A DNA stretch of 64,000 nt from Paracoccaceae bacterium (GTDB taxonomy: Bacteria > Pseudomonadota > Alphaproteobacteria > Rhodobacterales > Rhodobacteraceae). A model generated the notes under the pieces. It searched no databases. It was not told the origin of the DNA and saw nothing but the letters and a program-made list of their open reading frames with translations. The position numbers and the translations under genes were made by a program. The stretch is from the NCBI GenBank assembly GCA_002402045.2, contig NVUX02000074.1:124001-188000 (forward strand). Reading direction: 5' to 3'. Of this stretch, positions 1 to 64,000 are shown in pieces (positions within the stretch are counted from its first letter, which is position 1; the number at the start of each line of letters is the position of its first letter).

Positions 1-561
1 GGCCCCGGCGCGCGGCAGGGCGGGTTGTGGGCCAACGCCTGTGCGCAGGCGGCGGCGCATAATGCGCTTACGCTTGAGGGCGAAAGCCCCGCGCGGGCAA
101 AGGTGCAAGTTGAGCGGGCGCAAGACCTTGAAAGCATTTGGCTTTCGGCGCAGCATGAGGGCTTTGCCAAGGGCTTTGGCCTTACCCATGAGCGGCGTCT
201 ATTGGTTGCCACCAATGGCCAGCAGTTTAGTGGTGAAGATCGCTTGTTTCCCCAAGTGCCGGTTGATGAAGATCCGCATCCGGCGGATGTACTTTCCAGC
301 CCGATCCGTGGCCATTCCTATATGCTGCATTTCCATCTCCACCCCGAGGTTGAAGCCGTGAAGGACGAGCACGGCATAGCGCTCACGCTTCCCAATGCGG
401 ATGTGTGGAATTTCAAGCAAGAGGGCGGCCTCACCTGCCTGCTGGACTCGATCTATCTTGACCGAACCCACACGGCCCCGCGCGCGACGAAACAAATTGT
501 TGTGATGGCGCGCACGTTGGACTATGTAGGCGCCATTCGCTGGCGTTTTACAAAAACCTAG
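1..561 (+). CDS. C-terminal part of a heparinase II/III family protein (5' truncated by window edge)
   Basis: Frame is open from base 1 (GPGARQGGLWANACAQAAAHNALTLEGE...); the ORF-track start at 25 is an internal TTG. Content and position directly before purH fit the Rhodobacteraceae heparinase-like gene. Confidence 0.6.
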   Translation, partial: GPGARQGGLWANACAQAAAHNALTLEGESPARAKVQVERAQDLESIWLSAQHEGFAKGFGLTHERRLLVATNGQQFSGEDRLFPQVPVDEDPHPADVLSSPIRGHSYMLHFHLHPEVEAVKDEHGIALTLPNADVWNFKQEGGLTCLLDSIYLDRTHTAPRATKQIVVMARTLDYVGAIRWRFTKT

Positions 562-592
562 CTCATTTCCACCTCCTTTCAAGGAAAAGTAA

Positions 593-2185
593 ATGCCTTC
601 CCAAAACCTCCCTATCCGCCGCGCGTTGCTGTCTGTTTCTGATAAATCAGGGCTTGTTGAGCTCGCGCAAAAACTGCACGATTTCGGCGTTGAGCTGCTT
701 TCAACCGGCGGCACAGCCAAGGCCTTACGGGGTGCCGGCCTGCCGGTGATTGATGTGTCCGATGTCACCAAATTTCCTGAAATGATGGACGGGCGGGTGA
801 AAACCCTGCACCCCAATGTGCATGGCGGCTTGCTGGCGCTGCGCGATAACCCCGAGCATGTGGCGGCCCTGAAGGCCCACGGCATTGGCGCGATTGATCT
901 GTTGGTGGTGAACCTTTATCCGTTTGAGGCCACGATGGCGGCTGGGGCGGATTATGACACCTGCATTGAGAATATAGACATCGGCGGCCCTGCAATGATC
1001 CGCGCGGCGGCCAAAAACCACGGCTTTGTGACCACGATTGTGGATGTTGAGGATTACGATGTTTTGCTTGGTGATATGGCCGAGCATAACGGGGCAACTT
1101 GCCCGAATTTCCGCAAAAAACGCGCGCAAATCGCGTTTGCGCGCACGGCTGCCTATGATGCGGCTGTGAGCACGTGGATGGCAGCGGCTATTGGCGTGGC
1201 GACCCCCCGCCGCCGTGCCGTGGCTGGCACATTGGCGCAAACCCTGCGCTATGGCGAAAACCCGCATCAGACCGCTTCGTTTTACACTGATGGGGGCAAC
1301 CGCCCCGGTGTGGCAACGGCTAAGCAGTTGCAGGGCAAAGAGCTTTCTTACAACAACATCAACGATACCGATGCCGCGATTGAACTGGTGGCAGAGTTTG
1401 ACCCCGCAAACGGCCCTGCCTGTGCGATTATCAAGCACGCCAACCCGTGTGGTGTGGCCCGTGGCGCCACAATGATCGAGGCGTATCAGAATGCATTTAA
1501 CTGCGATAACGTTTCGCCTTTTGGTGGTATTATCGCGCTTAATCAGCGGCTTGAGGCGGATACGGCCGCCGAGATTACCAAGATTTTTACCGAGGTTGTG
1601 ATTGCCCCCGAGGTTTCCGACGAGGCCCGTGAGATCTTTGCCAAAAAGAAAAACCTGCGCTTGCTGGTAACGGGTGGATTGCCCGATGTATCTGAGCCCG
1701 CGCAAACGTGGCGCAAGGTTTCTGGCGGCTGGCTGGTGCAGGATAAAGACAATGGTTTTGTGCTGCCGGAAGACCTGAAGGTGGTGACCAAGCGCGCGCC
1801 AACTGATGCGGAAATGGCCGATATGCTGTTTGCGTGGAAAGTGGCGAAGCACGTTAAATCAAACGCGATTGTGTATGTGAAAAACGGGGCCACGGTGGGC
1901 ATTGGCGCGGGGCAAATGAGCCGTGTAGATAGCACCCGCATTGCGGCGCGTAAGGCGCAGGATATGGCCGAGGTTTTGGGGCTTTCAGAGGTGCCAACCA
2001 TCGGGTCGGTGGTGGCGTCTGACGCGTTTTTCCCCTTTGCCGACGGGCTGATTACGGCCGCTGAAGCCGGGGCGACAGCGGTGATACAACCTGGTGGCTC
2101 GATGCGGGACCAAGAGGTGATTGACGCGGCCAATGAAGCGGGCCTCGCCATGGTCTTTACCGGCATGCGCCATTTCAGGCATTAG
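593..2185 (+). CDS. purH: Bifunctional phosphoribosylaminoimidazolecarboxamide formyltransferase/IMP cyclohydrolase
   Basis: Full-length 530 aa; [18 protein letters not shown] start, [41 protein letters not shown]. Confidence 0.97.
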
Positions 2186-2399
2186 TGCGTAGGGCCGCTC
2201 CGGCCGCGCCCCCTCGGGACCCCTTGCCATCTTCGGTGGGGGCTTCGGGGGGCCAGTATCTTCATGCTTGACCACACGCAATGAATAGGTCGAGTATTGT
2301 AGACATCACGTTATAATGTGTGTTTTTCACCTGCATTGAGTTTACTTAGGCATGGCAATGCCGCTATTGCGAAAGTGAATGTTTATTGAAAGGCATCCC

Positions 2400-3770
2400 A
2401 TGCGCACGCTGACCTGTTTTAAGTCTTATGACATCCGCGGCAAATTAGGGGATGAGCTGAATGAAGATATTGCCTATGCCATTGCCGCCGCCATTGCCGA
2501 TATTCGCAAGCCGAAAATCGTGGTGCTGGGGGCCGATAGCCGGCCAAGCAGTGAGGCGCTGAAGGCTGCGCTGGTTGCCGGATTTGTTGATCATGGGGTT
2601 AATGTGCTTGATTTGGGTATGTGCGGCACCGAAGAGGTTTATTTTGCCACCACACATCTGGCGGCTGACCTCGGGATTGAGGTGACGGCGTCGCATAACC
2701 CGATAGATTATAACGGCATGAAAATTGTTGGCCCCGGGTCTCGCCCACTTGATCCGCTTACGGAAATGGAAGCGCTGCGCCAGCGCGCTGAGACTGGCGG
2801 GTTTGAGAAGGCTGCCGTGGCTGTCACGGTAACGCGGGTAAACCCGCGTGAGGCGTATGCGGCCAAGGTGATTTCATTTGTTGATATTTCCAAGCTGAAG
2901 CCGCTAAAAATTCTGGTGAATGCAGGCAATGGCACGGCGGGGCCAACCTTTGATGTGATTAAGGCGCAGCTATTAGCGGCAGGCGCGCCGCTGGAATTTG
3001 TCGAGATGGACCACACGCCGGACCCAAGCTTTCCAAAGGGCATTCCCAATCCGCTTTTGCCTGAAAACCAGCCCCGCACCGCCGAGGCTGTGCGAGCCCA
3101 TGGCGCAGATTTTGGCGTAGCGTGGGACGGCGATTTTGACCGCTGTTTTTTCTTTGATGAAAACGGCCAGTTTATTGATGGTTATTACATTGTTGGCCTT
3201 TTGGCCCAGCAAGCGCTCAGCGCCCACCCGGGGGCTAGTATCATTCATGATCCGCGCCTGATTTGGGATACAATAGAGCTTGTCGAGCAAGCGGGGGGCA
3301 CGGCGCTGCAATCGCGTGTTGGGCACTCGCATATCAAAGCTTTGATGCGGGAAAGCGGGGCGATTTATGGCGGGGAAATGTCGGCGCACCACTACTTCAC
3401 CGATTTTATGCGCTGCGATAGCGGGATGATCCCGTGGTTGCTGATCGCCGAGTTGGTTTCGACATCGGGTAACGGATTGGCGGCGCTTGTGGCGGCGCGC
3501 CAAGCGCGGTTTCCTACATCTGGTGAGCAAAATTTTACCATCGCAGACCCGGCAGAGGCTTTGAAGCGGATTGAGGCTGCGCTGGCACCGGAGGCCAAAG
3601 AGGTTTCTCATGCGGATGGTCTTAGTTTGGATTTTGGAGACTGGCGGATGAATGTGCGCCCATCAGGTACGGAACCTTTGGTGCGGCTCAATATCGAATC
3701 TCGCGGTGACCCAGCTTTGGTTGCGCGCCAGCTTTTGCGTATTCAGGCTCTTTTGGAAACGTTTTCGTAA
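2400..3770 (+). CDS. Phosphomannomutase/phosphoglucomutase
   Basis: KSYDIRGKLGDELNED, TASHNPIDYNGMK (phosphoserine loop), DGDFDRCFFFDE (metal loop), RPSGTEPLVRLNIES. Start likely ATG at 2400 rather than 2379. Confidence 0.93.
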   Translation: MRTLTCFKSYDIRGKLGDELNEDIAYAIAAAIADIRKPKIVVLGADSRPSSEALKAALVAGFVDHGVNVLDLGMCGTEEVYFATTHLAADLGIEVTASHNPIDYNGMKIVGPGSRPLDPLTEMEALRQRAETGGFEKAAVAVTVTRVNPREAYAAKVISFVDISKLKPLKILVNAGNGTAGPTFDVIKAQLLAAGAPLEFVEMDHTPDPSFPKGIPNPLLPENQPRTAEAVRAHGADFGVAWDGDFDRCFFFDENGQFIDGYYIVGLLAQQALSAHPGASIIHDPRLIWDTIELVEQAGGTALQSRVGHSHIKALMRESGAIYGGEMSAHHYFTDFMRCDSGMIPWLLIAELVSTSGNGLAALVAARQARFPTSGEQNFTIADPAEALKRIEAALAPEAKEVSHADGLSLDFGDWRMNVRPSGTEPLVRLNIESRGDPALVARQLLRIQALLETFS

Positions 3771-3801
3771 CGCATTATGGAGGGCTCACCCTGCGCCATC
3801 G

Positions 3802-3856
3802 GCAGAGGCTTTGCCCCTCTGCGCGAGCGCATTCACCCCAGAGTATTTAGAAAAGA
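3802..3856. repeat. Copy 1 (plus orientation) of a hairpin plus CACCCC..GA.TATTT.GA.AA 3'-end element
   Basis: GCAGAGG...CCTCTGC hairpin (3802-3822) followed by GCGAGCGCATTCACCCCAGAGTATTTAGAAAA. Confidence 0.45.
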
Positions 3857-3872
3857 CTGAAATTGGGGGTTT

Positions 3873-5054
3873 CTACTTTAGCCGCGCTAGCAGTGCTGCG
3901 GAGGGGAAGCCGTCGGCTTCGATCCCTAGGCTGCGTTGGTAGGCGATGATGGCGGTGCGGGTTTTCGCACCGGCTACGCCATCGGTACCGCCGGTGGAAA
4001 ACCCGTGGGCGGTCAGCAGGGTTTGTAGATCGACGATCTCTTCCCGGCTCAGTTCTGCTGCGTTTCGGGCCCATGGGGTGATGAAATTACCGCCGCCGCC
4101 GATGCGATCTGCCAGATTGCCAACGGACATGGCGTAGCTCACCGAGTTATTATAACGCTGGATTACGCGGAAGTTTTTGTAGACTGCAAACACCGGATTA
4201 CCGGCGCCTGCGGGGAGTAGCAGTGAGGCCTCGGAATAGTTTGGCAATGTGCCACCATCGGCACGCGTAACGCCAAGTGAGCGCCAGTAGCGCGCGCTTT
4301 GACGATTGCTAATATCGGCTTTCGAGAAATCAAACCCTTGTGGTAGCATCACCTCCACGGCCCAAGGCTGGCCCTGCACCCAGCCGTTTTCGCGCAGGTA
4401 ATTGGCGGTGGAGGCCAGCGCGTCGGCGGGGTTTTCTGCCCAGATATTGCGCTTGCCGTCGCCGTCATAATCTACCGCTAATGCCAAAAAACTGGTGGGA
4501 ATGAACTGTGTGTGGCCCATGGCACCGGCCCAAGAGCCGCGCATATCAGCTTGTGCCACATGCCCCGCTTGCAAGATTTTAAGCGCGGCGATCAGCTGAC
4601 GGGTGCCATAGCGGGCGCGGCGGCCATCAAAGGCCAACGTGGCGAGGGCCTCGATGGTATAAATACCGCCTCGATTTTGGCCGTAATTGCTCTCTAAGCC
4701 CCAAATTGCGGTGACAATTTCGCTATCTACTTTGTAGCGGTTTTCTATCCGGCGCAGAAGGTGGCGCAGGCGGCGATGGTTTTGCCGGCCCTCGCGAATG
4801 CGGTTTTGGGAAACGGCTGTATCTAGGTAATCCCATATCGGTTTGCTGAATTCTGGCTGAAAACGGTCGAAGCCAATTACGTCTGCATTGGGGGTGACGC
4901 CCTGAAAGGCTGTGTCAAACAGTCGCGGGTCAATGCCCTGTGCGAGCGCCGTGGTGCGAAACTCCTGCCGCCAAACCTCAAAGGCGCTTTGGGCAGTTGC
5001 TGGAAGGTTTAGGCCAAGCAAAATGGCGAGCATAATAAGAAATCGGAGAGCCAT
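3873..5054 (-). CDS. Lytic murein transglycosylase (MltB-like) with C-terminal peptidoglycan-binding domain
   Basis: Signal peptide MALRFLIMLAILLGLNLPATAQ; IWGLESNYGQNRG catalytic Glu region; GHTQFIPTSF; C-terminal LQTLLTAHGFSTGGTDGVAGAKTRTAIIAYQ. Confidence 0.9.
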   Translation of the reverse strand: MALRFLIMLAILLGLNLPATAQSAFEVWRQEFRTTALAQGIDPRLFDTAFQGVTPNADVIGFDRFQPEFSKPIWDYLDTAVSQNRIREGRQNHRRLRHLLRRIENRYKVDSEIVTAIWGLESNYGQNRGGIYTIEALATLAFDGRRARYGTRQLIAALKILQAGHVAQADMRGSWAGAMGHTQFIPTSFLALAVDYDGDGKRNIWAENPADALASTANYLRENGWVQGQPWAVEVMLPQGFDFSKADISNRQSARYWRSLGVTRADGGTLPNYSEASLLLPAGAGNPVFAVYKNFRVIQRYNNSVSYAMSVGNLADRIGGGGNFITPWARNAAELSREEIVDLQTLLTAHGFSTGGTDGVAGAKTRTAIIAYQRSLGIEADGFPSAALLARLK

Positions 5055-5149
5055 GGTGATATGATCCCTGTCGGGTAATTGTTGGAAAAAAGTGCCTATA
5101 TAATAGTGCGGAGCGAAAAATAGTGGCCCAGTGGGCGAAGGATAATACC

Positions 5150-6607
5150 ATGCAGTTTACCAGAAGAAGCTTTATCAAGGCAACCGGTGCAAGCGTATTC
5201 TTGCCGGCGATCATCGGGCGGGCTTGGGCGGCTGAAAGCGGTGCGCCGCTGCCTATCCCCGAGGTGATGGACCTATCAAGCGGCACGGTTGGGGAGCTGA
5301 CAGCGCAGCTGGGCAAAAGCCCGATGCTGCAAGGGGTGAGCACGGAAACGGCGGGCTATTCGCAGGCGTATTTGGGGCCGGTTATTCGGGTGAAACGCGG
5401 GGAAACCGCGCACCTGAAGCTGGGTAATAGCATTGACGAGCCGGTTTCTGTGCACTGGCACGGGATGCATATTGAGGGCGATCAGGATGGCGGGCCGCAT
5501 AGCCCCGTGAACCCGGCGGAGGTGATTGATGCCGCGCTGGACATTGACCAGCCTGCCGCAACCCTTTGGTATCATTCCCACATTATGGGTCGCACTGGGG
5601 CGCATGTTTGGTATGGCCTTGCGGGGATGCTGTTGGTTGATGACCCTGAAGCCGCTGATAGCGGCCTGCCCAGCACCTACGGCGAGGATGATCTGCCGCT
5701 GGTGGTGCAAGACAGGATTTTTGGCAGCAACGGTGCGCTGGTCTATAAGCCACGCGGGGCGTCTCAAATGATGGGCTATCGCGGCAATGAAATTTTGGTG
5801 AATGGTGCGATTAGGCCTGAGGCTTCGGTGCCTGCTGGCCTTGTGCGGCTGCGGATTTTGAATGGCTCTAATGCGCGAATTTATAACTTTGGCTTTGAAG
5901 ACGGGCGCACATTTATGCAGGTTGGCACCGATGGTGGCTTGCTGCCCGCGCCCGCTTCTATGAGCCGCCTCACACTTTCTCCCGGGGAACGCGCCGAAAT
6001 TGTTGTTGATTTCAGTGATGGTGCGGCGGTGCGCTTGCTTTCGGGGCCCGATAATAACGCCCCAATGGGGGGGATGGGCCGCATGATGGCCAGCCCGCAA
6101 TCTGATGCTAACGGGGTGTTTGAGGTGATGCGCTTTGCGGTAAACACAGGCCTTACGGCTAAGATTTTAACGCTTCCAAATACCATCGCCGGCGCGCCGG
6201 TGCCAGACTTTGGCGCGCCCGTGCGCCGCCGTCGCTTCCAGCTAAATATGATGGGCGGCATGATGGCGGGCGGCGGCCATGCCATGTCTATTAACGGGCA
6301 AAGCATGGATATGGCGGTGATTAATGAGCAAGCCACGCGGGGCAAAACCGAGCTTTGGGAAATAGCTGGGGATGGAATGAAGCATCCTTTTCACGTGCAC
6401 GGCACCTCGTTTCAGATGCTCTCCAATGGGGGCCGCGCGCTGGACCCTGCGCAAATTGGCTTGAAAGATGTGGTGCTGGTAGACGGCAGGGCCGAGATAC
6501 TGATAAGGTTTGACCGTACGGCAGATGACGCCGCGCCTTACATGTATCATTGCCATATTCTGGAGCATGAAGATGCAGGTATGATGGGGCAGTTTACGGT
6601 AGTTTAG
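5150..6607 (+). CDS. Tat-exported multicopper oxidase (CueO-like)
   Basis: Twin-arginine signal RRSFIKATG; HWHGMHIEGDQDGG, WYHSHIMGRTG, HPFHVHG, YHCHILEHEDAGMM copper motifs. Start likely 5150. Confidence 0.92.
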   Translation: MQFTRRSFIKATGASVFLPAIIGRAWAAESGAPLPIPEVMDLSSGTVGELTAQLGKSPMLQGVSTETAGYSQAYLGPVIRVKRGETAHLKLGNSIDEPVSVHWHGMHIEGDQDGGPHSPVNPAEVIDAALDIDQPAATLWYHSHIMGRTGAHVWYGLAGMLLVDDPEAADSGLPSTYGEDDLPLVVQDRIFGSNGALVYKPRGASQMMGYRGNEILVNGAIRPEASVPAGLVRLRILNGSNARIYNFGFEDGRTFMQVGTDGGLLPAPASMSRLTLSPGERAEIVVDFSDGAAVRLLSGPDNNAPMGGMGRMMASPQSDANGVFEVMRFAVNTGLTAKILTLPNTIAGAPVPDFGAPVRRRRFQLNMMGGMMAGGGHAMSINGQSMDMAVINEQATRGKTELWEIAGDGMKHPFHVHGTSFQMLSNGGRALDPAQIGLKDVVLVDGRAEILIRFDRTADDAAPYMYHCHILEHEDAGMMGQFTVV

Positions 6608-6627
6608 CGCAGGAAAGACCACTTCGA

Positions 6628-8451
6628 ATGCGATTTTTTGAGAACTTGTTCGACCCGTTTGCGGCTGCAAGCGGCCCGCCGCCCAAAACCCTGATCGCTT
6701 TTGGTAAATGGTTGTTTTCCGGCGCGGGCAAAGCGGTGGCGATGATGGGTGTGGTTTCGGTGCTCATTGGCATAGCCGAGGTGATGGCGGCATGGATTAT
6801 GGGCCTAATAATTGAGCGCATTTCCACCCTTGGCCGCAGCGCGTTTATGGATGGCTACACCCTGCCGCTGATCGGCATGGTGGCCTTTATGCTGCTGTTG
6901 CGGCCTGCGCTTATCCTGTTTCAGGCGGGGCTGAATTCGCTTTCATTTGGGCCGGGGCTTTCGGTGCTTGGGCTGTTTCGGGTGCATAAATATACCCTCG
7001 GGCAAAGCCTCAGCTTTTTTGAGGATGATTTTGCAGGCCGGATAAATCAGAAACAAATGCAAACCACCGCGGCGCTGGGCGAGCTGCTGATGGAGCTGCT
7101 AAACGCGGTGGCATTTGCGGGGGCCATGGTGCTGGGCGGTGCTGCGGTGCTGTTTGCCTCTGATTGGCGGCTTTCAATGGTGATGTTTGTATGGCTGGTG
7201 CTTTACATCATTGCGCTGCGCTGGGGCCTTCCCAAAATCCGCAAGCTTGGTAAGGCGCGTGCTGAAACCCGCTCGGCGATCTCGGGGAACTTTGTCGATA
7301 GTATCGCCAATATCCAGACGGTAAAGTTGTTTGCCCATACTGACCGAGAGGAATCTGAGGCGCGCAAAACCCTTGAGAATTTCCGGCAGGCGGCGCTTAA
7401 TTTTGGCCGCCAAGTGTTTAGGTTTCGCATTGTTGTTGCCTTGCTGGCGGGGCTGCTGCCTGTGGCACTTGTTGGCGCGTCGGTGGCGCTTTGGTATAGC
7501 GGGGCTACTGAAACGGGGGCGATTGTAACGGCGGGGATATTGGCTTCACGGCTTGGGGCCATGACGGGCTGGTTTTCTTTTATGTTGATGGGGCTTTTTG
7601 CCGATATCGGCACGGCAGAGGACGGCATTGCGACCTTGGCCAAGGATTATACTTTGCTGGACCGCCCGAGCGCCAAGCCGCCCGAAAACGTAACCGGAGA
7701 GATTAACTTTCAGCAGGTGGATTTTCATTATGGCCGTGAGGGCGGCGGCGGGCTGAACGGGTTTGACCTTGTGGTGAAACCCGGCGAAAAACTGGCGCTT
7801 ATCGGTCGCTCGGGGGCCGGGAAATCCACCGTGGTTTCGCTGCTCCTGCGGATGCGGGATGTGGAGGGCGGCGGGATTTTTCTGGATGGGACAGATATCC
7901 GCGACCTCACCCAAGACGGGCTGCGCCAGCAAATTGGCATGGTCACGCAAGACACCCAGATGTTTAACCGCTCAGCGCGCGATAACATTTTGTATGGCCG
8001 CCCAGAGGCCACAGAAGCGGAGCTGATAGCGGCCTGTGAGCAGGCGCAAGCTCTTGAATTTATTGCTGACCTTGAAGATAATAGGGGCCGCAAGGGCTTT
8101 GAGGCTCGGCTTGGGGAGCGCGGCGTTAAGCTTTCGGGCGGGCAGCGGCAAAGGGTTGCGATTGCGCGGGTTATCCTGAAAAACGCACCTATTTTGGTGC
8201 TGGACGAGGCAACTTCGGCGCTGGACAGCGAAGTAGAAGCCGCAATTCAGGACACGCTCGACAGCCTGATGCAGGGCAAAACTGTGATCGCAATTGCGCA
8301 CCGGCTCAGCACCATCGCGCGGATGGATAGGATTGTAGTGCTAGACGGAGGCGGCATTGCGGAGCAGGGCACACACGAGGAATTGCTGGCACAAAAAGGC
8401 CTTTATGCGGGCTTTTGGGCGCGGCAATCTGGCGGGTTTATTGGGGCTTAA
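6628..8451 (+). CDS. ABC exporter, fused permease/ATPase
   Basis: N-terminal TM region; GRSGAGKST Walker A; LSGGQRQRVAIARVILKNAPILVLDEATSALD signature and Walker B. Confidence 0.93.
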   Translation: MRFFENLFDPFAAASGPPPKTLIAFGKWLFSGAGKAVAMMGVVSVLIGIAEVMAAWIMGLIIERISTLGRSAFMDGYTLPLIGMVAFMLLLRPALILFQAGLNSLSFGPGLSVLGLFRVHKYTLGQSLSFFEDDFAGRINQKQMQTTAALGELLMELLNAVAFAGAMVLGGAAVLFASDWRLSMVMFVWLVLYIIALRWGLPKIRKLGKARAETRSAISGNFVDSIANIQTVKLFAHTDREESEARKTLENFRQAALNFGRQVFRFRIVVALLAGLLPVALVGASVALWYSGATETGAIVTAGILASRLGAMTGWFSFMLMGLFADIGTAEDGIATLAKDYTLLDRPSAKPPENVTGEINFQQVDFHYGREGGGGLNGFDLVVKPGEKLALIGRSGAGKSTVVSLLLRMRDVEGGGIFLDGTDIRDLTQDGLRQQIGMVTQDTQMFNRSARDNILYGRPEATEAELIAACEQAQALEFIADLEDNRGRKGFEARLGERGVKLSGGQRQRVAIARVILKNAPILVLDEATSALDSEVEAAIQDTLDSLMQGKTVIAIAHRLSTIARMDRIVVLDGGGIAEQGTHEELLAQKGLYAGFWARQSGGFIGA

Positions 8452-9233
8452 GAGATCACAACCAGCGATATTTTGTTTTTCTTCAGCATGGCGGCAATGG
8501 GTTCATCAGGTGCTGCATCTGTTATCAAAACACTAAAGTTCTGCGGGGATTGGATGGACACCGGCGAGCGGCCGTCAAATTTCGAGCTGTCGGCCACAAC
8601 GATACTAACTTGCGCTTTTTTTGTCACCACAGAAGAAATATCCGCTTCCTGAATGTCAAAAAGCATAAATCCTGACTGGGCGTTTATAGCGGCCACGGAT
8701 GAGATCGAATATTGCACGTTAAATCGTTTGATAAAGTTGAGCGCGTCTTGCCCGAAGGCGGCGCCATCTAGCACGCGCAGCTCACCACCTGCTAAAAATA
8801 CACGATTGTTGTTCCGGCCGGTCAGCAGATGTGCGACGGCGACGGAATTGGTGACGATATAAAGATCTTGGTGGTTTTGCAGGGCTTTCGCCACATAGGC
8901 GATGGTTGAGCCAACATCCAAAAACAGAGAATCACCATTTTTGATCATATCAGCTACATGTGCTGCCAGCGCTTCTTTGGCTGCCGTGTTGCGGTCCATG
9001 CGCCGCTGAAAGGGTGGCTCTACAACGGAAACTGACCCTGTTAAAGACACGCCGCCGTGTACTTTGTTGACCAAGCCGCTGGCTTCCAACGTCTTTATAT
9101 TTCGGCGAATGGTTTCATCCGAAACCTTGAGTTGCCGCGCCAGAAAACCGATCCGGCAAGAGCCTCCAGCCCGTTGAACCTCACGCAGAATCTCTTGTTC
9201 GCGCTGGTTGGTGATTGTATCTCGCTTAGGCAT
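8448..9233 (-). CDS. DeoR/GlpR family transcriptional regulator
   Basis: N-terminal HTH (RQLKVSDETIRRNIKTLEASGLVNKVHGGV) and DeoR C-terminal sensor domain (FLDVGSTIAYVAKAL). Start likely 9233. Confidence 0.9.
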   Translation of the reverse strand: MPKRDTITNQREQEILREVQRAGGSCRIGFLARQLKVSDETIRRNIKTLEASGLVNKVHGGVSLTGSVSVVEPPFQRRMDRNTAAKEALAAHVADMIKNGDSLFLDVGSTIAYVAKALQNHQDLYIVTNSVAVAHLLTGRNNNRVFLAGGELRVLDGAAFGQDALNFIKRFNVQYSISSVAAINAQSGFMLFDIQEADISSVVTKKAQVSIVVADSSKFDGRSPVSIQSPQNFSVLITDAAPDEPIAAMLKKNKISLVVIS

Positions 9234-9400
9234 ACATTGCCTCCAGTACAATAAACCCACATAATCCCATATTAACTTCGCATTAACACAACTTAGACCC
9301 GACTTAACGTAAAGTCAACTGCCGCAAAATTACTCCCATGAGGGTTTATGTTGAATTGCACGAGGCGTTGAGGCAACGTGAGCGCTAAAACGAGGACTGT

Positions 9401-10279
9401 ATGACGAACCCGGTTTTGAACAGAATAGCCGCCCTGCCTATCTGGCAAGGTGAGATTGTAACGTCCCCTTTAGGCGGCGGGCGCACCAACCTGAATTTCA
9501 CCGTTTCGGATGCTACGGGCAAATATGTAGTGCGGCTGGGAGAGGACATTCCGGCCCATCATGTGATGCGGTTTAATGAGCTGTCCGCCAGCCGTGCGGC
9601 CCATGCGGCGGGGCTTTCGCCCGAGGTTGTTTTTGCCGATGAGGGCATTACGGTGATCCGGCATATTGAGTGCAAAACCCTGGAAGAGGCCGATGTCGCC
9701 AAGCCGAAATACTTAAGCCGAATTGTGGCGCTGATGAAGCGGTGCCACGGTGATGTGCCGCAGCATTTGCGCGGCCCGGCGCTGGTGTTTTGGGTGTTTC
9801 ATGTGATCCGCGATTATGCCGCCACGCTAAAAGCGCATAACAGCCGCCACTTGGCCAAGGTTGGCGAATATCTGGCCATCGCCAAGGGGTTGGAGGCTGA
9901 TATCGGCCCGATCAAGCTGGTATTTGGCCATAATGACCTGATGGCGGCCAATATTCTGGATGACGGCCAACGCCTATGGCTGATTGACTGGGACTACGCC
10001 GGCTTTAATTCTCCACTGTTTGATCTTGGCGGGCTGGCCAGCAATAATGGGCTGAATGCTGCACAAGAGCAGGAAATGCTGGCGCTTTATTACGGTGCGC
10101 CGCCTGATGCGGCTCTGCTGCACCGCTACCACGCCATGAAATGCGCGTCGCTGATGCGCGAGGTGATGTGGAGCATGGTTTCGGAGGAGATCTCGGAGCT
10201 GGATGTGGATTACGCGGGTTATACGGCTGAAAACCTCGAGCGGTTTGCGCAGGCGTATGCGCGGCACCTTGAGACATGA
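9401..10279 (+). CDS. Choline kinase/LicA-like phosphotransferase family protein
   Basis: GGRTNLNFTV, LVFGHNDLMAANILDDGQRLWLIDWDYAGFNSPLFDLGGLASNN (Brenner motif HND..N plus IDWDY). Confidence 0.88.
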   Translation: MTNPVLNRIAALPIWQGEIVTSPLGGGRTNLNFTVSDATGKYVVRLGEDIPAHHVMRFNELSASRAAHAAGLSPEVVFADEGITVIRHIECKTLEEADVAKPKYLSRIVALMKRCHGDVPQHLRGPALVFWVFHVIRDYAATLKAHNSRHLAKVGEYLAIAKGLEADIGPIKLVFGHNDLMAANILDDGQRLWLIDWDYAGFNSPLFDLGGLASNNGLNAAQEQEMLALYYGAPPDAALLHRYHAMKCASLMREVMWSMVSEEISELDVDYAGYTAENLERFAQAYARHLET

Positions 10280-10340
10280 GTGTCGGCGTAATTTAAAATC
10301 CTTTGCTGCCCTTTAGTTGAAAGTTTGCCAAGAATATTTG

Positions 10341-10949
10341 ATGAAAACACTAAAAGAATTCCCTGACATTGGAACGCTAAAGCGGCGTATGCAGTCTCTT
10401 TCAATGTTGGATGCGCTGTTGTTTCCAGAATGGGAATATAGATATTTCTCATTCAATAAGGACTGGAGCGCCGGAGAGGCGATGGGGTCGATAAGGAATG
10501 GGTCCGGAGACGATGTGTTTGTACTCTTTTCGAATGTCGGGTGCTTTATTAAAGAGTTTTACCATGAGCGGCCGGTCTCTCATGGAGCCTACATTTGTGT
10601 GCCGCCCGTATTTCGTGAAGCGACAAGGGAGCCGGCATCTTCTCCCGAATATGTAACGGCTTGCTATTGGCGAACCTGCCAATCGAACCGTTGGGAAATG
10701 AGCGGGAACGAAGGGAAATTTGATCCAGAAACAAGTTTTTTACTTGCCGCTTTAGACGGCAATCTCAAAACTTACACGGCCTTCCTTGAGGCGCGCTCTG
10801 AGAAAGTTTTACCTTCAGACCTAGTTGCGAAAATCTTTAAACATCACACTTTAACAGCTTCAATCGCGGACGGTTTGGGATATTCAGGAAGCCGCAAAGA
10901 CCTCAAAAACGAAGCCGACGAAATCGGTTGCCCGAGTTCCTTGCTTTAA
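10341..10949 (+). CDS. Hypothetical protein, locally AT-richer than its neighbours
   Basis: Intact ORF (track start 10317; ATG at 10341 more likely); YFSFNKDWSAGEAMGSIRNGSGDDVFVLFSNVGCFIKEFYHE segment; not assignable to a named function from sequence alone. Confidence 0.6.
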   Translation: MKTLKEFPDIGTLKRRMQSLSMLDALLFPEWEYRYFSFNKDWSAGEAMGSIRNGSGDDVFVLFSNVGCFIKEFYHERPVSHGAYICVPPVFREATREPASSPEYVTACYWRTCQSNRWEMSGNEGKFDPETSFLLAALDGNLKTYTAFLEARSEKVLPSDLVAKIFKHHTLTASIADGLGYSGSRKDLKNEADEIGCPSSLL

Positions 10950-11050
10950 GTGCACAAACGTAGAGTTAGGCATTCGGTTCAGCCAAAAGCAGCATTACCC
11001 ATATATCCACTATAGGGCTTGTTTTGATACTATCGGGTCTGGCTTCACGC

Positions 11051-11092
11051 TTTTATCTGCCCCACTAAACCAGCTTATTGGGGCAGATAAAA
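11051..11092. terminator. Perfect 14-bp inverted repeat, probable bidirectional terminator
   Basis: TTTTATCTGCCCCA (11051-11064), 14-nt loop, TGGGGCAGATAAAA (11079-11092), between convergent genes, with T/A-rich flanks on both sides. Confidence 0.75.
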
Positions 11093-11101
11093 TGAAGAAA
11101 A

Positions 11102-11129
11102 CGGGCGCAATAACAATCTATCGCGCCCG
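11102..11129 (-). terminator. Probable intrinsic terminator of deoD
   Basis: CGGGCGC...GCGCCCG stem (11102-11108/11123-11129); A-rich stretch at lower coordinates gives a U-rich tail on the minus-strand transcript. Confidence 0.65.
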
Positions 11130-11161
11130 AAAAAGCAGTGCAAAATATTGGGTGCTAGATC

Positions 11162-11866
11162 TTAGGCAAATGCGGCTTCTAGGGCGATTTCAACCATGTC
11201 GCCAAAGCTTTGTTCACGTTGGTCTGCGGGCAGGGCCTCGCCGGTTACCAAGTGGTCCGAAATCGTCATGATCCCGAGCGCGCGGCAGCCATAGCGCGCG
11301 GCGAGCGTGTAAAGCTCGGCGGCTTCCATTTCAACGGCCATAATGCCGTGGCGAGTCATTTGCTCGTTCAGGTCTGGCCGCTCGTCATAGAAGGTATTGC
11401 TGGAATAAATGCTGCCCACATGGGTCGTAATGCTCTTGCCTTGCGCGGCTTTGTGGGCCGCTGCCAACAGGCCGAAATCGGCCGTCGGGGCGAAGTTGAG
11501 CTCTTTGAACATGCCCTCTGAAGGCGTCGAAAGCGTGGTGGCGCTCATTGCCAATACCACATCACGCACCTTTATGGCCTCTTGCATTGCCCCAGCCGAG
11601 CCGATGCGGATAAGGGTTTTGGCACCAAAATCGCGGATAAGTTCGTTTACGTAAATCGAAAGCGAGGGCATGCCCATGCCGGTGCCGTGCACGGTAACAG
11701 GGTTGCCTTTATAGCTGCCGGTAAAGCCCAGCATCCCGCGCACTTCGTTGACCAACTTGGCATCTTCAAGGAAGTTTTCCGCCACCCAGCGGGCGCGGTA
11801 AGGGTCTCCCGGTAGCAGCACAGTTTCAGCAATTTCACCAACTTTGGCACCAATATGAACAGTCAT
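11162..11866 (-). CDS. deoD: Purine-nucleoside phosphorylase, DeoD type
   Basis: [78 protein letters not shown]. Confidence 0.95.
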
Positions 11867-11921
11867 TTGTAACCCTTTCGATTTGCGACATTCTGGCGCA
11901 ACCGAGGCGGGGTTTCCAGTG

Positions 11922-13868
11922 CTAATCGGCGGTTTGTGTTAACGAGATGACATCCCGCATGATTTGGTTGAGGTCAAAATCCTTCGGCGTATAAACGCGG
12001 GCAATGCCAAGGGCGCGTAGGGTTTTTGCATCCTCGTCAGGAATAATCCCGCCAACAATCACCGGAATATCAAGCCCCTCGGCTTTCATTCGCGCCATGG
12101 TTTCTTTCACCAGCGGCACGTGCGAGCCGCTCAGAATGCTCAGCCCCATAATGTGAACCCGCTCTTGCTTGGCGGCCTCCACCAGCGCTTCGGGGGTCAT
12201 GCGAATGCCCTCATAAAACACCTTCATGCCGCAATCGCGCGCCCGCACGGCAATTTGCTCGGCGCCGTTGGAGTGGCCATCCAAGCCCGGTTTGCCCACC
12301 AAAAACCGTAGCGGCTCTTTCAGGTTTGCCGAGGCCGCGCGCACTTGCGCCTGCACATCCTCAAGGCCGACAGAGTCATTTGCCATTGCCATGCTTACGC
12401 CCGTGGGTGCGCGGTATTCCCCAAAAACACTCCGCATGGCCTCGCCCCATTCGCCGGTGGTTACGCCCGCCTTGGCGCAGGCGATAGAGGGCGGCATGAT
12501 GTTGTCGCCGTTTTTGGCAGCTTTGCGCAGGGCTTTGAGCGTGGCCTCTACGGCGGTCTCGTCACGGGCCTCTCGCCACGCGTTCAAGGCATCTATCTGC
12601 TCTTGCTCGACCTTCGGATCAACAACCATAATCTCGTTATCGCCGCTCGTTAGCGGGCTGGGCGCTCCGGCTTCAAAACGGTTTACCCCCACCACCATGG
12701 TCTCACCCGATTCAATGCGCCCGAGCCGCGCGGTATTGGCCTGCACAAGGCTGGTCTTCATGTATTCGATCGCCGCCACGGCCCCGCCCATTTTGTCGAT
12801 CTGCGCAATTTCCGCACGGGCCTCAGTTTTAAGCGCCTCCACCTTGCGGTCTACGGCCGGATTACCGTCAAACAGGTCGTCAAATTCCAGCAGGTCGGTT
12901 TCATAGGCCATAATTTGCTGCATCCGGAGTGACCATTGCTGGTCCCACGGGCGCGGCAGGCCGAGGGCCTCGTTCCACGCGGGCAGTTGAACGGCACGGG
13001 CGCGGGCCTTTTTGGAAAGCGTCACGGCCAGCATTTCGATCAAAATCCGGTAAACATTGTTCTCCGGCTGCTGCTCGGTCAGCCCCAGCGAGTTCACCTG
13101 CACACCATAGCGAAAGCGCCGCTGCTTTGGGTCTTTCACCCCATAACGCTGTTCGCAAATCTCGTCCCACAAGTCCACAAAGGCCCGCATTTTGCACATT
13201 TCGGTGATAAACCGAATACCGGCATTTACGAAAAACGAAATGCGGGCCACCACGGCGGGGAAGTCCTTTTCTGGCACCTGCCCGCGCACTTGGTCAAGCA
13301 CCGCAATGGCGGTGGTTAGGGCAAAGGCTAGCTCCTGCTCGGGCGTGGCACCGGCCTCTTGCAGGTGGTATGAACACACGTTCATCGGGTTCCATTTGGG
13401 CAGGTGGCCATAGCAATATTCCGCAATATCGCCGATCAGCTTTAGGCTGGGCGCAGGCGGAAAAATATAGGTGCCGCGGGAAAGGTATTCCTTGATAATA
13501 TCGTTTTGCACCGTGCCTTTCAGCGCCGCCACCTCGGCTCCTTGCTCTTCGGCCACGGCAATATAAAGCGCCAGCTGCCACGCGGCGGTGGCGTTAATCG
13601 TCATCGACGTGTTCATCTGGCCTAGCGGGATATCTTTGAAAAGCAGCCGCATATCGCCGAGGTGCGAAATAGGAACGCCGACTTTGCCCACCTCGCCGCG
13701 CGCCAAAATATGGTCGCTATCATAGCCCGTTTGGGTGGGTAGATCAAAAGCAACAGAAAGGCCGGTTTGGCCCTTCGCGAGGTTCTCACGATAAAGCGTA
13801 TTTGAGGCGCTGGCGGTGGAATGGCCCGCATAGGTGCGGAAAAGCCATGGGCGGTCTTTTTGTGGCAT
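11922..13868 (-). CDS. ecm: Ethylmalonyl-CoA mutase (MeaA-like, B12-dependent acyl-CoA mutase)
   Basis: [44 protein letters not shown]-terminal B12-binding domain [16 protein letters not shown]. MeaA-type N-terminus and proximity to ccr favour Ecm over methylmalonyl-CoA mutase. Confidence 0.9.
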
Positions 13869-14003
13869 AATTATCTCCGGTTTCGCTCTTTATTGCACCG
13901 CACCAAAATTTTCGCAAGCAATAATGTGTCGAGTGGTGCTGCGATTTTGTAATTAAATATCACGCTTAACGCTAGCCTTGGGCGGCGGGGGCTGTAAGCT
14001 GCC

Positions 14004-15380
14004 ATGATGGGCGGAACGATTGAAATTCCTATTTGGCTGGCGGTGCTCGCGGGGATATTTGCGCTGATAGCGGTGCTGGATAAGCTGCTGCTGCCCTCGG
14101 TACGCTGGTATTTTCGAAAACGGTTTAACCGCGCGGTCGAGCGACTGAACACCAAGCTCCAACTCAAAATCCAGCCCTTTAAGCTGACCCAACGCAAGGT
14201 GCTTATAGACCGGCTTTCGCATGATCCGGTGATCATGGATGCCATTGCCAAGGAGGCCGCCGAGAGCGGCACCCCAGCCGAGGTTCTGGCCGAAAAGGCG
14301 TATAAATACGCGCGCGAAATCGTGCCGCATTTCTCGGCTTTTGCATATTTTGGCTTTGCTGCGCGGGTGGCGCGCTGGCTTTCGCAATCGCTTTACCGCG
14401 TGCGGGTCGGCGTGCTGGACGAGGAGGGCATGGCGAATATCGGCCCTGATTCCACGGTGGTTTTTGTGATGAATCACCGCTCAAACATGGATTATGTGCT
14501 GGTCACTTATTTAGCTTCAGAGCGTTCGGCGCTTTCCTATGCAGTGGGCGAATGGGCGCGGGTGTGGCCACTTCAGGGGTTTATCCGCTCAATGGGCGCC
14601 TATTTTATTCGCCGCAAATCCCGCAATCCGCTCTATCGCTGCGTGCTGGCGCGCTATGTGCAAATGGCGACTGAGGGCGGTGTGGCGCAGGCGATTTTCC
14701 CCGAGGGGGGCCTTTCGCGCACCGGCCATTTGGGCGAGGCCAAGCTGGGGTTACTCAGTTATATCGTAAAAGGGTTTAACCCCGAGGGGGTGCGCGATGT
14801 GGTGTTTGTGCCGGTCGGGCTGAACTATGATCGCGTGCTGGAAGACCGCGTGCTGCTGGCGGCGCGCGGCGCGAAGGGCAAGCCGAAGTTTAACGCTGGG
14901 CCGATGGCCGTGCTGGGCTTTATTCGGCATCAAATATGGTTGCGGCTTACCGGAAAATACCACCGCTTTGGCTATGCCTGCGTGAGCTTTGGCGCGCCCG
15001 TATCGCTCAAAGGGTTTCTAAATCGCACCGAGGGGGCGCTGGCAGACCAGATTGCCGCGCTCGGGGTCTCGCTCATGGACGACATCGGCAAGGTGGTGCC
15101 GGTGCTACCGGTTTCGCTGATTGCGTCGATTATGCTGAAGGCGGGCAGCCTCAGCAAAATCGGCGTAAAAGGCGCGGCGCACAGGCGGTTGCAAGATTAT
15201 GCCGCGCGCGGGGTTTATAGCCATATTCCCCGCGAAGACGAGGATTATGCGGTGGATGTGGGTATAAGGATGCTGGAAATGCGACACATTTTGACCGAGG
15301 CAGACGGGGTTTATACCGTGAGCGAGGAAAACCGCGAGGTGTTGGAATACTACGCCAATGCGATTGCCCATCTGGGGTAA
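14004..15380 (+). CDS. Glycerol-3-phosphate/1-acylglycerol-3-phosphate acyltransferase family protein (PlsC/PlsB-like)
   Basis: VFVMNHRSNMDYVLVTYL (HX4D-type motif) and IFPEGGLSRTG. Confidence 0.85.
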   Translation: MMGGTIEIPIWLAVLAGIFALIAVLDKLLLPSVRWYFRKRFNRAVERLNTKLQLKIQPFKLTQRKVLIDRLSHDPVIMDAIAKEAAESGTPAEVLAEKAYKYAREIVPHFSAFAYFGFAARVARWLSQSLYRVRVGVLDEEGMANIGPDSTVVFVMNHRSNMDYVLVTYLASERSALSYAVGEWARVWPLQGFIRSMGAYFIRRKSRNPLYRCVLARYVQMATEGGVAQAIFPEGGLSRTGHLGEAKLGLLSYIVKGFNPEGVRDVVFVPVGLNYDRVLEDRVLLAARGAKGKPKFNAGPMAVLGFIRHQIWLRLTGKYHRFGYACVSFGAPVSLKGFLNRTEGALADQIAALGVSLMDDIGKVVPVLPVSLIASIMLKAGSLSKIGVKGAAHRRLQDYAARGVYSHIPREDEDYAVDVGIRMLEMRHILTEADGVYTVSEENREVLEYYANAIAHLG

Positions 15381-15399
15381 ATGGTGCGGCGCACAAAAA

Positions 15400-15470
15400 G
15401 GCTTGCGCAAATACAACCATAATGTTATTGCAAAATTATACAGTAATACGCAACATTGTTGCGCGTAGAT
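15400..15470 (+). promoter_or_regulatory. ccr upstream region with multiple TTGC/GCAA dyads
   Basis: TTGCGCAA (15403-15410), GTTATTGCAAAATTA (from 15424), CGCAACATTGTTGCG (15449-15463), upstream of ATG at 15489. Confidence 0.5.
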
Positions 15471-15488
15471 TTTGTGAAGGACAGGCCC

Positions 15489-16742
15489 ATGACTGAACTC
15501 AAAGACCTCTATAACATCGGAGAAATCCCGCCGCTTGGCCATGTGCCCAAGCAAATGCACGCTTGGGCTATTCGCCGTGAGCGCCATGGCGACCCCGAAA
15601 AGAGCTTCCAGCTTGAGGTGGTGGACACGCCTAAACTCGATAGCCATGAAGTGCTGATATTGGTGATGGCCGCCGGGGTGAATTATAACGGCGTTTGGGC
15701 CGGGCTTGGCACGCCGGTTTCGCCGTTTGATATCCACAAGCAGCCTTACCACATTGCGGGCTCTGATGCCTCGGGCGTTGTTTGGGCCGTGGGGGATCGT
15801 GTGAAGCGCTGCAAGGTTGGCGACGAAGTAGTGGTGCACTGCAATCAGGATGATGGCGACGACGAGGAGTGCAACGGCGGCGACCCGCTGTTTTCTCCGA
15901 GCCAGCGCATTTGGGGCTATGAGACGCCAGACGGGGCTTTTGGCCAGTTTACCCGCGTGCAGGCGCAGCAGGTTATGAAACGGCCCAAGCACCTCACATG
16001 GGAAGAAAGTGCCTGCTATACGCTGACGCTGGCCACCGCTTACCGGATGCTGTTTGGCCACCGGCCACACACGCTGAAGCCGGGGCAAAATGTGCTGGTA
16101 TGGGGCGCGTCAGGCGGGCTTGGCAGTTTTGCAATTCAACTTATTAACACGGCAGGCGCCAATGCGATTGGCGTAATTTCGGATGAAAGCAAGCGCGATT
16201 TTGTGCTTGGCCTTGGGGCCAAGGGTGTGATTAACCGCAAAGATTTTGATTGCTGGGGCGCGCTGCCCGAGGTGAATTCGGACGCATATAAAACGTGGTT
16301 TGGCGAGGTTCGAAAATTTGGCAAGGCGATTTGGGATATCACCGGCAAGGGCGTTAATGTGGATATCGTGTTTGAGCACCCCGGCGAGGCGACGTTTCCC
16401 GTTTCTACCTTTGTGGCCAAGCGCGGCGGCATGATTGTGATTTGCGCCGGCACCACCGGCTATAACCTGACTATGGACGCTCGTTATGTTTGGATGCACC
16501 AAAAACGCATTCAAGGCAGCCACTTTGCCAACCTCAAGCAGGCGAGCTCTGCCAACCAGCTTATGTTGGAGCGGCGGATAGACCCGTGCATGTCCGAGGT
16601 GTTCCCCTGGACCGAGATTCCGGACGCCCATACCAAGATGCTGCGCAATGAGCACAAGCCCGGCAATATGGCGGTGCTGGTAAACGCGCCGACCCCGGGA
16701 TTGCGGACATTGGAGGACGTATATGATTCGCAATCTAGTTAA
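15489..16742 (+). CDS. ccr: Crotonyl-CoA carboxylase/reductase
   Basis: MTELKDLYNIGEIPPLGHVPKQMHAWAIRRERHG; YHIAGSDASGVVWAVGD; WGASGGLGSFAIQL; HQKRIQGSHFANLKQA. Start at 15489 preferred over 15456. Confidence 0.96.
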   Translation: MTELKDLYNIGEIPPLGHVPKQMHAWAIRRERHGDPEKSFQLEVVDTPKLDSHEVLILVMAAGVNYNGVWAGLGTPVSPFDIHKQPYHIAGSDASGVVWAVGDRVKRCKVGDEVVVHCNQDDGDDEECNGGDPLFSPSQRIWGYETPDGAFGQFTRVQAQQVMKRPKHLTWEESACYTLTLATAYRMLFGHRPHTLKPGQNVLVWGASGGLGSFAIQLINTAGANAIGVISDESKRDFVLGLGAKGVINRKDFDCWGALPEVNSDAYKTWFGEVRKFGKAIWDITGKGVNVDIVFEHPGEATFPVSTFVAKRGGMIVICAGTTGYNLTMDARYVWMHQKRIQGSHFANLKQASSANQLMLERRIDPCMSEVFPWTEIPDAHTKMLRNEHKPGNMAVLVNAPTPGLRTLEDVYDSQSS

Positions 16743-16755
16743 TTTTGGTTAATGA

Positions 16756-16797
16756 TTCGTGAAATTAGGCAAATCATTTCGCGCCTAATTTCACGAA
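16756..16797. terminator. Perfect 15-bp inverted repeat just after ccr (terminator or regulatory hairpin)
   Basis: TTCGTGAAATTAGGC (16756-16770) / GCCTAATTTCACGAA (16783-16797), 12-nt loop; 13 nt after the ccr stop; no clear U-tract. Confidence 0.55.
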
Positions 16798-16912
16798 ATC
16801 GAGCAAAAACAATGAGTTTGAACAGCCGCCCTCGCTATTTTAGGGGAATACCACACCCCATATATTTATGACATATTAATGGAAACACGGCGGCAATACT
16901 CACACTAACCAA

Positions 16913-17161
16913 ATGGCGGACCTTGAAAAATCATTAGCGAGTGGTACAGTGAAAAAAGACTGGATGATTGATGTTCTGGCAGACCTTCGGGCTTGCGCAA
17001 TGAACAATAAAATGACGAAGCTGGCGGAGCATCTTGATGATGCTATTGTAGTGGCGGTTTCCGAAATATCGCGTGCATCTGGCGTAGAAGCTGGTTTAGG
17101 TGATCGCCGTGACAAAGTTGGAGACGTTTCTAGACGCTCTGGAAAGAAGCCAAACGCCTGA
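16913..17161 (+). CDS. Small conserved-looking hypothetical protein upstream of and overlapping luxR
   Basis: 82 aa ORF MADLEKSLASGTVKKDWMIDVLADLRACAMNNKMTKLAEHLDDAIVVAVSEI; overlaps luxR start in another frame, suggesting translational coupling. Confidence 0.6.
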   Translation: MADLEKSLASGTVKKDWMIDVLADLRACAMNNKMTKLAEHLDDAIVVAVSEISRASGVEAGLGDRRDKVGDVSRRSGKKPNA

Positions 17162-17819
17162 TGACATTCAGTCCTCGGTCGAGGCTCTTCGCGATTCTTA
17201 CGGCATCTCAAACGTGGTATATCACGCGGTCAACCTAGACGGCGCGCCCTATGCGGCCCTCACCTATTCCCAAGATTGGCTAGATCACTATCAGGAGAAA
17301 CAATATGTGCGTGTGGACCCTGTTGTTCGCGGCGCATTTCAGCATTTCCACCCTCAAGACTGGAAGCGGCTTGATTGGTCCAATCGCGGTAGCCGCAATT
17401 TCTTAGGTGAGGCGATCGGGGCCGGTATTGGCAACCAAGGGCTTTCTATTCCCATTCGCGGCCCCAATGGGCAATTTGCGCTTTTCACCGTTAATGATGA
17501 CGCTAGCGATGCTGAGTGGAATGGTTTTATCAAGGAATTCCAGAGGGATATGATGCTGATATCCCATTTTATCCATAAACAAGTGGTGAGCATCGTTTGC
17601 CCTGAGGGCGAGCGCGACCTGCCAAATCTTTCCCCTCGCGAAATTGACACGCTCAAGTACCTCTCATTGGGCTTGAGCCGTGGTCAGGTTTCGGAAAAAT
17701 TGAAGATCTCGGAGCACACGCTGCGGGTATATATCGATTCGGCGCGCCATAAACTTGGCGCGCTCAATACCATCCACGCGGTGGCTACAGCCTTTAGCCG
17801 GGGGCTAATCGCATATTAA
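17100..17819 (+). CDS. luxR: LuxR family autoinducer-binding transcriptional regulator
   Basis: Autoinducer-binding domain (DWLDHYQEKQYVRVDPVV) and LuxR HTH (LSPREIDTLKYLSLGLSRGQVSEKLKISEHTLRVYIDSARHKLGA). GTG start at 17100 or 17109. Confidence 0.93.
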   Translation: MIAVTKLETFLDALERSQTPDDIQSSVEALRDSYGISNVVYHAVNLDGAPYAALTYSQDWLDHYQEKQYVRVDPVVRGAFQHFHPQDWKRLDWSNRGSRNFLGEAIGAGIGNQGLSIPIRGPNGQFALFTVNDDASDAEWNGFIKEFQRDMMLISHFIHKQVVSIVCPEGERDLPNLSPREIDTLKYLSLGLSRGQVSEKLKISEHTLRVYIDSARHKLGALNTIHAVATAFSRGLIAY

Positions 17820-17849
17820 TTTCCAGCTTAATAAGCATCCCGGCCCAAT

Positions 17850-17877
17850 ACCTGTATTTTTGTTAAGAGTTTGTTAA
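17850..17877 (+). promoter_or_regulatory. luxI promoter element: CtrA-type TTAA-N7-TTAA (17863-17877) overlapping a partial lux-box-like element (17850-17869)
   Basis: ACCTGTATTTTTGTTAAGAG keeps an intact left lux-box half (ACCTGTA) with a weak right half; TTAA-GAGTTTG-TTAA is an exact CtrA consensus spacing. Confidence 0.45.
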
Positions 17878-17924
17878 CGAGTTGAACGCATCACGTTGAT
17901 GCTCATTTTTCACGGAGACAAAAC

Positions 17925-18569
17925 ATGATTAAATATATCTATGCAGACGCAATGGACGCCTTCCCGAAACTCAAAGAAACTATGTTTAAGGATCGCGCTT
18001 GGCAGTTCAAAGAGCGCCTCGGTTGGGACGTGAAGGTGGACGAAACCGGCTTTGAATCTGATGAATATGACGAGATTAACCCGCTTTACGTGATTTTTGA
18101 GCTACCAGACGGCACCCACGGTGGCTCTATGCGTATTTTGCCAACAACCGGCCAAACCATGGTCAATGACCACTTTTCAGACCTGACTGATGGCGTGCAC
18201 ATTTCTAGCCCGCTGATCTGGGAATGCACTCGGTTTTGCTTGTCGCCAAATGCGGGCAAGCTGGCGGGCAAAGCGGCCTCGGCGCTGATGCTGGCCGGCT
18301 GTGAGCTTGGTGTGCGCTTTGGGCTTGATAGCTCTGTTGGCGTGTTTGATGCCCGCATGGTGCATATTTATCGCCGCATTGGCTGGGCCCCTGAAATTCT
18401 GGGCACATCTGGTGAAGGTAAAAGCGCTGTAAGCGTTGGCCTCTGGGCGATTAACGAGGAATCAAAGCTGCAAATCTGTGCCAAATCAGGCATTGCGCCC
18501 GAAGAAGCCGAAGCATGGTTTGATGCGTCCTTCCCTGTTGATGATGCGTTTGATGCCATGGTGGCGTAA
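17925..18569 (+). CDS. luxI: Acyl-homoserine-lactone synthase
   Basis: FKDRAWQFKERLGWDV, GGSMRILPTTGQTMVNDHF, WECTRFCLSP: conserved LuxI R/F/W/D/R/E pattern. Confidence 0.93.
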   Translation: MIKYIYADAMDAFPKLKETMFKDRAWQFKERLGWDVKVDETGFESDEYDEINPLYVIFELPDGTHGGSMRILPTTGQTMVNDHFSDLTDGVHISSPLIWECTRFCLSPNAGKLAGKAASALMLAGCELGVRFGLDSSVGVFDARMVHIYRRIGWAPEILGTSGEGKSAVSVGLWAINEESKLQICAKSGIAPEEAEAWFDASFPVDDAFDAMVA

Positions 18570-18604
18570 AGGCGCTGGTGCAGGGCAATTGATGGCGTTA
18601 TGAT

Positions 18605-18624
18605 TCCGTAGCAATTGCTACGGA
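18605..18624. promoter_or_regulatory. 20-bp perfect palindrome overlapping the RBS of the downstream helicase gene
   Basis: TCCGTAGCAATTGCTACGGA; its 3' end contains most of the GGAG (18622-18625) located 5 nt before ATG 18631. Confidence 0.6.
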
Positions 18625-18630
18625 GCCGCC

Positions 18631-20148
18631 ATGATATTGTCTGACGATCAGGCCGAAGCCTATGATACCATTGCCGCTGAGCTCTTAAAGGCGGGGGTGG
18701 ATCTGGAACGGGAGCAGCTGACGCTGCCCACGGGGCGGAGCGATTCTGTGTTGGCGGTTTTGGGCAAGGCGGGCTCGGGTAAAACCATGCTTTTGGCCAA
18801 GCTTGTGACGGCGGTTTGTGATCTCGGAATTGACGTTGTCTCCGGCGATTACGAGGGCAAACCGCGGCCAGACAAGCGGACATTGGCGGTGCTGGCCCCC
18901 ACCAACAAAGCGGCCAGCGTGCTGCGGCGGCACGGGGTGCCCGCAACCACGATTCACCGTATAATTTACACCCCGATTTATGATCCGGAATATGAGAAAA
19001 TTGCGGAATGGCTTGAGGGCCGCGCCACGAGGCCCGAGATTGAAGGGCTGACAGACGCGGCGCTGGATCGTGCCGAAGCGTTTTTTAAAATCCATAAATC
19101 TATCCCTGGAGCGCTGGCCACGGCGGGCTTGCGGGGGTCTGATTTTATTACCGGCTGGAAGCGGCGCTCAGACCCATTGGACATTGGCTTTGTGGACGAA
19201 AGCTCGATGCTGGACGATAAGCAGCTGGAAGACCTGAAGGCGCTTTTCCCGACGCTGGTGCTATTTGGGGATCCGGCGCAGCTCGCCCCCGTGGGGCAAT
19301 CTGGCGCGATGTCTTTTGATAAGCTGCCGGAAAAGCGCAAGCTCATTTTGAGCCGTGTGCACCGACAGGCGGCTGATAACCCGATTCTTGATTTGGCCCA
19401 TGCGCTGAGTGACCCTTCGCTGAGTTTTTACGATTTTGAGCAGATGCTCAGCGCGGCGGCGGCCAAGGATGACCGCGTGGTGATGGCGCCGCGGGTAGAC
19501 GCCGACATGATGGCGCGCTCGCCGGTGCTGGTATGGCGCAATGCCACCCGCATTCGGCTGATCGCGGCCTTTCGCGCCGTGCATGATGCGCCTGAAACCG
19601 CGCTGCTCACCGGGGAGCCGCTGATTTGTGATGGCATTGAGCTGCCAGTAAAACATCGCAAAAAACGGATAGACCTTGAAGCGCGCGGGTTGATCAAGGG
19701 CGCGCAGTGCATTTACCTCGGGCCGGGCAAAAAACCGGGCTTTAGCCGGCTTTTTGTGATGGGCGCGGCAGACCCGCTGGTAAATGCCGCCTCGATTATT
19801 CAAATCGAGCTACCGGACGAAGAGGAGCCCATGATTGTGACCGCAGCAAAAATGGGCGCGGCGTTTCTGCATGGCGCGGCCGTAACCACCCATAAGGCGC
19901 AAGGTTCGCAATGGCCTGCGGTGCAGGTGTTTGGGCCAGACCTCCAGATCGCCGCTAAAATGGGGCGGGTGGAGGCCGGTATTCCGCTGTGGAAGCGGCT
20001 GGCTTATGTCGCCATCACCCGCGCTGAAGAGCGGCTATATTGGGTTACGCGCTATGCGTTGGCGCGGCCAAAACAGCCGCTGGGTGTGAGCGACCTTGAT
20101 ATGACCCCCGCAAAGCTGAAACTAACGGCGGAAGATGACGGGGTTTAA
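18631..20148 (+). CDS. RecD/Dda-like SF1 helicase/ATPase
   Basis: LGKAGSGKT Walker A; LAPTNKAASVLRRHGV; FVDESSMLDD; FGDPAQLAPVG; SRVHRQ; TTHKAQGSQW; VAITRAEERLYWVTR. Confidence 0.9.
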   Translation: MILSDDQAEAYDTIAAELLKAGVDLEREQLTLPTGRSDSVLAVLGKAGSGKTMLLAKLVTAVCDLGIDVVSGDYEGKPRPDKRTLAVLAPTNKAASVLRRHGVPATTIHRIIYTPIYDPEYEKIAEWLEGRATRPEIEGLTDAALDRAEAFFKIHKSIPGALATAGLRGSDFITGWKRRSDPLDIGFVDESSMLDDKQLEDLKALFPTLVLFGDPAQLAPVGQSGAMSFDKLPEKRKLILSRVHRQAADNPILDLAHALSDPSLSFYDFEQMLSAAAAKDDRVVMAPRVDADMMARSPVLVWRNATRIRLIAAFRAVHDAPETALLTGEPLICDGIELPVKHRKKRIDLEARGLIKGAQCIYLGPGKKPGFSRLFVMGAADPLVNAASIIQIELPDEEEPMIVTAAKMGAAFLHGAAVTTHKAQGSQWPAVQVFGPDLQIAAKMGRVEAGIPLWKRLAYVAITRAEERLYWVTRYALARPKQPLGVSDLDMTPAKLKLTAEDDGV

Positions 20149-20167
20149 CCCCTATTTTGCCAAAGTG

Positions 20168-20190
20168 AGGTGCGTGGAGGCCACGCACCT
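20168..20190. terminator. Probable bidirectional terminator
   Basis: AGGTGCGTGG-AGG-CCACGCACCT (10-bp perfect stem, 3-nt loop) between convergent genes. Confidence 0.75.
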
Positions 20191-20197
20191 TTGAAGC

Positions 20198-20515
20198 CTA
20201 TGAGCCGCAGAGTGCCAAAGCCGCAGTTGCCTGAGCCTGAGTCGGTTCAAGCCGCGCTTGCAAGTTCGCAAGATTCTGGCGTTCTTTGGCGACATTTACC
20301 GACACCTGAACGTCCTCAAGCTGGGTTCCGTCAGCCGAAACCTGCCGGACGACGGAAAATCCATTTTCAATAGATTGCTCAGAGGCTTGAATGGCACCTT
20401 GTAGCGCATACAATTCAGAATTGGCGTGTGATTCGCATGTGCCACCCAGCGGGGTGGAGCTTGATGAGCACGCCGCCAATAGGGCCGCGGTTCCGAGAAA
20501 TAAAACGATACGCAT
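20198..20515 (-). CDS. Small putative lipoprotein
   Basis: MRIVLFLGTAALLAACSSSSTPLGG: signal peptide with LAAC lipobox. Confidence 0.75.
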   Translation of the reverse strand: MRIVLFLGTAALLAACSSSSTPLGGTCESHANSELYALQGAIQASEQSIENGFSVVRQVSADGTQLEDVQVSVNVAKERQNLANLQARLEPTQAQATAALALCGS

Positions 20516-20574
20516 TGGGCGTCTCCTGTACTGGTAAAAAACCTATGTTTACGCTTTATTTACCAATATTCAAG

Positions 20575-21114
20575 TCATGCAGATGACATATAGTTAAAAG
20601 CCTCGGCTTTAAGCGCCTCCATTTGCTTTGTCAGCAGCGTTATTGTGCGGTCATTCCCGAGCTTGCCGCGCGCATCAAATGCCTCAGCCGCGTTGCCGAT
20701 CATCACCTCGGGGGCTTGCAATATGCGCGGATTGAAGGTTGTCATGCAGTGGCGCAAAGAATATTGCGCCCGCACACCGCCGGTGATGCCACTTGAGGCC
20801 GACATGATGGCCACAGGCTTGCCCGCCCAGGCCGCAGGGCGCACCACGCTAATCCAATCCAGCGCGTTTTTCAGCACGCCGGAGAGGTTTTTATTGTATT
20901 CTGGTGTGGCGATGATCACCGCGTCGGCGGCGGCGATTTCGGCATGGAGCTTCAGCACAGCCTCGGGCTTTTCCGCTATATCTTCGTTAAATAGCGGCAG
21001 GTTTAGGTTGGCGAGCGTGTAAACGCTGGGCGCAAATAGCCGTGCGGCCTCGGCCAGCAGCATGGTGTTAAAAGAGTTGGCGCGTAGCGAGCCAGATATG
21101 CCAAGTAGTTTCAT
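20575..21114 (-). CDS. NADPH-dependent FMN reductase family protein
   Basis: MKLLGISGSLRANSFNTMLLAEA, ATPEYNKNLSGVLKNALDW. Start 21114 preferred over 21162. Confidence 0.88.
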   Translation of the reverse strand: MKLLGISGSLRANSFNTMLLAEAARLFAPSVYTLANLNLPLFNEDIAEKPEAVLKLHAEIAAADAVIIATPEYNKNLSGVLKNALDWISVVRPAAWAGKPVAIMSASSGITGGVRAQYSLRHCMTTFNPRILQAPEVMIGNAAEAFDARGKLGNDRTITLLTKQMEALKAEAFNYMSSA

Positions 21115-21267
21115 TTTATTCCCCTTTTGGCAAATGATGAGCCGAATGCCGCTCAAGCGCAACGATATCTTGTGGATAAGGGCTACATTGCTGCAATATT
21201 AAGTAGAATTACTTGACTCTGAGCGCCTCGCGCGGAATCTTGCAGCACTATTGGAGAATCGCGACAG

Positions 21268-24200
21268 GTGCAGTTTAGCAAGCTAAGATTATTGGGGTTT
21301 AAAAGCTTTGTGGACCCGACAGAACTGGTGATCAGGCCGGGGCTGACGGGAGTCGTGGGGCCAAATGGCTGTGGGAAATCCAACTTGCTGGAAGCCTTGC
21401 GCTGGGTGATGGGGGAAAACCGCGCCAGCGCGATGCGCGGCGGTGGGATGGATGATGTGATTTTTGCTGGCGCCGATAGCCGCCCCGCCCGCAATTTTGC
21501 CGAGGTGACGCTGACGCTGGATAACCGCGAGCGGCTGGCGCCAGCAGCGTTTAACACCGAAGACACTTTGGAAATTGTGCGGCGGATCACGCGGGATGCG
21601 GGCTCGGCCTATAAGGTGAATGGCAAGGAGTGCCGCGCGCGCGATGTGCAAATGCTGTTTGCGGATGCCTCAACGGGGGCGCACTCGCCCGCGTTGGTGC
21701 GGCAGGGGCAAATTGCGGAGCTGATTAGCGCCAAACCAAAGGCAAGGCGGCGCGTGCTGGAAGAGGCGGCGGGGATTTCTGGCCTTTATAAGCGGCGGCA
21801 TGAGGCCGAGCTGAAGCTGAACGGTACCGAGAGCAACCTTGTGCGGGTTGAGGATGTGCTGGAGCAGCTGGATAGCCAGCTGCGCACGCTGGAGCGACAG
21901 GCCAAGCAGGCGGCGCGCTATCGGACAATTGCCGATGAGCTGCGGCGCTCCGAGGGGCTTTTGCTCTATCGCCGTTGGCGTGAGGCAGATGTGGAGCGGC
22001 TGGCTTCGGAAAGCGCGCTGGGGGCGGCTCGAAAGGCCGCTGCGGGGGCGCAGGGGCAGGCCTTGGCCGCCGTAAAAACGCGGGAAGCGGCAGAGGGCAA
22101 GGTGCCGCCATTGCGAGAAGAAGAGGCGATTGCGGGGGCGGTTTTGCAGCGGCTTCAAGTGGAGCAGGCGGCGCTGGCGGAGCAGGAAGCGCGGGCGCGG
22201 CAATCGATTGCAGACCTTGAGACACGCATTGTGCAGCTGGAAAAAGATGCCGAGCGGGAAGCCGGGCTAAACAAAGATGCTGGCGAAACGGTTGAGCGGC
22301 TAAACTGGGAGGTCGAGGCGCTGGCAAAGGCGAGCGCGGGGCAAGGCGATAAGCTGTATGAGGCCAAAGACGCCGCCTATGAGGCCGCCCAGAGCTTGCA
22401 AAATGTTGAGGCCGAGGCCGACCAGCTATCTGAAGATGCAGCAAGGCTTGCGGCGCGGCATCAGTCTGCCAAGCGGCGGCTGGACGATGCCACGGGGCTG
22501 GTCGCTAAGCTGGCGGGTGAGATTGCAAAAGCGCAAGCTGCGCAAGTGGAGGTGGCGGCGGCTTTTGGCGCGGCCAAAGCGCAGGTTGCAGAGGTGGAAG
22601 CCTTGCAAACTGCCAGCGCAGCAGAAGCCGAGGCTGCGGACGCGCAACTGCTGGCCGCCGAAGAGCGGCGGGCCGAGGCGCAGCGGATTGAAGGGGATAC
22701 GCGGGTTGCTCTGAGCGAGGCCGATGGCGAGGCCAAGGCGCATGAGGGAGAGCGCGCCGCCTTGCAGCGGTTGATTTTGCGGGACCAGAGCGATGGCGCA
22801 CAGATATTGGATAATGTGCGGGCCGAAAAAGGCTATGAGGCGGCGCTGGGCGCTGCCTTGGCGGATGATTTGAAGGCGCCGGAAGTGGGCATGGACGCGG
22901 CCTCGGGCTGGGTTGAATATGAGGCCATGGCGGATGTGCCTGCCTTGCCCGCCGGAGCCGCGCGTCTGGCATTATATGTGGCTGCACCCGAAGCGCTCGC
23001 GCGGCGGCTGCAAATGGTGGGTATTGTGGCGCGCTCTGAGGGCGCTTTGCTGCAAGGGCAGCTTTTACCGGGGCAGCGGCTGGTTTCGGTTGAGGGGGAT
23101 TTGTGGCGCTGGGATGGCTTTAGGGCCGGCGCTGAGGATGCACCCTCAGAAGCGGCGCTGCGGTTGCAACGGCAGAACCGGTTGGCAGATTTAGAAGACG
23201 CGGCCGCTATTGCGCAGGCGCGGGCTTCGAAAACGCGGGCGGCGCATGCCTCAGCCAAGGCGCTTTTGGAGGCGGCACAGGCAGAGGATCAAGCGGCGCG
23301 TGCGGCGCGGCGGCGCGCAGAAGACGCGGCCACGACCGCGGTGCGGCAGGTTTCAAAAGCACGGGCAGAAGCGGAGTCTTTTGCGGCGCGAGTTGAGAGC
23401 TATGAGCTGGCGGTGAAACGGCGTGAAGAAGATGCAACGGCAGCGCGCATGAGCCTTTCTGAGGCCGAAACAGGGGTGGCTGAATTGGGCGATCTCGAGG
23501 TCGCACGCGAGGCTTTGGAGCGGCATAAGCTTAGCGTGGAAGCGGCGCGGCTCACGATGATGACCAAGCGCTCGATTGCTGACGATCTGCGCCGTGAAGG
23601 CGAAGCGCGGGTGCGGCGCTTACGTGAGATTGAAAAGGAAAAAGGCAACTGGGCGCGGCGGCTTGAGAATGCCGAGCGGCACCTGGAAGAGCTGGCGGCG
23701 CGAATAGAGACCGGCCAGCAAGAGCTGAAGCAGGCCAAAGTGGCGCCTGCGGAGATTGAGGCTCGCCGCTCTGAAATGGCAACGGCATTCGACAAAGCCG
23801 AGGCGCGCCGCAAAACGGCGGCGGACCTACTCGCCAAGGGTGAAGCGGCGCTTCGGGAGGCCGAGGATGGCGAAAGACTGGCGGAGCGCGCGGCCTCTGA
23901 ATCGCGAGAAATGCGGGCGCGCGCGGAAGCGGTGAGCGAGGCCGCGCTGGAACGCGTTGGCATTGCCGCAACGCGTGTGGCTGAAGAAACTGGCGTAGCG
24001 CCGCAAGCACTGCTGGAAACGCTGGAGGCTGATCCTGAGCAGATGCCGGATTCCGAGGTGATCGAAACCGATGTGACGCGGCTTAAGCGGCAGCGGGATG
24101 CACTGGGTGCGGTGAACCTGCGTGCTGAGGAAGATGCCACAGAAGTGCGCGATGAGCTGGAAGCTTTGCGCGCTGAAAAGGTGGACCTTGAGGCGGCGGT

Positions 24201-24726
24201 GGCCAAGCTACGCCACGGTATTGCCAACCTCAATTCCGAGGGGCGAGAGCGGCTTTTGGCGGCATTTGAGACCGTAAACAAGAACTTTGAAATGCTGTTC
24301 AAGCACTTGTTTGGTGGGGGTGCGGCCGAGCTGGTGCTGGTGGAGTCGGACGACCCGCTGGAAGCCGGGCTTGAGATTATGTGCCAGCCGCCGGGCAAAA
24401 AGCTGTCGACGCTGTCGCTGCTTTCCGGCGGCGAGCAAACCTTGACGGCGATGTCGCTTATTTTTGCGGTTTTCCTTGCCAATCCAAGCCCGATTTGTGT
24501 GCTGGATGAGGTGGACGCGCCACTGGACGATGCGAATGTGACCCGCTTTTGTGATTTACTTGACGAGATGACGGCGCAAACCAATACCCGCTTCCTGATC
24601 ATCACGCACCACGCCGTAACCATGAGCCGGATGGAACGGCTTTTTGGGGTGACTATGGGCGAAATGGGTGTGTCGCAACTGGTGTCGGTTGATTTACGGC
24701 AAGCAGAAGAGATTGTTGAAGCCTAG
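21268..24726 (+). CDS. smc: Chromosome segregation protein SMC
   Basis: 1152 aa; GTG start; MQFSKLRLLGFKSFVDPTELVIRPGLTGVVGPNGCGKSN, long coiled coils, LSGGEQTLTAMSLIFAVFLANPSPICVLDEVDAPLDDAN. Confidence 0.97.
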   Translation: MQFSKLRLLGFKSFVDPTELVIRPGLTGVVGPNGCGKSNLLEALRWVMGENRASAMRGGGMDDVIFAGADSRPARNFAEVTLTLDNRERLAPAAFNTEDTLEIVRRITRDAGSAYKVNGKECRARDVQMLFADASTGAHSPALVRQGQIAELISAKPKARRRVLEEAAGISGLYKRRHEAELKLNGTESNLVRVEDVLEQLDSQLRTLERQAKQAARYRTIADELRRSEGLLLYRRWREADVERLASESALGAARKAAAGAQGQALAAVKTREAAEGKVPPLREEEAIAGAVLQRLQVEQAALAEQEARARQSIADLETRIVQLEKDAEREAGLNKDAGETVERLNWEVEALAKASAGQGDKLYEAKDAAYEAAQSLQNVEAEADQLSEDAARLAARHQSAKRRLDDATGLVAKLAGEIAKAQAAQVEVAAAFGAAKAQVAEVEALQTASAAEAEAADAQLLAAEERRAEAQRIEGDTRVALSEADGEAKAHEGERAALQRLILRDQSDGAQILDNVRAEKGYEAALGAALADDLKAPEVGMDAASGWVEYEAMADVPALPAGAARLALYVAAPEALARRLQMVGIVARSEGALLQGQLLPGQRLVSVEGDLWRWDGFRAGAEDAPSEAALRLQRQNRLADLEDAAAIAQARASKTRAAHASAKALLEAAQAEDQAARAARRRAEDAATTAVRQVSKARAEAESFAARVESYELAVKRREEDATAARMSLSEAETGVAELGDLEVAREALERHKLSVEAARLTMMTKRSIADDLRREGEARVRRLREIEKEKGNWARRLENAERHLEELAARIETGQQELKQAKVAPAEIEARRSEMATAFDKAEARRKTAADLLAKGEAALREAEDGERLAERAASESREMRARAEAVSEAALERVGIAATRVAEETGVAPQALLETLEADPEQMPDSEVIETDVTRLKRQRDALGAVNLRAEEDATEVRDELEALRAEKVDLEAAVAKLRHGIANLNSEGRERLLAAFETVNKNFEMLFKHLFGGGAAELVLVESDDPLEAGLEIMCQPPGKKLSTLSLLSGGEQTLTAMSLIFAVFLANPSPICVLDEVDAPLDDANVTRFCDLLDEMTAQTNTRFLIITHHAVTMSRMERLFGVTMGEMGVSQLVSVDLRQAEEIVEA

Positions 24727-24770
24727 GCTAAGCCTATTGAAATTGCACGTAAAATACATATGTAGATTGC

Positions 24771-25904
24771 ATGAAAAGTGTCAAACTCCCCCCTATGACC
24801 ATTCGCCGCCTCAGCTTCCTACTATCCATAATCGCTATCGGGCTGGCGAGCGTTTCGCTATACATCGGGCCTGACACCACGGCGCTTACGTGTGTGAACC
24901 GTGGAAAATCTTCCGGAATATTATCGGCCTGCACCGCACTGATTGAAAACCCTGATACCGAACCCGATGAGCTTCCGGTGTATTTGTATAAGCGCGCATG
25001 GGCTGCTGGCAGGATGGATGATTTTGAAATGGCGCTGGCGGACATGAACCGAGCGCTCGAGTTGCGGCCCAATACCCCCCTTATTTGGGTATATAGAGCC
25101 TTTATAAACAACGCCAAAGGGGATTTTTTCGCCGCAGACGCAGATTTTGATCAGGCGTTGGCGCTCGCGCCGGAGAACCTGTTTACCATCATGGATCGAG
25201 CCGTTATTTACACGGGCCGCAGGGCCTATGAGGATGCCTTGCGCGACTATGAGCGCGCATCGGAAATTGACCCCGAGAGCAAAAGAGCGGCGATAGGCGT
25301 CATTAACTCTTTGGAAAAGCTGGGCGCGTTTGATCAGGCCATTGAGCGCCGAATAGCCGCTGCCACGCAATGGCCAGAGGATGCTGATTTACTATATAAT
25401 CTCGGCAGTTTACAGTATGGCACACAAGACTATCGGGCAGCGATTTCCAGTTTTGAAGCTGCGGCGCGGCTTGATCCGGACCATGAGCTAAGCCTGTTTC
25501 TTCTTGGGGCGACGAATTTGAGATTGGGGAATATTTCTCTCGGGAAATCTTATATCGAGCAGTTTGCCGCCCAGTTCGCACAGAGCATGGAAACCGATGG
25601 GGGCCTCTATAGGCGGGCTATTGCACTTATCGCCAACGTGACCCAGCTGGCCGGCAATACCGAGTTCTTTTTCCGGGGTGCTAGCTATGCGGTTATAGGC
25701 CAACCGGAGCTTTCACGCGCGGCCTTCCAGCGCTATTTGGAGAGTGGTGGGCGCAATGCGATGCTCATAATGCAGGATCTTTTGGCGCCCTACTATGAGT
25801 GCGCTGGCGCTAATTGCGACGGGCGCATTGATGAGGGCTATGAAGCCGCCCTCAACCGCTATATTGATGCGACAGCCAACGAATTTTTACTCGATAAATA
25901 TTAA
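24771..25904 (+). CDS. TPR-repeat protein with N-terminal membrane anchor
   Basis: Repeated 34-residue-type helices (e.g. DFEMALADMNRALELRPNTPLIWVYRAF, YEDALRDYERASEIDPES, DYRAAISSFEAAARLDPDHE). Confidence 0.85.
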   Translation: MKSVKLPPMTIRRLSFLLSIIAIGLASVSLYIGPDTTALTCVNRGKSSGILSACTALIENPDTEPDELPVYLYKRAWAAGRMDDFEMALADMNRALELRPNTPLIWVYRAFINNAKGDFFAADADFDQALALAPENLFTIMDRAVIYTGRRAYEDALRDYERASEIDPESKRAAIGVINSLEKLGAFDQAIERRIAAATQWPEDADLLYNLGSLQYGTQDYRAAISSFEAAARLDPDHELSLFLLGATNLRLGNISLGKSYIEQFAAQFAQSMETDGGLYRRAIALIANVTQLAGNTEFFFRGASYAVIGQPELSRAAFQRYLESGGRNAMLIMQDLLAPYYECAGANCDGRIDEGYEAALNRYIDATANEFLLDKY

Positions 25905-25909
25905 GCGCT

Positions 25910-26341
25910 TCACATATGGCTTTGCACCCAAGCTTTGATTTGGTCGGCTCTTAGGGCCCCCGATTGGCGGGCGACTTCTTTGCCGTTTTTGAATAGGGCC
26001 ATGGTCGGAATGCCACGAATATTGTGGCGCTGGGAAACCGCGGGAAATTCTTCGGTGTTGATTTTGGCAAAGCGGGCGGCGGTGCCGATTTGGGTGGCGG
26101 CTTTTGAAAACTCAGGCGCCATCATCCGGCAGGGGCCGCACCACGGGGCCCAAAAATCTACCACCAGCGGGAGCTGGTCACGCTTGCTGGCTTTGGCTAG
26201 GGTGGGCGCGTCAATTTCGGTGACTTTGGGCACGTTAAGCGCGTGGCCGCAGGCGGCGCATTTTGGCTTGGCGGAAAGGCGCTCTTCGGGAACACGATTT
26301 ACGGTGCCGCAAGATAGACAGGTAAGGTTTTTGGCAGGCAT
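25910..26341 (-). CDS. trxC: Thioredoxin 2 (TrxC type, N-terminal zinc finger)
   Basis: CLSCGTVNRVPEERLSAKPKCAACG zinc ribbon and FWAPWCGPCRMMAPEF active site. Confidence 0.92.
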   Translation of the reverse strand: MPAKNLTCLSCGTVNRVPEERLSAKPKCAACGHALNVPKVTEIDAPTLAKASKRDQLPLVVDFWAPWCGPCRMMAPEFSKAATQIGTAARFAKINTEEFPAVSQRHNIRGIPTMALFKNGKEVARQSGALRADQIKAWVQSHM

Positions 26342-26397
26342 GGTGAGGCTCCTGAAATATTCTAGTTATTGCATATATTGAGCTGGTGGGCGGATTT

Positions 26398-27273
26398 TCA
26401 AGGGGTGGCAGTGACTTGGGCGTCAATAATCTGGCGAATATTGGCGATGGGGAGGTCGGACTCTTCGCCAGCGCGATGGACAAGTACCAAGCGGCGGATT
26501 TCTTGCGGGGCGCAAAATGGCACGATGGTAAGGTGGCGCGCCAATGGGGGCGCAAGGAAACGCTGCGGGACGATAGAAACCCCAAAGCCTTCCCGCACCA
26601 TTTTTTCGATGGCATCCAGGCTATCAACTTCCATAATTTCATTCACGCGAATCCCGCGGGATTGCAGGCGGGCAGACACTTGATGGCCCATCCATGTCAT
26701 GGCTTCAAAGGCAATAAAGGGCTGGGTTGTAAGGAGAGATTCGTCGGAGGCGATGGGCAGGTGTTTGGGGGCGATCACATAAAGCGGCTCGATGACGAGC
26801 TCTTGCACTTGCAGCTCGGGCAGGGCCGATATGGGCGCAGTGAGAATCGCGAAATCCAGATCAAGATTAAGGACTTGCAGCGCGAGGGTGCTCGAAAGCC
26901 CCGATTTAACCTTGATACGAATGCCAGGCTGGCGCTTTTGCAGCTCTCGCAGCACTACCGGCAGCAGGTGCTGGGTTTCGGTGGGCACAATACCAAACGA
27001 AATTTGGTCTCGGTGTTGCAGGCCCTTGCCTATCAGCTTAACGGTGTTCACCATTTTTAGCGCCTTCTGCGCCGCCAGCGCGGTGGCCTTTCCGGTGGGC
27101 GTAAAGGTGGCGGGGCGGGTGGAGCGGTCAAACAGCTTTTGGCCAAATTCCTCTTCCAGCGTGCGAATTTGCAATGAAATGGCTGAATGGCTCAGCGAGA
27201 CCTTGTCGGCAGCGGCGGAAAAGCTATTGTTCTCGTAAATCGCTACGAGGGTTTCGAGCTGTTGGATGTTCAT
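26398..27273 (-). CDS. LysR family transcriptional regulator
   Basis: MNIQQLETLVAIYENNSFSAAADKVSLSHSAISLQIRTLEEEFGQKLFDR. Start 27273 preferred over 27306. Confidence 0.93.
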   Translation of the reverse strand: MNIQQLETLVAIYENNSFSAAADKVSLSHSAISLQIRTLEEEFGQKLFDRSTRPATFTPTGKATALAAQKALKMVNTVKLIGKGLQHRDQISFGIVPTETQHLLPVVLRELQKRQPGIRIKVKSGLSSTLALQVLNLDLDFAILTAPISALPELQVQELVIEPLYVIAPKHLPIASDESLLTTQPFIAFEAMTWMGHQVSARLQSRGIRVNEIMEVDSLDAIEKMVREGFGVSIVPQRFLAPPLARHLTIVPFCAPQEIRRLVLVHRAGEESDLPIANIRQIIDAQVTATP

Positions 27274-27363
27274 AGATAGACCCTTCTTTGTAAGAATTGC
27301 TAACACTAAAGACAGAATATGTCACTTTTATTATGAAATACTGGCGCTATGCTGGGCAAGGAA

Positions 27364-28560
27364 ATGGAATCAATAATGCCAAACACACAAAAACAAGGGC
27401 CGCTGACAGGGGTTAAAGTGCTGGATATGTCTCGCATATTGGCGGGGCCAAGCAGCACGCAATTGTTGGGCGATTATGGCGCTGATGTGGTTAAAATTGA
27501 GCGGCCCGGCGTGGGAGATGACACCCGCAAATGGGGCCCTCCCTATGTGAAAGATGCTGAGGGTAATGAGACCAGCGAGAGCGCGTATTACTTGGCGGCG
27601 AACCGCAACAAGCGCTCGGTGGCGGTGGATATTGCGACGCCTGAGGGGGCGGCGCTGATTAAGGAGTTGGCCGCCAAGGCGGATGTGTTGGTGGAGAATT
27701 ATAAGTTCGGCGGGTTGAAGAAATATGGGCTGGATTATGACGAGATCCGCAAAATAAACCCCAGTATTATCTATTGCTCTATTACCGGTTTTGGCCAAAC
27801 GGGGCCAAATGCAGCGCTGCCGGGATATGACCTGATGGCGCAGGGGTATGGCGGCATTATGAGCCTCACGGGCGAACCTGATGGCACACCGATGAAGGTG
27901 GGCGTGGGCATCGCTGATGTGATGTGCGGCATGTATGCGGCCACTGCCGTTTTGGCGGCCCTGCGGCACAGAGACCAAACCGGCGAGGGCCAGCAGATTG
28001 ATGTGGCCTTGGTGGATAGCCAGATCGCGTGGCTGATTAATGAAGGCACCAATTATTTGCAATCGGGCGAGCTTCCCAAGCGGCGGGGCAATGGCCACCC
28101 CAATATTGTGCCCTATCAGGTGTTTGAAGCCAAAGATGGCCATGTGATTGTGGCGGTGGGCAATGACAGCCAGTTTGGCCGGTTTTGCGAAATTTTGGGC
28201 GTGCCAGAAATGGCCAAGGATGCTTCCTTTGCGACCAATATCAATCGGATTAAAAACCGCGAGGTGCTGCTGCCTAAGCTGGAAGCGCTGTTCGCAACGC
28301 GCAGCAAAGATGAAATGCTGGCGGCGATGAAGGCAAATAATGTGCCGTGCGGTGAGGTGAATAACCTTGCCGAAGTGTTTGCCAGCCCACAAGTGGCGGC
28401 GCGAGAAATGGTAGTGGAAATGGACCATCCGCATAGCCCCGTAAAGCTGATCGCCAATCCGGTGAAGTTTTCGAAAACGCCGGTAACCTATAGAAAAGCG
28501 CCGCCTTTGTGTGGGGCAGATACAGATGAAGTGATGAAAGACTGGCTCGGGAAAGGCTAA
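27364..28560 (+). CDS. CaiB/BaiF family CoA transferase
   Basis: GVKVLDMSRILAGPSSTQLLGDYGADVVKIERPGVGDDTRKWGPP; YYLAANRNKRSVAVD. Start 27349, 27364 or 27376. Confidence 0.93.
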   Translation: MESIMPNTQKQGPLTGVKVLDMSRILAGPSSTQLLGDYGADVVKIERPGVGDDTRKWGPPYVKDAEGNETSESAYYLAANRNKRSVAVDIATPEGAALIKELAAKADVLVENYKFGGLKKYGLDYDEIRKINPSIIYCSITGFGQTGPNAALPGYDLMAQGYGGIMSLTGEPDGTPMKVGVGIADVMCGMYAATAVLAALRHRDQTGEGQQIDVALVDSQIAWLINEGTNYLQSGELPKRRGNGHPNIVPYQVFEAKDGHVIVAVGNDSQFGRFCEILGVPEMAKDASFATNINRIKNREVLLPKLEALFATRSKDEMLAAMKANNVPCGEVNNLAEVFASPQVAAREMVVEMDHPHSPVKLIANPVKFSKTPVTYRKAPPLCGADTDEVMKDWLGKG

Positions 28561-28563
28561 TGG

Positions 28564-29751
28564 ATGTTTTTGAGTGAAGACCAAAGGGCGATACAGGCCG
28601 CGGCGCTAAAACTGGCTACCAGCGTAATTGCGCCGCGGGCGGCAGAGGTGGACCGGACGGAGGCCTATCCGTGGGATAACGTGAAAGCGCTTGCAGAGGC
28701 TGGCTTTATGGGAATGACGATTCCCAAGGCGCATGGCGGGCTCGGGCTGAGCTATTTTGATGTGGTCTTGGTGGTGGAGGCGATTGCGCGGGTGTGCGGC
28801 GTGACGGCGCGCATAGTTGTTGAGGGCAATATGGGGGCTATTGGCGCGATTTGCGCTTATGGCACAGAGGCACAGATTTCGCGCGTGGCCCCGCTGATTT
28901 TGGCCGGTGACAAACCCGCGATTTGCATTACCGAGCCAGAGAGTGGCTCGGCGGCAACCAGCATGACAACGACAGCGGTGAAAACAGGTGATAAGTATGT
29001 GATCAACGGGCTTAAGCATTGGATTACGGGGGGCGGGGTTTCAAAAACCCACCTGATTTTTGCTCAGGTTGAGGAAAATGGAGAGCGGCTGGGCATTGGC
29101 GGGTTTATCGCGGTGCGCGGCGAGGATGAGGGCCTGATAATTGGCGCGCGCGAGCCCGCCATGGGGCTGCGCGGCATTCCCGAAACCGAGGTGATTTTTG
29201 AGGATCTGGTGGTGGATGCCAGCATGGCGCTTATCCCACCCGGCGGTGTGAAACGCGGCTTTGCGGGCCTGATGAACGCCTATAATGGCCAGCGCGTGGG
29301 GGCTGGCACAGTGGCGCTGGGCATTGCGCAGGGGGCTTATGAGCAGGCGCTTTCCTTTGTGAAAACCCGCGAGCAATTCGGGCGGCCAATTGCCGAGTTT
29401 CAAGGACTGCAATGGATGCTGGCCGATATGAACGTGGCGCTGGAAAGCGCGCGGGCGATGATTTGGCGGGCGGCGCACAGTGCAGAGCATACGGCCAGCG
29501 GCTTTCCTGATCCGCTGATGGCGGCACAGGCCAAGCTGATCGCCTCGGAAAACGCCGTGAAAGTTACCAATGATGCGCTGCAAATGCACGGCGCGGCGGG
29601 GTATTCGCGCAACCTACCGCTGGAGCGGATGGTGCGGGATGCGCGGATGTTTACCATCGGGGGCGGCACAGCCCAGATGTTGAAAAACCTCGTGGCCAGC
29701 AAAGTGCTGGAGATGAAATTACCGCAAACACGCGGCGGATATCTGAAATGA
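28564..29751 (+). CDS. Acyl-CoA dehydrogenase
   Basis: CITEPESGSAATSMTTTAV, KHWITGGGVS, MHGAAGYSRNLPLERMVRDARMFTIGGGTAQMLKN. Confidence 0.93.
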   Translation: MFLSEDQRAIQAAALKLATSVIAPRAAEVDRTEAYPWDNVKALAEAGFMGMTIPKAHGGLGLSYFDVVLVVEAIARVCGVTARIVVEGNMGAIGAICAYGTEAQISRVAPLILAGDKPAICITEPESGSAATSMTTTAVKTGDKYVINGLKHWITGGGVSKTHLIFAQVEENGERLGIGGFIAVRGEDEGLIIGAREPAMGLRGIPETEVIFEDLVVDASMALIPPGGVKRGFAGLMNAYNGQRVGAGTVALGIAQGAYEQALSFVKTREQFGRPIAEFQGLQWMLADMNVALESARAMIWRAAHSAEHTASGFPDPLMAAQAKLIASENAVKVTNDALQMHGAAGYSRNLPLERMVRDARMFTIGGGTAQMLKNLVASKVLEMKLPQTRGGYLK

Positions 29752-31343
29752 CAACGGCAGCGCAGATAATTGCGGCCAAGCTGCACGAGGCGGGTTGCCG
29801 CCATGCTTTTGGCATGCCGGGCGGCGAGGTTTTGCTGCTGATGCAGGCGATGCATGAGGCTGGCATTGAGTTCACCCTTTGCAAGCACGAGAATAATGCT
29901 GGCTATTTGGCTGAGGGCAGTTACCACGCCACCGGTGTGCCGGGCATTTTGCTCACGACTATCGGGCCGGGGCTGGCAAATGGGCTGAATTCGGTGGCGA
30001 ATGCCTATCAGGAGCAGGTGCCGCTGATCGTGCTTTCGGGCTGTATTGGCCGCGGCGAGGCCGAGAGTTTTACCCATCAAGTGATTGACCAAAGCGCGCT
30101 TATGGCCCCGATCACTAAGGCGCAATTTCAGGTGGCGAAAGGCTCGGCGCAGCAGGTTATTGAGAAGGCGCTGATGATCGCGCGGGCAGACCCGCCGGGG
30201 CCGGTGCATGTGGATGTGCCACATGATATTGCGGGGAGTGAGGTGGCGGTGATCGCGCGGGCGCTGCTGGCGCCATTGCCGGCGGCGTGGCCTGAGGGGG
30301 CTTCGCTTGAGGCCGCGCGGAAAATGCTCTCGAGCGCTAAAAATCCGATAATTCTGGCGGGGCTGGGGGCGGTGCACCATGGTGCAGGCGCTGACATTCT
30401 TGCGGTGGCCGAGGCTGGCGAGATTCCGGTTTTGACCACCTATAAGGCCAAGGGACTTATTGACGAAAATCATCCGCTGTGCCTTGGTGGGCATGGGCTT
30501 TCGCCGCTGTCTGATACGGTTGTGCTGCCGCTATTGCGGGCGTCTGACTGCATAATACTGGCGGGCTATGACCCGATTGAAATGCGAAATGGCTGGATTG
30601 AGCCGTGGGACGCGGGCAAGGCTATCGAGATTTTGCACGCTGATATTCAGCACGGGATGCACGGCGCGGCGGTGCGCTTTGTGGGGGATGTTAGCTTGGG
30701 TGTGGCGGCTTTGCTGCCAGCTGTGACCACAAAATCTGGCGGCGCGCCGAAAGTACGGGCCAAATTGGCAGAGATGTTTGCCCCGCGTGAAAATTGGGGG
30801 CCGCATCAGGTGTTTGATACGGTGCTGGCGGCTTTGCCCGAGGGTGGTATTGCCACGGCTGATAGTGGGGCGCACCGGATATTGCTCAGCCAGATGTGGC
30901 GCTGCAAAACTCCGCAAACCCTGCTGCAATCTACCTGTTTTTGCACCATGGGCATCGCGCTGCCGCTGGCCATGGGCTATGCCAAGGCTGCTGGGCCTGA
31001 CGGGCCAAAGGTGGTGGCATTTGTTGGGGATGCGGGCTTTGAAATGGTCATTGGGGAGCTAGCAACAGCGCGCGACATGGGCATTAACCTCACCGTAGTC
31101 GTACTGGTCGATGAGGCGCTAAGTTTAATAGACCTCAAGCAATCACGATCAAACCTGCCACAATTGGGGGTTAACTTTGGCGCAACTAACATTGTTGCGG
31201 TTGCGAAGGCTTATGGCGGCCATTCTGAGTGGGTAAATGATAAGAAAGAGTTGATTGGTGCGACAAATCGTGCGTTTAATAACGAAGGGTTTACCGTGCT
31301 CGCTTGCAAGATTGAGAAATCTGAATATGCAGGCGCGTTTTAA
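29748..31343 (+). CDS. Thiamine pyrophosphate-dependent enzyme (acetolactate synthase-like family), substrate unknown
   Basis: N-terminal Glu motif LCKHENNAGYLAEG; C-terminal GDAGFEMVIGELATARDMGINLTVVVLVDEALSLIDLKQ; overlaps upstream gene by 4 nt. Confidence 0.9.
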   Translation: MTTAAQIIAAKLHEAGCRHAFGMPGGEVLLLMQAMHEAGIEFTLCKHENNAGYLAEGSYHATGVPGILLTTIGPGLANGLNSVANAYQEQVPLIVLSGCIGRGEAESFTHQVIDQSALMAPITKAQFQVAKGSAQQVIEKALMIARADPPGPVHVDVPHDIAGSEVAVIARALLAPLPAAWPEGASLEAARKMLSSAKNPIILAGLGAVHHGAGADILAVAEAGEIPVLTTYKAKGLIDENHPLCLGGHGLSPLSDTVVLPLLRASDCIILAGYDPIEMRNGWIEPWDAGKAIEILHADIQHGMHGAAVRFVGDVSLGVAALLPAVTTKSGGAPKVRAKLAEMFAPRENWGPHQVFDTVLAALPEGGIATADSGAHRILLSQMWRCKTPQTLLQSTCFCTMGIALPLAMGYAKAAGPDGPKVVAFVGDAGFEMVIGELATARDMGINLTVVVLVDEALSLIDLKQSRSNLPQLGVNFGATNIVAVAKAYGGHSEWVNDKKELIGATNRAFNNEGFTVLACKIEKSEYAGAF

Positions 31344-31443
31344 GCCCAAGAGCTTTGGGGCGGGTGTTAAGCCATCGCATGTGCTCCAATGTCGGAATTC
31401 CGGCCCCATTTAGATGGCATATAAAACTATCCCGGAGGATAAC

Positions 31444-32412
31444 ATGAATTTCAAATCATTAGCGATTGCGATGACCGTAGCCGGCACCCTGACTGGTGCG
31501 GCTTCAGCTCAAGAGCAAAGCTTTATTTCGATCGGCACCGGCGGCGTAACCGGCGTTTATTACCCAGCTGGCGGCGCGATCTGCCGTTTGGTTAACAAAA
31601 ATCGCCACGAAACCGGCATTCGCTGCTCGGTTGAGTCCACTGGCGGCTCTATTTACAACATCAACACGCTGCGCGCTGGCGAGCTTGAGTTTGGCGTTGC
31701 GCAATCTGATTGGCAGTTCCACGCTTATAACGGCACGTCTAAATTCGAAGACCAAGGCCCGTTTGAAGACCTGCGCGCCGTGTTCTCGCTACACCCTGAG
31801 CCGGTAACCATTTTGGCCCGTCGCGATAGCGGCATTGCAAACATCACCGACATTCCGGGCAAGCGCTTCAACATCGGCAATGCTGGCTCCGGCACGCAAG
31901 GCACATGGGAAGTGATTGAGGGCATCATGGGCTGGGAACGCTCAGACCTCGCGTTGGCTTCTGAAATGAAATCAGCCGAGACTGCTGGCGCACTTTGCGA
32001 CAACAAAATCGACGGTTACTTCTGGCTGGTTGGCCACCCTTCAGGCCTGACGCAAGAAACCATTGCTTCATGTGATGCGGTCATCGTACCTGCGGTTTCT
32101 CCTGAAATCACTGCACTGGTTGAGAGCACGCCTTACTACCGTATCGCGTCTATTCCGGGCGGCATGTATCCGGGCAACCCTGATGACATCCAGACCTTTG
32201 GTGTGGGCGCAACGGTTGTAACTTCGGCAAGCGTTTCTGACGAAGCTGTTTACCAAGTGGCTATGGCCGTGCTTGGCAACCTTGATGATTTCCGCAAGCT
32301 GCACCCTGCATTTGCAAATCTGGTAGCTGAAGAAATGATTTCGGACAGCCTTTCGGCACCTCTGCACCCTGGTGCAATTCGTGCCTACCAAGAACTAGGC
32401 TTGATGGATTAA
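31444..32412 (+). CDS. TAXI-family TRAP transporter solute-binding protein
   Basis: Signal peptide; SIGTGGVTGVYYPAGGAICRLVN; GELEFGVAQSDWQFHAYNG. Start 31444 preferred. Confidence 0.93.
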   Translation: MNFKSLAIAMTVAGTLTGAASAQEQSFISIGTGGVTGVYYPAGGAICRLVNKNRHETGIRCSVESTGGSIYNINTLRAGELEFGVAQSDWQFHAYNGTSKFEDQGPFEDLRAVFSLHPEPVTILARRDSGIANITDIPGKRFNIGNAGSGTQGTWEVIEGIMGWERSDLALASEMKSAETAGALCDNKIDGYFWLVGHPSGLTQETIASCDAVIVPAVSPEITALVESTPYYRIASIPGGMYPGNPDDIQTFGVGATVVTSASVSDEAVYQVAMAVLGNLDDFRKLHPAFANLVAEEMISDSLSAPLHPGAIRAYQELGLMD

Positions 32413-32430
32413 TCCACGCTTAACACTATC

Positions 32431-32454
32431 GGTGGGGGCTTTGCGGCCCCCACC
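32431..32454 (+). terminator. Intercistronic hairpin between TAXI SBP and permease
   Basis: GGTGGGGGC-TTTGCG-GCCCCCACC (9-bp perfect stem); no U-tract, so an mRNA-stabilising stem or attenuator is possible. Confidence 0.65.
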
Positions 32455-32506
32455 AACCCAAAGAAAATAAGGGCTTAAGCCCAGTTTCACAGCAAGGGAA
32501 AAACTG

Positions 32507-35128
32507 ATGAGTGATCAAACCAACGCAGAGTCTGCGCCCAAGGTAGATGTGGCGTCTTTTGCCGATCTTGATGTAGGCGCGCGTAATCCCGATAATTGGC
32601 AAGGTAAAATGCTGGCTGGTATCGCGCTGGCTTGGGCGGTTTTCCAAATATACACCGCCTCGATCCTGCCGTTTTACCTAAGTGAAATGACTGGCATCCG
32701 GCAGTTTGTGATCAACTCTGATAAAGAGCGCGCCATCCACTTGGCGTTTGCGCTGTTTCTGGCCTGTACGGCCTTCCCGCTGTTCAAGAAATCTCCGCGC
32801 AACCGAATCCCTTGGTATGATTGGCTCCTCGGCTTTGCCGGTGTTGCCGTGACGATGTATCTGGTGTTTAACCAGTCGGCCATTTCGCTGCGCTCTGGCC
32901 TGCCAACCACAATGGACCTTATTGTATCCGCCACCGGGCTAGTTATCGTTTTGGTCGCCACCTACCGCGCCCTCGGCCTGCCGATGGTTATTGTGGCCAC
33001 GTTTTTCCTTATCTACGTATTTTTCGGAGACCAGCAATTCATACCGGATGCTATCCAATGGAAAGGCGCCAGCTTTAATAAAGCGATGTGGCACTTCTGG
33101 ATGCAAACCGAAGGGGTGTTTGGGCAAGCGCTCGGGGTTTCGGCCTCTATGGTGTTCCTGTTTGTGCTTTTCGGCTCTTTGCTGGAAAAAGCTGGGGCGG
33201 GCAATTACTTTATTCAGGTTGCATTTGCGCTTATGGGTCACCTTAAGGGCGGGCCAGCTAAGGCGGCTGTTGTGGCCTCTGCCGCAACCGGTCTTATTTC
33301 CGGCTCTTCCATTGCCAACACGGTTACTACCGGTACATTCACCATTCCGCTGATGAAGCGGGTGGGCTTTTCGGCTGAAAAAGCTGGCGCGATTGAGGTG
33401 GCATCGTCTACCAACGGCCAGCTTACGCCCCCTGTTATGGGGGCGGCCGCATTCCTGATGATCGAGTATGTGGGCATTCCCTATATGGATGTGATCAGAC
33501 ACGCCTTCCTTCCGGCGATTATCAGCTATATTGCGCTGATCTATATTGTGCACCTTGAGGCCTGTAAAATGGGCCTAGAGGGCCTGCCGCGCCCCGGCGC
33601 ACCTAAAACCCGTTCGCAACGTTTAATGGGCTATGCCTTTGGTTTCCTTGTGTTCACGGCGCTGTCGATGGGCATTTATTATGGCCTTGGCTGGCTGAAG
33701 CCGATGTTTGGCGATTACACCATGTATGGCATGATGGTGGTCTTTTTGATCGCCTATCTGGTGCTGATCTATTGGGCCTCGAAATACCCTGATCTGGTGA
33801 TTGATGATCCGGATTCACCGTTGGTAAAACTGCCTGAAATTGGCCCTGTGGCCAAGACCGGCTATTACTATGCGCTGCCAGTTGTGGTGCTTATTTGGTG
33901 CCTGATGATAGAGCGGTTTTCGCCGGGGCTTTCCGCCTTTTGGGCCACAATCGCGATGCTGTTCGTTTCCCTTACGCAGCACGCGCTCAAAGCGATGTTT
34001 CGTGGCGGTAAAGACTTTATGGCCGGTATCGCCATTGGGTGGGGCCAGCTTATTGACGGCATGATCGCGGGGTCGCGCAACATGATCGGCATTGCGGTGG
34101 CCACCGGTACGGCGGGTATTATCGTTGGCACGGTTGGCCTAACGGGTGCGCACCTGATTATCGGTGAGTTCATCGAGTATATCTCGGGCGGGTCGCTGAT
34201 TCTCATGCTGATTTATGTGGCGATCTTCTCGCTGGTGCTCGGCATGGGGCTGCCAACTACAGCAACCTATATCGTGATCGTATCGCTCATGGCGCCGGTG
34301 ATTATTACTGTTGGTGCGCAATCGGGCCTAATTGTGCCACTGATCGCGGTGCACATGTTTGTGTTTTACTTCGGGATTTTGGCGGATGATACCCCGCCTG
34401 TGGGGCTTGCGGCCTTTGCCGCGGCGGCCATTTCTGGCGGAGACCCGATCAAAACCGGCCTCATCGGCTTTAGTTATGATATACGGACGGCAATCCTGCC
34501 ATTCCTGTTCATCTTTAACACCGAGCTGTTGTTGATAGACGTAACCCCCGCCAAAGCGGTGTTTGTGTTTCTTGTGGCGGTCGTTGCCATGATGCTGTTT
34601 GCGGCGGCCACTCAAAACTGGTGGCTCACCAAGAGCCGAATGTGGGAAAATTTCGCACTACTACTAATTGCGTTCACGCTGTTTAACCCCGGTTATTGGT
34701 TGGATAGGGTGGAAGCGCCTTACGTGGAAACAAACCCTGCGCAAATTGCGCAACTGGCCACAGAGGCGGATGATGACGGTGTGCTGCGCATTGTGGTGCA
34801 GGGGGAAAACTTCCGAACCGGAAAAATAACCACCACAACGGTGGAGCTGCCTTTGGGCGCCAAAGATTTTGGCGATGGCACCGCGCGGCTAAATAACTTC
34901 GCGGGTATTGCCTTTGCTGAAAATGATGGCACTTGGATTGTAGACAACATTGTGTTTGGCAAGGTTGCTCAAGACAAGGGTGTTGATCTTGATTGGGAAG
35001 TGCTGAAAGTAGAAGTGCCAGCCGAGCGGATATGGAAAGAAGTATTTTACATTCCGGCGCTATTGTTATTGGCATTCATTTGGTTCCAGCAAAAAGGCCG
35101 GATTCGTAAACAAGAAGAAATGGCCTAG
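32507..35128 (+). CDS. Fused TRAP transporter permease (4TM/12TM) with C-terminal DUF3394-like domain
   Basis: 873 aa, many TM helices; GLISGSSIANTVTTGTFTIPLMKRVGFSAEKAGAIEVASSTNGQLTPPVMGAAAF; AYHMFVFYFGILADDTPPVGLA-like region. Confidence 0.92.
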   Translation: MSDQTNAESAPKVDVASFADLDVGARNPDNWQGKMLAGIALAWAVFQIYTASILPFYLSEMTGIRQFVINSDKERAIHLAFALFLACTAFPLFKKSPRNRIPWYDWLLGFAGVAVTMYLVFNQSAISLRSGLPTTMDLIVSATGLVIVLVATYRALGLPMVIVATFFLIYVFFGDQQFIPDAIQWKGASFNKAMWHFWMQTEGVFGQALGVSASMVFLFVLFGSLLEKAGAGNYFIQVAFALMGHLKGGPAKAAVVASAATGLISGSSIANTVTTGTFTIPLMKRVGFSAEKAGAIEVASSTNGQLTPPVMGAAAFLMIEYVGIPYMDVIRHAFLPAIISYIALIYIVHLEACKMGLEGLPRPGAPKTRSQRLMGYAFGFLVFTALSMGIYYGLGWLKPMFGDYTMYGMMVVFLIAYLVLIYWASKYPDLVIDDPDSPLVKLPEIGPVAKTGYYYALPVVVLIWCLMIERFSPGLSAFWATIAMLFVSLTQHALKAMFRGGKDFMAGIAIGWGQLIDGMIAGSRNMIGIAVATGTAGIIVGTVGLTGAHLIIGEFIEYISGGSLILMLIYVAIFSLVLGMGLPTTATYIVIVSLMAPVIITVGAQSGLIVPLIAVHMFVFYFGILADDTPPVGLAAFAAAAISGGDPIKTGLIGFSYDIRTAILPFLFIFNTELLLIDVTPAKAVFVFLVAVVAMMLFAAATQNWWLTKSRMWENFALLLIAFTLFNPGYWLDRVEAPYVETNPAQIAQLATEADDDGVLRIVVQGENFRTGKITTTTVELPLGAKDFGDGTARLNNFAGIAFAENDGTWIVDNIVFGKVAQDKGVDLDWEVLKVEVPAERIWKEVFYIPALLLLAFIWFQQKGRIRKQEEMA

Positions 35129-35139
35129 GAGGGCAGAGC

Positions 35140-35568
35140 ATGTATAAAAAGATTTTTGTTCCGATTGATGTAAACCAGGAAAGCTCTTGGAGGGGCGCTT
35201 TGCCAACCGCGATTGAGTTTGCCAAAAAGGACGGGGCCAAGCTGTATCTTTTTACCGTGGTGCCAGATTTTGGCATGGCAATGGTGGGCTCGTTTTTCCC
35301 GAAAGACTACGCCGAAAAGGCGATGGTGCATGCCGAGCATGAGCTGAAGGCTGTGGCGCGGAATAATGTGCCAAGCGATATTGATTGCACATGCTATGTG
35401 CGCCACGGCACGATCTATAAGCGGATTATTAAATCCGCTAACGAGCTTGGGGCCGACCTGATTGTGCTGACCTCGCACCGGCCTGAAACCAAAGATTATT
35501 TGCTTGGGCCAAACGCGGCGCGGGTGGTGCGGCATGCCTCGCAATCGGTATTTGTGATCCGCGAGTAA
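35140..35568 (+). CDS. Universal stress protein family protein (TRAP-associated)
   Basis: MYKKIFVPIDVNQESSWRGALPTAIEFAKKDGAKLYLFTVVP; LGPNAARVVRHASQSVFVIRE. Confidence 0.9.
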   Translation: MYKKIFVPIDVNQESSWRGALPTAIEFAKKDGAKLYLFTVVPDFGMAMVGSFFPKDYAEKAMVHAEHELKAVARNNVPSDIDCTCYVRHGTIYKRIIKSANELGADLIVLTSHRPETKDYLLGPNAARVVRHASQSVFVIRE

Positions 35569-35571
35569 GCT

Positions 35572-36330
35572 ATGAAGCCAATGGTGATCGCTGCGCCAAA
35601 CGGGGCGCGGCGGGGTAAGGCCGACCATGTGAACTTGCCGGTGCGTATTGAAGAAATTGCAGCGGAAGCGGCACTTTGCCAAAAAGCAGGTGCTGCGGTG
35701 CTGCACCTGCATGTGCGCGATACCAACGGCGCGCATAGTCTGGATGCCGGGCTTTATCGCGCGGCGACAATGGCGATAGACGAAGCTGCGCCGGGGATGC
35801 TGGTGCAGATCACCTCCGAGGCGGCTGGGGTTTTTGATTTACCTGCGCAAATTGCCTGCGTTGAGGCCGTGCGGCCCAAGGCCGTAAGCGTTGCGTGGCG
35901 GGAATTTTCGCCCGAGGAAAACGCCGAGGCGCGGCGGTTTTATGCTTGGGCTTTGGGCGAGGGCATTCATGTGCAGCATATTTTGTACTCAATCGAGGAT
36001 ATCGCGAGGTTTAAGGCCTTTGGGCTTAAGGACCAAAGCGTGCTTTTGGTGCTGGGGAAATATGCCGGGGTAGAGGCGCGAACTGATGAGCTTCCCGCGT
36101 ATCTGGATGCGCTTGGCGATGTGCATGACTGGTGTGTGTGTGCTTTTGGCAAGGCTGAACATGCGGTGGTGAGCGCTGCGATTGCCGCCGGTGGCCATGC
36201 GCGGGTTGGCTTTGAAAATAACCTTTGGCGGCGGGATGGCACGCTGGCAGCGGGCACGCACGCGCTGGTGGCGCAGATTGAAAATGATGTTATGAGCGCG
36301 GATGAAGTGCGCGCATACTGGAGAATTTAG
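35572..36330 (+). CDS. BKACE-family (beta-keto acid cleavage enzyme, DUF849) protein
   Basis: GAAVLHLHVRDTNGAHSLDAG (Zn-binding HxH) and GGHARVGFENNLW motif. Confidence 0.88.
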   Translation: MKPMVIAAPNGARRGKADHVNLPVRIEEIAAEAALCQKAGAAVLHLHVRDTNGAHSLDAGLYRAATMAIDEAAPGMLVQITSEAAGVFDLPAQIACVEAVRPKAVSVAWREFSPEENAEARRFYAWALGEGIHVQHILYSIEDIARFKAFGLKDQSVLLVLGKYAGVEARTDELPAYLDALGDVHDWCVCAFGKAEHAVVSAAIAAGGHARVGFENNLWRRDGTLAAGTHALVAQIENDVMSADEVRAYWRI

Positions 36331-37659
36331 ATGGCAAATCATGTATTTCATCGCGCACCCGCCTTGATGCCGGAAGCGGCTTCGGGCGATGGTTGTTACT
36401 TAATAGATAGCACCGGCAAGCGCTATTTTGATGCCGGTGGGGCGGCGGTTTCCTGCCTTGGGCATAGTGATACCCATGTGACAAACGCGATTAAAGCACA
36501 GCTGGATGCGGTGGCTTTTGCCCATTCGGGGTTTTTTACCAGCGCCCCCGCTGAGGCTTTGGCCGATAAGCTGATAGAGCACGCGCCGGAGGGGATTGAG
36601 CGGGTTTATCTTGTGTCGGGTGGGTCGGAAGCGGTGGAAGCCGCAATTAAGCTGGCGCGGCAGTATTTTGTGGAAAAAGGCGAGCCTGAGCGCGGGCATG
36701 TGATCGCGCGTAAGCAAAGCTATCATGGCAATACACTGGGTGCGTTGAGCGCGGGTGGAAACGAGTGGCGGCGTGAGCAATTTGCGCCGCTTTTGCTGAA
36801 CATGACCCACATTAGCCCGTGCTATGAGTATCGCCTGCGCGGCGAGGCGGAAAGTGCCGAGGCCTATGGTCTGCGAGCGGCGGATGAGCTGGAAACAGAG
36901 ATTTTGCGCGTTGGAGCTGGGCGCGTGATGGCATTTGTAGCTGAGCCGGTGGTGGGGGCTACTTTGGGCGCGGTGCCCGCCGCGGTGGGGTATTTTGCGC
37001 GTATTCGAGAGATTTGCGACTGCTACGGCGTGCTGCTAATTCTTGACGAGGTTATGTGTGGCATGGGCCGCACCGGTACGCTTTTTGCCTGTGAGCAAGA
37101 GGGTGTGCGGCCTGATATTTTGACTATCGCTAAAGGGCTGGGAGCGGGGTATCAGCCTATCGGCGCGATGCTGTGCTCGGGCGAGATTTACCGAACCATT
37201 ACCGAAGGCAGCGGGTTTTTTCAGCATGGGCACACCTATATGGGCCACCCCGTGGCGGCGGCTTGCGGGCTGGCGGTGCTGGAGCGGATTGTGGATGATG
37301 GGCTGCTTGCGCGGGTGCGCGCCCTTGGTGAATATATGGAAAAGGCGCTGGTTTCGGCGCTGGCGCAGCACCCCAATGTGGGTGATATCCGCGGGCGTGG
37401 GCTTTTTTTGGGCGTGGAACTTGTGGCGGACCGTGCCTGCAAGGCGACCTTTGATCCAGCGCTAAAAATTGCCCCCAAAATTAAGAAAGCCGCGCTTGAG
37501 CGGGGATTGATGTGCTACCCGATGCAGGGCACGATTGATGGGCGGCATGGCGACCACGTGTTGCTCGCGCCGCCATTTATCATGAGCGAGGCCCAAGTGG
37601 ACGAGATGGTCGATATGCTGAAAGCCTCCATTTTGGACGTTTTGGCTGAAGCGCAGTGA
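36331..37659 (+). CDS. Class III aminotransferase
   Basis: GGSEAVEAAIKLARQY, SYHGNTLGALSAGG, LILDEVMCGMGRTGTLFACEQEGVRPDILTIAKGLGAGYQPIGAML (PLP Lys). Confidence 0.93.
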   Translation: MANHVFHRAPALMPEAASGDGCYLIDSTGKRYFDAGGAAVSCLGHSDTHVTNAIKAQLDAVAFAHSGFFTSAPAEALADKLIEHAPEGIERVYLVSGGSEAVEAAIKLARQYFVEKGEPERGHVIARKQSYHGNTLGALSAGGNEWRREQFAPLLLNMTHISPCYEYRLRGEAESAEAYGLRAADELETEILRVGAGRVMAFVAEPVVGATLGAVPAAVGYFARIREICDCYGVLLILDEVMCGMGRTGTLFACEQEGVRPDILTIAKGLGAGYQPIGAMLCSGEIYRTITEGSGFFQHGHTYMGHPVAAACGLAVLERIVDDGLLARVRALGEYMEKALVSALAQHPNVGDIRGRGLFLGVELVADRACKATFDPALKIAPKIKKAALERGLMCYPMQGTIDGRHGDHVLLAPPFIMSEAQVDEMVDMLKASILDVLAEAQ

Positions 37660-37682
37660 AGCTTCACAGCTCTTGAAGTAAG

Positions 37683-38708
37683 ATGCCGAAAGGAATGCTG
37701 ATGTTTGCAGTTGTTTTGAAAGAAGACGGATATTCGGGGCAGTCCACGGGGCCGCGCATTGAAAATGCGGCTGATTGGCTGGAAGCGGCCGAGCTGCCCA
37801 TGCCCAAGGCGGGCGCGGGGCAGGTGGTGGTTAAGCTGCGGGCGGCGTCGGTTAATCCGTCTGATCTGCATTTCATCAAAGGCGAATATGGCCAGCCGCG
37901 CATTCAGGGCGCTGCGGCGGGATTCGAGGGCTGCGGTGATGTGGTGGAAGCGGGCGCGGGGGCTGAAGGGCTGGTTGGAAAGCGGGTGGCTTTTGTGGCC
38001 GCGGCTTCCGGTGCTTGGGCCGAATTTGTGCTGTGCGAGGCGATGAACTGCATTCCGTTGCGGGCTGATATTTCGGATGATGACGGCGCGGCGCAAATTG
38101 TGAACCCGCTCACCGCTATGGCGATGGTGGATATTGCGGTGCAAGCCAAAGCGGGTTTGGTGATTTCGGCTGCCGCGAGCCAGCTTGGCAAGCTGATGAT
38201 AGGGCTGGCGCAGGAATTGGGGCTGGAAACCATAGCGCTGGTGCGCCGCGCCGAGGCTATTGCGCCGCTGAAGGCGCTGGGGGCTAACCGCGTGCTGGAC
38301 GTGACTTCGGCCAATTTTGCTGCCGATTTTAGCGCGGCCAGCCGCGCGCTCAAGCCGCGCATATTTTTGGATGCCGTGGCCGATCAAACCTCGGAACAGG
38401 TGTTTGCTAATATGCCAAACGGTGCGCGATGGGTGGTTTATGGCAACCTTGGTGCCAACCCGCCAGCGCTTACGCAAATTGGCCAGCTCATTTTTATGGG
38501 CAAGAAAATAGAGGGGTTTTGGCTGACAAACTGGATGCGCACCACCCCGGCCAAAGACCAAATGCGGGTGGTCGGCGAGGTGCAATCTCGCTTTGCGGAT
38601 GGCCGCTGGCGCACCGATATTGCGGCACGGATTGGCTTGAAAGACGTTATCGGTCAGCTTGCAGAGGCCACGCAGGTGAGCGACGGGAAGGTGATTATCC
38701 GGCCCTGA
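37683..38708 (+). CDS. MDR-family zinc-type alcohol dehydrogenase/quinone oxidoreductase-like protein
   Basis: KLRAASVNPSDLHFIKGEYG, AAGFEGCGDVVEAGAG, ISAAASQLGKLMIGLAQELG. Start 37683 or 37701. Confidence 0.85.
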   Translation: MPKGMLMFAVVLKEDGYSGQSTGPRIENAADWLEAAELPMPKAGAGQVVVKLRAASVNPSDLHFIKGEYGQPRIQGAAAGFEGCGDVVEAGAGAEGLVGKRVAFVAAASGAWAEFVLCEAMNCIPLRADISDDDGAAQIVNPLTAMAMVDIAVQAKAGLVISAAASQLGKLMIGLAQELGLETIALVRRAEAIAPLKALGANRVLDVTSANFAADFSAASRALKPRIFLDAVADQTSEQVFANMPNGARWVVYGNLGANPPALTQIGQLIFMGKKIEGFWLTNWMRTTPAKDQMRVVGEVQSRFADGRWRTDIAARIGLKDVIGQLAEATQVSDGKVIIRP

Positions 38709-38803
38709 GCGGCCTGATCACAAAGCCTCAAGGCAAAGTGACCCCGTGAAACATAATTTGCCCTTATATAACGTTGTATATTATTTCACACTTGGAGTTT
38801 CCT

Positions 38804-39277
38804 ATGATTTCCCGCCGTACCTTCCTTGTTTCCTCTGCCGCTGCCCTTGGGGCTGCTTCTTTTAGTTTTAAAGGCAGCGCCGCTGAATCTTTCGAGATTA
38901 TGCTGACCGATGCCGAATGGCGGACCCGCCTAACATCGGCCCAATTTGCTGTGCTGCGGGAAGAGGATACCGAGCGCCCGTTTAGCCATCCGTTGCTGGC
39001 TGAAAGCCGTGATGGCACGTATAATTGCGCTGGGTGTGATTTGCCAGTTTATCGCGCTTCAACCAAGTTTGATAGCGGCACCGGCTGGCCCAGCTTTTTC
39101 CGTGCGATTAATGGCAATGTGCGAAACCGTCGTGATCGCTCGCTATTTGGCACCCGTATTGAGGAGCATTGCCGCCGTTGTGGCGGCCACCTTGGGCATG
39201 TGTTTAATGACGGCCCCGCGCCCACAGGCAAGCGCCATTGTATTAACGGGGTCGCGCTGAGCTTTTCGGCGGCCTAA
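38804..39277 (+). CDS. msrB: Peptide-methionine (R)-S-oxide reductase with N-terminal Tat-like signal
   Basis: MISRRTFLVSSAAALGAASF signal; CAGC and CRRCGGHLGHVF zinc Cys pairs; GKRHCINGVAL catalytic Cys. Confidence 0.92.
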   Translation: MISRRTFLVSSAAALGAASFSFKGSAAESFEIMLTDAEWRTRLTSAQFAVLREEDTERPFSHPLLAESRDGTYNCAGCDLPVYRASTKFDSGTGWPSFFRAINGNVRNRRDRSLFGTRIEEHCRRCGGHLGHVFNDGPAPTGKRHCINGVALSFSAA

Positions 39278-39283
39278 GCAAAA

Positions 39284-39300
39284 GGGGGCGACTCGCCCCC
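39284..39300 (+). terminator. GC-rich hairpin after msrB
   Basis: GGGGGCG-ACT-CGCCCCC, 7-bp stem in the msrB/mscS convergent gap; weak U-tract. Confidence 0.5.
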
Positions 39301-39323
39301 TCGCGCTCCCCCCCTGTGGGGTA

Positions 39324-40121
39324 CTAGGTTTTGGTCACAATATGCAGTGACGTTGGGTATGGAATGTCGATCCCTTGGCGGTCAAATTCTTCCTTGATCT
39401 CCCGAAGCAGCGCAAATTTCATGTCCCAAAAAACATCGGCCATCGCCCAAACCCGCAGGGTGAAATCAACCGAGCTATCGCCCAGATTGGTGACTTTCAC
39501 AAACGGCGCGGGGTCACTCAGGACGCGGTCATCGGCGGCAATCACCTTGCGTAGCGCGGCCTCGGCCTTTTTCAGGTCGGTGCTATAAGAAACGCCGATC
39601 ACGATATCGCAGCGGCGGCGATCATAATACGAGTAGTTTTTGATTGACGAGGCCCAGATATCGCCATTCGGGATGGTGATCTGAACATTATCGGAGGTCG
39701 CGATTTCGGTGGTAAACAGCGAGATCGCTTTTACCGTGCCGGAATGCCCGCCGACATCGACAAAATCTCCGATTTTGAAGGGGCGGAAACCCAGCAGCAT
39801 AACCCCGGCCGCAAGGTTGGAAAGTGTGCCTTGTAGGGCGAGGCCAATGGCAAGGCCAGCGGCACCAAGCAACGCCACGAGCGAGGTGGTTTGAATGCCA
39901 AAGCGTGACAGCACAAACACAATCGCGATGGCCAAAATAGCGTATTTTGCGAGGCTGGCGAGGAACAGGAACAGGGTGTCGTCCAGCTCCTCGTATTTCA
40001 GGCCGATTTTATTAATTTGCCGCTTGGCAAAGCCCGAGATCCAAAGCGCGGCGATCATTATCGCTGCCGCTGTCGCCATGTTCAGCCCAAGCTGAACATA
40101 CCAATCCATACTATCAAACAT
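39324..40121 (-). CDS. Small-conductance mechanosensitive channel family protein (MscS)
   Basis: [46 protein letters not shown]; start at 40121 overlaps aroC end. Confidence 0.93.
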
Positions 40122-41217
40122 CAATTTTCCCTTGGTTAGTTCCGATTTGCCCACGGTGGAGCAGTAAATGGTCCAGTATTACGCAGGCCATCATGGCCTC
40201 GCCCACCGGCACGGCCCGAATGCCCACACAAGGGTCATGCCGGCCTTCGGTGATCAGCTCAATCTCGCGGCCATCTTTGGTAACGGTCTTGCGGGGGGTC
40301 AGGATAGAGCTGGTGGGCTTTACCGCAAAACGGCAGACAATATCCTGCCCCGTGCTAATGCCGCCCAAAATGCCACCCGCATGGTTGGAGCTAAATTCGA
40401 CGCCGTCAGGCCCCATACGCATCTCGTCGGCGTTTTCCACACCCGTTAGCATGGCCGCGCCCATGCCCGCACCAATTTCCACGGCTTTCACCGCGTTTAT
40501 TGACATCATTGCGGCGGCAATATCGGTATCCAGCTTGGCATAAACCGGCGCGCCTAAGCCTGCTGGCACGCCCGAAGCAACCACTTCAATAACTGCGCCC
40601 ACCGAGTTACGCCCCTTGCGCAAGCCGTCTAAATAGCCCGCCCAGTCTTTGGCGGCCTCAGCGTCTGGCACCCAAAACGGGTTGCGGTTAATCTCGTCCC
40701 AGTCAAAGCGGCTCCGATCAATTTTGCGGTCGCCCATTTGCACCATGTAGCCCTTGATTTCAATGCCGCCAAACAGGGCGGATATCGCCGCGCGCGCAAG
40801 CCCGCCCGCCGCCACACGCGCGGCCGTTTCGCGCGCGCTAGAGCGACCACCGCCGCGGTAATCTCGGTTTCCGTATTTGGTGAAATAGGTATAATCAGCA
40901 TGCCCCGGCCTAAAGCTCTGGGCAATCTCGCCATAGTCTTTAGAGCGATGGTCAGTGTTCTGGATCATCAGCTGCACCGGCGTGCCCGTGGTTTTGCCCT
41001 CAAAAACGCCTGATAAAATCTCCACTGCATCGGCTTCCTGCCGCTGCGTGGTATACTTATTCTGCCCCGGCTTTCGCTTATCCAGCCAATGCTGAAGCAT
41101 GGCCGCGTCTATCGGCACATTGGGCGGGCAGCCATCTACCGTTGCGCCCAGCGCTGGCCCGTGGCTTTCGCCCCATGTAGTGACCCGAAACAGATGGCCA
41201 AAGCTATTCATTGACAT
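40114..41217 (-). CDS. aroC: Chorismate synthase
   Basis: [62 protein letters not shown]. Confidence 0.97.
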
Positions 41218-41268
41218 GGCATTCTCCCTTTGCCCCGTTCTACCCCAAGCCCGCGGGCGGCAAAACCC

Positions 41269-42207
41269 CTATTTCACGCCCTTTGGTTTTGGCGAAGGTC
41301 CGGTATCCATTCTTGGATTGACTGTTTTCAGCACGGGTCCGGTGATATTCTTCCGGCTTTCCCGCCAAACCACAAATAACCCGCTGCCAATAATAATGCT
41401 TGCGCCAGCGCCGACCCAGATATCTGGGTACTCATTAAAGAACAGCGCGCCAAACAGCGTGGCCCACAATATTTGGGTGTATTGAACTGGCGCAATAAGG
41501 GCCACCGAAGGGGCAACACGGTAAGCAGCGATTACGCAGAGCTGTGCGGCAACCGCGAGCAACCCCACCATGGCCATGGCGCCAAGGGCGGGCAGCTCTA
41601 GCGGCACATAAACCGTGGGCAATATCATCGCCATAACCAAAATACTGGATATCATCGGTATTAAAATCAACACAGCACTGCGCTCTTCATTGCCGATTTT
41701 CCGCACGATGATCACGGCCAAAGAGCTGGCCAGCGCTGATGCCAGCGCCGCAAAATGCCCTAATTCAAGGGCCTCTGTTCCCGGACGCAGCACCACCAGC
41801 ACACCGCACAAGCCGACTAAAACTGCCAACCAGCGTTGCAGGCCCACGGCCTCGCCAAGCAGCGGCACTGAAAATGCAGTGATCAGCAAGGGCGTGATAA
41901 ACAAAAGTGCGTAAACCTCGGAAAGGGGCAGCACCGTAAAGGCATAAAACGCCCCGCTCATGCCCACCAGCGAACACAAGGAGCGCAGGGCGATAAGCCA
42001 AGGGTGGCGGGGGCGAAAATTATCAAGGTTGCGGTCTGCCATCATCATGACGGTGAGCGGAATGAACGCAAATAATGATGAGAAAAAGATGATTTGAAAC
42101 ACCGAAACATTGGCACCAACCGCCTTGATGATCGCATCATGGCTGGAGAAAAACATGAACGAGAGTAACGCAAAGGCATAGGCGCGCGTGGACGAAGAGA
42201 GTCGCAT
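41269..42207 (-). CDS. DMT superfamily (EamA) transporter
   Basis: Ten TM-like segments; two EamA repeats (SHDAIIKAVGANVS..., PVQYTQILWATLFGALFFNEYPD). Start 42207 preferred. Confidence 0.88.
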   Translation of the reverse strand: MRLSSSTRAYAFALLSFMFFSSHDAIIKAVGANVSVFQIIFFSSLFAFIPLTVMMMADRNLDNFRPRHPWLIALRSLCSLVGMSGAFYAFTVLPLSEVYALLFITPLLITAFSVPLLGEAVGLQRWLAVLVGLCGVLVVLRPGTEALELGHFAALASALASSLAVIIVRKIGNEERSAVLILIPMISSILVMAMILPTVYVPLELPALGAMAMVGLLAVAAQLCVIAAYRVAPSVALIAPVQYTQILWATLFGALFFNEYPDIWVGAGASIIIGSGLFVVWRESRKNITGPVLKTVNPRMDTGPSPKPKGVK

Positions 42208-42307
42208 CTTGGTATCTTTCAAATTGTATGGGGCCAAGGATGACGCTAGCACAAGTTGGCTGATGTGCAATCCCCATATTGCGTTTAATGCGTATAGGTC
42301 CTATCAA

Positions 42308-42397
42308 AGCCTTACCTCGGGGGGCCTTTTGGCTGAGACGCATAACGCGGACCCGTAGAACCTGAACCGGATCATGCCGGCGTAGGGAAGGTATGGG
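42308..42397 (+). promoter_or_regulatory. TPP riboswitch (THI-box)
   Basis: TCGGGGGGCCTTTTGGCTGAGACGC...GACCCGTAGAACCTGAACCGGATCATGCCGGCGTAGGGAAGG: both conserved THI-box cores (CTGAGA, ACCTGA..GGAT.ATGCC.GCGTAGGGAA), immediately before thiB. Confidence 0.95.
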
Positions 42398-42438
42398 ATC
42401 TCCCACACTTTGCTTGCGTCGTAGCTTAGGAGAGAACT

Positions 42439-43413
42439 ATGAAGAAATTCCTTTTCGCTGCGGCACTCAGCTTGCCTTTTGGCAGCGTAGCCGCAGAAAC
42501 ATTAACCGTTTACACCTATGATAGTTTCGTAACGGACTGGGGTCCCGGCCCACAGATCAAGGCCGCTTTTGAGGCTGAGTGTGATTGCACGTTGCAATTT
42601 GTAAGCGCCGGCGATGGCGCGGCTTTGCTGGCGCGGCTCAGGCTTGAAGGCGCGCGCACCGAGGCTGATGTGGCGCTGGGGCTTGATAACTCACTGGTGG
42701 AACAGGCCCGTGATATCGGAATATTTGCTCCGTTGGCCGCTGCGCCTGAAGGGCTGGCCCTGCCGGTGGCATGGGAAGATGATACTTTTGTGCCATATGA
42801 TTGGGGCTATTTGGCGTTTGTCTATGACAACACCAAGCTTTCAGACGTACCTGACAGCTTTGAGGCGCTGGCGGCATCTGACCTTCGCATTGTTATCCAA
42901 GATCCACGTTCCTCTACCCCCGGCCTTGGGCTGGTGCTCTGGGTTAAGGCGGCTTATGGCGAAGAGGCCGGTGCGATTTGGCAGGGGCTTTCTGATAATA
43001 TCGTGACCGTGACCAAGGGCTGGTCAGGGGCTTATGGCATGTTTTTGGAGGGCGAGGCCGATATGGTGCTTTCCTACACCACATCACCCGCCTACCACCT
43101 GATCGCCGAGGACGATGCCACCAAATCAGCGGCGCAGTTTTCTGAGGGGCATTATATGCAGGTAGAAGTTGCGGCCAAGCTGGTGAGCAGTGACCAACAG
43201 GCGCTGGCTGATGAGTTTCTGGCGTTTATCACCACGGATGCTTTCCAGACAGTAATTCCCGAAACCAACTGGATGTATCCGGCCACAGGCGCGGCTGTGC
43301 CTGAGGGCTTTAGCGGCATGATTAACCCAGCTCCCGTGTCAGGCGCGCTTACCATTTCTGACGCGAACCGCAAAGCGGCTGTTGAGGAATGGGTGCGTGC
43401 GCTGAGCCAGTGA
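42439..43413 (+). CDS. thiB: Thiamine ABC transporter substrate-binding protein
   Basis: Signal peptide; LTVYTYDSFVTDWGPGPQIKAAFE; located after TPP riboswitch. Confidence 0.94.
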   Translation: MKKFLFAAALSLPFGSVAAETLTVYTYDSFVTDWGPGPQIKAAFEAECDCTLQFVSAGDGAALLARLRLEGARTEADVALGLDNSLVEQARDIGIFAPLAAAPEGLALPVAWEDDTFVPYDWGYLAFVYDNTKLSDVPDSFEALAASDLRIVIQDPRSSTPGLGLVLWVKAAYGEEAGAIWQGLSDNIVTVTKGWSGAYGMFLEGEADMVLSYTTSPAYHLIAEDDATKSAAQFSEGHYMQVEVAAKLVSSDQQALADEFLAFITTDAFQTVIPETNWMYPATGAAVPEGFSGMINPAPVSGALTISDANRKAAVEEWVRALSQ

Positions 43414-44948
43414 TCAGACTGACCAAACCTTTAGGCATCGCCGCGCTTTTTGTTGTGGCGGTGCTGGTGCTGGCGCCTGTGCTGGCGCTAATTTCGCGGG
43501 CTGAATCTGGCGGCGTAAGCGCTGCGGTTTGGCCCGCTATCCGGTTTACCTTGCTGCAAGCCAGTCTGTCGGCGCTGATAAGCGTGGCGCTGGCGGTGCC
43601 GCTGGCCAAAGCGCTGGCTAGGCGGGCGTTTTTCGGGCGGGGGCTAATGGTCTCGCTGCTCGGAGCGCCGTTTTTGCTGCCCTCGATTGTGGCCGTGCTG
43701 GGACTGCTGGCCATTTGGGGCCGGAGCGGGGTTTTTAGCGATATGCTGGCGGTGGTTGGCCTTGGGCCGCTGGATATTTACGGGCTTGAAGGCGTGCTGC
43801 TCGCGCATGTGTTTTTCAACTTGCCGCTGGCCACGCGGATGCTGTTGCAGGGCTGGCAGGCTGTGCCTTCCGAGCATTACCGGCTTGCGGCCCAGCTTGA
43901 TCTCGCGCCGCGCGCGAAGTTTGCGCTCTTTGATATGCCGGTCTTGCGCGGCGCAGCCCCTTCGGCGCTTTTGGTGATATTCATGCTGTGTATGTCTAGC
44001 TTTGCCGTGGTGCTGGCGCTGGGCGGCGGGCCAAAGGCCAGCACCATTGAGCTGGCGATTTATCAGGCTTTGCGCTTTGAGTTTGACCTCGCAAGTGCGG
44101 CGCAGCTGGCGATTGTGCAGCTGGTTGTTGGCCTTTCAGCGGCGGCTTTGGCCTTTCATTTTGGCAAAGCGACGCGCTTTGGTGGTGGGCTTGGCGCCCC
44201 GTTTCAAAACTGGGATACACGAAGGGGGCCAAAGCTGCTGGACGGCGCAGTGCTTGTGCTGGCGGCGCTTTTTGTGGGCTTGCCCTTGCTGGCCATTCTG
44301 GCCAAAGGGCTGGCAGGCTTGGGGGCGCTTCCCTCGGGGCTTTGGGGGGCGTTTACGGTGAGCCTTGGGGTGGCGGCGGCCTCTACTTTGCTGGCGCTCG
44401 GCCTGTCGCTGGTTTTGGCGCGCCTTATTGAAACCAGCCGGCGGGGCGGGGCCATAGAGCTATTTACGCTTTTGCTGTTGGCGACCTCTCCTTTTGTGAT
44501 CGGCACGGGTTTGTTCATTATTATTAACCCCTTCGCCAGCCCCTTTGCGCTGGCCTTGCCGATAACGGCGCTGGTAAACGCGGCCCTTGCCTTGCCACTT
44601 ATGCTGCGCATCATCCGCCCCGCTCTTAGCCGCGTGCGGCAGGATTACGGGCGGCTGGCCGAGGGGCTGGGCCTTTCTGGCTGGGCGCGCTTTAGGCTAC
44701 TTACGTTCCCACAAATTCGGCCTGAGCTGGGCTTTGCCACCGGCTTGGCGGCGGCGCTTTCCATGGGAGACCTTGGGGTTATTACCCTGTTTGCCCCGCC
44801 GGATGTGCAAACCCTGCCGCTTTTGATGTATCGCCTGATGGGCAGCTACCAAATGGAGGCGGCCGCCGGGGTGGGGCTTGTGTTGGTGGCCAGCAGCTTT
44901 GGGCTGTTTTATCTGTTTGACAAAGGAGGCCGTGGTGCTGGCGCTTAA
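43410..44948 (+). CDS. thiP: Thiamine ABC transporter permease
   Basis: Two permease halves, about 12 TM segments; GTG start at 43410 overlaps thiB stop (GTGA). Confidence 0.93.
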   Translation: MIRLTKPLGIAALFVVAVLVLAPVLALISRAESGGVSAAVWPAIRFTLLQASLSALISVALAVPLAKALARRAFFGRGLMVSLLGAPFLLPSIVAVLGLLAIWGRSGVFSDMLAVVGLGPLDIYGLEGVLLAHVFFNLPLATRMLLQGWQAVPSEHYRLAAQLDLAPRAKFALFDMPVLRGAAPSALLVIFMLCMSSFAVVLALGGGPKASTIELAIYQALRFEFDLASAAQLAIVQLVVGLSAAALAFHFGKATRFGGGLGAPFQNWDTRRGPKLLDGAVLVLAALFVGLPLLAILAKGLAGLGALPSGLWGAFTVSLGVAAASTLLALGLSLVLARLIETSRRGGAIELFTLLLLATSPFVIGTGLFIIINPFASPFALALPITALVNAALALPLMLRIIRPALSRVRQDYGRLAEGLGLSGWARFRLLTFPQIRPELGFATGLAAALSMGDLGVITLFAPPDVQTLPLLMYRLMGSYQMEAAAGVGLVLVASSFGLFYLFDKGGRGAGA

Positions 44949-45627
44949 AAATATCGAAATCGTGCAAGGTGACTTTCGGCTGACCGCTGATATTGAGCTG
45001 CAATCTGATCAAACCACGGCGATTCTTGGCCCCTCGGGCGGCGGGAAATCAACCTTGCTGACCGCGCTTGCGGGGTTTGTGGCGCATAGCGGCGATATTT
45101 TTTGGCGGGGGAAAAGCCTGAAGGCGCTGGCCCCGGCTGACCGACCGGTTTCTATGTTATTTCAAGAGCATAACCTGTTTCCGCATCTCAGTATTACACA
45201 GAATGTCGGGCTGGGGTTGCGGCCTGATCTTAAGCTTTCGGCCGCTGAAAAAGCCAAGGTTGAAACGGCTCTCAACCGCGTTGGGCTGGCGGGCAAGGGG
45301 GCGAGCCTGCCGCGTGCGCTTTCAGGCGGGCAGCGCCAAAGGGCGGCGCTGGCGCGGGCGTTGCTGCGGCAAAAGCCGATCTGGCTGCTGGATGAGCCCT
45401 TTGCCGCCCTCGGGCCGGGGCTGCGCCAGGAAATGCTGGAGCTGGTCGAGGAAATACGGGCTGAGCAGGGCGCGACGCTTTTGCTGGTGACACATGCGCC
45501 CGAAGACGCAAAGCGTATCGCCAGTGAGGTGGTTTTTGTGGAGGCTGGGCAGGCGCACCCAGCCCAGGCCACAGGCCCGTTTTTTGCGCATCCCTCAAGC
45601 GCGCTGCGGGCGTATTTGGGGAATTAG
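44935..45627 (+). CDS. thiQ: Thiamine ABC transporter ATP-binding protein
   Basis: LGPSGGGKSTLLTALAG; LSGGQRQRAALARALLRQKPIWLLDEPFAALGPGLR; GTG start at 44935. Confidence 0.93.
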   Translation: MLALKNIEIVQGDFRLTADIELQSDQTTAILGPSGGGKSTLLTALAGFVAHSGDIFWRGKSLKALAPADRPVSMLFQEHNLFPHLSITQNVGLGLRPDLKLSAAEKAKVETALNRVGLAGKGASLPRALSGGQRQRAALARALLRQKPIWLLDEPFAALGPGLRQEMLELVEEIRAEQGATLLLVTHAPEDAKRIASEVVFVEAGQAHPAQATGPFFAHPSSALRAYLGN

Positions 45628-45680
45628 CGCAATACAAAGCGAAATTGGTCTGCTAAACTCGGCTTGCCCTTAGAAGACAG

Positions 45681-47921
45681 ATGGATAAGCACCCTTTGAC
45701 CCGCACTCTTTTTATTCTTGACGAGCTATATCCCGCTGACCGTGGTGGCATTGGGCGGTTGATGTTTAATATTGTGCAGCACGCCAAGCAGGAAAACCCC
45801 GCGCTGGACTTGCACATTTTGCTGGGCAGGCCCAAGCCCGCTGATGCCGAGCCACTGGCCCAAGCCCTCGCGGGGGCAGCAAACGTGCACTATTTGGACG
45901 ATACCAAAAAGGTGTCTGAATGGCTGGGCATTGCCGATATTGCCAAATCTATCGCCACCAATCCGAGCCTGAATCAGCCATTTCAAAGTGGCTTGCGGGT
46001 GCTTGCCAGCGCTCTGAGTGTGCAAGAAAAAGTGGGCAAGTTTGACCATATCGAGATCCCGGATCATATGGGTATGGGGGCCGTGATGCTTATGGCGCGG
46101 GAGGCTGGGCTGGCCTTTCAGGAGGCCGAAATTACCTGCCGCCTGCACTCCAGCCTTTCGGCGATTTTATCGGTTGAGCCGTTTTTTCATGCACGAAGCG
46201 ACTGGATTGCACCGCGGGTTGAATTTGAGCGCTATAGCTTGCAGCATGCCGATAGAATTGTGGCGCATTTGCCTGCGATTGCGGCCTTTAACCATACTCA
46301 TTTTGGCTTTGGGCCAGCATGGATGGACAAGGTCGAGGTCGCCTTTCCGCCTGCTATTTGGCCGATTGAGCCGCAAGCGCCAAACCTTTTGCCGGACGCG
46401 CCAGATTTTATTTTTACCTCGCGGTTTCAGCCCTTTAAGCGCCCCGATTTGTTTATAAAAGCGGCCATCACCTTTTTGGATCAAAGCCCTGATTATGCGG
46501 GTAAATTCAGGCTGATCTCCTACGGGTTTAATGCGGAATATATTGACGGTCTGCGCCTTATGGTGCCTGAGCGGTTTCTTAATCGAGTGACATTTGAGGT
46601 TGATCTTTCTAGCGAAAAGCGTGCTGCTGCCATGGCGAAGGCCATCATTGTGCAGCCCTCCAGCTTTGAGAGCTTATGCGCGCTGGCCTACGAGGTGGCG
46701 GCCAATAAAAACCCCATCCTTTTAGCGCAAGATTGCGCGGCTTTTGGCGGGTTTGATCGCTGGATCGACGAGGAAAACTGCTTGCTGTTTGCGCTCACCC
46801 CAGCCGCGCTCGCCAATACCATGCGCAAGGCTATAAACTGGCAGCCAAGCCAGCGTGTAAATACCACCTCTGATCCCGCCTATTTTGCCCTGCCCGCGCA
46901 CCGCGCGCCCCAGCCGGCGGGCAGCAAGAGTGCAACCGTTTTGGTTGGCCCGCTTCAATCAGATGAAGACTTTGAGGCCTATCGCAATTTTGCCGCTCAA
47001 ACTGGCATATCGGCCTTTGGTTTCGCGGCTGCGCAATATAAGCGAGCGGGTTTTGACACGGTAAAATGGCTGTCTGAGGGGGATTATCAGGGCGCGCAAT
47101 TGCGGGATTTGGCGCAAGCGTTTGCGCTGGTCGTTCTGGCTAGCCCTAGGGCCTTGCCTAGCGCCGAATTTATGGTAGCAGGCACCAAATGTGTACGCCC
47201 CGGGCGCGCCTTTTCGTCCAATTCAAAAACCCCGGAGCAGCTCAATATTTATAGCGGGAAAATGCTGAGCCTGCTGGCCTCGGACCACCGCCCCTGCCCG
47301 CCCTGCCTTATGCTGCATCCAGACGATTTGGACCTGATCGCGCCAGATGACGACCATGATATCATTCTGAGGATGCTGGCACGGCTGGCGGAATCGCCCG
47401 TTGAACTGGTGCTTTCTCCTTTGCCATTGGTGCTGGAGCCTGCCCCGCTCGCGGCGCAAAAGCCAGACCGTCGGCTGCTTGGCTATGATAGATCGGGCCA
47501 TTGGCAAAACGGAATTCGTAAAATTGCGGTGGATGTTAAAACGGCTCGCCATACGCCTTTGTTAAAAGAGCAAAAAGCAACGGTTTCTACGGTCGCGGAT
47601 CTCAGCGCCTTAAGTATTTCGGCTGGAACGCCCACAGTGATCAGCCTTGATTTTAACCAGCATTTTTATGGTGAAATAATAGGTATTAAAATCGTAAATA
47701 CCACTAATACGCCGGTCACGGTTTCGTTGCATCGTGGCGATGTGGACGCGGCTTTGAGCGCACATAACAACGGAAAACAGCATCGTAAGTTTGCTCGCAA
47801 GCAAGGCTATATCGCACGGTGGGGCACAAATTGGGGCAGTGGTAAGCGGGTGCTTGTGGCCTCTGCGAGCGCTGACGCGGTGCTTGAAATTGAGCGATTC
47901 ACCCTGTTTTCACGGGAGTAA
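45681..47921 (+). CDS. Large glycosyltransferase-like protein (GT4-type N-terminal region plus unassigned C-terminal region)
   Basis: ILDELYPADRGGIGRLMFNIV N-terminus; FTSRFQPFKRPDLFIKAA; IIVQPSSFESLCALAYEVAANKNPILLAQD (GT-B acceptor/donor-like motifs). 746 aa. Confidence 0.7.
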   Translation: MDKHPLTRTLFILDELYPADRGGIGRLMFNIVQHAKQENPALDLHILLGRPKPADAEPLAQALAGAANVHYLDDTKKVSEWLGIADIAKSIATNPSLNQPFQSGLRVLASALSVQEKVGKFDHIEIPDHMGMGAVMLMAREAGLAFQEAEITCRLHSSLSAILSVEPFFHARSDWIAPRVEFERYSLQHADRIVAHLPAIAAFNHTHFGFGPAWMDKVEVAFPPAIWPIEPQAPNLLPDAPDFIFTSRFQPFKRPDLFIKAAITFLDQSPDYAGKFRLISYGFNAEYIDGLRLMVPERFLNRVTFEVDLSSEKRAAAMAKAIIVQPSSFESLCALAYEVAANKNPILLAQDCAAFGGFDRWIDEENCLLFALTPAALANTMRKAINWQPSQRVNTTSDPAYFALPAHRAPQPAGSKSATVLVGPLQSDEDFEAYRNFAAQTGISAFGFAAAQYKRAGFDTVKWLSEGDYQGAQLRDLAQAFALVVLASPRALPSAEFMVAGTKCVRPGRAFSSNSKTPEQLNIYSGKMLSLLASDHRPCPPCLMLHPDDLDLIAPDDDHDIILRMLARLAESPVELVLSPLPLVLEPAPLAAQKPDRRLLGYDRSGHWQNGIRKIAVDVKTARHTPLLKEQKATVSTVADLSALSISAGTPTVISLDFNQHFYGEIIGIKIVNTTNTPVTVSLHRGDVDAALSAHNNGKQHRKFARKQGYIARWGTNWGSGKRVLVASASADAVLEIERFTLFSRE

Positions 47922-48665
47922 CGGCATGCCTTTCGGGTCATTCAGCTCAAGCGGAAAGCGCTGCGGAACAAGCCCGGCATGGAACCAGTTTACCAGCGTA
48001 AATATTGAATAAACCGGCAGGCCGGTCAGCTTGCGGATATCGGCGGCGTAGGGCGTCATGTTTGTGCATTCCAGCACAATCGCGCCAATATCGTCATGAA
48101 GCTCAACCAAACTGCGTGCTGCATCGAGCAGATCAAGCCGGCAATCGGAGAAATCTATGCTCGGTTGGTCATCTAAAATACCGTGGGTAAAGGCGCGGCC
48201 CTGCTCGGTGCCAACCACCGGTGTATCCAGCGGTGCGCCGGCGGCTTTTAGGTGGGCCTCTGTTAGCGAGGTTGCGGAAATCGTGAGGGTGCCAACGCGT
48301 TTTCCTGGGGGCAGCATGGCTTGCACCATCGGAATTTGCATGAGGCTGGAGGTGGCCACGGGCACAGGCACGGCCTCGGAGATTTTATCCTGAATCAGTG
48401 CCAAAAACCCGCAATTTGTGGTTAGCCCGTCGCAGCCATGCGCCACAAGGTCTTTCGCTGCGGCAATAAAATCATCGACTAATTCTAAGGGGTTGCCACG
48501 CACGACCTTATCGGGCGTGGCCCCGCGCACAATCCGGTATTGCACCGGAAAATCCCATGTATTGGCATTGGCAATATCGCCGTAAATGCGCGGAAACTGA
48601 GTTTCCAGCATCATAATGCCAATATTGGCTCCAAAAACGGTTTTTCCGCCATATTCAACGCTCAT
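47910..48665 (-). CDS. Aspartate/glutamate/hydantoin racemase family protein
   Basis: GCDGLTTNCGFLALIQ and AIVLECTNMTPYAADIRKLTGLPVYSI (two Cys motifs). Start 48665 preferred over 48803. Confidence 0.85.
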   Translation of the reverse strand: MSVEYGGKTVFGANIGIMMLETQFPRIYGDIANANTWDFPVQYRIVRGATPDKVVRGNPLELVDDFIAAAKDLVAHGCDGLTTNCGFLALIQDKISEAVPVPVATSSLMQIPMVQAMLPPGKRVGTLTISATSLTEAHLKAAGAPLDTPVVGTEQGRAFTHGILDDQPSIDFSDCRLDLLDAARSLVELHDDIGAIVLECTNMTPYAADIRKLTGLPVYSIFTLVNWFHAGLVPQRFPLELNDPKGMPLLP

Positions 48666-48666
48666 T

Positions 48667-49359
48667 TCACCCCTCCTCGGGCACATATAATTTTGAAAAC
48701 GCGATTCGCACCGCCTCTGCGGTTTCTTCACGCCGCCGCTCGATATGGCCCCGAATCGCCTTGATGGCCGCGTCCTCATCCCGCGAGGCAACGGCCTCGA
48801 CAATCCGGCGATGCGCGCTCAGCTGGCCCGCCTTGCTTTTGGGGGCGCTGCGCAAAATTTCGAGGTTAATAAGGCGCACATATCGAATGCGGCCATTGAT
48901 ATTATTAAGCATGTTTATCAGCTCGGCATTGCCCGCAAGCTCGGCCAACCTATGGTGAAATTCCTCGTCCATTTCCAGCAGCTTTGAGAGATCAGCGCAG
49001 CTTTCATAATCCGGCTCTATTTTGTCGAGATATGCGCTTAGCGCCTCGATTTCGGCATCTTTGGCCCGTGCCACAGCACGGCGCACGGCCTCGGTTTCTA
49101 TCGCTTGGCGGGCCTCGTAAAGCTCGCTAATGCGCGTGGGGCTAAGGGCACGGCAAAAGAAGCCGCGGCCCATTTTGAAGGTCAAAAAACCCTCGGCCAC
49201 CAGCCTGTTTAGCGCCTCGCGCAGGGGCGTGCGGCTGGCCCCGAGCTGCACAGCAAGCACACTTTCGTTCAGCCGTTCCTCGGGTTTAAATTCAAATGCG
49301 ATCGCCATTTCACGCAGGCGCTTATAGGCTTTATCAACGCTACTGATGTGCTTGTTCAT
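48667..49359 (-). CDS. GntR family regulator with FCD domain
   Basis: ESVLAVQLGASRTPLREALNRLVAEGFLTFKMGRGFFCRALS wHTH; C-terminal FCD-like FHHRLAELAGNAELINML...HRRIVEAVASRDEDAA. Start 49359 or 49407. Confidence 0.92.
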   Translation of the reverse strand: MNKHISSVDKAYKRLREMAIAFEFKPEERLNESVLAVQLGASRTPLREALNRLVAEGFLTFKMGRGFFCRALSPTRISELYEARQAIETEAVRRAVARAKDAEIEALSAYLDKIEPDYESCADLSKLLEMDEEFHHRLAELAGNAELINMLNNINGRIRYVRLINLEILRSAPKSKAGQLSAHRRIVEAVASRDEDAAIKAIRGHIERRREETAEAVRIAFSKLYVPEEG

Positions 49360-49430
49360 GCCGGCCTCAAAAAATGTCTTCACATCTAAATACTTTGCTG
49401 TATACAATTTGTAAACGGGAATTTTAGAAG

Positions 49431-51125
49431 GTGTTTCAGGTGGATAACCAGCTCAACGGCGCGGAAGCGATGGTCAAAATGCTTGAGGCCCATGGGGTGC
49501 AGCATATTTTCGGCCTGTGCGGCGATACAACGCTGCCTTTTTACGATGCCATGCGCGAGTTACCCCACAATATCACCCATGTGCTGACGAGGGACGAGCG
49601 CTCGGCGGGCTATATGGCGGATGGCTATTCGCGGGTAACGGGGCGCGTGGGTGTGTGCGAGGGGCCGTCTGGTGGCGGGGCAACTTACATTTTGCCGGGG
49701 CTGATCGAGGCCAGTGAAAGCAGCTACGCGGTGCTGGGGATTACCACTGATATTTCTGTGGGTAGCTACGGAAAATATCCGCTGACCGAGGTGGACCAGG
49801 AGGCGCTTATGCGCCCGCTGACCAAGTTTAACACAGTTATAAAGCAGGCCGCACATATTCCGCGCATGGTGCGAAAAGCCTTTCGGGCCATGACCACGGG
49901 CCGCCCCGGTGCGGCGCATTTGGGCCTGCCATATGATATTCAGTATGACGCGGTAGAGGTGTCTGATATTTGGGCTGATGAGGCTTTGCAAACCTATCCC
50001 GCCTACCGCGTTGGCCCCGAAGCGGGCGCGGTTGAGGCTGCGATTGACGCGATACTTTCCGCTAAAAATCCGCTGATCGTTTGCGGTGGTGGTGTGGTGA
50101 TTGCGGGCGCTATGGAGGCGCTCAACCAGCTTTCCACCCGTCTTGATATCCCCGTGGCCACCTCGATTTCCGGCCAAGGCTCGCTGGCCGAAACCAACCC
50201 GCAATGCCTTGGGGTGGTTGGCTCTAACGGGGGCACCGACGAAACATGGGAGATGATGCAAGCCGCTGACTTGGTTGTGTTTATGGGCGCACGAGCTGGC
50301 TCCACCACCACGTCTCGCTGGGAGGCGCCGAGCGCGGCCACGCGGGTTGTGCATTTTGATAGTGATCCGATGGTGATCGGCGCGAATTACCGCACCGAGG
50401 TCGGCGTGGTTGGTGATTTGCGGCTCAGCCTTGAGGCGGTTAATGCCGCGCTGGATAAGCGCGCGGCCAAATCCTTTGGCGGGGCGGCGGTCATTGCGGA
50501 TATCAAAGCCCGCAAATTTGCCCGCTTTAACCAGCTTGCCAATAGCACTGAGCACCCTATTCGCCCCGAGCGCGTAATTGCTACTCTGCAAAAACTGCTG
50601 CCAGAAGACGCGACGATCCTCAGTGACCCCGGCACTAGCTGCCCCTATTTCTCAGCTTATTACCAGCTGCCCAAGGCAGGGCGGCACTTTATTACCAACC
50701 GTGCCCACGGCGCACTTGGCTATGCTATGTCGGCCTCTTTAGGTGCGTGGTTCGGGCGGCCTGAAAGCAAGGTTGTGGCCATGATGGGCGACGGCTCTTT
50801 TGGCTTTACGGTGGGCGAGCTGGAAACGATAACCCGCTATAAGGCCCCGATTACGTTTATCGTGTTTTCAAACGCCGCATTTGGCTGGATTAAAGCCAGC
50901 CAGATGGCGGATAAGGACTCTCGCTATTATAACGTGGATTTTAACCGCGTGGACCAAGCCGCCGTGGCCGCCGCTTATGGCGTAAAATCATGGCGGGTGG
51001 AAAACCCAGAAGAGCTGGAAAGCATCATGAAACTTGCCCTCAAGCATGACGGCCCGACCCTGATAGACATTATTACCCAGCCCTTGGAAGAGGCCAACGC
51101 GCCTGTGCGCCGGTGGATGGGATGA
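49431..51125 (+). CDS. Thiamine pyrophosphate-dependent enzyme (acetolactate synthase-like family), substrate unknown
   Basis: LTRDERSAGYMADGYSRVTG Glu motif; MMGDGSFGFTVGELETITRYKAPITFIVFSNAAFGW TPP/Mg motif. Confidence 0.92.
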   Translation: MFQVDNQLNGAEAMVKMLEAHGVQHIFGLCGDTTLPFYDAMRELPHNITHVLTRDERSAGYMADGYSRVTGRVGVCEGPSGGGATYILPGLIEASESSYAVLGITTDISVGSYGKYPLTEVDQEALMRPLTKFNTVIKQAAHIPRMVRKAFRAMTTGRPGAAHLGLPYDIQYDAVEVSDIWADEALQTYPAYRVGPEAGAVEAAIDAILSAKNPLIVCGGGVVIAGAMEALNQLSTRLDIPVATSISGQGSLAETNPQCLGVVGSNGGTDETWEMMQAADLVVFMGARAGSTTTSRWEAPSAATRVVHFDSDPMVIGANYRTEVGVVGDLRLSLEAVNAALDKRAAKSFGGAAVIADIKARKFARFNQLANSTEHPIRPERVIATLQKLLPEDATILSDPGTSCPYFSAYYQLPKAGRHFITNRAHGALGYAMSASLGAWFGRPESKVVAMMGDGSFGFTVGELETITRYKAPITFIVFSNAAFGWIKASQMADKDSRYYNVDFNRVDQAAVAAAYGVKSWRVENPEELESIMKLALKHDGPTLIDIITQPLEEANAPVRRWMG

Positions 51126-52360
51126 GCCAGCCAATACTTGTAATCGGTGCCGGAATTGTGGGCATTTCAACGGCTATCTGGCTGCGGCGTGCGGGCAAAG
51201 AGGTGCTGGTGCTTGATCGGGCTGAGGTGGGCATGGGCACATCTTATGGCAATGGCGGGGTGTTAGCCGCGTGTGGCATGGTGCCGGTTACATCTCCGGG
51301 CATGCGCGCCAAAGGGCCCAAGCTGTTGCTAGATAAAAACTTCCCGCTTTATCTGCGCTGGCCTTACCTGCCGCGCCTATATCCGTGGCTGCGCAAATAT
51401 CTCAGCCATGCCAATGACGCCGACACCCGCCGCATTGCCAAAGGGCTAACGGAGATAACGGGAGATAGCATTGAGCAGCATTCGGCGTTGCTTAGGGGCA
51501 CGACGGCTGAAAATTGGCTGACCCATAGCGACTATACGTTTGCCTATAAAGACCGCGCGGCGTTTGAGGCTGATGCCTATTCTTTTGGTTTGCGGGCCGA
51601 GGCGGGGTTTACGCCCGAAATCATCGAAGGCGCCGCAGTGCAGGAGTATGAACCGGCGCTCAGCAAAGAAACGACCCTGCTGGCTGTGATGAAAAACCAC
51701 GGGTATATCAAAGATCCGGGCGGCTATGTGCAGGCTTTGGCTGAGGTGCTAAAGGCTGAGGGCGGCGAAGTGCGCCAAGCCGAGGTGAAGGATTTTGAGC
51801 TGGTCGAAGGGTGTGTGAAGGCTGTGATCACTGATCAAGGCCGGATGGAATGCGAAACGGTTGTGCTAACAACGGGTGTTTGGTCTAAGCCGCTTATGAA
51901 AAAGCTGGGGCTTAATATCCCGCTGGAAAGTGAGCGCGGCTATCATGTGGTGTTTAAAAACCCCAGCCAAACCTTGCGAAATCCGTTCATGATAACGGCC
52001 GGAAAATTTGTGGCCACGCCTATGGCGGGCGGCTTGCGCTGTGCGGGTATTGTCGAATTTGGCGGGCTAAAGGCTGGCCCTTCCAAGGCCCCGCTCGAAT
52101 TTTTGTATCGCAAAGTAAAAGAGACTTTCCCCGAGCTTGAATATGAGAGCACCGAGGAATGGCTGGGCCACCGCCCCGCCCCGTCTGACAGCTTGCCACT
52201 GATCGGGCAGGTTGGAGAAACCGGTATTTATACGGGCTTTGGCCACCACCATATTGGCTTGACAGGCGGCCCGAAAACGGGCCGAATGCTTGCAGATATC
52301 ATCGCCAATAAAAGAAGTAACAGAGACTTCACGGCGTTTGATCCGATGCGTTTTACTTAA
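51122..52360 (+). CDS. FAD-dependent oxidoreductase, DadA-like (D-amino-acid dehydrogenase family)
   Basis: ILVIGAGIVGISTAIWLRRAGKEVLVLDR; GYHVVFKNPSQTL; GFGHHHIGLTGGPKTGRMLADII. ATG at 51122 overlaps upstream stop (ATGA). Confidence 0.9.
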   Translation: MSQPILVIGAGIVGISTAIWLRRAGKEVLVLDRAEVGMGTSYGNGGVLAACGMVPVTSPGMRAKGPKLLLDKNFPLYLRWPYLPRLYPWLRKYLSHANDADTRRIAKGLTEITGDSIEQHSALLRGTTAENWLTHSDYTFAYKDRAAFEADAYSFGLRAEAGFTPEIIEGAAVQEYEPALSKETTLLAVMKNHGYIKDPGGYVQALAEVLKAEGGEVRQAEVKDFELVEGCVKAVITDQGRMECETVVLTTGVWSKPLMKKLGLNIPLESERGYHVVFKNPSQTLRNPFMITAGKFVATPMAGGLRCAGIVEFGGLKAGPSKAPLEFLYRKVKETFPELEYESTEEWLGHRPAPSDSLPLIGQVGETGIYTGFGHHHIGLTGGPKTGRMLADIIANKRSNRDFTAFDPMRFT

Positions 52361-52384
52361 ACCAGAATCCTTGGGAGGATTAAC

Positions 52385-53359
52385 ATGACAAAGAAACTAA
52401 CACTCGCGGCTGTGGCCGCAGGCGTGGCGCTCGCGGGCGCAGCCGGGGCTGAAACATGGGACTTGCCCATGGCGTATTCGGCCACCAACTTTCACTCGGC
52501 CGTTGGCACCGAGTTTGCCCAATGCGTAACCCTTGGCACCGGCGGGGCGCTTACGCTGACCGTTCATGCTGGCGGCTCGCTGTTTGCTGGCGGTGAAATT
52601 AAGCGTGCCGTGCAAACCGGACAGGTCAACATTGGCGAGCGCCTGCTTTCGGGCCACCAGAACGAAAACATCCTGTTTGGCTATGATTCGATCCCCTTCC
52701 TTGCCACCTCGTTTGAGGATAGCGAGCGCCTGTTTGAAGCCGCCAAAGGCCCGCTGAATGCCGTGCTGGAAGCGCAAAACCTGAAGATGCTTTATTCGGT
52801 GCCGTGGCCTTCACAGGGGTTGTATTTTAACCGCCCGATTGAGTCGGTTTCTGAAATGGCGGGCATTAAGTTCCGTTCTTATAACGCCGCAACCGCGCGT
52901 TTGGCTGAGCTAACGGGCATGTTGCCAGTTTCTATTGAGGCGGCTGAAATTAGCCAAGCCTTTGCTACGGGCGTTGCCGAATCCATGATCAGCTCTGGTT
53001 CTACGGGCTATGACCGTAAGGTCTGGGAAAGCCTGACTCACTTCTATGATGTGCAAGCATGGCTGCCGCGAAACTATATGCTGGTGAACCTTGAGGCTTG
53101 GAATGGCCTTGATGAAAGCACGCAAAACGTAATGACCGGCTGTGCCGGCGTGGCAGAATATGCCGGTGATTGGCGCTCGATTGAGTATAGCGGCTTTACC
53201 CTGAACAAGCTTGCTGAAAACGGCATGTTTGTTGGCCCAGCAGGTGAGCAACTTGCTGGCGAGCTGCGCGAAATTGGCGCAACGATGACAGCCGAATGGC
53301 TGGAAAAAGCTGGCGCTGAAGGCCAAGCCATTATCGACGCCTATAACGCCGGTAACTAA
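52385..53359 (+). CDS. TRAP transporter substrate-binding protein DctP
   Basis: Signal peptide; GEIKRAVQTGQVNIGERLLSGHQNE; GIKFRSYNAATARLAELTGMLPVSIEAAEISQAFATG. Confidence 0.93.
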   Translation: MTKKLTLAAVAAGVALAGAAGAETWDLPMAYSATNFHSAVGTEFAQCVTLGTGGALTLTVHAGGSLFAGGEIKRAVQTGQVNIGERLLSGHQNENILFGYDSIPFLATSFEDSERLFEAAKGPLNAVLEAQNLKMLYSVPWPSQGLYFNRPIESVSEMAGIKFRSYNAATARLAELTGMLPVSIEAAEISQAFATGVAESMISSGSTGYDRKVWESLTHFYDVQAWLPRNYMLVNLEAWNGLDESTQNVMTGCAGVAEYAGDWRSIEYSGFTLNKLAENGMFVGPAGEQLAGELREIGATMTAEWLEKAGAEGQAIIDAYNAGN

Positions 53360-53367
53360 GTAGTTTC

Positions 53368-53400
53368 CCGCCCCCGCAGCTTGCGGGGGCGGTTTTATTT
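53368..53400 (+). terminator. Intrinsic terminator/attenuator between dctP and dctQ
   Basis: CCGCCCCCGCA-GCT-TGCGGGGGCGG (11-bp perfect stem) followed by TTTTATTT. Confidence 0.85.
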
Positions 53401-53413
53401 ATGGGGGGGGACT

Positions 53414-53935
53414 ATGGGTAAGTTTTTACGAAAATCGCTGGATAAACTCTATCTGGCATCGGGCATTTTGGCCTCGCTGTTTTTGATCGCCATTCTGGGC
53501 TTGATCGTGCTGCAAATGGTGGCCCGCTGGACCGGCGAAACCTTTCGCGGCGCGCCAGATTACGCAGGCTATGCTATGGCGGCATCGTCTTTCCTTGCGC
53601 TGGCTTATGCGCTGAATGCAGGCGCGCATATCCGCGTTTCCCTGCTGCTCACGGCCCTTGGCCGCTATCGCCGTTTGGGTGAAATTTGGTGTTTTGGTGT
53701 TGGCACATTCCTAAGCTGGTTTTTTGCCTATCATGCCATAAAGATGACCCACGGCTCGTACCGCTGGAACGATATTTCCCAAGGGCAAGACGCCACGCCG
53801 ATGTGGATTCCGCAAAGCCTGATGAGCCTCGGCGTGATCATTCTTGCCATTGCTTTTGCCGACCATCTGGTGCGGCTTATTTTCGTCGGGTCTCACAATA
53901 TTAAAGAAGAAGCGCTTGATGCGCACGTGGAGTAA
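53414..53935 (+). CDS. TRAP transporter small permease DctQ
   Basis: Four TM-like segments; YALNAGAHIRVSLLL; location between dctP and dctM. Confidence 0.92.
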   Translation: MGKFLRKSLDKLYLASGILASLFLIAILGLIVLQMVARWTGETFRGAPDYAGYAMAASSFLALAYALNAGAHIRVSLLLTALGRYRRLGEIWCFGVGTFLSWFFAYHAIKMTHGSYRWNDISQGQDATPMWIPQSLMSLGVIILAIAFADHLVRLIFVGSHNIKEEALDAHVE

Positions 53936-53938
53936 ATC

Positions 53939-55252
53939 ATGGATGAATTTGCACTGATCGGGGTATTCCTCTTTGTTCTATTCCTGTTGCTTGGCACGGG
54001 TGTATGGGTTGGCCTCGCGCTGTTTGGCGTGGCGTATTTGGGCTTGGAAATGTTCAGCCCTGCCCCCGCAGGCGAGGCCATGCTGACCCGTATCTGGACC
54101 GGCTCCTCAAGCTGGACGCTAACCGCGCTGCCGCTATTTATTTGGATGGGTGAAATATTATTTCGAAGTCGATTATCGCAAGATATGTTTCGCGGGCTGG
54201 CCCCGTGGATGGCGGGGTTGCCCGGCGGCCTCGTCCATACCAATATCGTGGGCTGCACCATTTTTGCTGCCGTTTCCGGCTCCTCGGCGGCTACGCTCAC
54301 CACCGTTGGCAAAATGTCTATTCCTGAGCTGCGCAAGCGTGGCTACCCTGAATATATGATCATCGGCACCCTCGCGGGCGCGGCCACCCTTGGCCTGATG
54401 ATCCCGCCCTCGCTCACGCTTATTGTTTACGGCGTTTCGGTGGAGGAATCCATTTCTAAGCTCTTTATGGCGGGCATTCTGCCGGGCATCGTGCTGGCGG
54501 GCATGTTTATGCTTTATGTTGCCGGTTGGTCTTGGGTGCGCCCGCATGAAGTGCCCAAAATCTCGAACAAGATGACCTTTCGTGAAAAGCTGGCCGAAAG
54601 CCGCTTTCTTATCCCGATTGTGCTGCTGATTGTGGCCGTGATCGGCTCTATGTATGCCGGTTGGGCCACCGCCACCGAGGCCGCCGCGATTGGCGTGATC
54701 GGCTCGCTTACGCTGGCCTTCATTCAAGGCTCGCTGAGCTGGGAGGCCTTTTCCCAAAGCCTGCTCGGCGCCACGCGCACCTCGGCCATGATCGCGCTCA
54801 TTCTGATGGGGGCCACCGCGCTCACACTGGCTATGGGCTTCACGGGCCTGCCGCGCGCCTTGGCGGAGTATATTGGCGGCCTCGGCCTGTCAAAATTCTC
54901 GCTGCTGATGGCGCTGATGCTGTTTTACATCGTGCTGGGCATGTTCTTGGATGGTATCTCATCTGTGGTGCTGACAATGGCCATTGTGCAGCCGATGGTG
55001 ATGCAAGCGGGGATCGATTTGATTTGGTTTGGTATCTTCATTGTGGTGGTGGTTGAAATGGCGCAAATCACGCCGCCCATCGGGTTTAACCTGTTTGTGA
55101 TGCAGGGCATTACCAAACACGAAATGGGCTATATCGCCAAAACCGCCTTGCCGCTTTTTGCGATCATGGTGCTGATGGTGTTTATCTTGATCTGGTTCCC
55201 CGGGCTGGCTACATATCTGCCTGATAATATGCGAAACGCCGCAGGCGGCTAG
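53939..55252 (+). CDS. TRAP transporter large permease DctM
   Basis: FAAVSGSSAATLTTVGKMSIPELRKRGYPEYMIIGTLAGAATLGLMIPPSL; VVEMAQITPPIGFNLFVMQGI. Confidence 0.95.
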   Translation: MDEFALIGVFLFVLFLLLGTGVWVGLALFGVAYLGLEMFSPAPAGEAMLTRIWTGSSSWTLTALPLFIWMGEILFRSRLSQDMFRGLAPWMAGLPGGLVHTNIVGCTIFAAVSGSSAATLTTVGKMSIPELRKRGYPEYMIIGTLAGAATLGLMIPPSLTLIVYGVSVEESISKLFMAGILPGIVLAGMFMLYVAGWSWVRPHEVPKISNKMTFREKLAESRFLIPIVLLIVAVIGSMYAGWATATEAAAIGVIGSLTLAFIQGSLSWEAFSQSLLGATRTSAMIALILMGATALTLAMGFTGLPRALAEYIGGLGLSKFSLLMALMLFYIVLGMFLDGISSVVLTMAIVQPMVMQAGIDLIWFGIFIVVVVEMAQITPPIGFNLFVMQGITKHEMGYIAKTALPLFAIMVLMVFILIWFPGLATYLPDNMRNAAGG

Positions 55253-55260
55253 GCAAAGAA

Positions 55261-55288
55261 TAGCCCCCGCAGTTGCCTGCGGGGGCTA
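55261..55288. terminator. Bidirectional terminator between dctM and rpsU
   Basis: TAGCCCCCGCA-GTTGCC-TGCGGGGGCTA, 11-bp perfect stem. Confidence 0.8.
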
Positions 55289-55315
55289 ATAACTACTTAA
55301 CAGTTCAGCTCAAAC

Positions 55316-55522
55316 TCAGAGCATCCCCTCACGCTGCAATTTCTTGCGTGCGAGTTTACGGGCGCGCCGAACCGCTTCGGCCTTTTCACGGGCTTTGCGG
55401 ATCGAAGGCTTCTCGAAATGTTGCTTAAGCTTCATCTCGCGAAAAACGCCTTCGCGTTGGAGCTTTTTCTTCAGGGCACGAAGCGCCTGATCGACATTGT
55501 TGTCTCGAACCATTACCTGCAT
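55316..55522 (-). CDS. rpsU: 30S ribosomal protein S21
   Basis: [60 protein letters not shown]. Confidence 0.96.
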
Positions 55523-55611
55523 GGTGTAGTCACCACCTTTCTAATCAGTGTTGCATAATTGCAGGAAGCCGCTCTATACCAAAAGGGCAACAAATTGTCT
55601 AGGGGGCCAAG

Positions 55612-56301
55612 ATGGCCAAACGCAAATCAGAGCAAGACCATATGGATGAAGCCAAACGCGCCGTGATTGACGCCGCGCTGCCGCATGTGATGTTTGACGG
55701 CTGGTCAGACACGACCCTTGCCGCCGCCATTACCGATTCGGGCGTAGAAGCTGGCCTCGCCAAGCTCGCCTTCCCCCGTGGCCCGCTTGATCTGGCGCTG
55801 GGCTACCATTACCAAGGCGATGCCGACATGCGCGCCGAAATGGCCGCGCTTGATCTGGCCTCAATGCGCTATTCCGAGCGTGTCGCCAAAGCCATTTCGC
55901 TGCGTCTTGCGTTGGCCGATAAAGAAGCCGTGCGCCGCGCCATGGCGTTTTTTGCCCTGCCACATAATATGGGCGACGGCACGCGGGCGTTGTGGCATAC
56001 GGCTGACGCGATCTGGGAAAGCCTCGGCGACACCTCACGCGATTATAACTGGTATACCAAACGCATGACGCTCAGCGCGGTTTACTCGGCCTGCGTACTG
56101 TTCTGGCTTGGCGATGACGCCGATGAAACCGAGGCGTTTATTGACCGCCGCATTGCCAACGTGATGAGCTTTGAGAAAACCAAAGCCAAGTTTCGGAGCA
56201 GCCCGCTGGGTAAACATTTTTCCAACACATTCGGCAAGGTGCTTGACCATATCAACGCCCCCGAAGCCCCGGATGACCTTCCGGGCAAAATACACGAATA
56301 G
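55612..56301 (+). CDS. COQ9 family protein
   Basis: ALPHVMFDGWSDTTLAAAITDSGVEAGLAKLAFPRGPLDLALGYH; WYTKRMTLSAVYSACVLFWLGD. Confidence 0.9.
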   Translation: MAKRKSEQDHMDEAKRAVIDAALPHVMFDGWSDTTLAAAITDSGVEAGLAKLAFPRGPLDLALGYHYQGDADMRAEMAALDLASMRYSERVAKAISLRLALADKEAVRRAMAFFALPHNMGDGTRALWHTADAIWESLGDTSRDYNWYTKRMTLSAVYSACVLFWLGDDADETEAFIDRRIANVMSFEKTKAKFRSSPLGKHFSNTFGKVLDHINAPEAPDDLPGKIHE

Positions 56302-56310
56302 GAGAGTAAT

Positions 56311-57177
56311 ATGGCAATGGGAAATGACGTTTGGACGTGGTTCAAAGGCGACTGGACACAGGCGAACGTGCCGATTCTTGGCTCCGCAGACCATGCCACA
56401 TGGCAAGGCACGCTGGTGTTTGACGGCGCGCGGCTGATGAACGGCTATGCGCCAGATCTTATGCTGCATTGCGAGCGCGTGGTGCGCTCTGCCACGGCCA
56501 TGGGCCTTGCTAGCCCCTATACCGCCGCCGAAATTCGCCAGATCATCCAAAACGGCATCCGCCACTTCCCGCGTGGAGTGGACCTTTATCTCCGCCCGAT
56601 GATGTGGTCCACTGAAGGCTCGGTCGGCTTCATTGACGCAGACCCCGATTCTACCGAGATCGCGATTGTGCTGGAAGCCCTGCCCATGTCCACTCCCGGC
56701 CCCTTTGCGCTGACGGTAAGCCCCTTTAAGCGCCCGCACCAAGATACCGCCCTGACCGAGGCCAAAGCCGCCTGCCTTTACCCCAATAATGGCCGGATAT
56801 TGCGAGAGGCCCGCGAGCGCGGCTTTAACAACGCCCTATCGCTTGATCTTGATGGCCATGTTGCTGAAACCGCTTCCACCAACGTATTTTTCATTAAAGA
56901 CGGCGTGTTTTACACGCCCGTGCCCAATGGCACCTTCCTAAATGGCATCACCCGCCAGCGGGTTATTAAGCTGCTGGGAGAGGCTGGCCATGAGGTGGTT
57001 GAAAAGAGCCTGACAGTTGAAGATTTCGCCAATGCCGACGAGATTTTCACCACCGGCAACGCCAACAAGGTTCAAATGGTTACACGGTTTGAAGACCGCG
57101 AGTTGCCCACCGAGCAGAGCCTTAAGGTGCGCCAGCTTTACTGGGATTACGCCGAATCCAAGCCGGCGATTCGCTAA
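56311..57177 (+). CDS. Class IV (branched-chain-type) aminotransferase
   Basis: WQGTLVFDGARLMNGYAPDLMLHCERVVRSA; NNALSLDLDGHVAETASTNVFFIKDGVFYTPVPNGTFLNGITRQRVI. Confidence 0.9.
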   Translation: MAMGNDVWTWFKGDWTQANVPILGSADHATWQGTLVFDGARLMNGYAPDLMLHCERVVRSATAMGLASPYTAAEIRQIIQNGIRHFPRGVDLYLRPMMWSTEGSVGFIDADPDSTEIAIVLEALPMSTPGPFALTVSPFKRPHQDTALTEAKAACLYPNNGRILREARERGFNNALSLDLDGHVAETASTNVFFIKDGVFYTPVPNGTFLNGITRQRVIKLLGEAGHEVVEKSLTVEDFANADEIFTTGNANKVQMVTRFEDRELPTEQSLKVRQLYWDYAESKPAIR

Positions 57178-58154
57178 TGCGCGCAATCGAGATCACGAAG
57201 GCGGGCGGCCCCGAAGTGCTGGCCCTGTGCACGCGCCCCGTGCCAGCGCCCGCACATGAGGAAATTCTGATCAAGATCGAAGCCGCTGGGGTTAATCGCC
57301 CTGATGCGCTCCAACGTGCGGGGGCCTATGCCCCGCCCAAAGGCGCGTCTGATTTGCCGGGCCTAGAGGCCGCGGGCGAGGTGGTGGCCGTTGGCGCAGG
57401 CGTTACCCGCTGGCAGGTTGGCGATAAAGTGTGCGCGTTGCTTCCCGGTGGCGGCTATGCCGAATTTGCCACCACCCACCAAGACCACGCCATGCGAGTG
57501 CCAGACGGCCTCAACATGGTCGAAGCCGCCGCCCTCTGCGAGACATATTTCACCGTCTGGAGCACTGTTTTTATGCGGGGACGCCTGCAAGCGGGCGAGA
57601 CATTTTTGGTGCATGGCGGAAGCTCCGGCATTGGCACTACGGCCATCCAGCTTGCCCATGCTTTTGGCGCACGGGTGTTTACCACGGCGGGCAGCGATGA
57701 AAAATGCGCGCTGTGTGAAAGCCTCGGGGCCGAAGCCGCGATTAACTACAAAACCCAAGATTATGGTGAAGAGATCAAGCGCCTGACGGGCGGTAAAGGC
57801 GTTGATCTGATCCTCGATATGGTTGGTGGAAGTTACATTCCCCGCAATATCCGCGCCCTCGCGCTGGAGGGCCGCTTGGTGATGATCGCCTTTCTTGGTG
57901 GCCCGAAAGCCGAGCTGAATTTTGCGCATATCATGATGAAACGGCTTGAGGTTACCGGCGCTACGCTGCGCCCGCAATCAGACCAAGCCAAAGCCACCAT
58001 CGCCGAGGCCCTGCGCCAACAGGTGTGGCCGCTGCTGGATTCAGGCCGCATCAAGCCGATCATGGACCAAACTTTCCCGCTGGAAGACGCGGCCAAAGCG
58101 CATGTCCGCATTGAAAGCAGCGGCCATATCGGTAAGATTGTGCTGACGCTGTAG
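57177..58154 (+). CDS. NAD(P)H quinone oxidoreductase, MDR family (PIG3-like)
   Basis: MRAIEITKAGGPEVLALCTRPVPAPAHEEILIKIEAAGVNRPDALQRAG; VHGGSSGIGTTAIQLAHAFG. Confidence 0.92.
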   Translation: MRAIEITKAGGPEVLALCTRPVPAPAHEEILIKIEAAGVNRPDALQRAGAYAPPKGASDLPGLEAAGEVVAVGAGVTRWQVGDKVCALLPGGGYAEFATTHQDHAMRVPDGLNMVEAAALCETYFTVWSTVFMRGRLQAGETFLVHGGSSGIGTTAIQLAHAFGARVFTTAGSDEKCALCESLGAEAAINYKTQDYGEEIKRLTGGKGVDLILDMVGGSYIPRNIRALALEGRLVMIAFLGGPKAELNFAHIMMKRLEVTGATLRPQSDQAKATIAEALRQQVWPLLDSGRIKPIMDQTFPLEDAAKAHVRIESSGHIGKIVLTL

Positions 58155-58208
58155 CCAAGGGGTGCTTGAAGGCATATATTAAAACGGTAGCGCCCTCAGG
58201 AGGCCATA

Positions 58209-59567
58209 ATGCCGGATGACCAAGCCCGTGAGCCGGTGAAAGTGCCGCTCGTGAAAGAACCGCTTAGCGTGCTGCAAACCTTGCGCACTGCGCGGCGCAA
58301 TGTGCTTGAAATCATCCCCGATATTTGCACCAAGCAGCCGATGGTGAGCGGCAAAACCGCCATGGTGCGCTGGCATATGGTGATGGACCCGGGGGCTTTA
58401 AAGCGGGTGCTGAAGGATAACCTTGCGAACTACCCCAAATCTGACATCACCAAAAACCTGCTGCGCCCCGCCATTGGTGACAGCATGTTTATTGCCGAAG
58501 GGGCGCATTGGCGCTGGCAAAGACGCGCGGCGGCGCCGGTGTTTTCCCATCGCAATATCGCGGCGCTTGCGCCGATTATGTCGGCCTCTGCCGACGCGGT
58601 TTGCGCGCGGCTGGCGGGGCAGGCTGAGGCCGATATGTTTGAGCAAATGGTGCAGGCGACCTTTGAGGTGATTTCCAGTGTTACCTTTTCCGGTGCGGGC
58701 GAAATGGCGGGAGACGAGGTGCACAAGGCGATTGATCGCTTCATTGACCAATCTGCGCGCGTGTCTTTGCTGGATGTTATCGGCGTTCCCACATGGGTGC
58801 CGCGCCCCTCTCGGCTGTTTGGCGGTAATCCGGTGGCCGATATGAAGCGGGTGGCGGATGCCGCAATTGAGAAGCGTCGGAAGGTGGGGGCGAAAGAGGT
58901 GCCAGACCTGCTCGACCTGCTGCTTGAGGGTATGGACCCTGAAACTAAGCGCCAGATGAACAATGCCGAGCTGCGAGACAACCTGCTGACGTTCATTGTG
59001 GCGGGCCACGAAACCACGGCCCTCACGCTGGCTTGGGCGCTTTACCTGTGCGCCTTTGACCAAGATGTGCAGGAAAAGCTGTACAGCGAGGCGGTGGCGG
59101 TGCTTGATGGCCGGATTGCCGGACCAGAGGATATCGGCAGCCTTCCCTACACCGAGCAAGTGATAAAAGAGACCCTGCGGCTCTACCCGCCCGCCCCGTT
59201 TATTTCTCGTACAGCTCAAGGGCCTGATGAGCTATGCGGGCGGGAAATACGCAAGAAAGACACGGTGATACTGCCAATATATGCCCTGCAACGCAATGAG
59301 CAGCTTTGGCCAGAGCCAGACGCATTTAAGCCAGACCGCTTTGCAAAAGGCGCAAAATATGACCGCTTTGCGTGGTTGCCCTTTGGGGATGGCCCAAGGG
59401 TTTGCATCGGGGCGCATTTTGCCATGGTGGAAGCGCAAATTATACTCGCAAGCTTGATTTTGCGCTATAAGTTTGAACCCGTGGCCGGGAAAGACCCTGT
59501 GCCCGAAATGGTTCTGACTTTGCGGCCCAAAGGCGGGGTGTGGCTGAGAATCTCGCCCCGCATATAA
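58209..59567 (+). CDS. Cytochrome P450
   Basis: FIVAGHETTALTLAWALYL I-helix; EQVIKETLRLYPP ExxR; FAWLPFGDGPRVCIGAHFAMVEAQ heme Cys loop. Confidence 0.95.
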   Translation: MPDDQAREPVKVPLVKEPLSVLQTLRTARRNVLEIIPDICTKQPMVSGKTAMVRWHMVMDPGALKRVLKDNLANYPKSDITKNLLRPAIGDSMFIAEGAHWRWQRRAAAPVFSHRNIAALAPIMSASADAVCARLAGQAEADMFEQMVQATFEVISSVTFSGAGEMAGDEVHKAIDRFIDQSARVSLLDVIGVPTWVPRPSRLFGGNPVADMKRVADAAIEKRRKVGAKEVPDLLDLLLEGMDPETKRQMNNAELRDNLLTFIVAGHETTALTLAWALYLCAFDQDVQEKLYSEAVAVLDGRIAGPEDIGSLPYTEQVIKETLRLYPPAPFISRTAQGPDELCGREIRKKDTVILPIYALQRNEQLWPEPDAFKPDRFAKGAKYDRFAWLPFGDGPRVCIGAHFAMVEAQIILASLILRYKFEPVAGKDPVPEMVLTLRPKGGVWLRISPRI

Positions 59568-59679
59568 GGGCTGCCTCGCGGTGCTCGGCTATCGCGGCGC
59601 GTCCAGCGTTGTCCTGTTTTGCAGTATTGTACCTGCGCCGCGCGGCAACGGTAGCGCTTTTGAAATGTGGATATCATTT

Positions 59680-59731
59680 CCATATTGTCCAAATATTCCG
59701 GGGGTGAGCGTAGCGAGGGGGCTGGCCCCCT
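59680..59731. repeat. Copy 2 (minus orientation) of a hairpin plus CACCCC..GA.TATTT.GA.AA 3'-end element
   Basis: AGGGGGC-TG-GCCCCCT (59716-59731) adjacent to the reverse complement of CTCACCCCCGGAATATTTGGACAA. Confidence 0.45.
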
Positions 59732-59804
59732 TGCCGAGCCGAAGGCGAGGCTACGGCGCCGCAGCGCATTTTTCCTCTGGTAAAATGCCCGCCCACTGGG
59801 CGGC

Positions 59805-61157
59805 TTAGGTCGCTTCGTCTCCAAGAATTTGCGGTTCGGTTCTTGCTTTGCAGCCACTGCGTGGGCAGATTCGGCAGGTAATGCCAATAGGTTGAGCCGC
59901 GCCGAGGTCTGGCAGCCAGTCGGCGAGCATAGCGCGTTGCTCAAAGTGGATGATCAGCATGGCAGCGTTTAGCTCGGGGGGGCGGCCAAAGGCGGGGGTT
60001 GTTTGGGCCTCGGCAATGGCAAGCCCGATGAATTTGTGCTTGCCCGGCAGTTCCAGCAGTGCGGCAACGGGGATATGCGGGGTGGCGAAGGCCTGAAATA
60101 GCGGCCAGAGCGGGCAGGCATTGCCGTGGCGGGGGAAAGTGAAATCTGCAATGGGGCGGCGAAACAGCGCGCGCCCTGCGGCATTGGCGATGATCAGACC
60201 CATCGGTGGGGCGGCTGTTTGGCTGGGGTCTTGAAACGCGAGGCGGCGAAAGGCTGTGTGCAGATCTGAGCCAAAAGCGTCTGCGATTTTGGAGGGGTTA
60301 TAGTGGTTCCGCCGCGCTGTTTTGGTGAAATCACTTTTTGGCATCGCTTGTGCATCTTGTGCATAGTTCTGCAAAAATTCGGTCACTAGGCGGTTGGTTT
60401 CCGGGTTTTCCAGCGCGCTGTCATCTGCCATAATTCTGTTAACGATATAGGCAACCTCCACCGAGGTAGCCGGCGCTTCGCCGAGGCTATCAAGCTGGGG
60501 AAAGTTATAATTATGCCGCATTAGAAAAGCGTCCAGCTCCTCTTGCGGGGTGGCAATTCCAAGTTTCGGGTCTGCCTTTTTATCAAAATACTGCACAAGC
60601 GACTGCGCCGAATCTGTTAGGCGGCGGCTTTCTTCGTGGATGATCGTATGGAATCTCGCCTGCTTTTCCGGCTCGATATCTTCGATGTTTGTTAATATAT
60701 TAGCGGTTGAGCGAATGGCGGTGATATTTGAGAGCATCCCATGCAGGCTTTCGGCCAGAAAGGGATCATGCGTTAGCCTGTCCGAGAGCGCGGTTATCAT
60801 TGCCTCCTGATCTCGGGTTTGGCGGTACAAGGCCGCGATCATCTGTGCCCAGCCCGGAAACCGCCCCGCCAGCTCCTCGATCCCCGCCACTTCAGCTCCA
60901 ATGCTGGGGTGGTGCGCCGCGGCCTCGTGGAGGTCTGATATTTTTGCCGAATCAACCCCGTCTGAGAGGCTGGACGCGGGCACATCGAGGACCCGTGCAA
61001 TGGACAAAAGCACTTTTCCGGCCACCGCGCGGCGGTTATGCTCGATCAGGTTCAGATAGGAAGCCGAGATGCCGGCTTTTTCAGCTAGCGATTTTTGGGT
61101 CAGCTTTGCTTGCCTACGTTGCTCGCGTATACGGGTGCCGGAAAGAGATTTTCGCAT
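59805..61157 (-). CDS. XRE-family regulator with C-terminal DUF2083-like region (RamB/PccR/ScfR type)
   Basis: RIREQRRQAKLTQKSLAEKAGISASYLNLIEHNRRAVAGKVL HTH; long central domain; C-terminal GITCRICPRSGCKARTEPQIL. Confidence 0.85.
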   Translation of the reverse strand: MRKSLSGTRIREQRRQAKLTQKSLAEKAGISASYLNLIEHNRRAVAGKVLLSIARVLDVPASSLSDGVDSAKISDLHEAAAHHPSIGAEVAGIEELAGRFPGWAQMIAALYRQTRDQEAMITALSDRLTHDPFLAESLHGMLSNITAIRSTANILTNIEDIEPEKQARFHTIIHEESRRLTDSAQSLVQYFDKKADPKLGIATPQEELDAFLMRHNYNFPQLDSLGEAPATSVEVAYIVNRIMADDSALENPETNRLVTEFLQNYAQDAQAMPKSDFTKTARRNHYNPSKIADAFGSDLHTAFRRLAFQDPSQTAAPPMGLIIANAAGRALFRRPIADFTFPRHGNACPLWPLFQAFATPHIPVAALLELPGKHKFIGLAIAEAQTTPAFGRPPELNAAMLIIHFEQRAMLADWLPDLGAAQPIGITCRICPRSGCKARTEPQILGDEAT

Positions 61158-61256
61158 GGGATTCCAAGCCTTTGCCGAATTTGGTTGAAAATTAGTTTAC
61201 AGTTTGCTCAGGTTCATTAGCAATACTTTTACAAATTTTCGCTGTAAACACAATCA

Positions 61257-61274
61257 GTTATTGCAAAGTTAACA
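61257..61274. promoter_or_regulatory. GTTATTGCAAAGTTAACA element in the RamB-like/SBP divergent promoter
   Basis: Shares GTTATTGCAAA(N)TTA with the ccr upstream region at 15424. Confidence 0.4.
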
Positions 61275-61351
61275 ATCCTGCCCAAAATAACGCTGCGGCA
61301 ACATAGTCGCGCCGGTTCGCCGGATAAACCGACACGAATGGGAGGAAATTC

Positions 61352-62698
61352 ATGTCTAAACTTATAATGAACCGTCGTGGGTTGCTAAAGACTGGGGCCG
61401 CAGTTGGCGCTGGCATGGCAATGCCAACGATTCTGACGGCTGCTAGCCACGCGGGCTATACCAATGCGCCAACAGGCAGCACGGTAACGCTTGGCTTTAA
61501 CGTACCACAAACCGGTGCTTACGCTGATGAGGGCGCTGACGAGCTGCGCGCTTATGAGCTAGCTGTTAAGCACCTGAACGGCCAAGGCGATGGCGGGATG
61601 ATGAACACATTCTCGTCCAAAGAGCTAAAAGGCAACGGGATTTTGGGCAAAGAGGTTGCGTTTGTAACCGGTGACACCCAGACCAAATCTGACGCGGCGC
61701 GCGCTTCTGCGCAATCCATGATCCAAAAAGACGGCGCTGTGATGATCACAGGCGGCTCTTCTTCGGGCGTGGCGATTGCGGTGCAGGGCCTTTGCCAAGA
61801 AGCTGGCGTTATCTTTATGGCGGGCTTGACCCACTCTAACGACACCACCGGCAAAGACAAAAAAGCCAATGGTTTCCGTCACTTCTTTAACGGGTATATG
61901 TCTGCGGCGGCACTCGCACCTGTTTTGGCTGAAATGTATGGCGAAGATCGTAATGCCTATCACCTGACAGCTGACTACACATGGGGCTGGACTCAGCAAG
62001 AGTCCATCCAGGCAGCAACCGAAGCCAAAGGCTGGAATACAGTAGCCAACGTGCTGACACCGCTGACCACCACAGACTTCAGCTCTTATGTTGCGCCTGT
62101 GCTCAACTCTGGTGCCGATATTCTGGTGCTGAACCACTACGGTGGTAACATGATCAACTCGCTGACATCTGCTGTGCAGTTTGGCCTGCGGGACAAAATG
62201 GTTAACGGCAAGAACTTCGAGATCGTTGTGCCGCTTTACTCGCGCCTGATGGCTCGTGGTGCTGGCGAAAACGTTAAGGGCATCTTTGGCTCAACCAACT
62301 GGCATTGGTCTTTGCAAGACGAAGGTTCAAAAGCCTTTGTTCAAAGCTTTGGCCAAGAGTATGGCTTCCCGCCATCACAGGCTGCGCACACCGTTTATTG
62401 CCAAACGCTGCTTTATGCAGATGCGTGTGAGCGCGCTGGCACCCACAATCCTTGTGGGGTTGCTGAAGCGCTTGAGGGCTTTAAGTTCTCTGGCCTTGGT
62501 AACGGCGATGTTGAGTATCGCGCCGAAGACCACCAGTGCTTCAAAGACGTGCTGGTTGTGAAGGGTAAAGAGAACCCGACCTCCGAGTTCGACCTTCTGG
62601 AAGTTGTTCAGGTTACGCCACGTGCGCAAGTTGAATACCCTGCTGATCACCCAATGTTTGCGGGCGGTGCGCTGGGTTCTTGCAACGCCGGCGGTTAA
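61352..62698 (+). CDS. Branched-chain amino acid/amide-type ABC transporter substrate-binding protein
   Basis: Tat-like signal NRRGLLKTGAAVGAG; LGFNVPQTGAYADEGADELRAYELAVKHLN periplasmic-binding fold type I. Confidence 0.92.
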   Translation: MSKLIMNRRGLLKTGAAVGAGMAMPTILTAASHAGYTNAPTGSTVTLGFNVPQTGAYADEGADELRAYELAVKHLNGQGDGGMMNTFSSKELKGNGILGKEVAFVTGDTQTKSDAARASAQSMIQKDGAVMITGGSSSGVAIAVQGLCQEAGVIFMAGLTHSNDTTGKDKKANGFRHFFNGYMSAAALAPVLAEMYGEDRNAYHLTADYTWGWTQQESIQAATEAKGWNTVANVLTPLTTTDFSSYVAPVLNSGADILVLNHYGGNMINSLTSAVQFGLRDKMVNGKNFEIVVPLYSRLMARGAGENVKGIFGSTNWHWSLQDEGSKAFVQSFGQEYGFPPSQAAHTVYCQTLLYADACERAGTHNPCGVAEALEGFKFSGLGNGDVEYRAEDHQCFKDVLVVKGKENPTSEFDLLEVVQVTPRAQVEYPADHPMFAGGALGSCNAGG

Positions 62699-62720
62699 GT
62701 TTCCCCCTCGGGAAAACCTT

Positions 62721-62750
62721 CCGGTCGCGCTTTGCGCGCGGCCGGCTTTT
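62721..62750 (+). terminator. Hairpin with short U-tract between SBP and permease
   Basis: CCGGTCGCGC-TTT-GCGCGCGGCCGG (imperfect stem) followed by CTTTT. Confidence 0.6.
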
Positions 62751-62798
62751 CTGCAAAGTTTGCAGACCTCATTCACATAAAACGGAGCGGGCCGAGCT

Positions 62799-63842
62799 AT
62801 GGACGCCATCCTTCTGCAAGTACTAAACGGGATAGACAAGGGCAGCGCCTATGCGCTTATCGCCTTGGGCCTCACCCTGATTTTCGGCACGCTCGGCGTG
62901 GTAAACTTCGCCCACGGGGCCTTGTTTATGATCGGCGCCTTTGTGGCGGTGACCGTTGGCAAAATACTGGACATCTCCAAAGTCACCCTCGACCCTGTAA
63001 GGGTTGATTTTCTTGGCAATCCGGCCAAGATTAAAACGCCGTATGTAACCGAATGGTTCGGCGAATTTGGCTTTTGGATGATCGAGTGGTCGGTGCTGGT
63101 ATCGGTGATTGTCGCCATTCCGGTGATGGTCCTGATCGGGATCATTCTGGAACGCGGCCTGATCAAGCACTTTTATGACCGCCCGCATGCAGACCAAATT
63201 CTAGTGACCTTTGGCCTCGCGATTGTGCTGCAAGAGGTTATCAAGGCGGTTTTCGGTGCCAACCCCATTCCGCAATCAGCCCCTGAGCTGCTTAAAGGCT
63301 CGCTCGATTTTGGCGTGATGATCGGGATGGCGGAAAACACCGTTATCTATCCGCTCTGGCGTCTGGTGTATTTCTGCTTCTCCGACCTGATTATTGGTGG
63401 CGTGTTTGCCTTTTTGCGCTTCACCACCTTTGGTATGGTTGTGCGGGCTGGCATGGCAGACCGCGAAACCGTGGGCTTGCTTGGCATTAATATCGACAAG
63501 CGTTTCACCATTATGTTTGGTGTGGCCGCCGCAGTGGCGGGCCTTGCGGGCGTAATGTATACGCCGATTAACCCGCCAAATTACCATATGGGTATGGATT
63601 TTCTGGTGCTGAGCTTTGTGGTGGTTGTGGTTGGCGGCATGGGTAGTTTGCCCGGTGCTGTGGCTGCGGGCTTCTTGCTCGGTATTCTTGAGAGCTTTGC
63701 CTCTATGCCGCTGATTAAAGATGCGATTGCAGCCATTGGCCTGCCAAGCATCGACCAAATTATCATTTACCTCGTGGCTGTTATAGTCTTGCTGGTTCGG
63801 CCTCGTGGGCTGATGGGCAAAGCTGGCATGATGGAGGATTAA
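62799..63842 (+). CDS. Branched-chain amino acid ABC transporter permease, LivH type
   Basis: LNGIDKGSAYALIALGLTLIFGTLGVVNFAHGALFMIGAF; GMADRETVGLLGINIDKRFTIMFGVAAAVAGLAGVM. Confidence 0.94.
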   Translation: MDAILLQVLNGIDKGSAYALIALGLTLIFGTLGVVNFAHGALFMIGAFVAVTVGKILDISKVTLDPVRVDFLGNPAKIKTPYVTEWFGEFGFWMIEWSVLVSVIVAIPVMVLIGIILERGLIKHFYDRPHADQILVTFGLAIVLQEVIKAVFGANPIPQSAPELLKGSLDFGVMIGMAENTVIYPLWRLVYFCFSDLIIGGVFAFLRFTTFGMVVRAGMADRETVGLLGINIDKRFTIMFGVAAAVAGLAGVMYTPINPPNYHMGMDFLVLSFVVVVVGGMGSLPGAVAAGFLLGILESFASMPLIKDAIAAIGLPSIDQIIIYLVAVIVLLVRPRGLMGKAGMMED

Positions 63843-63846
63843 GGAC

Positions 63847-64000
63847 ATGAACCTGATGAAAGACCGCTTGCTTCTGATCATATTCGCCTGTGTTGTTTTG
63901 GCAGCGCCCCTGATCTTTGCGCCCACCGGCGCCGCCTACCCAGACCTATTGCAGCGCTTTGCGATATACGGGATTTTTGCCATCGGGTTTAACATCCTGT
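63847..64000 (+). CDS. Branched-chain amino acid ABC transporter permease, LivM type (3' truncated by window edge)
   Basis: ATG at 63847: MNLMKDRLLLIIFACVVLAAPLIFAPTGAAYPDLLQRFAIYGIFAIGFNIL; follows livH directly. Confidence 0.85.
   Translation, partial: MNLMKDRLLLIIFACVVLAAPLIFAPTGAAYPDLLQRFAIYGIFAIGFNIL

Follow-up and report, generated by a model that had tools for sequence, protein, structure and literature searches.

A conserved GntR-linked gene set with a pyroglutamate-type TRAP importer in a Paracoccaceae bacterium, possibly for catabolism of a five-membered-ring amino acid

Gene layout and control elements

The DNA analysed is a stretch of 64 000 nucleotides from a marine Paracoccaceae bacterium (the window), in which seven genes form two divergent groups, flanked outside the cluster by a glycosyltransferase gene (45681–47921) and COQ9 (55612–56301). 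The arrangement proposed in an earlier, sequence-only reading, with racemase-family and GntR genes facing those of a TPP enzyme, a DadA-like flavoprotein and DctPQM, was confirmed. On the minus strand, a 251-residue protein of the Asp/Glu/hydantoin-racemase superfamily (47910–48665; PF01177, NF005679), a proposed 2-racemase/epimerase, is encoded next to a 230-residue GntR/FCD transcriptional regulator (48667–49359; PF00392, PF07729; start set by homology). The plus strand carries the genes of a three-domain TPP enzyme of the acetolactate-synthase superfamily (49440–51125, 561 residues; PF02776/PF00205/PF02775), a DadA/HypO-like FAD-dependent D-amino-acid dehydrogenase of the DAO type (51113–52360, 415 residues; PF01266), the solute-binding protein DctP (52385–53359; matches to 6wgm and 2pfz), the small TRAP membrane subunit DctQ (53414–53935; PF04290, from its translation) and the large one, DctM (53939–55252; PF06808 and TIGR00786 above cut-off). 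Start codons were corrected by comparison with close homologues. For the racemase-family protein 48665 is preferred, the longer open reading frame overlapping the GntR gene by 137 nt; the TPP enzyme starts with GTG at 49440 (the listed frame begins at 49431), and DctQ probably starts at ATG 53414 and not at TTG 53381 of the listed frame. The flavoprotein gene begins 13 nt before the end of the TPP enzyme gene, and a single nucleotide separates the racemase and GntR genes, so that each group is a tight transcription unit.

A sigma-70-like promoter of the TPP operon (TTCACA-N18-TACAAT, 49379–49408, plus strand), proposed from its consensus match (10/12 positions), has its −10 element overlapped by a putative operator palindrome, TGTATACA, at 49399–49406. 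The palindrome occurs in 28/28 of the GntR/TPP divergent spacers that could be parsed, and 28 of its 31 copies in those 530 kb lie in the spacers; the window holds one copy, with 0.13 expected. The cluster thus fits a GntR/FCD-regulated operon, with a palindrome conserved across species between regulator and operon. This conservation bears out, at the level of sequence, the earlier claim of a single GntR-controlled unit and contradicts the objection that the genes might lack co-regulation by the GntR protein, which would presumably act as a repressor. A regulon search of the genome returned two further NTGTATACARTN sites, no more than were obtained with a reversed control pattern; the surrounding open reading frames look like cytochrome-oxidase and aconitase genes, so that both sites were treated as chance. 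Two hairpins complete the picture, namely a G+C one of 11 bp with TTTTATTTAT after it, located between the DctP and DctQ genes (53368–53392, plus strand), a probable attenuator or partial terminator, and a 12-bp G+C hairpin 3' of DctM near the operon end (55261–55288), with a T-run on the minus side only.

Properties of the importer and the enzymes

The closest matches of the window DctP are 6wgm (E = 2.5e-103), 2pfz (6e-81) and 2pfy (4.6e-68), the next one falling to 2.5e-12, and pyroglutamate-type receptors also occupy Foldseek ranks 1–3. The PDB title of 6wgm reads ‘specific for pyroglutamate’, and those of Bordetella DctP6 and DctP7 ‘binding pyroglutamic acid’. Identity to 6wgm is only 55% for the window protein and 78–84% for DctP of 12 other loci with the same cluster. 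The presumed carboxylate-binding Arg and the surrounding motifs FRSYN, SSGSTG and AWLP.N of the subfamily are present, with R164, S204, G208, A225, P228 and N230 invariant when cluster and 5-oxoprolinase-linked DctPs are compared. On these grounds DctP is assigned to the pyroglutamate-binding TRAP subfamily, and a five-membered-ring acid is therefore the likely cargo, which makes the amino-sulfonate or generic amino acid of the sequence-only reading an unlikely one. The bound pyroglutamate in the crystals may have been carried over by co-purification from the E. coli expression host, the natural ligand then being possibly a ring analogue. An invariant GER...S.H.NE motif of the cluster DctPs, absent from the 5-oxoprolinase-linked relatives, could reflect an altered specificity. 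Relatives at 40–50% identity adjoin 5-oxoprolinase genes (pxpBC, pxpBCA or OplAH-type). The window cluster contains no such gene, none was noted repeatedly among its siblings, and PxpA was not found in the genome, which encodes an unlinked 1245-residue OplAH-type 5-oxoprolinase elsewhere.

The racemase-family protein shows the two Cys (C85 and C200, invariant in 54–57 sequences), the two-domain fold and the above-cut-off PF01177 score of the Asp/Glu/hydantoin racemase superfamily. Its AF2 model (pLDDT 94.8) is best matched in Foldseek by hydantoin racemase 2eq5 and MurI, with TM values of 0.55–0.6, and the protein is remote from MurI (identity 12–20%, TM 0.5–0.6). It is proposed to racemise the imported substrate, for which the exchange with an enolase-superfamily protein described below gives indirect support.

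With the D-amino-acid dehydrogenase of a hydroxyproline-type cluster in Rhizobium etli the flavoprotein shares 36% identity. It fits the wider DAO family (PF01266) and not the curated DadA model PRK00711 (171 bits versus a cut-off of 383).

The TPP enzyme scores below every listed NCBIfam cut-off, including those of the acetolactate synthase, glyoxylate carboligase and sulfoacetaldehyde acetyltransferase models; it reaches 301 bits with the 5-guanidino-2-oxopentanoate decarboxylase model (cut-off 500), and an orthologue (L111) reaches 248 bits with the Xsc-type model (cut-off 620). The nearest PDB matches are BbmA (260 bits) and glyoxylate carboligase (228 bits). Thus, no characterized orthologue was found among NCBIfam models and PDB matches, these being sub-threshold and weak, respectively, and the first objection foreseen to the sequence-only reading, a clear orthology of the TPP enzyme to a characterized enzyme, does not arise. 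A catalytic-type Glu, in the sequence RDER, aligns with HEEG of BbmA and is invariant in 25 sequences. The three domains are common to the acetolactate synthase/glyoxylate carboligase superfamily, within which the protein stands apart by its scores and by sharing 26–29% identity with the genome's other TPP enzymes; Gcl lacks the catalytic Glu that the cluster enzyme keeps.

Conservation of the set and exchange of the racemase-family protein

In the 89 loci whose TPP enzyme reaches an identity of 55% or more, the racemase gene is present in 71, the flavoprotein gene in 50, the TRAP transporter in 45 and all seven genes in 37; the loci share ancestry and are not independent. The full-set loci span Rhodobacterales, Hyphomicrobiales and gammaproteobacterial (Granulosicoccaceae) bins, the cultivated Roseobacter MED193 and Pseudovibrio being among the carriers, and of 248 genomes sampled from the family 47 encode an orthologue of the TPP enzyme. 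Judged from these comparisons, the gene set is conserved beyond chance.

The enzyme trio is also found behind other importer families, with amino-acid ABC, TAXI or TTT importers in distant versions; other cluster types include an aspartate-dehydrogenase-like gene. In Rhizobiales the trio lies behind an amino-acid ABC transporter, with flavoprotein (70–74% mutual identity) and TPP enzyme (89–92%) constant, while the racemase slot can be filled either by a relative of the window protein (42–44% identity) or by an enolase-superfamily protein (43.5% identical to the roseobacter one). Both superfamilies have in common that they exchange a proton adjacent to a carboxylate, and such a swap at the racemase slot with flavoprotein and TPP enzyme kept supports the order racemise, oxidise, TPP reaction. 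The two genes are found together in about 20 loci, so that they are not always alternatives. No orthologue of the enolase-superfamily partner was found in this genome (best identity, 27%), and its identification as a cis-3-hydroxyproline dehydratase was rejected (117 bits versus a cut-off of 500).

In some loci racemase and TPP enzyme genes occur without that of the flavoprotein, as in R. pomeroyi, where the TRAP transporter is also missing, and in locus L044, which even has it. In 6 loci the racemase gene has a pyrroline-5-carboxylate reductase (ProC) gene as its neighbour, an imine theme. No further enzyme acting downstream, such as an amidase or aldehyde dehydrogenase, was seen repeatedly in the TRAP-type operons examined, and the genes 3' of DctM in other loci bear no relation to one another. 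Genes c20–c27, beside the cluster in several roseobacters, were discarded as functional partners: they look like housekeeping genes and therefore point to a common insertion site and not to function. For the TTT clusters an iminodisuccinate-type interpretation was considered, as their PrpD-family protein has its best score against IDS epimerase, but it was dropped because scores are similar with IRG1/cis-aconitate decarboxylase homologues.

Candidate pathway and alternatives

With slightly less than even confidence, the sequence comparisons are taken to indicate a locally regulated catabolic operon for breaking down an amino acid with a five-membered ring like that of pyroglutamate (5-oxoproline). 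Once the presumed GntR repressor leaves the TGTATACA operator the operon would become active, the ring acid would enter through DctPQM and have C2 inverted by the two-cysteine racemase-family protein, the DadA/HypO-like flavoprotein would oxidise the D-form to a cyclic imine or 2-oxo acid (2-oxoglutaramate in the case of pyroglutamate), and the TPP enzyme would decarboxylate or carboligate the 2-oxo acid. The sequence of import, racemization, oxidation and TPP reaction proposed earlier is retained, and gains from the exchange at the racemase slot, whereas its cargo has been changed to a ring acid. A rather doubtful, narrower possibility is that pyroglutamate (or D-pyroglutamate) is degraded oxidatively with no hydrolysis step, in a route by which the lactam itself would be racemised and oxidised by the flavin at C2 to 2-oxoglutaramate before TPP-dependent decarboxylation or carboligation, replacing the ATP-driven 5-oxoprolinases. 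We know of no DAAO-fold enzyme that oxidises a lactam and, to our knowledge, known bacterial pyroglutamate routes all use 5-oxoprolinase. Against the ring-acid reading stand the 55% identity of the window DctP to 6wgm, the GER motif and the racemase–TPP loci without flavoprotein, together with racemase/enolase co-occurrence, the lack of a recurring downstream enzyme and the unlinked 5-oxoprolinase.

No described pathway matching the gene set was found, and literature searches on the set, 6WGM and BbmA/CsmA yielded nothing relevant. By analogy, the R. etli hydroxyproline-type cluster is the closest pathway counterpart of the oxidation step. Catabolism of trans-4-hydroxy-L-proline employs a 2-epimerase, a DAAO-family cis-Hyp oxidase, Pyr4H2C deaminase and KGSA dehydrogenase, and shares with the route proposed here import, C2 epimerization and a homologous flavoprotein; oxidation of the epimerised D-imino acid by a DAAO-family enzyme is described in PMC4113996. 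It differs in its proline-racemase-superfamily epimerase, DHDPS-family deaminase and ABC importer, in place of which an Asp/Glu-racemase or enolase superfamily protein, a TPP enzyme and a pyroglutamate-subfamily TRAP transporter are present here; neither such an epimerase nor such a deaminase is encoded in the window's cluster. The known system in which pyroglutamate is taken up and hydrolysed (DctP6/DctP7-type TRAP together with PxpABC or OplAH) shares receptor subfamily and importer type, but the cluster has racemase, flavoprotein and TPP enzyme instead of 5-oxoprolinase. In the D-arginine/2-ketoarginine route the flavoprotein DauA is followed by the TPP decarboxylase AruI, a similar succession of FAD D-amino-acid dehydrogenase and 2-oxo-acid decarboxylase; importer and racemase are different, and the TPP enzyme falls short of the corresponding model as given above.

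The homology of the flavoprotein, the ProC neighbours, the cluster-specific GER/H motif of DctP and the precedent for the first two steps (PMC4113996) would all suit a true cyclic secondary amine, such as proline, a hydroxyproline or some other pyrrolidine carboxylate. In that case the D-form would come from the racemase, a pyrroline-2-carboxylate from the HypO-like enzyme, and an aminoaldehyde from TPP-dependent decarboxylation of the open 5-amino-2-oxo form; this is unlikely, as the title of the solved cluster receptor names pyroglutamate as its specific ligand, which is a neutral lactam and not a charged amine. An improbable alternative separates racemase-family protein and TPP enzyme as a two-gene module acting on a central intermediate, with flavoprotein and TRAP transporter as one of several feeders and the racemase-like protein not the entry racemase. 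The many racemase–TPP loci without TRAP (the racemase gene is present in 27 of the 44 loci that lack TRAP) and the R. pomeroyi arrangement favour it, but the racemase gene forms part of the transporter/flavoprotein operon in loci of Rhizobiales and of the TTT type.

The unlinked OplAH-type protein and the Asp/Glu racemase fold would permit conversion of pyroglutamate to L-glutamate by 5-oxoprolinase, the operon then racemising this to D-glutamate and oxidising it to 2-oxoglutarate for the TPP enzyme. Such a detour is very improbable, being energetically pointless beside transamination, with no 5-oxoprolinase seen in the TRAP-type clusters examined and a racemase-family protein remote from MurI. 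Still less credence is given to the original acyclic or sulfonated amino acid, e.g. cysteate processed through sulfopyruvate to sulfoacetaldehyde: the racemase family and the aspartate-dehydrogenase-like gene would suit an aspartate analogue, and the amino-acid ABC, TAXI or TTT importers of distant versions are compatible with it, but the TRAP receptor belongs to the pyroglutamate-binding subfamily and no recurring sulfonate gene was seen in the cluster.

If the ring-acid reading is true, the operon would represent a second pyroglutamate route or reveal that a ring amino acid so far unrecognized serves as a nutrient in the sea. The cluster is also the likely physiological context for the metagenomic structure 6wgm and for 3i6t/3i6e, labelled muconate cycloisomerase, making their roles directly testable.

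Organization, conservation and regulation of the gene set

Between positions 47910 and 55252, the genes of a racemase-family protein and of a GntR/FCD regulator lie on the minus strand, and those of a TPP enzyme, a DadA-like flavoprotein and the DctP-DctQ-DctM importer on the plus strand. Comparison with near-identical relatives shifted three starts inward (racemase, 48665; GntR, 49359; TPP enzyme, 49440). The TPP enzyme gene runs 13 nt into the flavoprotein gene, and in the DctP/DctQ gap an 11-bp hairpin is followed by a T-rich stretch, an arrangement that could generate a surplus of the binding protein over the membrane subunits.

When bacterial genomes were searched with the TPP protein, 80 loci were recovered, and annotated plasmid loci supplemented them. 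Among the 89 loci whose TPP enzyme reaches 55% identity or more, which are not independent events because they share descent, the racemase is present in 71, GntR in 69, the flavoprotein in 50, TRAP in 45 and the complete seven-gene set in 37. Optional members of the 45 TRAP-type loci are a LysR gene (27), a gene that we read as bile-acid-symporter-like (22) and an enolase-superfamily gene (21).

All 28 divergent GntR|TPP spacers parsed by the script contain the palindrome TGTATACA (those it failed to parse were not counted), and there are just 31 copies across the 530 kb of those loci. Its single copy in the window (49399-49406; expected, 0.13) overlaps the −10 element of the predicted TPP operon promoter (TTCACA-N18-TACAAT). 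Genome-wide, three matches to the extended pattern were counted, as many as for its reversed control, and the regulator thus looks local in reach, as judged from these patterns. The sequence-only reading named a lack of co-regulation by GntR as grounds for refutation; the conserved palindrome speaks against such a lack, and the set is real, conserved and co-regulated.

The importer and its ligand

The closest solved relatives of DctP are the TRAP receptors 6wgm (2.5e-103), 2pfz (6e-81) and 2pfy (4.6e-68), the next one scoring 2.5e-12, and the same three rank first with the DctP structure model (pLDDT 87). The three PDB entries are titled ‘specific for pyroglutamate’ or ‘binding pyroglutamic acid’; the Bordetella pair, 2pfz and 2pfy, is treated in PMC5812351 and PMC12344293. 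Metagenomic 6wgm is 55% identical to the window DctP and 78–84% identical to the DctP of 12 loci with the same cluster, and relatives at 40–50% adjoin pxpBC/pxpABC or OplAH-type 5-oxoprolinases. The initial proposal of import, racemization, oxidation and a TPP-dependent step was well guessed in its logic; it is the substrate class, taken to be an amino acid, with amino-sulfonates among the candidates to screen, that is revised, the DctP subfamily pointing to a pyroglutamate-type ring acid. An acyclic amino acid as the cargo stays a live alternative for those versions of the racemase-flavoprotein-TPP trio that accompany TTT transporters (with PrpD-family, aspartate-dehydrogenase-like and SDR genes alongside), a TAXI-TRAP in Leisingera, or amino-acid ABC systems, all of which may serve related substrates. 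For the TRAP-type cluster, an invariant GER...S.H.NE motif is common to the cluster DctPs and missing from the 5-oxoprolinase-linked ones, so that the ligand may be a modified one.

The window's own genome encodes an OplAH-type 5-oxoprolinase elsewhere, in a housekeeping region (L145:8592-12329), with no importer seen alongside. A Paracoccus relative of DctP, also at 40–50%, adjoins genes of an MBL-fold hydrolase and an L-2-hydroxyglutarate oxidase (P. aerodenitrificans pyroglutamate-type receptor locus, L125:5184-10817), and a Thermus plasmid carries a pyroglutamate-type TRAP with an MBL gene; the arrangement hints that the oxygen analogue of pyroglutamate, 2-hydroxyglutarate gamma-lactone, is taken up.

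The enzymes and their place among known pathways

Cysteines C85 and C200 of the racemase-family protein are kept in all 54–57 aligned homologues, and hydantoin and glutamate racemases align with its structure model (pLDDT 95) at TM values of 0.55–0.6. In Agrobacterium pusense and Bosea a racemase relative accompanies an amino-acid ABC transporter, a flavoprotein and a TPP enzyme; in Shinella WSC3 the same kind of set has an enolase-superfamily protein instead, with flavoproteins 70–74% and TPP enzymes 89–92% identical among the three. Because two unrelated folds occupy one slot, a shared chemistry is suggested, namely inversion next to a carboxylate. The enolase-superfamily partners (L071:5946-7070 and L149:5479-6600 in the compared loci) belong to the family of 3i6t and 3i6e, labelled muconate cycloisomerase, for which the cluster context suggests a racemase/epimerase role.

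The flavoprotein shares 36% identity with the D-amino-acid dehydrogenase of an R. etli hydroxyproline-type cluster; the DAAO-family oxidase step of that pathway type is described in PMC4113996. The TPP enzyme retains the catalytic-type Glu and scores under every curated cut-off among those listed. That it is the housekeeping acetolactate synthase was ruled out, since the genome's seven further TPP-enzyme matches are only 26–29% identical to it. As the defining genes of both the hydroxyproline and the 5-oxoprolinase pathways are absent from the cluster, the set is placed outside them and filed as a variant of the epimerase/D-amino-acid-oxidase kind of pathway.

Related and neighbouring gene sets

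The TTT-type cluster is itself conserved (loci L111, L094-L098 and L074), with PrpD-family, aspartate-dehydrogenase-like, SDR, racemase, flavoprotein, GntR and TPP genes. An SDR gene adjoins the TPP gene both there and in Shinella, the SDRs being 40% identical, so that the SDR may act on the TPP-enzyme product.

A second TRAP-linked set with an adjoining LysR gene (27349-35128) encodes a class III CoA-transferase, a 3-sulfinopropanoyl-CoA desulfinase (647 bits, exceeding its cut-off of 600), a further TPP enzyme and a TAXI-type TRAP receptor with a fused permease; the probable substrate is 3-sulfinopropionate or an organosulfur acid related to it. It is followed, at 35572-38708, by genes of a beta-keto-acid cleavage enzyme (BKACE), a class III aminotransferase and a zinc-type alcohol dehydrogenase, possibly a further amino-acid pathway.
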